A DNA stretch of 36,833 bases from Nitrospirota bacterium (GCA_021791055.1 JAJYXI010000076.1:1-36833); one strand, 5' to 3'; counted from the stretch's first letter, positions 1-36,833 are shown. Program-made: numbers and translations. The notes: generated by a model not told the origin, from the sequence alone.

Positions 1-823
1 TCGGAGTGGTACCGGGTGTAATACAACCACAGGGATTATCAGGTATCCTGTATGCGGGTTTCATCCAGAACTCCTCAAAGGGTTTTGATAAAACAGTAAT
101 CTCACTTAATGACTTTACCCAGTATGTAGCATACCATCCAGGGACAATAAGCCTTGCAGGAAAACCATTAAGCATGGTAAGAGGCTCACCATTCATCTCG
201 TATGCGACAATAATGTCTTCTTCCATTGCCTTATCAACAGGCAGGCTCTTTATAAGGTCAGGCGTAGTTGGCAGCACTGGTGAATCAAGACCATTGAATG
301 CAACGTCTACCGAGCCTGTCTTGAGACCGGCCATGTTGAGGATGTCTTTAAGCCTGACTCCTGTCCAGGTGACATTCCCCATCGCACCGTTTTTCCACTG
401 TCCTCCCGCAACTCTCGGCTCAAAAAAACTCCTGCCGTTTCCTGAACACTGGATAACCGCTGTATAGGTAACCTTCTCAAACTTACTCTTCAAGTCACCC
501 ATTGACAGTTCGAGGTTTTTGGCGATATTGCCGCCAATCTTAAGTCTCCACTGGTTTAAATCAACAGATGTGGGAATATTGGCAAGGTGCCATCTTACAA
601 AGAGGGCTTCGTTTGGAGTAATCAATTCCTTGAAGTAGTGAACAGGGGTCTCAAGCTGGGGTGGTCTTGAAGTAAGGAGTATTAAATCCGTCTTTTCAGG
701 AAACCTTACAAGCTTCCGCTCTGATGCAAAAATAGTTGAGGGGATATCGCCAATAGCTGCCATCGCAGTAATAGCTCCGGCGGTTCTCAAAAAATCCCTG
801 CGTGTAAATCTCTTCTTTACCAT
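1..823 (-). CDS. Tat-exported sulfite oxidase/SoxC-family molybdoenzyme (partial, 3' end outside window)
   Basis: This reading frame of 274 codons starts at ATG 823 behind AGGAGG and runs off the left edge. It was translated by hand from the minus strand. Residues 8-13 (RRDFLR) followed by an Ala-rich hydrophobic stretch form a Tat signal. The molybdenum-cofactor core of the sulfite oxidase family is visible as QCSGNGR (residues 125-131), with Cys126 as the expected Mo ligand, and as PGWYATYWVK (228-237). Family members oxidise sulfite to sulfate (SorA, SoxC) or reduce sulfoxides/nitrate. The neighbouring thiosulfate dehydrogenase and SoxB-like genes favour sulfite dehydrogenase, but YedY-like activity cannot be excluded. 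The C-terminal dimerisation domain is not in view. The gene is 45 nt downstream of the SoxB-like gene and probably cotranscribed. Export would use the Tat pathway; a tatA gene lies at 9693-9869. Confidence 0.88.
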   Translation of the reverse strand, partial: MVKKRFTRRDFLRTAGAITAMAAIGDIPSTIFASERKLVRFPEKTDLILLTSRPPQLETPVHYFKELITPNEALFVRWHLANIPTSVDLNQWRLKIGGNIAKNLELSMGDLKSKFEKVTYTAVIQCSGNGRSFFEPRVAGGQWKNGAMGNVTWTGVRLKDILNMAGLKTGSVDVAFNGLDSPVLPTTPDLIKSLPVDKAMEEDIIVAYEMNGEPLTMLNGFPARLIVPGWYATYWVKSLSEITVLSKPFEEFWMKPAYRIPDNPCGCITPGTTP

Positions 824-868
824 GTTCTCCTCCTTGTCTCCTTTTATACAATAATATCGAAATTTCTC

Positions 869-2317
869 TTACGCCGCCACAAAGGCGCCCCTGAGTTCTG
901 CGTGAATGGGGTGATGAGCAGCCAGATACTTTCGCAGCGCATCTATAATTCGCTCAGATCGGTTTTCGCGATTGCGGCCGTATTTCTGAGGGACCCCTTG
1001 CGGCGTGACGAATGCCGCTGTGTAGTATTGGCCGGGCTGCACCTCTTCATCGCCTGCAAAAAGTTTTTGAATGCGCTGTCCCGGAGGGTTCTCTATCTTG
1101 AAGTAGACATTAAGACCGAGACAGCGCTTGACATATCCTCCCATCTGCTGGTACGGATCGCACGAAAACGTCCTTTCGAGGTTCTCCTCCAGCATCACCA
1201 GAAGTTCCTCTCCCGTCAACTCCACTGTTGAGACAGGCGGATTCATGGGAATAATGTTGTAAAGGTCATTCAAGGTTATCTTCCCTGGAACTATCGGTGC
1301 GCCGTAGCGCCAGCCATTCGAAAATGCCAATTGCGCACCGGTGCTTTCGAGTAAAGCCTGAAGGAGGAAATTGTCCATAGTGGCCTCCAGGGTTGTTCCC
1401 CGGTTGAGCGCTGTGGTAGTTTCACCGACAACCTCCGAGAGGTCATTCTTATAGGGTGCGAGTGCCTGTCTTATCAGTTCATCTACTGTGGGGTCGGGTT
1501 GTATTGCTGCTTCAACCTCAATCAACCGGTGCCGGTAATCGACGATTTGTCCTTCCTCCACCTCCAGGTCCAGGCGGCCCAAAAAAGAACCATGGCAGCC
1601 TGACTGTATAACAATAGTTTTCCCATTTAGAACCGGCTTGTAAAGGCGGTTATGGGTATGGCCGCTGAGACAGATATCTACGCCGTGCACCTCGGACAAA
1701 AGCTTCATCTCCTGAGGGAACCCGAGGTGCGAGACCAGAACGATTAAGTCTACCTTCTCCTGAGTGCGTAACCTATCGATGATCGGTGGAAGTTCGTCCT
1801 TACCCAGGGTAAAGTATATGCCTTCGCTGTAAGAAGGCGGCATGGTCTTGTCCACGATATTTGAGGCTATTCCCACAAGACCAATCCGTAATCCGCCGAT
1901 CTCTTTTACGGCATACGACTGATAGACCTGTTTTTTTGTCTCTTTATCATAGACATTGTTTGCCAGCATCGGATAACTAAGTTCAGCAACCCGCTGGTTA
2001 AACACCTTTGGACCATAAGCAAATTCCCAGTGAGCTGTCATGGCATCAATACCCAATGAATTCAAGATAGGGATCAAAGCCTGTCCTTGGGTATTTAGGG
2101 CGGGATAGGTGCCATGAAGAGTATCACCGCAGTCGCAAAAGAGAACACGTGCCTGGCTCTCAGCACGAATCTGTTTTACAATCGTGGCGATGCGGGCATA
2201 GCCTCCCGCAGGGCGATATACCGCGTGGTCGCCCTGCCAGAACATCTCCTGGTGTAAATCAAAATAGGCATGGCTGTCGTTCATTTGAACTATCGAAAGT
2301 TTTTTACTGCTCTTCAT
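869..2317 (-). CDS. SoxB-like / 5'-nucleotidase-family metallohydrolase without signal peptide
   Basis: The 482-residue protein has the two-domain 5'-nucleotidase layout: an N-terminal metallophosphoesterase domain (about 6-250) and a C-terminal substrate domain (about 290-475). Metal-site motifs are NDSH (13-16), CGDTLHG (63-69), LANN (118-121), SHLGF (196-200) and SGHTHN (218-223). In place of the usual GNHEFD it has AHWEFAYG (95-102), which resembles the HWEFTYG signature of SoxB, the di-Mn thiosulfohydrolase that releases sulfate from SoxYZ-bound intermediates. Unlike SoxB it has no Tat signal: the domain begins within ten residues of the start, so it should be cytoplasmic. Its ATG overlaps the upstream cytochrome gene by four bases (ATGA), indicating translational coupling. 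No soxYZ, soxA or soxX is in the window. A plain nucleotidase role remains possible. Confidence 0.75.
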   Translation of the reverse strand: MKSSKKLSIVQMNDSHAYFDLHQEMFWQGDHAVYRPAGGYARIATIVKQIRAESQARVLFCDCGDTLHGTYPALNTQGQALIPILNSLGIDAMTAHWEFAYGPKVFNQRVAELSYPMLANNVYDKETKKQVYQSYAVKEIGGLRIGLVGIASNIVDKTMPPSYSEGIYFTLGKDELPPIIDRLRTQEKVDLIVLVSHLGFPQEMKLLSEVHGVDICLSGHTHNRLYKPVLNGKTIVIQSGCHGSFLGRLDLEVEEGQIVDYRHRLIEVEAAIQPDPTVDELIRQALAPYKNDLSEVVGETTTALNRGTTLEATMDNFLLQALLESTGAQLAFSNGWRYGAPIVPGKITLNDLYNIIPMNPPVSTVELTGEELLVMLEENLERTFSCDPYQQMGGYVKRCLGLNVYFKIENPPGQRIQKLFAGDEEVQPGQYYTAAFVTPQGVPQKYGRNRENRSERIIDALRKYLAAHHPIHAELRGAFVAA

Positions 2318-3906
2318 TTTCTTCTCTTTCCCCTTCCTGTCAGTTCAGGGATTCTTTTGTCATTAATAATTTTTACCAGGCTCCATCGGACCTCTTCCGG
2401 CAGGTTGCTAAATGATGGCATCGCAGTCCCTGGATAACCTTTTGTTATGACATCAAAGGCCCTCTTAGGCGATAAGCTGTAAACGGTAAAGTCCGGAGGC
2501 TGGGGCTGAAAACCTTTTGAAAGCGCTGAACCTCTGCCATCCATTCCATGACACACGGAGCAGGTTTCATTATAAATTTTCTGGGCCTGTTGCAATGCTG
2601 TATCAGAGATTTTAACAGGAAGAGGTTCAGGTAAACTTAGAACATGATATTTTTTATCCAGATAATCGATCAAGCTGTCTATTTTATACCTATCAAAAAA
2701 AGTAAAGTAAGGCATGGCAGAGCCCGAAACGCCTTCGACTAGTATCTTATGAAGATGCGTTCTTGTGGTTCTTATAGCCGATATGTCTTCCGGAGGGATT
2801 GTAAGGTTTTTTGCTTCTGGTCCGATACCATCCGCCTTTTCTCCGTGACAGAAGGCACAGCTCTTTGAATATATGGTCTCGCCATTGTCATAGACCACTT
2901 TTAAATCGTCTTTATATTTATTAAGGGCTTCCTGGGAATAGGGCTGCAATTCTTTTTGGTAAGCTTGAGCGTTTGCCTGTAATTGTTTTTCAAGGGGCAG
3001 AAACTTCTTATACTGAATAAATTGTCTTGCTAAAAGCATTGGTATAAGTATGAGCATTAAGAGAGGTAGTACTGTTCTGATATCTAAAGTGCTCTTTTTA
3101 CCCACATTGAGATAAATTATCCACAATAATAATGCGACACCGACGACGCCAATAAATAATGAAGCATTGGTGATGTAATCAGGTTTTTCTAATAAAGAAC
3201 TGTAGAGCGTTGTGCCGAGGATGATCTGAAGCAATATCCCGGCAATGATCCATTTAAGCAGTGACCTCTTTTCGGTTTCATCTTTTGCTGAGAAGAAATA
3301 ATGAAATGCTGCACCGAATACAACCGCAGCCCCGAGGACATGCAGGTATCTGAAAAGCCAGTGTAAGGCTAAGGAACCCCTTAGCTTATAGCCACCACTG
3401 ATTATTGTTAACCACTTTTCCGGATTTTCTGCCACCACCAGAATCCCGACGAATACTGCAGGAACTGCAAGGAGAAGGAGGAGGGCAATGATGCCAAAAG
3501 CCAGATGTAAATAAGGGTGCACATACATTTTGTACCCCAGGGCATCAAAGGACAAAAATGCCACTACCAGAAATACAATGACTAACATCCATAAAGGCGC
3601 AAGTAGATTAACCCCGGTAAAGAAGGGGACGGTAAAGCCGATCTGGATCAGAAGCAATGGTGCAACTCCCAGCACTACTGCCAGGCTCTTGTGGGCCATG
3701 AAGGTCTTTAAGATCCTCTTATCCATACGCAACTCTTCCGGTTTACCGGTCCATCGGGCATCAATAAAACAGTAAACAGAAAGGATGGCAGTCCCTAAAG
3801 TTAAGAGAACAAATACCATATGAAGGGTGAAGGAGGCAAAAAGGAGACCACGGAGCCACGCATCCGGAAGCGGTTTTGAGAGCATTATGTCGAAGAGGCT
3901 ATTCAT
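2314..3906 (-). CDS. bd-oxidase-like membrane protein with two C-terminal cytochrome c domains
   Basis: This 530-residue protein has about eight hydrophobic segments (residues ~15-310), then a linker and two mono-heme cytochrome c domains. Heme motifs are CAFCH (350-354) and CSVCH (449-453), each followed by a Met-containing loop (SAMPYF, TAMPSF) that probably supplies the distal ligand. The membrane part looks like the distant bd-like partner subunits known from Nitrospirota, fused to cytochrome c. ATG 3906 is chosen over an in-frame GTG at 3912 because GGAGG sits five bases before it and it makes a four-base ATGA overlap with the preceding gene. It probably forms a complex with that preceding CydA-like protein and passes electrons between periplasmic c hemes and the membrane. 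Whether it reduces oxygen or quinone cannot be told. Confidence 0.78.
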   Translation of the reverse strand: MNSLFDIMLSKPLPDAWLRGLLFASFTLHMVFVLLTLGTAILSVYCFIDARWTGKPEELRMDKRILKTFMAHKSLAVVLGVAPLLLIQIGFTVPFFTGVNLLAPLWMLVIVFLVVAFLSFDALGYKMYVHPYLHLAFGIIALLLLLAVPAVFVGILVVAENPEKWLTIISGGYKLRGSLALHWLFRYLHVLGAAVVFGAAFHYFFSAKDETEKRSLLKWIIAGILLQIILGTTLYSSLLEKPDYITNASLFIGVVGVALLLWIIYLNVGKKSTLDIRTVLPLLMLILIPMLLARQFIQYKKFLPLEKQLQANAQAYQKELQPYSQEALNKYKDDLKVVYDNGETIYSKSCAFCHGEKADGIGPEAKNLTIPPEDISAIRTTRTHLHKILVEGVSGSAMPYFTFFDRYKIDSLIDYLDKKYHVLSLPEPLPVKISDTALQQAQKIYNETCSVCHGMDGRGSALSKGFQPQPPDFTVYSLSPKRAFDVITKGYPGTAMPSFSNLPEEVRWSLVKIINDKRIPELTGRGKRRK

Positions 3907-5258
3907 TCCCACCTCCCTGGTGTAAAACGGGAAGGTGCACCCATTTTGAGCCTTCCCGTTGATAGCTTATAGAGAAAGCTTGCCATTACCCTCCGCTCCT
4001 GCTCTGTCCCTGAAAAAGGAGGCATGAAGGGAACCATATCATGGGTATGGCCGAGGATGACAAAGATTCCATCCTCTGTCCTTCCCTGCACCCTCTTTGC
4101 AATGTCATTAATTCCTCCGATGGTGTGGCATGCTGAACAGTTCTGTGCAAAAAGGTATGCGCCCTGACTTATGGTATCAGAGCTATTGGCAGCCATGTTA
4201 TACCAGTAGCTGTTTTTGAGTGAACCGTCCCTTTCTAAAAAGGGGCCTTCTTTCAGTAATACCTGATTAGCATACATGTAACCTGGCATGAGGTAAGGAC
4301 CTCTGATGAACTCCCTTATACGTTCAAATTCACTTACAAAACCCATGGATATCAAAATTGCAGGGAGAATGAGAATTTTAACCAGAAGGGTGGAACCTCT
4401 CATGGCAGACAGGGCTAACACGAACAACAGGAAAGCAGCGGTAATATTCGCAATCCAGAAAACTTCCGGTTGCTGGGAAAAGTGGGAGGTCAGGGCAGCA
4501 AATTTAGCGTGGGTTTTGAACGATGAAGGGACGACGCTGAAATACCACCATGTGAATATAACCGTTGCCGATAATGAAAGCAGGGCAACCTTCCCGAAAA
4601 AGTTCAGGGCTTCTTTGCGGAAGCCACTTTCCCTTCTGGTAAAAAGAAGAAATGCCACAGAGAATACGGTACCAAGCGCTAAAGCAATACCTATCCTCAA
4701 TAGCAGTTGAGGCAGGTAACTTGGATTAAAAAAAGCAGATAAGATACTTTTATCCCAGGGCCAGCCATCAGAAGTAAGCATAAAACCCAGTATACCTGTA
4801 ATCAGGAAGGCAGAGGAAAGGGCGAAAAGGGTATAGCCAGCTCCCAGATAAATATGCTGCTTCTTCCTCTCACCTGTCCATTTATCCCAGGTAAAGTAGT
4901 AGAGGAGAATAAAAATCACCTCACCGGTGAATACCATCCATTCAATAAACCATGGCCAGAAAAAGACACGAAGCATAGAGCCTATGCCAAGTGGTGCAAG
5001 GGCGCTGGTAATAAGCCATATGCCGGCGCCCGTTACCGCTCCGACACCTGTGGTGATTATAATGGTGAATTTTAGAAATTCCTTTGCAAAATTTTCCCAG
5101 TCCTGGGAAGACTTCTTAAATCCCAGGTATTCACTTATTACGATGAGCGTTATTGCGCCGATAGCCAGTCCGTGGCTTATGATCACATGCAGCACTGCAT
5201 CCAGTGCGATTGTCATGCCGTTGCCTAAATGCGGTACCTGAAAGATGGGAAACTGCAT
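3903..5258 (-). CDS. CydA-like membrane protein with C-terminal cytochrome c domain
   Basis: The 451-residue protein has about eight transmembrane segments. The first (around residues 17-45, with His24 and His29) resembles the heme-b-binding N-terminus of cytochrome bd subunit I. The C-terminus is a mono-heme cytochrome c domain with CSACH at 374-378 and Met-rich FMPPF downstream. The GRQPW-type Q-loop of true quinol oxidases is not seen, so classical quinol oxidation is unlikely. Comparable c-heme-fused bd-like proteins are known in Nitrospirota and are proposed, not proven, as terminal oxidases or quinone-linked electron carriers. The gene lies 8 nt after the thiosulfate dehydrogenase gene and overlaps the next cytochrome gene by four bases, so the three should be made together. 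Confidence 0.78.
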   Translation of the reverse strand: MQFPIFQVPHLGNGMTIALDAVLHVIISHGLAIGAITLIVISEYLGFKKSSQDWENFAKEFLKFTIIITTGVGAVTGAGIWLITSALAPLGIGSMLRVFFWPWFIEWMVFTGEVIFILLYYFTWDKWTGERKKQHIYLGAGYTLFALSSAFLITGILGFMLTSDGWPWDKSILSAFFNPSYLPQLLLRIGIALALGTVFSVAFLLFTRRESGFRKEALNFFGKVALLSLSATVIFTWWYFSVVPSSFKTHAKFAALTSHFSQQPEVFWIANITAAFLLFVLALSAMRGSTLLVKILILPAILISMGFVSEFERIREFIRGPYLMPGYMYANQVLLKEGPFLERDGSLKNSYWYNMAANSSDTISQGAYLFAQNCSACHTIGGINDIAKRVQGRTEDGIFVILGHTHDMVPFMPPFSGTEQERRVMASFLYKLSTGRLKMGAPSRFTPGRWE

Positions 5259-5266
5259 AAATCCTC

Positions 5267-6118
5267 CTATCCCTTTCTGGGCACAAAATGAGGTCTTGGC
5301 TGGGTTGTAACAAACGCTGCTACATCCAGGGCATCTTCAGGGGTAAGGTCAGGATTTCCCTTTGGCATATTTTTATAGGCAAAGGCTGCAAGGTTTTCCA
5401 GCTTATGCATACCCGCGCCATCATTGAATGAATCCTTACCCCATAGAGGTGGTGCAGCCTGGGTTCCCTGTCCGTCATTACCGTGACACATAGCGCACTT
5501 TTGAGCAAAAATTTGTTTCCCTTTCACTGGGTCAGGGGGATGGGCACTTTTGATATGCTTTAGCCCCACCCATGGAATATCTGCATATATAGGTAATCCT
5601 TTAGATATCCATTGATAATAGGTGACAAGGGCTGTCATTTCCTTACTGTCAGGAGGCAAAGGCTTCCCGTTCATGCTCCTTTCAAAACAGTCATTGATCC
5701 TTGTAATGATGTGAACTGCATAATTTTGTCTCTTCCTATATTTCGGATATGTTGACGCCACACCTACTAGTGAGATACCTCCGTTTTTCCCGCCTTCGGT
5801 AATTCCGCCCTTAAAATGACAGTTTGTGCAGTTGAGTTTGTTGCCGACATATTTTGCTGCATATTTCCGGGTATCCATCATAATATTGTATCCGAGCATG
5901 ACTGCGTCTTTTATGTCAGCCGGCGCATCCTGTGGCAAAGGTGGGTTAAAGGTGACAACCCCTGCTACGGGTTTTGACGGGACCTTCTGTACAGGTATCT
6001 CAATACCCTTGACTTCACCAAAGCTAATAAATCTGCTGAAGATAAGAGAAACGACTGCCCCGACAATGGCGAATGTAACGGTGATAACCAGGGCAAATGT
6101 TAATTTATTCCTTTCCAT
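5267..6118 (-). CDS. tsdA: TsdA-type diheme thiosulfate dehydrogenase
   Basis: This is a 283-residue protein with an N-terminal hydrophobic segment (8-32) acting as signal or anchor. Heme 1 motif is CTNCH (97-101) and heme 2 motif is CAMCH (208-212). Between them lies RINDCFERSMNG (140-151). In TsdA this region carries the unusual Cys axial ligand of the catalytic heme; here that is Cys144. KNMPKG (249-254) is the likely Met region of heme 2. TsdA couples two thiosulfates to tetrathionate, or the reverse, in the periplasm and gives electrons to c-type carriers. Placement first in an operon with two cytochrome-c-fused bd-like proteins suggests these receive its electrons. The start has GGAGG seven bases upstream. 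Some TsdA proteins act mainly as tetrathionate reductases, so direction is not decided. Confidence 0.88.
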   Translation of the reverse strand: MERNKLTFALVITVTFAIVGAVVSLIFSRFISFGEVKGIEIPVQKVPSKPVAGVVTFNPPLPQDAPADIKDAVMLGYNIMMDTRKYAAKYVGNKLNCTNCHFKGGITEGGKNGGISLVGVASTYPKYRKRQNYAVHIITRINDCFERSMNGKPLPPDSKEMTALVTYYQWISKGLPIYADIPWVGLKHIKSAHPPDPVKGKQIFAQKCAMCHGNDGQGTQAAPPLWGKDSFNDGAGMHKLENLAAFAYKNMPKGNPDLTPEDALDVAAFVTTQPRPHFVPRKG

Positions 6119-6178
6119 GACAGTCCTCCAAATCTTCCCTCCATCTGATTTTAAATTACTTATCCCTCCCTTAATTCA

Positions 6179-6206
6179 ATTCTAATTAAGCCAAAAAAAA
6201 AGTCAA
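6179..6206 (-). promoter_or_regulatory. Sigma-70-like promoter of the tsdA operon
   Basis: On the minus strand TTGACT (6206-6201) and TAGAAT (6184-6179) are separated by 16 bases that include a T8 run. The -35 box overlaps the stop codon of the preceding gene. The site lies about 60 nt upstream of tsdA, and the leader carries two purine-rich stretches. It is a sequence match only. Confidence 0.45.
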
Positions 6207-7042
6207 GACCCACCGCTAAAGCCATAGCTTGCATAGATATCCCTGGCCTTCTTGCTGAGCATAAATCTAACGAATGCCTCTGCAGCAGCACGATGTTTCA
6301 GTGTCTTTTCCACAATCGCTATAAAGTATTTACCCTTCTGGTTATGCTCCTCAGGTATGTCGACATAGTCAAGGGGGCTACCGATCCTTTTCTGATAGAG
6401 GGCCTCGCTTATCCAGAGGGGGCCCACATCTGACTCTCCCTTTAACATGCGGTAAATCGTTTCCCTGTGATGAATCCGTGTTATATAGGTAGTGCCATTG
6501 TCTACCTTTTTCTCCATCACTGTCTTCACAAGCCCCTGGCCGCCTGCCTTTTCCATAGCCCTTACTATCAATCTGCCAACCCCTTCTGCCTCGGGGTTTG
6601 GCATACATACACGAATGTCAGGGCGCTCAAGATCTATGAGGCCCATAATTCCCTTGGGGTTACCAAATGGCACCATAATCGCCAGCTCATTTTCAGCGTA
6701 TTGGAAATACTCTTTGATGAAACCATCCTTCAGCAGCTCTTCCATCTCCTCCCTGCCTGCCGTGTAGATATCGGGCGGCACACTAATAACTAATTCCCCT
6801 ACCCTTATTGCACCGCGGCGGATCTGCTGCAAGAGTATTCCCGGAGGGATGGTCTCATAAAAGATATGTTTGATTTCAGGATGTTCCTGATAAAATGCTG
6901 CGAGCAATTCATCCATTACCATCCACTGGTTGCCGTTCAGAAAGATGACGAGATCGGCACGCAGAGGGTCTCCGTGCAGGTCAAGGACATTATCCACCGG
7001 AGGCACGGTTAATTCAATCTCTCCTGTGCTACGATCTGACAT
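6203..7042 (-). CDS. ModA-like substrate-binding protein lacking a signal peptide
   Basis: The 279-residue protein has the type 2 periplasmic-binding fold typical of molybdate/tungstate/sulfate binders: LVIFLNGNQW near residue 31, the APPDI-like stretch VISVPPDIY (~85-93), and PNPEAEGVGR (~147-156), like the conserved P-x-x-x-xxG loop of ModA/WtpA. It begins MSDRSTGEIEL and shows no signal peptide or lipobox. An upstream in-frame stop (TAA, six codons before the ATG) excludes a longer N-terminus. No ModB/ModC gene is adjacent. It may be a cytoplasmic oxyanion binder, perhaps serving molybdenum supply to the sulfite-oxidase-family enzyme in the next operon, or an exported protein that lost its leader. 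Function is inference; the fold assignment is fairly secure. Confidence 0.7.
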   Translation of the reverse strand: MSDRSTGEIELTVPPVDNVLDLHGDPLRADLVIFLNGNQWMVMDELLAAFYQEHPEIKHIFYETIPPGILLQQIRRGAIRVGELVISVPPDIYTAGREEMEELLKDGFIKEYFQYAENELAIMVPFGNPKGIMGLIDLERPDIRVCMPNPEAEGVGRLIVRAMEKAGGQGLVKTVMEKKVDNGTTYITRIHHRETIYRMLKGESDVGPLWISEALYQKRIGSPLDYVDIPEEHNQKGKYFIAIVEKTLKHRAAAEAFVRFMLSKKARDIYASYGFSGGS

Positions 7043-7088
7043 AACCCCACCTTCCCTTTACATGAAATAAAACCTTTAATTTACCCAT
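7029..7088 (-). CDS. Short upstream ORF (19 codons) overlapping the ModA-like gene
   Basis: ATG 7088 follows GAGGAAGG at a good distance and opens a frame of 19 residues (MGKLKVLFHVKGRWGYVRS) that stops 14 nt inside the ModA-like gene. The start KVLFHV resembles the N-terminus of DsrE-like proteins, so this may be a 5' remnant of such a gene or simply a coupling leader peptide. Evidence is weak. Confidence 0.25.
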   Translation of the reverse strand: MGKLKVLFHVKGRWGYVRS

Positions 7089-7136
7089 AATGCCTTCCTC
7101 ACTCTCTTATTATTAATGACAGTCCATGCTCATACA

Positions 7137-9260
7137 TCATGCTCCCGCCGATTTCAGCGCATTCTGATAGAACTTCCTCGCATACTCCTTCACCATTCTT
7201 CTGGCGCTGAAAAGAGGCGCTGTGCTTTTAATGGCCTCTTTCATGACCTTAACCCATCCGTGAGGTATGCCATCATCATCCACTTTGTAAAATAATGGAA
7301 TAATCTCCTTCTCCATGAGTTCATAAATGGCTTCTGCATCCTCCTCATCATTCCCCTTCCCGCTGAATGCCCAGCCATTTTTACCGTTAAACCCCTCTAT
7401 CCACCAGCCGTCAAGAATACTCAGATGCGGAACGCTATTCAGAGATGCCTTCATCCCGCTGGTTCCGCATGCCTCCAGCGGCGGTATGGGATTGTTGAGC
7501 CATACATCCACTCCATGGGTCATATACTGGGCCAGTTGTTCATCATAATCCTCCACAAAGGCTATCCTTCCTCCGAGGGCAGGGTCGTGGGCAGAATTGA
7601 AAATCCTCTGGAGAATCCTTTTCCCCGGGTCATCTGCCGGATGGGCCTTGCCTGCAAATATTATCTGAAGCGGCCTCCAGCGATTATTTAAAAGTTTCTT
7701 TAATCTCTCCATGTTATGAAAGATTAAATCTGCCCTTTTATAGGTGGCAAAACGCCGGGCAAAGCCAATGGTCAAGGCAGATGGATCAAGCAAAGTCCCT
7801 CCGGCAACAATATTTGTAGGGCTGATCCGATTTTCCACCCATCTCTGGCGCGCCCTATCATGTATGAAATTAATAAGCTTCATCTTCAGCCAGTAATGGG
7901 TCTGCCACAGCTCCTTATCAGGGATGTCGTCTATCAATTCCCAGATAGCAGGATTGTCATGGTCTTCCAGCCAATCGGGTCCTGAGTATTTATTAAAAAG
8001 GAGCTGCATCTTCGGCTCGATCCATGTGGGAACATGAATTCCGTTGGTTACGGAATCGATGGGGATGTCTTCTTCTTTTGTGTCAGGCCAGAGGGATTGC
8101 CACATCCTTCTGGAGACCTCTCCGTGTCTCTTACTGACGCCATTGTGATAAGCGGACATTCTAAGGGCAAAGGCGGTCATATTGAAACCGGCATCCGGGT
8201 CGCCTGATTGAATTCCCATTCTTAAGAATTCATCCCTGTTTAATCCCAAAATAGGATAGTAGTGGCCGAAATATTTATCCATCAGATGAAATGGGAAGAC
8301 ATCATGGCCTGCTGGAACGGGCGTGTGTGTTGTAAAAACAGTGGTGGAATGCACATGCTGAACAGCTTCATTGTAACTAATCCCTTCCTCTACCCTCTCC
8401 CTGACCCTTTCCAGAATGGCAAAGGCAGGATGTCCTTCGTTCAGATGAAGCACCGAGTGTTTGATTCCCAGGGTATCCAGAACCTCACTCCCTCCAATGC
8501 CGAGGACTATTTCCTGTCGCAGCCTCTGTTCAATATCGCCAATATAGAGATGGGCGGATATACCCCTGTTCCATGGGTCGTTTATCTCTATATCCGTATC
8601 CATAAGATAGAGTGGTATCCTTCCAACCTGGACCTTCCATACAGCCACATGGATTGGAGGCTCAATAAAAGGCACCTTTACAACAAGCTGCTCTCCCTTT
8701 TCATTTAAAACCCTTGAAATAGGAGCAGCATCCCTGTCGAGGACCTCGTCCACATTTTCCTGCCAGCCGTCCGAGCGGATCTTCTGTCTTAAATATCCTT
8801 CTGGATACATGAAGCCCACCGCCACAAGAGGCACTCCTAAGTCGCTGCATTCCTTGATATGATCACCTGCCAGAAAACCCAATCCGCCTGCATAAAAAGG
8901 CAGGGAATGGTGCAGCCCGTATTCTGCTGAAAAGTAGGCAATGGGAAGGCATTCAGGGTCTGCGATGTTTTCTGAAAACCAGCCGCCCTTTGCATTCATC
9001 TCCTTATGAAACCTTGCAAGCACTGCATCGTAATGGCGGAGATATTCTGGATCGCCTGCAGCAGTTTCCAAAACCTCATGAGGAAGCTCCCTCAGCATCT
9101 TTACCGGATTATGCCTGCACTCCTTCCATATCTGACGGTCCAGCATCTTAAAGAGCATCCTCGCCGCAGGATGCCAGCTCCACCAGAGATTGTATGAGAG
9201 TTCTCCAAGGCCTGCTATCCTGTCGGGAATAAAAGAAAATCGTTCTTTTACATCATCCAT
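7137..9260 (-). CDS. glgP: Alpha-glucan (glycogen/maltodextrin) phosphorylase, GT35
   Basis: The protein is 707 residues, the size of the bacterial/archaeal short alpha-glucan phosphorylase branch (TIGR02094) rather than the ~800-residue E. coli MalP/GlgP type. It phosphorolyses alpha-1,4-glucans to glucose-1-phosphate. Visible family features are the N-terminal LSYNLWWSWHP (21-31), YFSAEYGLHHSLP, AGGLGFLAGDH and the PLP-lysine region EACGTSGMKAS with Lys604, plus SLNSVPHLS and the C-terminal WWIEGF. The start lacks a strong ribosome-binding site but follows the DUF202 stop by only 5 nt, so it probably depends on coupling. It mobilises storage glucan in the cytoplasm. Its link to the redox genes upstream is positional only. 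Confidence 0.93.
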   Translation of the reverse strand: MDDVKERFSFIPDRIAGLGELSYNLWWSWHPAARMLFKMLDRQIWKECRHNPVKMLRELPHEVLETAAGDPEYLRHYDAVLARFHKEMNAKGGWFSENIADPECLPIAYFSAEYGLHHSLPFYAGGLGFLAGDHIKECSDLGVPLVAVGFMYPEGYLRQKIRSDGWQENVDEVLDRDAAPISRVLNEKGEQLVVKVPFIEPPIHVAVWKVQVGRIPLYLMDTDIEINDPWNRGISAHLYIGDIEQRLRQEIVLGIGGSEVLDTLGIKHSVLHLNEGHPAFAILERVRERVEEGISYNEAVQHVHSTTVFTTHTPVPAGHDVFPFHLMDKYFGHYYPILGLNRDEFLRMGIQSGDPDAGFNMTAFALRMSAYHNGVSKRHGEVSRRMWQSLWPDTKEEDIPIDSVTNGIHVPTWIEPKMQLLFNKYSGPDWLEDHDNPAIWELIDDIPDKELWQTHYWLKMKLINFIHDRARQRWVENRISPTNIVAGGTLLDPSALTIGFARRFATYKRADLIFHNMERLKKLLNNRWRPLQIIFAGKAHPADDPGKRILQRIFNSAHDPALGGRIAFVEDYDEQLAQYMTHGVDVWLNNPIPPLEACGTSGMKASLNSVPHLSILDGWWIEGFNGKNGWAFSGKGNDEEDAEAIYELMEKEIIPLFYKVDDDGIPHGWVKVMKEAIKSTAPLFSARRMVKEYARKFYQNALKSAGA

Positions 9261-9265
9261 AAATT

Positions 9266-9682
9266 TTAAATGCTGTGCAGTAAATAAATTACAAGAAATA
9301 TTCCGATTGCAAGGACAGAGATGGTGAGCAGTATGTCGAGTATTAAAGAGGGCTGGTATGCATCTTTATCTATCTGCTTCTCAACTTTCTTATACCTGAT
9401 GAATGAAAGCACTCCCATTAAGGCGCCGAGACCCACAAGAAATATGCCGAAGATTGATGAATAGCCGTGAGAAGGGGGAAGGACATGGGTTTCCGGTAAT
9501 CCTGATTTCCCCAGAAAATACGATATTTGTCTTACGAATAGTGCAAACTTCTCCACAACAAAACCAAAGGCCATTATCCCTATGCTCGTTCTTATCCATG
9601 CAAGGAATGTCCTCTCATTCGCCATGTGCACACGGCGATTGCGGACCTTTGAAGACTTTTTATCTTCTGTCATCTCCGGCAT
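9266..9682 (-). CDS. DUF202 (YidH-like) membrane protein
   Basis: The 138-residue protein has the DUF202 signature HMANERTFLAWIRTS (19-33) leading into a first hydrophobic segment, followed by two more (about 77-95 and 114-136). DUF202 proteins are small inner-membrane proteins of unknown function. The ERTFLAW-IRTSIGI heptads match the unit expanded many times in the proteins at 24625-27457. The start at 9682 has little Shine-Dalgarno support; ATG 9673 (M4) behind CCGGAG is a possible alternative. It sits 10 nt after tatA and 5 nt before glgP, so the three genes look cotranscribed. Confidence 0.85.
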   Translation of the reverse strand: MPEMTEDKKSSKVRNRRVHMANERTFLAWIRTSIGIMAFGFVVEKFALFVRQISYFLGKSGLPETHVLPPSHGYSSIFGIFLVGLGALMGVLSFIRYKKVEKQIDKDAYQPSLILDILLTISVLAIGIFLVIYLLHSI

Positions 9683-9692
9683 ACCGGTGTTT

Positions 9693-9869
9693 TTAATTCT
9701 TCGCTTCTATCTTCTTTTTTTCTTCTGACGGCTCTTCCTCAAGCCCTTTCTTAAACCCCCTTATTGCCTCTCCAAGGCTCTTTCCGAAGGATGGGAGTTT
9801 ACTCGGACCAAATACCACAAGGGCAATAACAAGAACAACCATCATCTCAGGCAATCCAAGACCGAACAT
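9693..9869 (-). CDS. tatA: TatA/E-family twin-arginine translocase subunit
   Basis: This 58-residue protein (MFGLGLPEMM...) has one transmembrane helix (residues 5-20), the conserved hinge FGPSKLPSFGKSLGEAIRGF (20-39, with FGP and the Phe/Gly of the amphipathic helix) and a charged Glu/Lys tail. That is the full layout of TatA. AAGGAGG lies just upstream of the ATG. TatA forms the pore-like element for folded Tat substrates. The Tat-signalled molybdoenzyme at 1-823 is one obvious client. No tatC is in the window. Confidence 0.9.
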   Translation of the reverse strand: MFGLGLPEMMVVLVIALVVFGPSKLPSFGKSLGEAIRGFKKGLEEEPSEEKKKIEAKN

Positions 9870-9912
9870 ATTGACCTCCTTGCCCGAACATTCCGACAGG
9901 CTAATTTAGCAT

Positions 9913-9932
9913 AACAAGCCTTAAAGGCTGTT
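9913..9932 (-). other. Weak hairpin between the LtaS-like gene and tatA
   Basis: On the minus strand AACAGCC and GGCTTGTT can pair around a TTTAA loop with one bulged T. No T-run follows, so it is at best an attenuator or processing site between two genes 67 nt apart. Confidence 0.2.
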
Positions 9933-9936
9933 TACA

Positions 9937-11859
9937 TCAAAACTTATTCAGATTATGTTCGAATAAATAATTTGCTCCCTGATAATAGCTTACTGCCTCA
10001 TTTAGCAGGTTCGGGTCGGGCGGTAACTTTCTTGCCTCGCCTGTATCCCTGTTGAATTGATACACTGCAGCCTCTTTCTTTATGTCAAGGACTACAAGCC
10101 TGTCATTCTTTACATACCCGAGTTTCTGATACGTTCCAATGAGCGCCCTCTCCTGTTCAGGCTGCATTTTAAAGATGTCTTTACCGAAAAATTTAGTCCT
10201 ATAACTGAAGTTCAAAAGCCCCAAAACAGTGGGGGCAATATCTATCTGGCTCGCCAGCTTATCTATCCTCTGCGGTGAAAAGTGCGATGGGGAATAGATA
10301 AGAAGGGGGATTTCATATCTTTTAACAGGCAGTGATGTCTTTCCTGCCGATCCCGCGCAGTGGTCTGCAACAATAACAAAAACAGTGTCTTTAAACCACG
10401 GCTCTTTCTGCGCATCACGTATTAATTTGCCAATCGCATAATCGGCATATTTGACAGCCCCTTCCCTTCCGGAATGTGATGGTATGTCTATCCTGCCGTC
10501 AGGATAGGTATATGGTCTGTGGTTTGAGGTTGTCATGATAAGCGCAAAGAAGGGTTTATTATTTCCATACGACTTATTGAACTCTTTGATGGATTTATTG
10601 AACAGGTCTTCGTCGCTTACACCCCAGGCATTCTCAAAAACAACTTCGTTCCTGGCAAAATCTGTCCTGTCAACAATGTTATCAAAACCGTTATGGCTGA
10701 AGAAGTAATTCATGTTATCGAAATATCCGTAACCTCCGTAAAAGAATTTCGTATCATAACCTTTGCTTTTCATCATAAAACCCCACGAGAACATATTCTC
10801 GTTGTTCGGGCGTTTGACTAAAGACCTTCCGGGAGTCGGAGGGACCGATAGTGTAACGGCCTCAAGACCCCTGTCTGTCCTCGTTCCTGTGGCATGCATA
10901 TTTGTAAATAGGATGCTTTCCTTTGCAAGCCTATCGAGGTTCGGGGTAAGATTATTCCTGTTGCCGAAAACGCCGAGGAATTCTGCACTGAAGCTCTCTT
11001 CCACTATGACCACCACATTGAGCCTTTTTTCTTCGCCTGTATTTTTGATTTCTCTCGTAATATCAAAAATATTGTCATCAGCAAAAGAGTTGTTGCGCTC
11101 GCTCAGAAGGAATCTTAATTTTTGAAAGACTGCCCTGTCGTCTCTTGTTGCATAAAATGTCTCGTAGTTTATCTTGTTGTTCCTGAATGCCGCAAAAAGG
11201 CTGTATATACCGTTGGCAGAAAGCTCATTTGCATAATTATTGGCAGATATCTTTGCCCAATCCAGATCAACGAATACGAAGGAGAGTATCGGAATAAAAA
11301 TGAATACAAAACCGATCTTAATTCTTTGTTTTAAGCTGCTTCTTACCGCTATGGATGAATCAATCAATTTCCTGAAAGATATGAGGATTATTAATGATAT
11401 AACTGCGATTGCAGTCAGAATAGCAGGCATGGGATAGGATTCCATGATATTCTTCACCACTTCATGGGTATAGATGAGGTAGTCCACAGCGATGAAATTG
11501 AACCTGACCCCGAACTCGTCAAAGAAAAAGTATTCTGCAAAACTGTTGAAAACAAGCAAATACAGGATAACGAAAGAGAAGAGGTAGATTACAGGCTTAT
11601 GAAACCTGCCTTGATAAATTTTATCAGGGATAACTGTCAGGTAAAGGACCAGAGGAATTGAAAAATAAGCTGCGGCAACAATATCAAAGAAAAGGCCCAC
11701 ACCGTAAATCTTGACCAGAAGCCATGGTGTCAAATCAAGGACAGGCAAGGATTTAGCAAGCAGGATTGTCCTTGTGATAAAGGAAAGCGCTATAAATACT
11801 GCAAAAAATAAATAGAGGCCGCCGAAGCGGCCATTAACAGATATCTGTTTTGTCTTCAT
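9937..11859 (-). CDS. LtaS-like membrane sulfatase-fold phosphoglycerol transferase
   Basis: The 640-residue protein has five or so N-terminal transmembrane helices (about 13-200) and a large extracytoplasmic alkaline-phosphatase/sulfatase-fold domain (about 278-600). Family motifs are VVVIVEESFSAEFLG (282-296, Glu288 a metal ligand), TGTRTDRG (324-331, containing the presumed catalytic Thr) and FVIVADHCAG near residue 475. This is the lipoteichoic-acid synthase/OpgB-like family, which moves phosphoglycerol or phosphoethanolamine groups from lipids onto periplasmic glycans or envelope polymers. In a Gram-negative host an OpgB-like or lipid-modifying role is more likely than LTA synthesis. It starts 6 nt after degP and so appears to be part of the sigma-54-driven envelope operon. 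Confidence 0.85.
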   Translation of the reverse strand: MKTKQISVNGRFGGLYLFFAVFIALSFITRTILLAKSLPVLDLTPWLLVKIYGVGLFFDIVAAAYFSIPLVLYLTVIPDKIYQGRFHKPVIYLFSFVILYLLVFNSFAEYFFFDEFGVRFNFIAVDYLIYTHEVVKNIMESYPMPAILTAIAVISLIILISFRKLIDSSIAVRSSLKQRIKIGFVFIFIPILSFVFVDLDWAKISANNYANELSANGIYSLFAAFRNNKINYETFYATRDDRAVFQKLRFLLSERNNSFADDNIFDITREIKNTGEEKRLNVVVIVEESFSAEFLGVFGNRNNLTPNLDRLAKESILFTNMHATGTRTDRGLEAVTLSVPPTPGRSLVKRPNNENMFSWGFMMKSKGYDTKFFYGGYGYFDNMNYFFSHNGFDNIVDRTDFARNEVVFENAWGVSDEDLFNKSIKEFNKSYGNNKPFFALIMTTSNHRPYTYPDGRIDIPSHSGREGAVKYADYAIGKLIRDAQKEPWFKDTVFVIVADHCAGSAGKTSLPVKRYEIPLLIYSPSHFSPQRIDKLASQIDIAPTVLGLLNFSYRTKFFGKDIFKMQPEQERALIGTYQKLGYVKNDRLVVLDIKKEAAVYQFNRDTGEARKLPPDPNLLNEAVSYYQGANYLFEHNLNKF

Positions 11860-11865
11860 ATAGGC

Positions 11866-13296
11866 TCACGATATTTTAATTGATACATAAAAGGTCTGTC
11901 CACCTCTTTTTATCAGTAAAAGGACATGCCTGTCTTTCCCCGTTTTCTCCATCACATTTTCGTAATCCTTCATATTTCTGATCGTTTTTCGATTAACTTC
12001 CTTGATGACATCGCCGGCCTGAATGCCTGCCTCTTCTGCAGGGCTGTTAGGTGCAACACCCACCACCACAACTCCGTTCTTGTCTTTAATCCTTAATTGA
12101 TGCGCCCATCGCGGTGTTATATCATCAACCCTCATTCCCAGCGACCCTTCGGATACAGGCATCTGAGCCCTCATCCTTTCCTCTGTTAATTCCACCACCG
12201 TGATCTTTAAATCCATTTCTTTGCCGTTCCTTATTACTTTTATATCCACAGTTTTACCAACCGGGGTTTCGGCAACCATCCTCGGAAGGTCCGACATCTG
12301 TTTAATATCTTTCCCGTTAAATGCAATAATGACATCCCCTCTTTTTACTCCGGCTTTCTCTGCAGGGCTTCCATTCACAACGCCTCCAACAAGCGCTCCC
12401 TTTGGCTCTTTCAGTCCAAAGGACTGCGCAATTTCAGGGGTTACTGTCTGCACAGAAACACCAATCCATCCCCTGACCACCTTACCCTTTTCTTTAAGCT
12501 GGCCGACCACATTCTTGGCCATATTGCCCGGTATGGCAAAGCCGATGCCCTGTCCGCTTGCAATTATGGCCGAATTTATGCCGATGACCTCTCCCTTTAA
12601 ATTAATCAAAGGGCCTCCGCTATTGCCAGGATTGATGGGTGCATCTGTCTGGAGGAAATTGTCATAGGGGCCCGAACCGATTACTCTACCGGTAGCGCTG
12701 ATTATTCCCTGAGTAACGGTATGCTCAAGTCCAAATGGATTGCCGATGGCAAGAACCCAGTCACCTACCCTGATTTTGTCGGAATCACCAAGCGGAAGCA
12801 CAGGAAGGTTTTTAAACAGGGTCGTAATCTTTATGAGTGCAAGGTCTGTCTTTGGATCCCTGCCTATAACCTTTGCCTTGAATTCCCTGCCGTCTGCGAG
12901 CTTTACTTTTATCTCGTCTGCGCCCTCCACAACATGATTGTTAGTAATGATATAACCGTCCTTATCGATGATAAATCCGGAGCCGAGGCTCTGCTGTTTC
13001 AATTCCCTGTCGGGAATATCATTACCAAAAAATCTTTTGAAGAAATCTCCAAAAGGTCCCTGTTCATCGGGGCCGAAGAAATGTCTGAACGGACTTCCAG
13101 GAATCCTTACCGTAGTCGTTGTACTGATATTTACCACTGCAGGCTTAGCCTTCTCTGCAAGATCGGCGAATGATTGCGGGAAACCGATGACCTCGGAACC
13201 TCTCTTGCTCTCACATCCTGCCTGTGAGCCAATGAAGATTCCCATAACGATCGATAACAGGACAACCATTACAAATGTTGCAAGATTCTTTCTCAT
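11866..13296 (-). CDS. degP: DegP/HtrA-family periplasmic serine protease (lipoprotein)
   Basis: This 476-residue Do-family protease has a trypsin-like domain with catalytic His121 (TNNHVV), Asp151 (DPKTDLALI) and Ser226 (PGNSGGPL), followed by two PDZ domains (about 255-350 and 365-475). The N-terminus has a hydrophobic leader ending in a lipobox-like GSQAGC with Cys28, so it is probably a membrane-anchored lipoprotein, which is not usual for E. coli DegP. It degrades or refolds damaged envelope proteins. Its ATG overlaps the stop of the PAS kinase gene (ATGA) and has AGGAGG upstream, so it should be expressed from the same sigma-54 promoter. Confidence 0.94.
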   Translation of the reverse strand: MRKNLATFVMVVLLSIVMGIFIGSQAGCESKRGSEVIGFPQSFADLAEKAKPAVVNISTTTTVRIPGSPFRHFFGPDEQGPFGDFFKRFFGNDIPDRELKQQSLGSGFIIDKDGYIITNNHVVEGADEIKVKLADGREFKAKVIGRDPKTDLALIKITTLFKNLPVLPLGDSDKIRVGDWVLAIGNPFGLEHTVTQGIISATGRVIGSGPYDNFLQTDAPINPGNSGGPLINLKGEVIGINSAIIASGQGIGFAIPGNMAKNVVGQLKEKGKVVRGWIGVSVQTVTPEIAQSFGLKEPKGALVGGVVNGSPAEKAGVKRGDVIIAFNGKDIKQMSDLPRMVAETPVGKTVDIKVIRNGKEMDLKITVVELTEERMRAQMPVSEGSLGMRVDDITPRWAHQLRIKDKNGVVVVGVAPNSPAEEAGIQAGDVIKEVNRKTIRNMKDYENVMEKTGKDRHVLLLIKRGGQTFYVSIKIS

Positions 13297-14741
13297 GACC
13301 TTCCTCCTTTATCTCCTGAAATTTGTGTTGAAGCAAACTCCTCAGTACATGCCGGAAGATAGATATGAAAAGTTGTTCCTGAACCTGCTTCGGATTCAAC
13401 ACCGATGTATCCATCATGATTTTTAATGATGGAATAAGCAACTGCAAGACCGAGGCCTGTTCCCTTTATGCTGCTCATCTCTTTAGTTGTAAAATATGGG
13501 TCAAAGATTCTTTGAAGATGCTCCTGCGGAATTCCCACTCCACGATCTTCTATGCTTATTTTAATGTATTTTCCTTCCTTTAACGGAATGCCGTCTTCTG
13601 GAGAGATATTCACATTTTCAGCACGAATACCCACAATCCCGCCATCGGGCATGGCCTCCTTTGCATTGAGGAGGATATTATGTATAGCATGGCTTATCTG
13701 CCCTGCATCAGCCTCAACGGCCCGGAGGTTTTCAGAGATGAAAAGTTTATAACCAACAGTGCTGCCGCGGAGCAAGAAATCGGCGGAATCCTTTATCAAT
13801 TGATATATGGAAGCCCTTTGTCTGTGGGGTTCCTCGCCCTTCGCAAAGACGAGCAGGTGGTGCGTCAATGCCTTTGCCCTGATGCACGCCTCCTCTGCCG
13901 ATGCCAGTTCTTCGAGTATATTATCAGGCAGCTTCGTCTGGAGTTTCGCCAGGAAAATGTTTCCGGTAATGACCGTAAGCAGATTATTGAAGTCATGGGC
14001 CATGCCTCCGGCCAGAACGCCTATGGATTCAAGTTTTTTCGCCTTAAGAAGTTCATCTTCCATTCTCCTGATTTGTGTGATATCGGTCATAACTCCAACA
14101 AGTCCTTCCACAGTTCCGTTTATTCTTGAGAATGGGGACTTATGAACCATGACATTGTGGAGGGAGCCATCGGCATACCGGAAAGAGATCTCATAAACCT
14201 GAATATTTCTTGTCTTAAAGAGTTCTTCATCCTTTTCATGGTAAATGTCAGCAAGTTTACCTGGAGCTATATCGTAAACAGTTTTGCCGATTGTCTTTTC
14301 CTTTGGCAGGCCGACGCACTCCTCAAATGTCCTGTTGCAGCCGAGATATTTGCCCTCTGTATTTTTATAAAAGATAGGGGCAGGTATTGCATCAATCAAT
14401 ATCTGCATGAAATGGAGATTTTCAGCGAGCGCCTTCTGGTAGCGCCTTCGTTCTGTTATATCCCTATGGATTATTACAATGGCTGATGAGACAGAGACAA
14501 TGGCAAAGATGCTGCCAAGAAAGATTATTGAAATCGCCTTTCCGGCATCGGCATCGGCTTTCTTGATATGTTTTTCAACAAAGGCTGCATCTCTGTCGTT
14601 CATTTTAATTGCTTCAATTATTTCACGATACGCTTCTCTGTTTGTCTCAACAAGCTCATTTATGCTCATGTATGAAGCTATCCCTATAATAAGCATAATA
14701 ATTAGCGCTATTGCAAAGCCCGTATAAATTCTCTTCTCCAT
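13293..14741 (-). CDS. PAS-domain membrane sensor histidine kinase
   Basis: The protein of 482 residues from ATG 14741 has an N-terminal transmembrane helix, a short periplasmic loop, a second helix (~71-92), a PAS domain (~107-225, YKNTEGKYLGCNRTFEE), and HisKA with AHDFNNLLTVITGN (phospho-accepting His249), then HATPase_c with DRGVGIP and GTGLGLAVAYSI. The longer open frame begins only with TTG at 14774, and a sigma-54 promoter (14770-14785) overlaps that codon, so ATG 14741 with GGAAGCGG before it is the better start. The HDFNN H-box is typical of kinases paired with NtrC-type regulators. The closest such regulator here is at 17143. Cotranscription with degP suggests it monitors the envelope or redox state. 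Confidence 0.88.
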   Translation of the reverse strand: MEKRIYTGFAIALIIMLIIGIASYMSINELVETNREAYREIIEAIKMNDRDAAFVEKHIKKADADAGKAISIIFLGSIFAIVSVSSAIVIIHRDITERRRYQKALAENLHFMQILIDAIPAPIFYKNTEGKYLGCNRTFEECVGLPKEKTIGKTVYDIAPGKLADIYHEKDEELFKTRNIQVYEISFRYADGSLHNVMVHKSPFSRINGTVEGLVGVMTDITQIRRMEDELLKAKKLESIGVLAGGMAHDFNNLLTVITGNIFLAKLQTKLPDNILEELASAEEACIRAKALTHHLLVFAKGEEPHRQRASIYQLIKDSADFLLRGSTVGYKLFISENLRAVEADAGQISHAIHNILLNAKEAMPDGGIVGIRAENVNISPEDGIPLKEGKYIKISIEDRGVGIPQEHLQRIFDPYFTTKEMSSIKGTGLGLAVAYSIIKNHDGYIGVESEAGSGTTFHIYLPACTEEFASTQISGDKGGRS

Positions 14742-14769
14742 TGACCGCTTCCAAACTTTTTTAATATTA

Positions 14770-14785
14770 AACAAATCCCGTGCCA
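14770..14785 (-). promoter_or_regulatory. Sigma-54 (RpoN) promoter for the PAS kinase-degP operon
   Basis: The minus strand reads TGGCACGGGATTTGTT. This matches the TGGCACN5TTGCW consensus at the GG (-24) block perfectly and at the -12 block except GT for GC, with exactly ten bases between. The expected transcription start near 14759 precedes ATG 14741. Confidence 0.7.
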
Positions 14786-14854
14786 GAGTGGATAAAAATA
14801 AAATGATTGAAAATCATATACTTTAAAAGCCGAAGAAATGAAAACAGCGTCAAA

Positions 14855-14925
14855 TGCAAAAATATAATTGCAGGCAGTGCAATATCCTCTTTGCACATAT
14901 AAAGAGCCTGCAAATTTTCTTTGCA
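14855..14925 (-). promoter_or_regulatory. Three TGCAA-N7/8-TTGCA boxes (putative enhancer sites)
   Basis: Palindromic boxes lie at 14855-14872, 14878-14895 (both TGCAA-N8-TTGCA) and 14909-14925 (N7). They sit about 70 to 140 bp upstream of the sigma-54 -24 element, where NtrC-type activators bind. The same box occurs upstream of the exporter gene at 17100-17136, beside the NtrC-type regulator gene, which is the likely binder. Confidence 0.6.
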
Positions 14926-14945
14926 CCCGACCTCTGCAAAATACA

Positions 14946-15159
14946 ACCTAAGTTGAGCGATTTTATGGATAGCAGGTGTGCCGAAAAGCCTTTAGTCCAC
15001 GTACTTTAAAACCACAATCTCTTTCCCGTCCTCTACGACTGTGGTCACTTATTAAGTAAAGCATATGTAATCTTTTGATAAACTGGCAACCAACACTTAC
15101 TAAAGGCTTTGAGGCATACCTGTTATCCATGTGATGCGAAAGAATCGCTCAATTTGGGT
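14946..15159. repeat. Imperfect 214-bp palindromic element
   Basis: The arms 14946-14996 and about 15099-15159 are inverted copies over some 45 bases; ACCTAAGTTGAGCGATT pairs with AATCGCTCAATTTGGGT, and the match continues to AAAGCCTTTAGT with an 11-12 base insertion in the right arm. The inner ~100 bases contain a smaller inverted pair (CCACA/TGTGG around 15012-15043). No reading frame is evident. It could be a MITE-like element or a structured RNA. This fills the gene-free stretch between the kinase promoter region and the exporter operon terminator. Confidence 0.6.
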
Positions 15160-15190
15160 AAAAAAGGGCAGGAGGGGGGGCTTCCTGCCC
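15159..15190 (-). terminator. Rho-independent terminator of the exporter operon
   Basis: On the minus strand GGGCAGGA, a C-rich loop and TCCTGCCC are followed by TTTTTT. The stem has eight perfect pairs. It lies 15 nt after the stop of the small Cys-rich gene. Confidence 0.9.
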
Positions 15191-15205
15191 GGTTCCGGGT
15201 TGGCT

Positions 15206-15481
15206 TTATAAACGGGGCATAAGCGAAGACTGGCTGTCTTCTATATCAACCCGGGATTGCAATCCTGCTGTAGAATGCTCAAAGTCCGCGCACTGCTTTC
15301 GCGGGGAAATGAATAGCCCATGGCGACTGCATACTCCGGCATTGCTCCTTACAGAGGCATACGCAGAACTCAGCGAATTTAATCCGGGGAAGGCATCCTC
15401 TATTTCCGCAGGATCATCGCTGAAATATCTGCAGTCAGAGCAGCTATAAAGCATCGTAATACTGTAAAGTAACCTTTTCAT
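15206..15481 (-). CDS. Small Cys-rich hypothetical protein
   Basis: This 91-residue protein begins MKRLLYSITMLYSCSDCRYF and has the spacing CSDC...CSRHG...KQCADFEH. Four or five cysteines with a C-terminal acidic Phe-Glu context resemble small metal- or Fe-S-binding proteins. I do not recognise a named family. GGAGGAGAGG precedes its ATG, and the gene lies 12 nt after the exporter and just before the terminator, so it is probably a real second gene of that operon. Confidence 0.6.
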   Translation of the reverse strand: MKRLLYSITMLYSCSDCRYFSDDPAEIEDAFPGLNSLSSAYASVRSNAGVCSRHGLFISPRKQCADFEHSTAGLQSRVDIEDSQSSLMPRL

Positions 15482-15493
15482 ATCCTCTCCTCC

Positions 15494-16918
15494 CTACTTT
15501 CCGAGTCCCATCCAGTAATTCCCGAACACATAAACAGAAAGAGTGAATCCGAGGGCCACATTCACCAGAACCCCTATGGTAAATGCGAGGAAAGGCTTCA
15601 TTCCTGCAGCCTTGAGCTCCTTAAAACGTGTTGTAAGCCCTATGCTCAGGAAGCAGAATATGAATGCCCATGTCCTTAAGGAGACTATCGGCATAATCAG
15701 TCCGGGCTTTACAACCGTGTTAAAATCAGGAGTTGAATAGCCCGATGTTATGGCTGTCATAAACAATGAAGCAACAAAGAATCCGATTACGAATTTCGGG
15801 AACCTCCACCAGATTTCCATCGGACTTGGCCTTGTGCCGCACTCTTCCTTCTCCCATTTAAGGCATGCTATTAAAGCAAAGATGAATGACCATATGCCTA
15901 TCCACATATCCCTGCCTATGACCTTCATGAGGGTGAATCCCTGAATGGCTGCATTCTCATTGCCTGCCATGCGGCCATATGCGCTGGCAGCAGCGAAACC
16001 GGCTGCATCGGCAAATTCAGATGTCCCAACCCATGCGCCTGCTATTCCCGGATTAAGATTAAGCGCCTTGGATGCAAAGGGCAAAAAGAATATCATTATC
16101 AGCGCCCATACAACCACGAGGGTTACGGATGTGTACAGATGTTCCTTTTTTGCTCCTACTGCGCTCGCTATGGCCATTGATCCAGATACGCCGCATACGG
16201 CGCCTCCGGTGCCTATTACCGCTGCAAGCCGTTTGTCAAGACCAAATATCTTTGTTGCAACAAAATAAATTGTCAGGCATGTTACAAGGGAAATCACTGT
16301 GGCCTGGAAAAGGGCGACAGGACCGGCAGACAGTACGAGTGTTATGGGAAATGTCGCGCCTAAAAGGACAATGCCTGTCTTGATGAAGTATTCAACCCTG
16401 AAGCCCGAGTCCAGCCATTTGGGAAGGGGAACAACATTCGCTATCAAAAGTCCCGTTAAAAGTGCCACGAGGGGCGGCTCTAAATTATACTTCGGGGCAT
16501 CCACCCATCCGCCGATGGAGAACATGATTATGGACAGTACATAGAGAAATAGAAATGACGGGACAAACTCCGATGTCTTGATGCCCATTATCCTTGTCGA
16601 AACACCAAAGATGACAAGCCATGAGAAGAACTGCAATACATAGAGATGCAGGTTACTACCAAAATGACCGAAAAGCTGGTCAATGGATGACCATTTCAAT
16701 CCCCCCGGATTAATAGCGAGCGACTTGACGACGGTGCTGCCGTTAAGAAAGGCAATGAGAGAAACAACCACAATACCGATACCGAGATAAATAGCCCACC
16801 AGTCTTCCTTCAGATACAGCTCTTTCCAGCCCATATGCGTAGGCTTCGGCGGCGCTTCAGCAGCGCATTCCTTTGTCTCGCAGTAGTCTGTTACTGACTT
16901 TTTGTCTTTTTCTGCCAT
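15494..16918 (-). CDS. YeiH-family putative sulfate/sulfite exporter
   Basis: The 474-residue polytopic membrane protein (about eleven hydrophobic segments) belongs to the UPF0324/YeiH family. Characteristic stretches are GTGGAVCGVSGSMAIASAV (~236-254), the VKTGIVLLGA-like KTGIVLLGATFPI, and SEFADAAGFAAASAYG. A charged N-terminal tail with two Cys (residues 13 and 18) precedes the first helix, making it longer than the ~350-residue E. coli member. Members are annotated as putative sulfate exporters; the substrate is not firmly known. In this sulfur-oxidation context sulfate or sulfite export is plausible. ATG has GGGAGG upstream. A sigma-54 promoter and enhancer-like boxes precede it. Confidence 0.88.
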   Translation of the reverse strand: MAEKDKKSVTDYCETKECAAEAPPKPTHMGWKELYLKEDWWAIYLGIGIVVVSLIAFLNGSTVVKSLAINPGGLKWSSIDQLFGHFGSNLHLYVLQFFSWLVIFGVSTRIMGIKTSEFVPSFLFLYVLSIIMFSIGGWVDAPKYNLEPPLVALLTGLLIANVVPLPKWLDSGFRVEYFIKTGIVLLGATFPITLVLSAGPVALFQATVISLVTCLTIYFVATKIFGLDKRLAAVIGTGGAVCGVSGSMAIASAVGAKKEHLYTSVTLVVVWALIMIFFLPFASKALNLNPGIAGAWVGTSEFADAAGFAAASAYGRMAGNENAAIQGFTLMKVIGRDMWIGIWSFIFALIACLKWEKEECGTRPSPMEIWWRFPKFVIGFFVASLFMTAITSGYSTPDFNTVVKPGLIMPIVSLRTWAFIFCFLSIGLTTRFKELKAAGMKPFLAFTIGVLVNVALGFTLSVYVFGNYWMGLGK

Positions 16919-17009
16919 ACATTTCCTCCCATATTATTTTATTAATTGCTCAGCCTCTCCTATTCTCCGATTCCCCCTGGAGGCGCCGGGCAATTATATT
17001 TTCATGGAA

Positions 17010-17025
17010 GGCAATAGTTATGCCA
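17010..17025 (-). promoter_or_regulatory. Sigma-54 promoter for the exporter operon
   Basis: The minus strand reads TGGCATAACTATTGCC: GG and GC separated by exactly ten bases, with TTGC at -12. A start near 16999 gives an 80-nt leader to the exporter ATG. Confidence 0.75.
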
Positions 17026-17099
17026 CAGGGAACAAAGCAGAAAATCATTGAAAAATAAAGAATTTAAAAAAGAGAAAAATCGAAGGATACAATTCTGAA

Positions 17100-17136
17100 T
17101 GCAAAAATTATCTTGCAGTGCTATACTTTATTTGCA
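17100..17136 (-). promoter_or_regulatory. Two TGCAA-N8-TTGCA-type boxes upstream of the exporter
   Basis: The perfect box at 17100-17117 and a one-mismatch box at 17119-17136 (TGCTA-N8-TTGCA) lie 75-110 bp upstream of the -24 element, in the 224-nt gap behind the NtrC-type regulator stop. Spacing to the promoter nearly equals that of the kinase-degP promoter. Confidence 0.6.
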
Positions 17137-17142
17137 CCGAAC

Positions 17143-18540
17143 CTATTTCCTGAATTTATTGGAATTGATATCGTACTTTCTCATCAGGTGCTGGAGGGAC
17201 TGCCTCTCGATGCCTGCTTTTTTTGCTGCCAGGGTGACATTACCTTCTGAATCATTCAGCAACTGCGTGATATATTGAACATTGAATCTTTCGAGGATAC
17301 TTTTCCTCGCATCTTTATATTCAAGGCCGGAGACAGTAGAAATAACCTCATCCGGGCATGGCAGGTTCAATGGCTCAAATCCAAACTCATCGGGAGCTAT
17401 TACATCGCCCTTTGAGAATATCACAGCCCTCTTTATCTCGTTCTGGATCTCCCTGACATTGCCGTTCCATTTTCTTGCAACGAGCATCTTCAAGACATCC
17501 TCTGAAAATCTCTTCTGAGAAACGCCAAATTCCGGGCAATATTGTAAAAGGAAATGATTTGCAATCAAAGGGATGTCCTCTGGTATCTCCCTGAGAGATG
17601 GCGTTTGGATGGAGACAACATTCAGCCTGTAATAGAGGTCTTCCCTGAACTGGCCAGTTTTTATTTTCTCTTCAAGATTCTGGTTCGTGGATGCGATTAT
17701 TCTCGCATCAACCTTATATGTGTGCGTATCGCCCAGGGGTTTTATCTCCTTCTCCTGCAGAACCCTCAGGAGTTTTGCCTGAAGCACAGGAGAGATATCC
17801 CCGATCTCATCGAGAAAGATCGTGCCTCCACCGGCGGTTTGAAACAGGCCTTCCTTGTCATGTATTGCGCCTGTAAAGGCTCCTTTTTTATAACCGAAAA
17901 GCTCGCTCTCAAGTATATTTTCGGGAATCGCAGGACAGTTTACTGCAACAAAGGGCTTGTTTGCCCTGCTGCTAAGGGCATGTATCATCCTTGCCGTCAA
18001 ATCCTTGCCTGTGCCTGTCTCGCCTGTAATCAGCACTGTTACATCCGTATTTGCCACGAGCTGTATTGTTTCCACAAGTCTCTTTATCCGGGCAGACTCT
18101 CCAACAAAGCCCTCAATAGCCTCCTTCTCTTTAATCCTCCTTTCAAGGTCAAGATTCCTCTGAACAAGGGTGTAATGCTCTATGGCCTTCATAACGACAT
18201 GCAGCAGCCTCTCTTCATCAAAGGGTTTGGTTATATAATCGTAAGCCCCCAGTTTCAGGGCGTCCACAGCGCTTTCTATGCTCCCGTAGGCAGTCATCAG
18301 GATAACCGTGACGGATTCATTTATTTTTTTAATCCTTTTCAAAAGCTCTATACCGTCCATCCCGCGCATCCTTACATCAGCGAGGACAACGCCGATATTA
18401 TTCTCATGGATAATCTTCAAGGCATCTTCTCCGCTGGCGGCAGTACGCACATCCACATTGCTGAAAGACCTCAGAATAAGCTTCTCCAGCATCCTGCGCA
18501 TATCCGGCATATCGTCGACTATAAGGATTGATTGTCTCAT
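17143..18540 (-). CDS. NtrC-family sigma-54-dependent response regulator
   Basis: This is a 465-residue protein from ATG 18540 (behind GGAG; the open frame also has TTG at 18546). It has a receiver domain (1-120) with phospho-acceptor Asp55 (VVLADVRM), an AAA+ domain with Walker A GETGTGKD (172-179), the sigma-54-contacting GAFTGA (220-225), Walker B FLDEIGD, and a C-terminal Fis-like helix-turn-helix (EGNVTLAAKKAGIERQSLQH). It activates RpoN promoters by ATP hydrolysis. It is 13 nt downstream of the heme-binding kinase gene, its probable partner, and immediately upstream of a sigma-54 promoter with repeated palindromes that it probably binds. Confidence 0.95.
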   Translation of the reverse strand: MRQSILIVDDMPDMRRMLEKLILRSFSNVDVRTAASGEDALKIIHENNIGVVLADVRMRGMDGIELLKRIKKINESVTVILMTAYGSIESAVDALKLGAYDYITKPFDEERLLHVVMKAIEHYTLVQRNLDLERRIKEKEAIEGFVGESARIKRLVETIQLVANTDVTVLITGETGTGKDLTARMIHALSSRANKPFVAVNCPAIPENILESELFGYKKGAFTGAIHDKEGLFQTAGGGTIFLDEIGDISPVLQAKLLRVLQEKEIKPLGDTHTYKVDARIIASTNQNLEEKIKTGQFREDLYYRLNVVSIQTPSLREIPEDIPLIANHFLLQYCPEFGVSQKRFSEDVLKMLVARKWNGNVREIQNEIKRAVIFSKGDVIAPDEFGFEPLNLPCPDEVISTVSGLEYKDARKSILERFNVQYITQLLNDSEGNVTLAAKKAGIERQSLQHLMRKYDINSNKFRK

Positions 18541-18553
18541 GCGCAATACTCCA

Positions 18554-20209
18554 TCACTCCATTACTCCATTCATCTTCGATGGCAACCATATTTTAAATG
18601 CAGCCCCCTTCCCTTTTTCGCTTTCCACAGAAATTTCACCACGATGCTCTTTAATTATGCCGTAACTGACGGCAAGGCCAAGGCCTGTGCCATGTCCCGG
18701 ATCCTTTGTGGTAAAGAAGGGATCAAATATCCTGTTCCTGATGCTTTCAGGAATGCCGCACCCTGTATCGGAGAATACGATCAGGATTCCATTTTTCGCA
18801 TCGTCATAATGTGTCGATATATTAATAACACCGCCGGATTTGATGGCATCACGGGCATTCGCGAGAAGGTTCATAAAGACCTGCTTCATTTTATCCACAT
18901 CCGCTTTTATTCCGGGTATGGCAGGGTCGTAATTCCTCACAATCTCTATGCCGTTTTCCTTGAACCGGGCCTCCATGGATGAGGCAACGGATTCGATAAT
19001 CCCGTTGATGTCTGCATCCACAGGTTGTATCTTTGTCTGTCTTGCAAAGTTGAGGAGGTCTTCAACAATCTTCTTGCAAAGCTGCGCATTGTTGTGGATC
19101 ATCGAGAGGTCTTCCTTTATATGCTCATTTGCAGGACAGTCCTCGGTCAACATCCCTGCATATCCAAGTATTATGCTCAGGGGATTGTTAATCTCATGGG
19201 CAACGCCTGCTGCCAGTTGTCCGATTGATGCGAGCTTCTCCGCCTGTCTTAATTTTGCCTCCGATGTCCTTAGATCATCCTGTGATTTTTTAAGATGCGA
19301 TACCATTTGATTAAAGGACTCCGCAACCTCGGATATTTCATCCTGACCTTTAACATCGAACCTTACATCCAACCCCTTCTGGCCGCTCACAATGGATTTA
19401 AAAAATGAGCTCACCCTCTTTAACGGCCTCACTGCAACTGCATAGTAAAAATAATTGAGAATAAGAAAGAGGGCTACCGTACCCGTCAAACCTAAAAGAA
19501 ACACGGAAAAGGCAACCCTGCGTATCTGATAGAATGTGTCATCCACAGGGATTGCAATGGACTCCAGCCCGATTACATCCCCCACTTTCCAGTAGTGGCC
19601 ATGCTCCCTGCCGTATCGCTGAATAAGGGAGCCGGGTGAATAGGAAGGGTCTCCATGACACATTATGCACTGTTCTTCCATGACAACCGCCTTTAGATGC
19701 ACAAAAAATCTCCTGCCGCCCTTTGTGGTTAATCCCTTCCATTCATGGCCCTTCCACCCATTCCGGTCTCGTAACCCCCCTTGCCCCTCCTTAGTAAGAG
19801 GGGGATAAGGGGGGGTATCGGAGAATCTCCTTATAAAATCAGCTTCAAAATCATCGGCCTTATTTTTGGGATTCATGGGGTTTATGGCAACCCTTCTGTA
19901 GATGTAGTCGGGAAATCTCTTATCAAACCTCTTCATAATTCCCTTATTCACAAAGGATGTGGACATTGCCTCGCGGATGAAGCTATCCTTTGGCAATGCA
20001 TGGAACAACTGCGGCCTTAACTCATCACGGACATATTCCATTGTAGCGTCGATATGTCCCAATACGAGGTCGGTCTTTTCGTATGCCTCTTTTATGTAGA
20101 GATCTTTCATATATTCATAGAAAACAACAGAAGCCACTCCGGCAGCACACAACAAAATTATTCCTATTCCAAGCATGAATTTTGTAGTGAGTTTAAGACT
20201 CTTCTTCAC
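18554..20209 (-). CDS. Sensor histidine kinase with c-type-heme (Tll0287/DUF3365-like) sensor domain
   Basis: The 551-residue kinase has two transmembrane segments (11-31 and ~233-256) bounding a periplasmic domain that carries the heme motif CIMCH (181-185) in the context EEQCIMCHGDPSYSPG, as in DUF3365/Tll0287-like heme sensors. HAMP (~257-310), HisKA with VAHEINNPLSII (His339) and HATPase_c (DTGCGIP, GTGLGLAVSYGI) follow. The heme suggests sensing of redox state or a diatomic gas. The start is GTG; no ATG is available before residue 12. It lies 5 nt after the PEP-synthase-like gene. Residues ~133-147 (PPYPPLTKEGQGGL) are encoded by an inserted dispersed repeat inside the sensor domain. Confidence 0.92.
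   Translation of the reverse strand: MKKSLKLTTKFMLGIGIILLCAAGVASVVFYEYMKDLYIKEAYEKTDLVLGHIDATMEYVRDELRPQLFHALPKDSFIREAMSTSFVNKGIMKRFDKRFPDYIYRRVAINPMNPKNKADDFEADFIRRFSDTPPYPPLTKEGQGGLRDRNGWKGHEWKGLTTKGGRRFFVHLKAVVMEEQCIMCHGDPSYSPGSLIQRYGREHGHYWKVGDVIGLESIAIPVDDTFYQIRRVAFSVFLLGLTGTVALFLILNYFYYAVAVRPLKRVSSFFKSIVSGQKGLDVRFDVKGQDEISEVAESFNQMVSHLKKSQDDLRTSEAKLRQAEKLASIGQLAAGVAHEINNPLSIILGYAGMLTEDCPANEHIKEDLSMIHNNAQLCKKIVEDLLNFARQTKIQPVDADINGIIESVASSMEARFKENGIEIVRNYDPAIPGIKADVDKMKQVFMNLLANARDAIKSGGVINISTHYDDAKNGILIVFSDTGCGIPESIRNRIFDPFFTTKDPGHGTGLGLAVSYGIIKEHRGEISVESEKGKGAAFKIWLPSKMNGVME
19773..19818. repeat. Dispersed G/C-run palindromic repeat, inserted in frame in the heme kinase
   Basis: A run of C's, CCTCCTTAGTAAGAGGGGG and a run of G's form a partly palindromic element of about 46 bp. 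It is translated as PPYPPLTKEGQGGL without breaking the frame. Related copies are at 21459-21503 and 22225-22302. Confidence 0.75.
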
Positions 20210-20214
20210 GGCGG

Positions 20215-22854
20215 TTAAAGTCCATAATTTTCTTTCAGGAAGTTTCTACTATACCGTTCAACAGCGCCATCGTCATGAAGCACTGCATCGAGCTGTCTTG
20301 TATATGCAATCAGCCTGCCCAGTTGGTCGAGGATATTCTCCATCTCGTCCTGCCTTATATTGGCAAGCCTTGCAATGATGAGATCTCCCTTTGTTTTTAT
20401 ATTGAAGCCGTATCCCTTTAAGATGTTTGTGATGAGTTCCACCCTCCTCGAGCGTTTTACAATGTCCGTTGCTCCTCCCGCAAAACGGAAATGTATGTGA
20501 TTGTTCCTCGCATTTTCACTGCAATAACAGTCTATGACATTGAAATGATACCCGAATCTGAGGCTCAGGTTCATGTATTCCTTCGATGCAACAGCCACAT
20601 TGTTTTCAATATAGCTAAGACCGTCAGAGGTTATATCGGACATCCTCATCATGCTCGTGAGAAAGTCCTTTGCCTTTAATGATACCATATCTGAATGCCA
20701 TACACCCGGATAAAGCATTCCTTTGATTATCGCTTTTAAGGGTATGGATGCAATATCTTCAAATGCGGCGCTCCTCTGCCCCGGCTTTATATTCAAACCT
20801 CCGCCTATATCTATTACCGTAATACCTGCGGGTATCTTTAAATCCAGCTTAACATGAGCATGTTCTTTTGACACAGCCCTGCTGATGCCTATAAGCTCAG
20901 AGACTGATTTCTCGTGGATGAATCTGAGGATGTCATGGATGGTTTTGCATCCCTCCGGTGTAAAATTATCTTCCAATGGGTCAATGAGGTTGAGGGGCGC
21001 GATGTATCTGAGGATATATCTTTTCCTGCGAAATTCATAGACATCTTCCATTCTTCTAAAATTTGAATCGGCATGCATAAGGAGTGTTTTGACTGTCCCT
21101 TCAAATACCGCTGCACCCCCATCATCTGCATTCACTGTAATCTCCTGCCCGTGTTTAAGAGCCTGTGTTGCATTGCCTGCATTAACAATAGTGGGAATCC
21201 TGAATTCCCTGCAAAGGGAAGCCATATGGCTTGTGGGCGTTCCGGTATCGGTTATGATTGCAGACACATAGGGCATCACACGAACAAAATTTGATGAGTC
21301 ATGTTTTGCCACAAGCACAGAGCCTTTTGGAATTCTGTCCAGCTCATCCATATGCCTTAAAATGAAGACCCTGCCTGCACCTACGCCTTTCTGGACAACA
21401 AGGCCTCTATCTTTCATTAAAATGGTTGCATTAGAGAATTCCCTTGCCTCCCTTTCACACCCCCCATCTCCCCCCTTACCAAGGGGGGAATTAAAGGGGG
21501 GTAGCGGCCTTGCCTGAAGTATGAATATCCTTCCGTCTTTATCAATCGCCCATTCAATATCCTGGGGTTTTCTGAAGTGCTTCTCTATCTGAATTGCCCG
21601 GCTCGCAAGCTCAAGCACCTGCTCAGAGGTCAAACATGGTCTTCCCATCATACTGTCCGGGGTTTTAATCTTATTAACTCCACCGTCTCTCAGATTAATA
21701 ATCATGGACTCTTTTCTGCCATGTCTATTTTCAATTATTTCGGGATTTATGTCCTTTTTCACAACATAGAAATCAGCATCTATCTGTCCTTCAACTATGG
21801 ATTTCCCCAGTCCCCATGTGGAATTTATTATCATGGTGTTGCCGTCACCATTCGGGTTTGTGGAATAGATAACACCGCTGGATGCCGAATCAACCATTGC
21901 CATGCATCCCACGGCCATCTTCGATCTGCCCGGTTCATACCCCATCTGCCTTTGATATGCAATTGCCCTGTCTGAAAACAGACTTGCGATAACCCTTTTA
22001 TACGCATCCTTTACAGCCCTTCCCTTCAGAGGCACATTCAATACGGTCTCAAACTGGCCTGCAAAAGAATGTTCGCTGTCCTCTTCTGTTGCACTGCTCC
22101 TTACTGCACACGCAAGTCCACCTTTAAACTTTTCCTTAAGCCTTTCGATTGCATCGTCAATGGCAGCACTTAGTTCAGAAGGGATCTCACCATTGATAAT
22201 CAAATCATGAAGTTCATTGGGCATAACCCCCCTCAGCCCCCCCTTACCAAGGGGGGAATTAAAGAGGGTCTCCCCCTTACCAAGAGGGGATATAGGGGGG
22301 TTGCCGAGGGATTCGATCTTTTCATTAAGTCCGTTATGTTTTATAAATTCATCAAAGGCACGGGTTGTTATGGCAAATCCTTCGGGGACATTGAGTTTCA
22401 GATAGTTTTTTACTTCGGCTAAATTGGAGTTTTTCCCTCCCACATCACGGGGCATATCCCATGTGATATTGTCGTAAAAGATAACCAGCCCTGTGGATGC
22501 CGGGACATCATATATAATCCTTTTGATCTGATTATCAATGCGTTCAAATACATCATGGAGCTTTATATATTTATTTTTCGTGAGAACATCGAAGTTTTGC
22601 ATGGAACTATATACAGCGCCGGAGAGTTCAGAATAAGCCTTTTTTATGTAGTTGATGTCGAAGAGGTAGTCTCCTCCAAGCTTGTCACCCATATCCGCAA
22701 TAACCTCGATAGCCCTGTTGTGGTCATCGAGAACCTGCCTGAAACGGGTGAAGAGCGTCTTGAAAGACAGATAATCAATCTCCCCGGCGAAACCCCTTGT
22801 TTGTCTCTTTAGAAATCCGAAAATAGACCTTAAATGTCCAAAAATATCTTTCAT
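20215..22854 (-). CDS. PEP-synthase/PPDK-like phosphotransferase with unrecognised C-terminal domain
   Basis: This 879-residue protein has a helical N-terminal extension (1-125), a PPDK_N ATP-binding domain (~128-450; GGKNSNLAEV, VRSSATEEDSEHSFAGQFET, DIEWAIDKDGRIFILQARPLPP) and a swivelling phosphohistidine domain (~500-590; TDTGTPTSHMASLCREF with His543). The C-terminal ~290 residues (KRYILRYIAPLNLIDPLEDN onward) do not show the TIM-barrel motifs of PEP synthase or PPDK, so the acceptor may not be pyruvate. It lies between a lone receiver (1-nt overlap) and a heme kinase. Two in-frame repeat insertions lengthen it at ~185-209 and ~453-466. It may pass phosphate from ATP to an unknown small molecule or protein; named only as PPDK-like. 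Confidence 0.82.
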   Translation of the reverse strand: MKDIFGHLRSIFGFLKRQTRGFAGEIDYLSFKTLFTRFRQVLDDHNRAIEVIADMGDKLGGDYLFDINYIKKAYSELSGAVYSSMQNFDVLTKNKYIKLHDVFERIDNQIKRIIYDVPASTGLVIFYDNITWDMPRDVGGKNSNLAEVKNYLKLNVPEGFAITTRAFDEFIKHNGLNEKIESLGNPPISPLGKGETLFNSPLGKGGLRGVMPNELHDLIINGEIPSELSAAIDDAIERLKEKFKGGLACAVRSSATEEDSEHSFAGQFETVLNVPLKGRAVKDAYKRVIASLFSDRAIAYQRQMGYEPGRSKMAVGCMAMVDSASSGVIYSTNPNGDGNTMIINSTWGLGKSIVEGQIDADFYVVKKDINPEIIENRHGRKESMIINLRDGGVNKIKTPDSMMGRPCLTSEQVLELASRAIQIEKHFRKPQDIEWAIDKDGRIFILQARPLPPFNSPLGKGGDGGCEREAREFSNATILMKDRGLVVQKGVGAGRVFILRHMDELDRIPKGSVLVAKHDSSNFVRVMPYVSAIITDTGTPTSHMASLCREFRIPTIVNAGNATQALKHGQEITVNADDGGAAVFEGTVKTLLMHADSNFRRMEDVYEFRRKRYILRYIAPLNLIDPLEDNFTPEGCKTIHDILRFIHEKSVSELIGISRAVSKEHAHVKLDLKIPAGITVIDIGGGLNIKPGQRSAAFEDIASIPLKAIIKGMLYPGVWHSDMVSLKAKDFLTSMMRMSDITSDGLSYIENNVAVASKEYMNLSLRFGYHFNVIDCYCSENARNNHIHFRFAGGATDIVKRSRRVELITNILKGYGFNIKTKGDLIIARLANIRQDEMENILDQLGRLIAYTRQLDAVLHDDGAVERYSRNFLKENYGL
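21459..21503. repeat. Dispersed G/C-run repeat, second copy, in the PPDK-like gene
   Basis: CCCCCCTTACCAAGGGGGG with flanking C- and G-runs. It is read in frame as NSPLGKGGDGG near residue 455, between the ATP-grasp and phosphohistidine domains. Confidence 0.75.
22225..22302. repeat. Dispersed G/C-run repeat, two adjacent copies, in the PPDK-like gene
   Basis: Two copies back to back (CCCCCCCTTACCAAGGGGGG and CCCCCTTACCAAGAGGGG) are translated as PPISPLGKGETLFNSPLGKG, near residues 186-205, inside the ATP-binding domain. The reading frame is kept. Confidence 0.75.
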
Positions 22855-23219
22855 TATTTGCTTAGTGCACGCTGGATGGATGCCTTTAATTCCTTTATCT
22901 TCACAGGCTTCGGGAAAAAGTCATGCACATCTCCCCTTAACGCCTCGATGGCGGTGTCGAGATTCGCAAATGCAGTAATCATGATAACCTTTGTCTCAGG
23001 ATATAACTTCTTCACCGTTCTCAGAACCTCCATGCCATCGATTCCCTTCATCTTGTAATCGGTAACAACCACATCGAACTTTTCCTCCTTTAATCTTGAC
23101 AGTGCAGGCTCGGCATTTAAAAATGTCTCCACAGCATATCCCTCCTGCTCAAGGGACATCTTGGCCATGTCCCCAACAATCTTTTCATCGTCAACAACCA
23201 TAATCCTGTATTTGCTCAT
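22854..23219 (-). CDS. Stand-alone receiver-domain response regulator
   Basis: The 121-residue protein consists of one receiver domain: VVDDEK (8-13), phospho-acceptor Asp54 in VVTDYKMKG, MITAFA (Thr/Ser switch) and the Lys of FPKPVK. No output domain follows. It starts one base after the upstream kinase stop region and its TAA overlaps the PPDK-like ATG by one base, so it sits in a kinase-receiver-phosphotransferase cassette. It may act by protein contact, possibly on the PPDK-like enzyme, or be an intermediate in a phosphorelay. Confidence 0.93.
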   Translation of the reverse strand: MSKYRIMVVDDEKIVGDMAKMSLEQEGYAVETFLNAEPALSRLKEEKFDVVVTDYKMKGIDGMEVLRTVKKLYPETKVIMITAFANLDTAIEALRGDVHDFFPKPVKIKELKASIQRALSK

Positions 23220-24619
23220 TACTTTTCCTCCTTATAAACTGGCAGTTCTATTGTAAAGGTGGTGCCAACCCCTACCTTGCTTTCAACCCTGATATCCCCT
23301 TTGTGCTTTTTAATTATGCCGTAACTAACCGACAGTCCGAGCCCTGTTCCACCCACACCTTTTGTGCTGAAAAACGGATCAAATATGTGCGGCAAAAACT
23401 CAGGCGGTATGCCTTTACCGGTGTCCATAACAGTCACCTCTACAAAGCCGCTGCTGCTTCCATCCCTCGATGAAATAAAAAGCACACCTCCTCCTGACAT
23501 TGCCTGTACTGCATTGGTGATAAGGTTTACAAGCACCTGCTGTATCTGGTGCTCATCGATAAACAGAGGAGGAAGACCATCTTTGAGGTTTAACCTTGTT
23601 TCAATATTGGATATGTCGATCATGTTCTGTACGAGATTAAGGGTCTTACTTATGATCTCATTAATATTGGTCTTTTTAAGATTTGCCTCCTTCGGTTTTG
23701 AAAAGTCCAACAGGTTCCTGACGATCTCTTTTATTCTCTCTGTCTCTCCCTCCACCTTATTCATAAACTCGATCCTCTCTTCCCTGTTCAATTTGTCGTA
23801 GAGCTCCGTATATGTCTGTGCAATCATGGAGATATTATTAAGGGGATTTGTCAATTCATGGGCCACACCCGCCGTAAGAACACCGAGGGATGCAAGTTTC
23901 TTGGACTGGATAATCTGTTCTTCCCGATTTCTGAGTTCTTCGGACATGAAGTTAATGGCCTTGATGACAGCCCCTAATTCATCATTCAATATTATTCCCT
24001 CTATCTTCCTGAAGTTTCCTTCCGATATGGACATGGCAAGGTTCTCTATCTCCCTCAAAGACCTCAATATCTTCTGGGAAATAAAATGGCTCACAACAAT
24101 AGCTGACAGGAATATAGCCCAGAAAGAATAGAAGAGTATCCTCTTTGAGTTTGAAATAATATCGTTTACACCCGTCCTCTCAAGATGCGTTATATTTTCT
24201 GAAAATTCCTTCAGTTTTTTGCCTTCTGTCCTGAGCTTTGCTTCCATCTGCAAATTCCGGTTAGCGCTCTTCCTCATCTCCTCGACAACATCCGAGTAGC
24301 TTTTCAGATGCAGATTTAGCAGCTCAAAATTCTTCTCGCCAACAGCACGAACCACATCATTTTTCACAAGCCCTATCGATTCCACGGTCTTGTCTATTTT
24401 TTCCCTTATATCAAAAAGCGCTGCTTCATCCTTATACAAAAAGAAGTTCTTTTCCGACAGCCTCATCTCAAGAAAGGATGCATTCAGGTCGTCCGCTATC
24501 TCCACAAATCTCAGCTTCGTGAGCATCAGATTCAGGTTCTGGAATGCAAAGAGTCCTATCAGTACAATCAAGGCTACATTAAAGACATTGGAAAGTATAA
24601 TCTTATGTTCTATTTTCAT
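23219..24619 (-). CDS. Membrane sensor histidine kinase with four-helix-bundle-like sensor
   Basis: The 466-residue kinase has a transmembrane helix (7-27), a long helical periplasmic region (28-160, 4HB-type by its heptad-like charge pattern), a second helix (~161-180), HAMP (~182-235), HisKA with AHELTNPLNNIS (His254) and HATPase_c (MDTGKGIPPEF, GTGLGLSVSYGI). It is adjacent to the lone receiver with a one-base junction, so that is its probable partner. It follows the DUF202-repeat gene by 5 nt. Confidence 0.93.
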   Translation of the reverse strand: MKIEHKIILSNVFNVALIVLIGLFAFQNLNLMLTKLRFVEIADDLNASFLEMRLSEKNFFLYKDEAALFDIREKIDKTVESIGLVKNDVVRAVGEKNFELLNLHLKSYSDVVEEMRKSANRNLQMEAKLRTEGKKLKEFSENITHLERTGVNDIISNSKRILFYSFWAIFLSAIVVSHFISQKILRSLREIENLAMSISEGNFRKIEGIILNDELGAVIKAINFMSEELRNREEQIIQSKKLASLGVLTAGVAHELTNPLNNISMIAQTYTELYDKLNREERIEFMNKVEGETERIKEIVRNLLDFSKPKEANLKKTNINEIISKTLNLVQNMIDISNIETRLNLKDGLPPLFIDEHQIQQVLVNLITNAVQAMSGGGVLFISSRDGSSSGFVEVTVMDTGKGIPPEFLPHIFDPFFSTKGVGGTGLGLSVSYGIIKKHKGDIRVESKVGVGTTFTIELPVYKEEK

Positions 24620-24624
24620 ATTTA

Positions 24625-25830
24625 TTATTCAGGCACAGGACATCTGGGGATTTCCGATTGCTCCTTTCTTACAGGCATGTACCACAATATGCCGTCCGTA
24701 ATCATCAATATCCCTGCAATAACAAGCATGGAATCGAATACCGTTAATAAACTGAAACCGAAATAGTGCATAAGGCCGAAGCCGACGCTGGAAAAGGAAA
24801 CACCCGTTCTTATAAATGCAAGGCCTGTCCTCGCGCGGGCATAGATGGTGCGATAGCACGCAGCCACGGTGCGCTGTCCCGCAAGCACATTCCTCTCTCT
24901 GGCAAGGTGGGTTCGCTCCCTGCTGGAAGGGGAGGGATAAAGGATTGTGCAGTGGTCGGCTAAAAAATCGCCGAGACGGGCAAGCATTGTCCCTTTTGTG
25001 GAAATTTCCGCGCCTGTGTTTTCAATAAAATGGTAATTCTCGAGAAAATGCACGGTTGCAGAGGTCACCTCCACAAGTGTATGGTGCTCCGGCGGTCTCA
25101 TCCTCGATTTTCTTATTTTAAGATAGTTGGACAATCCGAATATGACAAAGAAAAAGCCTGCAGCCATCATAATCCAGTAGAAATAAAACATAGAACCAAA
25201 TTTATGGGTGCGCATAAGGGTGTCGGATATTGCTATAAATCCAAGCCCCCACCTGAGAAATGCAAGGCCTGTCCTTCCCTTTGCAAGGTCATTCCTGTAG
25301 CAAGCGAGTCTTGTCCTCCAGTGGGCCATTGTATTGCGCCAGAATGCAAGGCCTGTCCTCTCGGTTCCTATCAGATGTCCTGGTTTTGCGTGTAAAAAAT
25401 CCTGAATGAACCACTGGATATCCTCGGCCAGTGCCACCCAGAATTCGTATCTTTCAGCCTTGATATATTTCCTGACCTCATCTAAAACTGTGCGGTCTTC
25501 AGGATTATTGGCAGCTATGACAACAGTGTCGCCATCTCTAATTATGGGAAACCACTGGCTCATGGAAAGCCTTTCTCCGTCAAGACCCGAGAGCAGTTCA
25601 GGCGGGATGGGCATCTTTTCGTCGTATTCCACGAAGGGACAGTTATAATACCCGGAAAGCGCCTGAAGCAAAATGCGCCGCGGCACTCCGAATTCCCTTA
25701 TCAGCGCCCTCTCAAGTTCGATGCCCCTTGCAATGGCAGTAGTCTCCGCTGCACGGAGCTGCTGTTCGGTTAAAACTCCCCAGTCCAGCAATATAAGGAA
25801 TCTTTCTGTTGCCGTATCAAAGGTCATCAT
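24625..25830 (-). CDS. MshEN-like protein with two DUF202-like heptad/membrane modules
   Basis: This is a 401-residue protein from ATG 25830; the open frame reaches 25887, but that would overlap the previous gene by 71 bases. N-terminal ~150 residues resemble the GspE/PilB N-terminal (MshEN) domain: LDWGVLTEQQLRAAE, LIREFGVPRRILLQALSGYY, CPFVEYDE. Two modules follow (about 156-238 and 302-388), each made of four to six heptads of the form x-R-T/N-x-L/M-A-x (TERTGLAF, RERNVLAG, ARTGLAF, IRTGVSF) running into two hydrophobic helices and ending near WYMP. This is the DUF202 signature multiplied. Function unknown. It probably forms a membrane complex with the longer paralogue encoded just upstream, whose 3' end it overlaps by 14 nt. 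Confidence 0.8.
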   Translation of the reverse strand: MMTFDTATERFLILLDWGVLTEQQLRAAETTAIARGIELERALIREFGVPRRILLQALSGYYNCPFVEYDEKMPIPPELLSGLDGERLSMSQWFPIIRDGDTVVIAANNPEDRTVLDEVRKYIKAERYEFWVALAEDIQWFIQDFLHAKPGHLIGTERTGLAFWRNTMAHWRTRLACYRNDLAKGRTGLAFLRWGLGFIAISDTLMRTHKFGSMFYFYWIMMAAGFFFVIFGLSNYLKIRKSRMRPPEHHTLVEVTSATVHFLENYHFIENTGAEISTKGTMLARLGDFLADHCTILYPSPSSRERTHLARERNVLAGQRTVAACYRTIYARARTGLAFIRTGVSFSSVGFGLMHYFGFSLLTVFDSMLVIAGILMITDGILWYMPVRKEQSEIPRCPVPE

Positions 25831-27457
25831 GACTGAATATCGCCTTTCTCCAATAACGGGCAGGCTTCCCGTAATCAGGCACAACAATCTCCATCTCTCC
25901 GAAACAGTACGGGAATTGCCTCTTTATCCTTTCAGCAGGGATATTCCAGTAAAGCCCGTCGGCAATGAACATCAGGCCGAACACTATCATCAAAACATCG
26001 AATATTGTCCATGCCTTATTGCCTGTCCCGAAATAAACCAGAAGTCCTATGCCAACAGCAGATATGGCCATACCTGTTCTTATGAATGCCATTCCCGTCC
26101 TCGACCTTGCCATCACAGTGCGGAGCCTCGCCATCACATTCCTTCTGTCGGCAAGCACTGTCCTTTCGAGGGCAAGTCCTGTGGTTGCCCATATGCCCGG
26201 AGAGTGGGATGCCCTGACAGGAGGAACACATACATACTCTGCATTTATCTGTTTAAGGGAGGGAGGGAAAACAAAATCCCATATACTCCTGTTATCCTCC
26301 GACCTCTGCACCGACTCAAAGCCTTCTATTCCGGCGCTGCGCCCCGGAAGATACCAGTAGAAACCTTCCATTGCCATCAAAATGCCTACCAGTATAAGAG
26401 TAAAATCGAATGCAGTCCACGGTCCGATATGGAATTGCCTCAGCAGCGCAATGCCGAGACCGATAAAGGCAATACCTGTGCGCGTGAAGGCAAGCCCTGT
26501 GCGCGCCCGCGCCATGGCTGTTCTATAGCATGCAAGGACCGTTCTTTCTTCAGCCATATCAGTCCTGTCGCCGGCAAGAAACCTCCGTCTCATCACCGGA
26601 GACAGGTTGTTCCAGCCGGAGCGCAGTTTATCCGCTCCTTCTACTGGATCGGTGCGGGTGAAACACGGGTTATCTCCGGGGTCGGAAACCTTAAGAACCG
26701 TGCTTCCCCATGTCGGCTCCGTAGAGGTGCAGTCAAGCAGTTTCTTGCCAGTCCTACGAGCAGGGAGATACCACATAAGGCCGTCCATTGCCATCACGAT
26801 GCCGGCCATAAAAAGTAATGCTTCAAAAACGGTGAGATAGCCTATGCCGAAAATCCTTAAAAGCACTAAGGAAATGGCTATAAAAGATATCCCTGTGCGG
26901 AGAAAGGCAAGACCTGTCCTTCCCTTTGCAAGGGATGTCCTGTAACACGCCATTGTGGAGCGGCGGTCAGCAAGAAATGTCCTTACCTTTGCAAGGGGCG
27001 TCCTTCCTGCCGGTGAGGGAAAATGGGGATTCACATCAAAATTATGTTCGATAATCCTTATGAGGTCGGAAGGCAGGGCAACGATGAAATCTATTTCCTC
27101 AATTTTGAGGGTCTTTTTTATGTCTTCGACAACAGCATGGTCATAAGGATTGTATGCAATTACTTCAGCCCTATGCTGTCTGACAGAGAGTGGAAACCAG
27201 AGGGCATATTTAAGCCTCTCCATATTTAGCCGCATGGTAAGGAAATAAGAGGCCATAACACTCTCATCATACTCCACAAAGGGATAGCCGTAATATTCAG
27301 AAAGGCAGAATAATACCTCGTGTCTCGGGATGCCTTTTTCTATCAAGAGATCTTCGGGATATTTACCTGAAGTCTTTGATTCCTTTATGACTTCATCCAA
27401 TCCATCATGGGTTATAATCTCTCTTTTAGTTAATCGCTCAAATTTTTTATTCAACAT
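25817..27457 (-). CDS. MshEN-like protein with three DUF202-like heptad/membrane modules
   Basis: The 546-residue protein has an N-terminal MshEN-like domain (1-145; ITHDGLDEVIKESKTSGKYP, LLIEKGIPRHEVLFCLSEYY, YPFVEYDES) followed by three DUF202-like modules (about 151-235, 292-373, 425-511). Each module starts with four or five exact heptads such as ERTVLAD-RRNVMAR-LRTVMAR-SRTGMAF-IRTGMAI, then two hydrophobic helices with a G-I-L/V-M-A-M-x-G-x-x-W-Y turn and a WYLPxR end. Modules are joined by variable acidic or Pro-rich linkers. MshEN domains of secretion ATPases can bind c-di-GMP, but no ATPase domain is present here. Function unknown. It lies 34 nt after a universal stress protein gene. 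Confidence 0.82.
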   Translation of the reverse strand: MLNKKFERLTKREIITHDGLDEVIKESKTSGKYPEDLLIEKGIPRHEVLFCLSEYYGYPFVEYDESVMASYFLTMRLNMERLKYALWFPLSVRQHRAEVIAYNPYDHAVVEDIKKTLKIEEIDFIVALPSDLIRIIEHNFDVNPHFPSPAGRTPLAKVRTFLADRRSTMACYRTSLAKGRTGLAFLRTGISFIAISLVLLRIFGIGYLTVFEALLFMAGIVMAMDGLMWYLPARRTGKKLLDCTSTEPTWGSTVLKVSDPGDNPCFTRTDPVEGADKLRSGWNNLSPVMRRRFLAGDRTDMAEERTVLACYRTAMARARTGLAFTRTGIAFIGLGIALLRQFHIGPWTAFDFTLILVGILMAMEGFYWYLPGRSAGIEGFESVQRSEDNRSIWDFVFPPSLKQINAEYVCVPPVRASHSPGIWATTGLALERTVLADRRNVMARLRTVMARSRTGMAFIRTGMAISAVGIGLLVYFGTGNKAWTIFDVLMIVFGLMFIADGLYWNIPAERIKRQFPYCFGEMEIVVPDYGKPARYWRKAIFSHDDL

Positions 27458-27491
27458 AAATAATGATAAGTAGCCGGAGTGAATTGCTGAA

Positions 27492-27911
27492 TCAGTTGCT
27501 CACCACCAGTACAGGACAGGGCGCCTGATTGATGACCTTTTCCACGACATTATCGCCAAAAAACTTTCTGAGCCAGTTCCGCTTCTGTGCTCCCATTATG
27601 ATAAGGTCGCATCTCTCATCTTCCGCCACTTCTATAATCTTTTTATCGACCTCGCCTTCTTCAAGCCTCGTCTTTATCAGGGCCCCCTCGGTTCTTGCAA
27701 TAGCCTTCATCTCGGAAACAGCCTTAGTGCCTTCGCTGTCCAGCACGGCTTCAATATTCTTTATTCCCACGAGATTAAGGTCTCCCTCGTAGGGAGGAAT
27801 AACCTTCACAACCGTAACCCAGCATTTTTCATCACGGGCAAGCTGCAATCCTTCTGTAAGCACATCCTTTGAACCGTTCACTGCTATTAAAATCTTCCTA
27901 TATCCTTTCAT
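27492..27911 (-). CDS. Universal stress protein (UspA family), single domain
   Basis: The 139-residue Usp domain starts MKGYRKILIAVNGSKDV and ends with the typical APCPVLVVSN. The glycine-rich ATP motif (G-2x-G-9x-G-S/T) is degenerate (GAQKRNWLRKFFGDN), so it probably does not bind ATP in the standard way. Part of a run of three Usp genes in the same operon. Confidence 0.9.
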   Translation of the reverse strand: MKGYRKILIAVNGSKDVLTEGLQLARDEKCWVTVVKVIPPYEGDLNLVGIKNIEAVLDSEGTKAVSEMKAIARTEGALIKTRLEEGEVDKKIIEVAEDERCDLIIMGAQKRNWLRKFFGDNVVEKVINQAPCPVLVVSN

Positions 27912-27952
27912 CTTCTATCACCTCTCAATACTCCATTACTCCATTCCGTTGT

Positions 27953-28810
27953 TTACCTCACTGCCAGTATGGGACAAGGGGCATTCATTATTACCCTTTC
28001 AGTTGTGCTTCCCATAATCGCCTTACTAACCCCCTTCCATCCATAAGTCCCTATAACTATCAAATCGTTCTTCAATTTACCGGCGGTCTCTATAATCCTG
28101 TCTCCTGCGGCCCCTTCCTGAATTGCCGTAGATATTGACAGTCCACGGGACGAGGCAATCTTATTCGCCTCGGCGGTAATCCTTTGTACCTCCTGCATAA
28201 GGCTCTTTTTTATGGACTCTGTTTTGAAAAACTCCACCATCTCTTCATAACGCGGAATTACATACAGAACAGTTATCTCTGCATTATCCATTCTTGACAG
28301 CTCGCAGGCGTGCTCAAGGGCCTTTTTGCTGAATTCGGAACCGTCAAAGGGAACAAGTATTGATTTGTACTGCCCTGTGCATTCACTGCATGGTTTCTTT
28401 ACCACAAGAACATCACACGGTGAATTGACAATCACCTTCGATGTCACACTCCCCATGACCAGTCTTTTCAGTCCCTTTCTGCCGTAAGTTCCCATTGCGA
28501 TGAGGTCAGCCTTCTTCCCCGCCGCAATATCAGTTATCACATCGGGCGGTTCACCCTCGCATATAAGGGACTCCACTTCTATTCCGAATTCGGATGAAAT
28601 TGTCTCCCTCGCCTGATAGCAAACCTTTTTACCGAGTTCAAAGCGTTTCTCCCTCTGCTCCGGCGCAAGGCTGAATTCCTCCTCGTCAAAGTAAACAGCA
28701 TGTACCATAATGACTTTACCACCATGCCTCTTTGCCAAGTTTGAGGACTCTATGAGCGCTGCCCTGCTGAATTCCGAGCCGTCAAATGCCACAAGTATTG
28801 TTTTATACAT
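27953..28810 (-). CDS. Tandem-domain universal stress protein
   Basis: This 285-residue protein contains two Usp domains (1-142 and 149-285). Both retain the ATP-binding motif: GTYGRKGLKRLVMGS and GTYGWKGVSKAIMGS. The linker holds CSEC (140s region). The start codon shares its last base with the stop of the TIGR02186 gene. Tandem Usp proteins are cytoplasmic nucleotide-binding stress proteins. Operon context with a sulfite exporter and redox kinases suggests a redox or energy-stress role. Confidence 0.93.
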   Translation of the reverse strand: MYKTILVAFDGSEFSRAALIESSNLAKRHGGKVIMVHAVYFDEEEFSLAPEQREKRFELGKKVCYQARETISSEFGIEVESLICEGEPPDVITDIAAGKKADLIAMGTYGRKGLKRLVMGSVTSKVIVNSPCDVLVVKKPCSECTGQYKSILVPFDGSEFSKKALEHACELSRMDNAEITVLYVIPRYEEMVEFFKTESIKKSLMQEVQRITAEANKIASSRGLSISTAIQEGAAGDRIIETAGKLKNDLIVIGTYGWKGVSKAIMGSTTERVIMNAPCPILAVR

Positions 28811-29619
28811 CAGTGTGCTCCTCCGCCTTTCCTGAATATCAAGCCCACTCCGAAACCTGCGCCCAGCGCCGCAACTATTGATATGATTCCGTATAAGGCA
28901 CCATTGTTTTTAGCCATATCGGCAAAAGTTTTCACGACACCGACCTGCTCAACAGTTATGCTGGATTGTGCGGTCTCCACAACCCTCCTGTCTTTCACCG
29001 CATATGCCGTAACAGTATATGTTCCGGGAGGAACCTGATACGGCCACTCGGTAAGGATATAATAATTCCCCTTTCCGTCCTTTTCTGTTAAGGATATCTT
29101 CCCTGTGGATGTGGAATATAACCTCGAATCCTCTTTAAACCTCACAAACTCGTTAAACCATTTTGTTTTTTCCTCTTCATTGGCAACAGGGCTCATCTGT
29201 ATGTGCTTTGCCAGTGCAGGATAGCCGATGACATACCTTTCCATATCTTCGGCGCTCAATATATCCTCTATTTTTTTAGTACTGTGGAGGAAGTAAATGC
29301 CCGGTACATGCTCTGCATTCAGAGAGCCCACATTCATCCACAGCAAACCCGCTATCTTTCCTTTCTGCTTCAGCACCTCATGCCCGTCAGGAGAGGTTAA
29401 TTTGATAATGAGGTCAACTCCGGGATCGGCTGTTCCCCTTACGCTCATCGTGCTGCCGTGATAAAAGAAGTCTATCTTTATATGGCTGTGATTTGCATCC
29501 ATAGTCAATTCGGCAAATGCCTCATCTTGCGGCATGAACAGTCCGAAAAATGCAAGGTTTAAGAAGTAGAAAAGGCTCAAGATTTTCGATCTTTTAGCTT
29601 TTAATTTTGAATTTCTCAT
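28810..29619 (-). CDS. TIGR02186/Alph_Pro_TM family membrane-anchored protein
   Basis: The 269-residue protein from ATG 29619 has AGGAGG upstream and starts one base after the TauE stop (the open frame extends to 29643). It has an N-terminal signal-like helix (ending near DEAFA), an extracytoplasmic beta-rich domain (NHSHIKIDFFYHGSTMSV ... PPGTYTVTAYAV) and a C-terminal transmembrane helix (~240-262) with GAGFGVGLIF. It matches the family commonly found next to TauE/SafE transporters. Role unknown, possibly a partner of the exporter. Confidence 0.82.
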   Translation of the reverse strand: MRNSKLKAKRSKILSLFYFLNLAFFGLFMPQDEAFAELTMDANHSHIKIDFFYHGSTMSVRGTADPGVDLIIKLTSPDGHEVLKQKGKIAGLLWMNVGSLNAEHVPGIYFLHSTKKIEDILSAEDMERYVIGYPALAKHIQMSPVANEEEKTKWFNEFVRFKEDSRLYSTSTGKISLTEKDGKGNYYILTEWPYQVPPGTYTVTAYAVKDRRVVETAQSSITVEQVGVVKTFADMAKNNGALYGIISIVAALGAGFGVGLIFRKGGGAH

Positions 29620-29620
29620 A

Positions 29621-30553
29621 TTAGTGTCCTCCTGCCTGTCCAAGCAGTAATGATGGGGTTAATGTGAGCTCAAAAATTATCTTCACGGTCACAACAAGCA
29701 CTATCACTGCAAGGATTATCTTGAGCTGCTCGCCCTTGAGCTTCCTTCCAAATACCGTTCCAACCTGGGCTCCGATAGTTGAACCTAAAAGCAGCAGCAC
29801 TGCAAGGATAAAGTCTACATTGTGATTGGTGTATGCCTGAAGGAAAGTGACCTCTATGCAGTTAAACAATATCTGAAAAAGGCTTGTACCCACAACAACA
29901 TGCATGGGCATTCTCAGAATGTACACCATCACAGGAACCATTAAGAAGCCTCCTCCCACGCCCATCACTGCCGCAAGGATTCCCACAAAGCCTCCGAAGA
30001 CGATGGGCACGAGCGCCGAATGGGTTACGCCTGATTTTTCATAATGGGTCTGAAGGGGCAGGGATTTGAGGAACTTTGTGACGGCTGATTCTTTAACGGG
30101 GGATTCCGTAAGGGAGACCTCGTTCCCCTTACGCGCTTTCTTCATGCTCTGTAAACTCTCTATAAACATGTATGTGCCCACTATACCGAGCATCAATACA
30201 TAGGTCATCTTTATCACAAAGTCCGCATTTCCCATTGCCCTTAGAATCTTTATTCCCTGAACTCCTATAAGTCCGCCGATGAAGCCTCCTATGAGGAGAT
30301 GGAAACCCATCTTGAAATCCACATTGCCCACCTTCCAGTGCGCATATGTACCGGAAGTGGATGCCGCCACTATCTGGTTTGAGTCTGTTGCTGCTGCAAC
30401 CGTTGAAGGTATGCCGAACATAATCAAGAGCGGCGTCATCAAGAAACCGCCTCCTACCCCGAAAAGCCCCGAAAGCAGGCCCACAGCCAGGCCAAGCCCC
30501 ACAGGGATTAAGATGTTAATACTCGTTAATGCTACCGGCAAATAAAGATACAT
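29621..30553 (-). CDS. TauE/SafE-family sulfite/sulfonate exporter
   Basis: The 310-residue polytopic protein has the duplicated TauE/SafE motif: GLLSGLFGVGGGFLMTPLL (about 23-41) and GILAAVMGVGGGFLMVPVM (about 185-203), with roughly eight to nine transmembrane segments and a charged central loop (~125-165). Family members move sulfite, sulfoacetate or related organosulfur anions. Given thiosulfate/sulfite oxidation genes nearby, sulfite removal is a reasonable guess. GGAGGAGAG precedes the ATG. It is followed with no gap by its usual TIGR02186 neighbour. Confidence 0.92.
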   Translation of the reverse strand: MYLYLPVALTSINILIPVGLGLAVGLLSGLFGVGGGFLMTPLLIMFGIPSTVAAATDSNQIVAASTSGTYAHWKVGNVDFKMGFHLLIGGFIGGLIGVQGIKILRAMGNADFVIKMTYVLMLGIVGTYMFIESLQSMKKARKGNEVSLTESPVKESAVTKFLKSLPLQTHYEKSGVTHSALVPIVFGGFVGILAAVMGVGGGFLMVPVMVYILRMPMHVVVGTSLFQILFNCIEVTFLQAYTNHNVDFILAVLLLLGSTIGAQVGTVFGRKLKGEQLKIILAVIVLVVTVKIIFELTLTPSLLLGQAGGH

Positions 30554-30584
30554 CTAATCTCTCCTCCTTTTAAACTATTTTTTA

Positions 30585-31082
30585 TTAAGCAACATGCGCC
30601 TTTGCATTCTTTGCCATTGTTACAATCGGCCTTGATGCCGTTTTTACAAGCCTGTTAAGTTCCTTGGCAGTAATATTGCCGTCATGTGTAATGCTCGGAC
30701 TTAAAAGCACCATATCGATTTTTGTGTTCTGCCTGAGAATATTCCTTATTGCAGAGACAACATCCGTCGCTGCAGTATTGACATCCGCAGCAATGCCGGA
30801 CTTCCTGCATCTCTCCATTAGAAGACCGACTCTTTCTTCATAACTTTCGTTATTTTTTTGGAGGTCGTCCATTATCAATTCCCTTGCTGTCTTAAACTCT
30901 CCTTCTTCCGCAAAGGTAACCGCTGTCATCAAATCTTCAAACTTTTCCATCACCCTCCTTCTATAGATCATTAATATGGAGATGTCTTCATTCATGGTCT
31001 TTGCCAGATCCACAGCATAGGAAAGCCCTGCTTCGAAGCTCTCGTCATGATAGGTGACAAACAAAAGCTGCTTCTTTCCCAT
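30585..31082 (-). CDS. Usp-like protein, divergent
   Basis: This 165-residue protein has an alpha/beta layout like universal stress proteins: QLLFVTYHDESFEAGLSYAVDLAKTMNEDISILMIYRR at the N-terminus, and KIDMVLLSPS ... SRPIVTMAKN at the C-terminus. It carries a helical insertion (~50-100) and no G-2x-G-9x-G motif. It is the first gene of the large operon, 24 nt from the likely start site of a sigma-54 promoter. GGAGG precedes the ATG. Confidence 0.75.
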   Translation of the reverse strand: MGKKQLLFVTYHDESFEAGLSYAVDLAKTMNEDISILMIYRRRVMEKFEDLMTAVTFAEEGEFKTARELIMDDLQKNNESYEERVGLLMERCRKSGIAADVNTAATDVVSAIRNILRQNTKIDMVLLSPSITHDGNITAKELNRLVKTASRPIVTMAKNAKAHVA

Positions 31083-31117
31083 CTTGCCTCCATTCTTTGA
31101 AATTCTATGAATAGAAA

Positions 31118-31133
31118 AGCAAGATGGATGCCA
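31118..31133 (-). promoter_or_regulatory. Sigma-54 promoter of the 14-kb operon
   Basis: The minus strand reads TGGCATCCATCTTGCT, with GG and GC ten bases apart and the full TTGC. The expected start is near 31106, 24 nt before the Usp-like ATG. The TGCAA-N8-TTGCA boxes found at the other two sigma-54 promoters are not seen within 120 bp upstream. Confidence 0.7.
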
Positions 31134-31247
31134 GAATATAAGTTATTGTTTTTATTTGATATTTTTAGAAGAAGGGTTGATTTTGCGTTTCAGATTTGAA
31201 CAGTGGTGAACAGTAGCATATAAAGATATATTTTGGGGTACTAAAGC

Positions 31248-31413
31248 AAGGGATATGGCTCGCTTTATTCGCAAAATAAACTACTTTTATACCAGTGCAT
31301 GTGCTTATTTGACCATAATGTATTCATCAAATTGTTTTGCGAGGCTTCTGCTTCGACTCCAGCCTCGTTGAGGTAAACCGTGATTTTGCTTCATAAAGCG
31401 AGCCATATCCCTT
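31248..31413. repeat. 166-bp element with perfect 21-bp terminal inverted repeats
   Basis: Bases 31248-31268 and 31393-31413 are exact inverted copies (AAGGGATATGGCTCGC... at the left). A smaller hairpin (CGAGGCT/AGCCTCG, 31340-31367) lies inside. The 9-mer ATATTTTGG flanks it at 31228-31236 and 31420-31428, though not directly at the ends. It looks like a MITE or a structured RNA. The rest of the 31134-31612 gap shows no gene; a partial palindrome GTTCCAATTTGAAAC is at 31504-31518. Confidence 0.65.
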
Positions 31414-31612
31414 TAAAAAATATTTTGGACAGAGGTGATTTTTGGTAAGAAACGAAGATAACGAAAAGGCTGCTAAAGGCTTTTATATTTTGACCTGAGA
31501 CTTGTTCCAATTTGAAACAGGAGGGAAGTATTCAGGATTGGATTATCGATACTAATGACATAGTTTATAGGTTTCTGTTCTAAGTTTTATTGACCGTTTT
31601 CCTTATTTATCA

Positions 31613-31777
31613 TTACCGTGCCGTATGCCCTCCTCCTATAATCTCAAATTTTCTGATTACGGCGCTGGATGTTTTATCGTCATTTTTGAAACTTTCAAAC
31701 TCTATTCCTGCAACAAACTTTTCAATTGCGGCCATGGCTTCAAGTATATCTTTAAGATATAATGAATGCTCTCTCAT
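31613..31777 (-). pseudogene. Truncated HepT-like (HEPN) toxin
   Basis: The 54-residue frame MREHSLYLKDILEAMAAIEK ... SSAVIRKFEIIGGGHTAR matches the N-terminal half of HepT/DUF86 RNases, normally ~110 residues. Homology is lost right after KFEIIG, where GEA-type sequence should continue. The catalytic R-x4-6-H region is therefore missing. Its ATG overlaps the antitoxin stop by four bases, the normal HepT-MntA arrangement. Confidence 0.7.
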
Positions 31778-32082
31778 ACAGCCACTTTCTCCTTTAGAAC
31801 CGCACTTCTTATTTCTTCCCTAAGGGCGCTCTCAGGCACAACATCCACTTTGATATTAAGCTTTTCCTCAAGAAAATCGGCCAGACCTGTGAGGTCTAAT
31901 AGATTCGCATCTTTCTCAAATTCCACCAGCACATCCAAATCGCTGCCTTCCTTTTGTTCGCCCCTTACATAAGAGCCGAATACACCTTTTATTTCAGCCC
32001 TGAAACGCTGCCGTGCCTCAAGCTTTAGATTTCCGAGAACTTCAGATATTTCATCTAAAGAAACATTGTCAGTTTTGGTCAT
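31774..32082 (-). CDS. mntA: MntA-like nucleotidyltransferase antitoxin
   Basis: The protein is 102 residues from ATG 32082 (MTKTDNVSLDEISEVLGNL). The minimal nucleotidyltransferase motif GSYVRGEQKEGSDLD (G-S-x10-D-x-D) is followed by VLVEF. MntA AMPylates the HepT toxin on tyrosine to silence it. The open frame reaches back to 32139, but a strong sigma-70 promoter at 32099-32127 lies inside that extension, so the later ATG is preferred. The antitoxin appears whole while its toxin is truncated. Confidence 0.82.
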   Translation of the reverse strand: MTKTDNVSLDEISEVLGNLKLEARQRFRAEIKGVFGSYVRGEQKEGSDLDVLVEFEKDANLLDLTGLADFLEEKLNIKVDVVPESALREEIRSAVLKEKVAV

Positions 32083-32098
32083 AGTATCTCTTTTCATG

Positions 32099-32127
32099 AT
32101 TATATCTAAACTTGTCTTTTCTATCAA
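32099..32127 (-). promoter_or_regulatory. Sigma-70 promoter of the mntA-hepT module
   Basis: The minus strand has TTGATA (32127-32122), a 17-bp spacer and a perfect TATAAT (32104-32099). The start site falls just before ATG 32082. The remaining stretch to 32343 holds no gene I can support. Confidence 0.7.
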
Positions 32128-32343
32128 ACACTTTAGCAATTATCCGTTCAATGCGCCTTTCTGCCGTCTGCCGCAAGAGGAGCACGTTTCTTAATGTCAA
32201 TTTTGATGGCTGACCCCACAAATTGATACAATCGAATATAAATAGAACCGTCCCGTTTATTCTCCTCAAATATTAAAAAAACTCTGTATAGCTATTAGGA
32301 CTCAAATATCATTCATAGCAATAAGCGCCACTGCGCTTTTTCC

Positions 32344-34908
32344 TTACTCAAGCGCAGCATAAAAACTCTCCTTAAACCGGTTTTCATCCTGATTGTTGTA
32401 AAAAGGAACACCTATCAGTCTATATTTTGATCCGGCAGAAAATTCCAGAACTTTATCTTTAAAATAATCCTTAATTTCTTTAAGGAAGCCTTCTTTCCAT
32501 TTATCGTGGGCTTTCAGGTGTTTGCCCTTTGGTTCTATGAACAATTGATATGTCAGAAAGCTGCCGTCTTTTTCTTTCAGGAAAAGCACAAAGTCAGGCT
32601 CAAAGGGTTGCCCGTCCGAGAAATTGTATATTTTAAAATGCCGCTCGTTACGGATCAAGTATATACCGTCATATTTCTCCCTTAATTTATCAATCTGCCG
32701 GGCGAGCATTCTTACAAAATCTTTCTCTTCGCTCGTACCGTAGTTAGCATTATAAACATACCATTCTTTATCGGCAACAAAGCCCTCATCCCCTTTTGAG
32801 CGCTCGTTATCCTCAGACAACTTCAGAATCTTGTCATAGAAAATTCTACTTACGCTATCAGGTTTAAATTCGTATGTTCCACGATATTCGGTTATATTTT
32901 TCTTTATTTCTGACTCTATCTGTTCAAGCAATCCAATTAGGGCTTTTAACTTTGCCTCATTGCTCAGATTGAAAATCTCGGATGATTCTCCCTGAAATGT
33001 AATTTCTAAACCTCCAAGATAATGATTGGAATTGATAAAATCCTGCAATGATTTCATATGCGGAAAATATCGTCTCAGAGAACGAAATGTATAAAACTGA
33101 TTACGGGCAAGGGCATTTTGTATTATATGCCATTCAATATCTCTGACAGGCATGTCTTTTTTACCGGATTCTCTAACTTCGCTTACATTGCCGTTATCGG
33201 ACATCAAAGCTCCTGTTGTTCCTCGTCCTGTAGCAATAAAATATTCATAATTCTTTCTTTTTACGCCAAGGTCTGAAAAAGACCTTATATGTTCGTAGTT
33301 GTTTTTGATACGTTCGTTTATATAGATGACGCCGCTGTTAAAAAACCATGAGGCCTTAAATGAGTCTTTAAATTTCAGTTCTCGTGTAACTTCCCGCTCA
33401 TCCATCATGCCTTCTTCAATCAATGCCGTCCGCAGTTCTGAAATATAACGAGAATCATTGATGCTGTGGTAATGCAGTTCCTCAATGATTCTCAGTTCAT
33501 TTTCCAAATCGCCGTCAAATTTTCTCTTGAAACGATCATTGTTCTTATCGACAGCAAAAGGGAAATATCTCGCACCCCGTCCGATAAGCTGCGCCTCTGA
33601 GATTGTTGTTCTCCCCGGCTTACCTCTCTTAGAGTCGCGCGTGGTATAGCAGCGAACAATATCAAACAAATTTAGGACATCCCAACCCTCATTCAGTTTT
33701 TGAACCGCAAAGACAGCTCTTATCTGATTGTTTTTGTCCTCAAGAGAATTTAACAGAATCTGCTGATTCTCTTTTTCCTTCTCCTCGTTTACCGATATAC
33801 AGCGATTCCCCTCAAACTCTGCTTTTAGACGGCTAACTAATTGTTCGGCGCTGATCCCATTTTCATCAAAGAAACAAAATGCCTTTTGCAGTAGCGAAAT
33901 ATCAGACTTGCGACGGACTTTCTTTATATCTTTCATTGATAGATTTTCAATCAGTTTGTGAAAATTAGCTTTATTCTCCTTTGACTGTTCAATCGTCTTC
34001 TGCGCCTTGAAAAGAATTACAGGCTTCAGGTTAAGCCGATGCCTTGCTGCAACCTCCTGCTTATATTGGCTTAAAATAAGCGCCTGTATGATACGTTCTT
34101 TCTCGTCAAAGTCAGACTGAACGATATAGACATCCTTTGAAAATTTGTCATTGCGGAATTCTCGTAGGTCATAACGGTACAAGACTTTTTTACGATACTT
34201 TTCCAATATATTGCTATGCGTATAGTCTACTGTTGCGGTAAATTCCAGAAGTAAATTATCTTCATTCTGCTTGAATATTTTCTCAACTGTATTTTCCCAA
34301 CTATCAAAAAGCTCCTTGTCACTTTTTGTCTTTGTATTCATGTGGTGGGCTTCATCGGCTATTAAAACAATTTTCTGTTTCTTAAAATCCTCAAAGGTAA
34401 TAGCATTCTCTTTTTGGGTCGTCAGGTCTGAATGCAGCTTTTGAATAGTGGTGAAACAGATATTTATGTCCTGAGGATTTGCGCCTTCAAAGTTATCAAC
34501 CTGTGTTATCCTCACCCTACGGCTACCGAATGCAATATTTTCTACAAAAAGAAACTTTGATGATAGGGGATTTAAAAAATTATCCTTTGTCTTTTCAATG
34601 ATATTTGTGGAATTGACAAAAAAAAGAAAATTGCGATAGCCCCTCTCATGGAGATACAAAATCAATCCGGCCATAATTAGAGTCTTGCCGCTGCCTGTCG
34701 CCATATTAAAAAGCAGGTGAAGGGGCAATTCTTTACCGGGGAAGTCTCTTTCAAGGCAGTGAAAAAATCTGGAAAATGCTTCTATCTGATAAGAACGAAT
34801 TTCAAATTTATAATTAAGGTTTTCTTTTACATGATCAGGGAGTTCCTTTTTCAGAAATCCCATTTTGGAAACGGCATCCAATTCCTCATAAAGGAATTTT
34901 TCAGCCAT
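32344..34908 (-). CDS. res: Type III restriction enzyme, Res (helicase-nuclease) subunit
   Basis: This 854-residue SF2 helicase from ATG 34908 (behind GAGAGG; GTG 34932 is a less likely start) has Walker A ATGSGKT (70-76), DEAH-box LIADEAHHM and motif VI QLIGRGARYFPF. Near the C-terminus FEPDFVLFLKEKDG ... QLFIEPKGKH gives the PD-(D/E)xK nuclease core. The gene looks complete. Its start overlaps the end of the methyltransferase gene by eight bases. In type III systems Res cuts only in complex with Mod, so loss of a working Mod would also silence cleavage. Confidence 0.9.
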   Translation of the reverse strand: MAEKFLYEELDAVSKMGFLKKELPDHVKENLNYKFEIRSYQIEAFSRFFHCLERDFPGKELPLHLLFNMATGSGKTLIMAGLILYLHERGYRNFLFFVNSTNIIEKTKDNFLNPLSSKFLFVENIAFGSRRVRITQVDNFEGANPQDINICFTTIQKLHSDLTTQKENAITFEDFKKQKIVLIADEAHHMNTKTKSDKELFDSWENTVEKIFKQNEDNLLLEFTATVDYTHSNILEKYRKKVLYRYDLREFRNDKFSKDVYIVQSDFDEKERIIQALILSQYKQEVAARHRLNLKPVILFKAQKTIEQSKENKANFHKLIENLSMKDIKKVRRKSDISLLQKAFCFFDENGISAEQLVSRLKAEFEGNRCISVNEEKEKENQQILLNSLEDKNNQIRAVFAVQKLNEGWDVLNLFDIVRCYTTRDSKRGKPGRTTISEAQLIGRGARYFPFAVDKNNDRFKRKFDGDLENELRIIEELHYHSINDSRYISELRTALIEEGMMDEREVTRELKFKDSFKASWFFNSGVIYINERIKNNYEHIRSFSDLGVKRKNYEYFIATGRGTTGALMSDNGNVSEVRESGKKDMPVRDIEWHIIQNALARNQFYTFRSLRRYFPHMKSLQDFINSNHYLGGLEITFQGESSEIFNLSNEAKLKALIGLLEQIESEIKKNITEYRGTYEFKPDSVSRIFYDKILKLSEDNERSKGDEGFVADKEWYVYNANYGTSEEKDFVRMLARQIDKLREKYDGIYLIRNERHFKIYNFSDGQPFEPDFVLFLKEKDGSFLTYQLFIEPKGKHLKAHDKWKEGFLKEIKDYFKDKVLEFSAGSKYRLIGVPFYNNQDENRFKESFYAALE

Positions 34909-36718
34909 TGAATGCCTCTCCGTAAAACTCACTGTTCAGCTTTTTGTCTTCATCACTGACATTAAACTGCTTATCATCAATTTCAGAGAGATTAACGTAC
35001 AATTGGTTCTTGTTTAACAATTCTGCAAGCAGCTTTTTCTGCTTCTTCAGACCATCTTCGCCTTTTCCTATTTCCTCAAAATCCTTGATTGCATCTTCAG
35101 GCGTTTGAGGATTCACATGCCAATTCAAGAAGGAATTCTCTGCAATATCTTTCCAGAGTTTTACCAATTCTTTGCTTGTCCTTACTTCCTGAATTTTATC
35201 CATAAAGGCTTCATTATATCTCATCAACTCACAGTAGATAAAATCGCCGCCGCCCTTCCAACTCACAGTTTTTGAAATGGCTAATGTGTCATAATCCTCA
35301 TATTCATCGAATAGTTTTTTCTTGCGCTTGCCTATAACATTTTGAAGACGATGAACACTGTCGTTTTCGCCATAATCAAGCTGCTCGATGCCGATATACT
35401 GCCGCCCCATTTTGTGGGCAACGGCAACGGTTGTGCCTGAGCCGGTAAAAAAATCCATAATAATATCTGATTTATCTGCTGCAACCATATCTATAATTCT
35501 ATGGATTAATTTTTCAGGTTTTTTTCCAAAGCGAAGGTCTACACCACCCTCATTTGATAAATTGTTTATACCAATATCAAGCCATATGTCGCCAATTGTA
35601 TTTACAGGCGTAGGTTTACCCTCTATTTCAATTACTTTTTCTGATGCAAAATTAACATCTTCGTGTTTATAAACAAAATAATAAGATCCGTCTGGATTAA
35701 TTACTCTATTGAACTTGTCTTTAGGAAGGTGAGAATAATCAGCAGATCTATTTCTTGCAGTCCTAAAAATCAAATGTGCATTTTTTAGTTTAAAGGCCAT
35801 TACTGCTTTATTATCATTTAAATCAACACCTGCTTTTTTGATAGCCTGACTTAGTGGCAATACTTCCCATTTATGGCAATTCTCATCATTATGATTATGT
35901 TTTATGACAAAACTTGTATACCGCTCTAAAGCCTCATCCCATGATACTGCTTCATACTGAGGATTCAATCTGACTGCAGAGGCTTTTGTATACATTAAAA
36001 TGTACTCTTTAATTTTAGGAAGCTTTATCTCTTTGTGCGCCATTTTAACACCGCTCAAATGAGACATCTTCACACAAATGATTGTACTAAAATTGTCTTC
36101 TGAAAACACCTCATCGCATAGAAGTTTTAAATATGCCATCTGAGCATCATCTATTTGTATAAAAATAGCACCATCTTTTGCTAATAAATCCTTTGCTATA
36201 TCGAGTCTGTTCTTCATAAAGGATAGCCATGCAGACCTCTTAAAATTATCGTTATAGAAAACATCTGCTTCTCGATTATATGGCGGGTCAATGTAGATAA
36301 GTTTCACTTTATCCCTGAACTCAGTCTTAAGGCTATGGAGCGCCAGAAGGTTATTGCCCTTGATAATCAGGTTCTCGCGGATCATTCCGTTTTCATCCCG
36401 TTTGATCTCTGTTACTTTTTTAATGCCATCAGGAGTATATCTTTTCCAGCCTGTCAAGACTTTAAGGTCAAACAGGCGGTCAATTTCATCCTGAGCGAGA
36501 ATCTCATTAAAAAATATTTCCTTACGCCTTTCTTCTTCCTTTGTCTGTCCACCTTCAAAAACACAATCCTTGCAAGGCCAAACAAGCGATACCTCACCGC
36601 GCTCACGCAGGAATTTGCCGTCTATATTTAAGCCAATCCTGTTGCGGAATCGCGTGTAGGAGTTGTCCAGAAAATTTTTGTCCGAGATATAGTCAATAAA
36701 AGTATTTATAGAGCCTGT
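34901..36718 (-). pseudogene. mod: Type III DNA methyltransferase (Mod), 5'-truncated
   Basis: The frame encodes a beta-class N6-adenine methyltransferase with LIYIDPPYN (motif IV) before IMDFFTGSGTTVAV (motif I), the order typical of Mod. Homologous sequence continues upstream of the first candidate start (TTG 36457) through KDCVFEGGQTKEEERRKEIF and YISDKNFLDNSYTRFRNRIG to about 36709, without any ATG, and then stops at TGA 36719-36721 where sequence of a different kind begins. So the native N-terminus is missing. If translation started at TTG 36457 a 518-residue protein with both catalytic motifs could still form, but it would lack the N-terminal Mod region. Confidence 0.72.
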
Positions 36719-36833
36719 TCAACAACTCGCTAAGCCTTGAGAATCAAGGTTCTGCAAGTATTTCTGTTTTCCTTTTACCGCAAATCCTGTTAAAATATCT
36801 CATCTTAATTCCATATGGAGGCATTTAGATGAG
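36711..36833 (+). mobile_element. Probable left end of an insertion element
   Basis: Coding similarity to Mod ends near 36711 and is replaced by sequence beginning GAGCCTGTTCAACAACTCGC. A small perfect hairpin CCTTGA-GAA-TCAAGG is at 36735-36749. A plus-strand ATG at 36829, with GGAGG at 36817-36821, opens a frame that leaves the window after two codons. This layout fits an IS terminus with a transposase start, but the family could not be identified. Confidence 0.45.

Follow-up and report, generated by a model that had tools for sequence, protein, structure and literature searches.

We identified two adjacent genes, P1 and P2, between positions 24,625 and 27,457 of a 36,833-nucleotide stretch of DNA from a Nitrospirota bacterium (GCA_021791055.1, JAJYXI010000076.1:1-36833), which was analysed as a whole and is called the window here. 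Both encode an N-terminal MshEN domain followed by repeated DUF202 modules, in which a run of arginines at heptad spacing, the arginine ladder, leads into a transmembrane (TM) hairpin. The genes, their parts and a comparison gene from the same window are as follows:

25817..27457, (-): P1, 546 aa, a degenerate MshEN domain and three arginine-ladder DUF202 modules (ORF, Pfam, AlphaFold2)
27035..27457, (-): P1 residues 1-141, domain of MshEN fold that lacks the c-di-GMP-binding motif (PF05157, VIA-align, NF053729)
26738..27007, (-): P1 module 1, residues 151-240, ladder R152-R187 (6 heptads) that leads into TM1 and is followed by TM2 (DUF202 profile, conservation, AlphaFold2 model)
26345..26599, (-): P1 module 2, residues 287-371, ladder R298-R326 (5 heptads) and TM hairpin (profile, conservation, model)
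25934..26200, (-): P1 module 3, residues 420-508, ladder R432-R460 (5 heptads) and TM hairpin (profile, conservation, model)
24625..25830, (-): P2, 401 aa if read from the likely ATG start, a degenerate MshEN domain and two arginine-ladder DUF202 modules (ORF, Pfam, model)
25393..25815, (-): P2 residues 6-146, domain of MshEN fold that lacks the c-di-GMP-binding motif (PF05157, fold search, NF053729)
25102..25362, (-): P2 module 4, residues 157-243, ladder R158-R193 (6 heptads) and TM hairpin (profile, conservation, model)
24652..24927, (-): P2 module 5, residues 302-393, ladder R306-R341 (6 heptads) and TM hairpin (profile, conservation, model)
9266..9682, (-): canonical single-copy DUF202 protein, the comparison gene (PF02656, 74.5 bits)

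A sequence-only reading of the window had proposed two neighbouring proteins of this composition, and both open reading frames exist with both profiles above the curated Pfam cut-offs: MshEN (PF05157, cut-off 23.1) scored 32.1 bits in P1 and 46.5 bits in P2, and DUF202 (PF02656, cut-off 23.4) scored 62.1 and 33.1 bits. A profile search of the whole genome placed five DUF202 matches inside P1/P2, each above the cut-off on its own (25.1-28.1 bits), besides the canonical gene at 9266-9682. The proposed count of five modules with four to six heptads each is also borne out, the arginine runs being 6, 5 and 5 in P1 and 6 and 6 in P2, a total of 28 ladder arginines. The canonical protein is a DUF202 member as claimed, but it carries three heptads (Arg 17, 24 and 31) rather than two. 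A TTG start for P2, giving 420 aa, is probably an over-call. The preferred ATG at 25830 falls within the final codons of P1, giving a 14-nt overlap, and the longest ORFs of P1 and P2 overlap in 30 of the 30 loci that have P2; translational coupling of the two genes is therefore likely. No described system with this architecture was found in a search of an open-access literature library, in keeping with the earlier statement that none was known to that reader.

The ladder is extremely well conserved in both proteins. A run of six arginines at a spacing of seven arose once per 20,000 shuffles of each protein, a figure in which the multiplicity of five runs is uncounted. Across 32 P1 and 29 P2 sequences the 28 ladder arginines are invariant, bar one tryptophan in one tandem P1 paralogue, while the non-ladder arginines of P1 and P2 are conserved at 69% and 60%. 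This sole substitution, W for R312, belongs to a locus in which P1 is tandemly duplicated (L011, 6244-7887 and 8001-9710). The 28 arginines of the window are encoded by four different codons, which argues that the pattern is maintained at the protein level. Mean entropy is lowest at heptad positions a (Arg, 0.01 bits), b (Thr, 0.25) and e (Ala, 0.33) and higher at positions d (Leu/Met, 0.64), g (0.65), and c and f (0.82). Positions a, b and e form one conserved helix stripe in which arginine lies beside leucine and alanine, and helix geometry thus suggests that the ladder arginines sit on the packing face of the helix. The idea of Arg/Thr faces within a helix bundle accords with this single stripe. 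The net charge of the five ladders is +8, +2, +6, +6 and +6, and that of P1 and P2 together is about +28.

AlphaFold2 models, made as monomers only from 29-32 sequences, had a pLDDT of 80.2 and a pTM of 0.69 for P1 and a pLDDT of 77.6 and a pTM of 0.53 for P2. Each module was modelled as a continuous helix of 49-57 residues that includes both the ladder and TM1 (152-203, 287-341 and 420-476 in P1), followed by a second long helix. The models thus have two long helices per module, and the PF02656 profile spans only 68 positions; canonical DUF202 and VTC proteins have a third TM helix. The head domains were modelled as an alpha/beta MshEN fold whose best structural match was c-di-GMP-bound MshE (5htl, Z 14.4 for P1 and 14.6 for P2). 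The whole-chain search was dominated by MshEN, and no VTC chain was among the listed matches; for the TM and ladder parts, the structure search returned no match above unrelated helical bundles. The ladder is presumably cytoplasmic, to judge from the MshEN head, from an even count of TM helices and from the fusion of a receiver domain in a relative described below.

The statement that DUF202 has no assigned function proved incomplete, since the TM1 stretch of yeast Vtc1, a helix of the polyphosphate channel, matches PF02656 at 45 bits. In the VTC complex the channel is formed by five TM1 helices and lined by K24 and R31 of Vtc1 together with the matching basic residues of Vtc3 and Vtc4, the heptad-spaced pairs being K24/R31, K622/R629 and K698/R705 (PMC9911596). 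In the DUF202 register, Vtc1 K24/R31 align with R17/R24 of the canonical protein and with R446/R453 of P1 module 3. The ladder therefore continues the series of VTC pore positions outward from the membrane for another two or three heptads. Vtc1 chains make up the four best PDB matches of the canonical protein, at E-values of 0.5-0.8 that are weak alone. DUF202 is present in E. coli, cyanobacteria, actinobacteria and archaea among the control genomes, and in fungi as Vtc1. The eukaryotic polyphosphate channel is the only role that we found for it; E. coli YidH was a hit in a screen for D-alanine exporters, but this was unconfirmed in a transport assay (PMC10299036).

The genes that flank P1 and P2 point to signal transduction:

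23219..24619, (-): HK3, membrane histidine kinase (HAMP-HisKA-HATPase), the usual gene after P2 (Pfam)
22854..23219, (-): RR, stand-alone receiver-domain response regulator (Pfam)
20215..22854, (-): PPDK-like protein, ATP-grasp (PPDK_N) and phosphohistidine mobile domain (Pfam)
27492..28810, (-): two Usp genes upstream, a common but not universal part of the operon (Pfam)
28810..30553, (-): Alph_Pro_TM and TauE genes, a common but not universal part of the operon (Pfam)

Pfam found no PEP-binding barrel in the PPDK-like protein. A 31-nt element, CCCCCCTTACCAAGGGGGGAATTAAAGGGGG, occurs three times within its gene (window 21470-21500, 22238-22268 and 22271-22301); the element adds peptides such as FNSPLGKGG and resembles a dispersed small repeat. 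Elsewhere in the window we observed a histidine kinase (18554-20209) whose sensor domain is Tll0287-like (PF11845) and which adjoins an NtrC-type regulator, and three adjacent c-type cytochromes, one with a SoxA/TsdA domain (2314-6118). A scan for promoters and terminators gave results at chance level.

We found 34 related loci in named genomes, mostly metagenome-assembled genomes (MAGs) of Nitrospirota with some Deltaproteobacteria/Desulfobacterota, Candidatus Electronema among them. At nearly all of these loci P2 comes after P1, and the full common operon reads o165-TauE-Alph_Pro_TM-Usp-Usp-P1-P2-HK-RR-PPDK. Of 29 testable loci, 23 have a kinase gene of the window type no more than 300 nt from P2. 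The Usp and TauE neighbours are common but not universal (TauE is upstream in 14 of 23 testable loci). After the kinase come RR in 20 loci and a PPDK-like gene in 17. An apparent P2-HK3 fusion in one locus (L029) is a frameshift artefact, as the sequence past the last ladder is out of frame. In Candidatus Electronema, genes for an LRR-Roc-COR (Roco-type) GTPase and a MEKHLA-domain protein lie between Alph_Pro_TM and P1 (L034, 5467-7892, (+)). Another locus (L032, 14-8004) has three PPDK-like genes, an RR and an HK in a row directly before P1, besides the HK-RR-PPDK set after P2.

A module profile (A3) was used to count modules across genomes. Each of the 26 Nitrospirota genomes in the sample that have a complete pair shows five modules (3+2); in three of these there is an extra sixth match, which is a 114-aa fragment in one case and a short DUF202 protein in the other two. 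Eight genomes of the Desulfobacterota sample contain the pair; only four modules passed the threshold in one (G552), and the genes are split over contigs in another (G299). This phylum also has single-module relatives, in which 11, 12, 12, 12, 15, 17, 22, 29, 30 or 38 consecutive arginine heptads lead into one DUF202 hairpin; DUF202 was above the cut-off in all five of these relatives that were tested. Their arginine codons vary and the heptads within one protein are 46-62% identical in DNA, which argues that the long ladders are not recent copy artefacts. The longest, all R-T-x-L-A ladders from Desulfobacterota with one DUF202 hairpin and an adjacent HK, are:

L103 3287-4393, (+): 38 heptads
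L060 3365-4306, (-): 30 heptads
L059 2394-3347, (-): 29 heptads
L058 3257-4069, (-): 22 heptads

In these four genomes the ladder gene directly precedes a homologue of HK3 (42-44% identity), and RR is the next gene after HK (56-65%) in three of the four loci. At the 30-heptad locus (L107), RR is found upstream (43%) with PPDK-like, Alph_Pro_TM and TauE genes. In a further relative (L053, 3726-4778, (+)), a 12-heptad ladder and DUF202 hairpin are fused to a C-terminal receiver domain and followed by PPDK-like and HK genes, which places the C-terminus in the cytoplasm. The suggestion that the locus has a signalling role is strengthened both by this fusion and by the conserved HK-RR linkage. A tblastn search of plasmids returned only ordinary response regulators for the receiver fusion and nothing for the hairpin. 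No genome in the Desulfobacterota sample has both the pair and a long ladder, and the two are probably alternative forms of one pathway component. A second ladder group (L054-L057, L061, L105) has no HK neighbour; at L055 1898-2704, L061 4171-4998 and L105 711-1541 a cytidylate-kinase-like gene (PF13189) is nearby, with a BON-domain match in two.

The best-supported role for P1 and P2 is that of a membrane partner of a two-component pathway. Our preferred reading, held tentatively and at somewhat less than an even chance, is that they act as translationally coupled subunits and together form a single five-module (3+2) membrane device that signals via the adjacent histidine kinase. By analogy with the five DUF202 TM1 helices of the VTC channel, the five ladder helices would pack side by side, and this likeness together with the module count suggests a pentamer. 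Rings of arginine would face the core of the bundle, and counter-anions or an anionic ligand would bind to them there. If the membrane or this ligand changed, the change might then travel through the rigid helices to the neighbouring kinase, which would phosphorylate the receiver protein and so control the PPDK-like phosphotransferase. In the relatives, one protein with a far longer ladder would take the place of P1/P2. Consistent with such a device are the identity and constant number of the modules, the invariant ladder in Vtc1 register, the P1-P2 overlap, the HK/RR/PPDK linkage of the pair, the same HK-RR genes beside long ladders and the receiver fusion. On the other hand, six of the 29 testable loci have no kinase of the window type in the 300 nt next to P2, which shows that the pair can do without an adjacent kinase, and the second ladder group likewise counts against the device.

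The range of ladder lengths, from 5 to 38 heptads, might instead suggest a structural rod or tether, that is, a membrane-anchored basic coiled coil holding the nucleoid, RNA or an acidic partner at a set distance. The long ladders are basic over their whole length (+0.6 to +1.3 per heptad) and would reach up to about 400 A if helical. This explanation is unlikely, since the fixed arginine shares a face with leucine and alanine rather than lying on an outer binding face, and the receiver fusion and HK linkage indicate signalling. The same lengths limit the earlier proposal that the ladder binds anionic lipid: the innermost arginines could touch lipid, but lipid binding cannot explain the relatives with 22-38 heptads, which would span 230-400 A if helical.

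A closer analogy with VTC would make P1/P2 a bacterial channel whose basic ladder conducts polyphosphate or some other polyanion, either through the membrane or up to it. The shared domain family, the heptad positions, the five DUF202 units and the overall basic charge make a VTC-like geometry plausible, and PPK1 is present in the Electronema relative (G296) and in G350. However, the window's genome, which is 99.75% complete, gave no match to PPK1, PPK2 or the VTC polymerase (PF09359, TIGR03705 and PF03976 were searched). PPK1 was found in none of the 26 Nitrospirota pair genomes, as against 58 other Nitrospirota that have it (Fisher p 0.004, of which phylogeny explains much), and is missing from 15 of 16 further Desulfobacterota ladder genomes. 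Polyphosphate transport is therefore unlikely, polyphosphate is not the general cargo and was mostly rejected as a candidate after these searches, and with signalling genes as neighbours we consider the channel itself improbable. An equally doubtful alternative is a small-anion channel or transporter, for instance for sulphur oxyanions, that works with TauE while the kinase senses transport. The frequent TauE gene upstream of the pair, and that near the long-ladder cassette of L107, would fit this, but several intact P1-P2 loci lack TauE and the pair matches no transporter family. The loci without TauE share no common extra partner among their flanking genes, which encode amino-acid biosynthesis proteins, a Mg-chelatase-like ATPase, an AMP-binding ligase, an MFS protein and others.

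A further reading, to which we give only a slight chance, is that arginine-ladder DUF202 proteins form hollow pentameric tubes that extend 60-400 A from the membrane and have a lining of arginine rings stacked about every 10 A. Such tubes would retain or steer an anionic polymer or metabolite and signal the occupancy of this ligand to a histidine kinase. If true, these tubes would be a new class of membrane sensor, with a ruler length set by the number of heptads.

The MshEN heads had suggested that the device might be gated by nucleotide. NF053729, the NCBIfam model of the c-di-GMP motif (a 53-residue RLG...Q double motif, cut-off 38), scored 13.5 bits in P1 and 13.9 bits in P2, and at motif positions R9, G11, Q32, R38, G40 and Q61 (profile register) P2 has E, F, A, E, E and Y. 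The residues that contact c-di-GMP have been defined for MshEN, and XpsE, with similar changes to the motif, lost c-di-GMP binding (PMC5013675). Certain P2 orthologues fit this motif more closely (best E 4.6e-5), and c-di-GMP binding may thus have been an ancestral role. Although the fold is clearly that of c-di-GMP-bound MshE, gating by c-di-GMP is very improbable given the failed motif model, the replaced contact residues, the behaviour of XpsE and the complete loss of the first helices in several Desulfobacterota P1 proteins.

The ladder family shows what evolution fixes in DUF202, namely one arginine per heptad in the register of the VTC pore. The signature motif of DUF202 is a repeat unit whose copy number can rise to 38, and the family ties it to a two-component pathway. 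The function of bacterial DUF202 can thus be approached by experiment through this family, and its graded rod lengths form a natural series for biophysical work.

Compared with known systems, P1/P2 share their N-terminal fold and Pfam profile with the MshEN/GSPII domains of MshE, PilB, PilF and XpsE, but have lost the c-di-GMP-binding residues and have no ATPase attached. With canonical bacterial DUF202 proteins (the E. coli YidH/YidG type, and window 9266-9682) they share the profile, and the signature motif of these proteins corresponds to one ladder unit; the canonical proteins, however, are single-module, about 100-140 aa long and have two or three ladder positions. The VTC complex (Vtc1/Vtc3/Vtc4) resembles P1/P2 in DUF202, in the heptad-spaced basic residues of TM1 and in having five units. 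Vtc3 and Vtc4 differ in bearing SPX and tunnel domains with one TM domain per subunit, whereas in P1/P2 the modules are fused 3+2, the ladders are longer, the heads are MshEN domains and the genome has no polyphosphate polymerase that we could find. Histidine kinases with separate membrane co-sensor subunits are also comparable. We know of no co-sensor with DUF202 ladders, and P1/P2 have short loops only, with no periplasmic sensing domain, but as in those systems a membrane gene lies beside the HK and RR genes, and in one relative the ladder protein is itself fused to a receiver.
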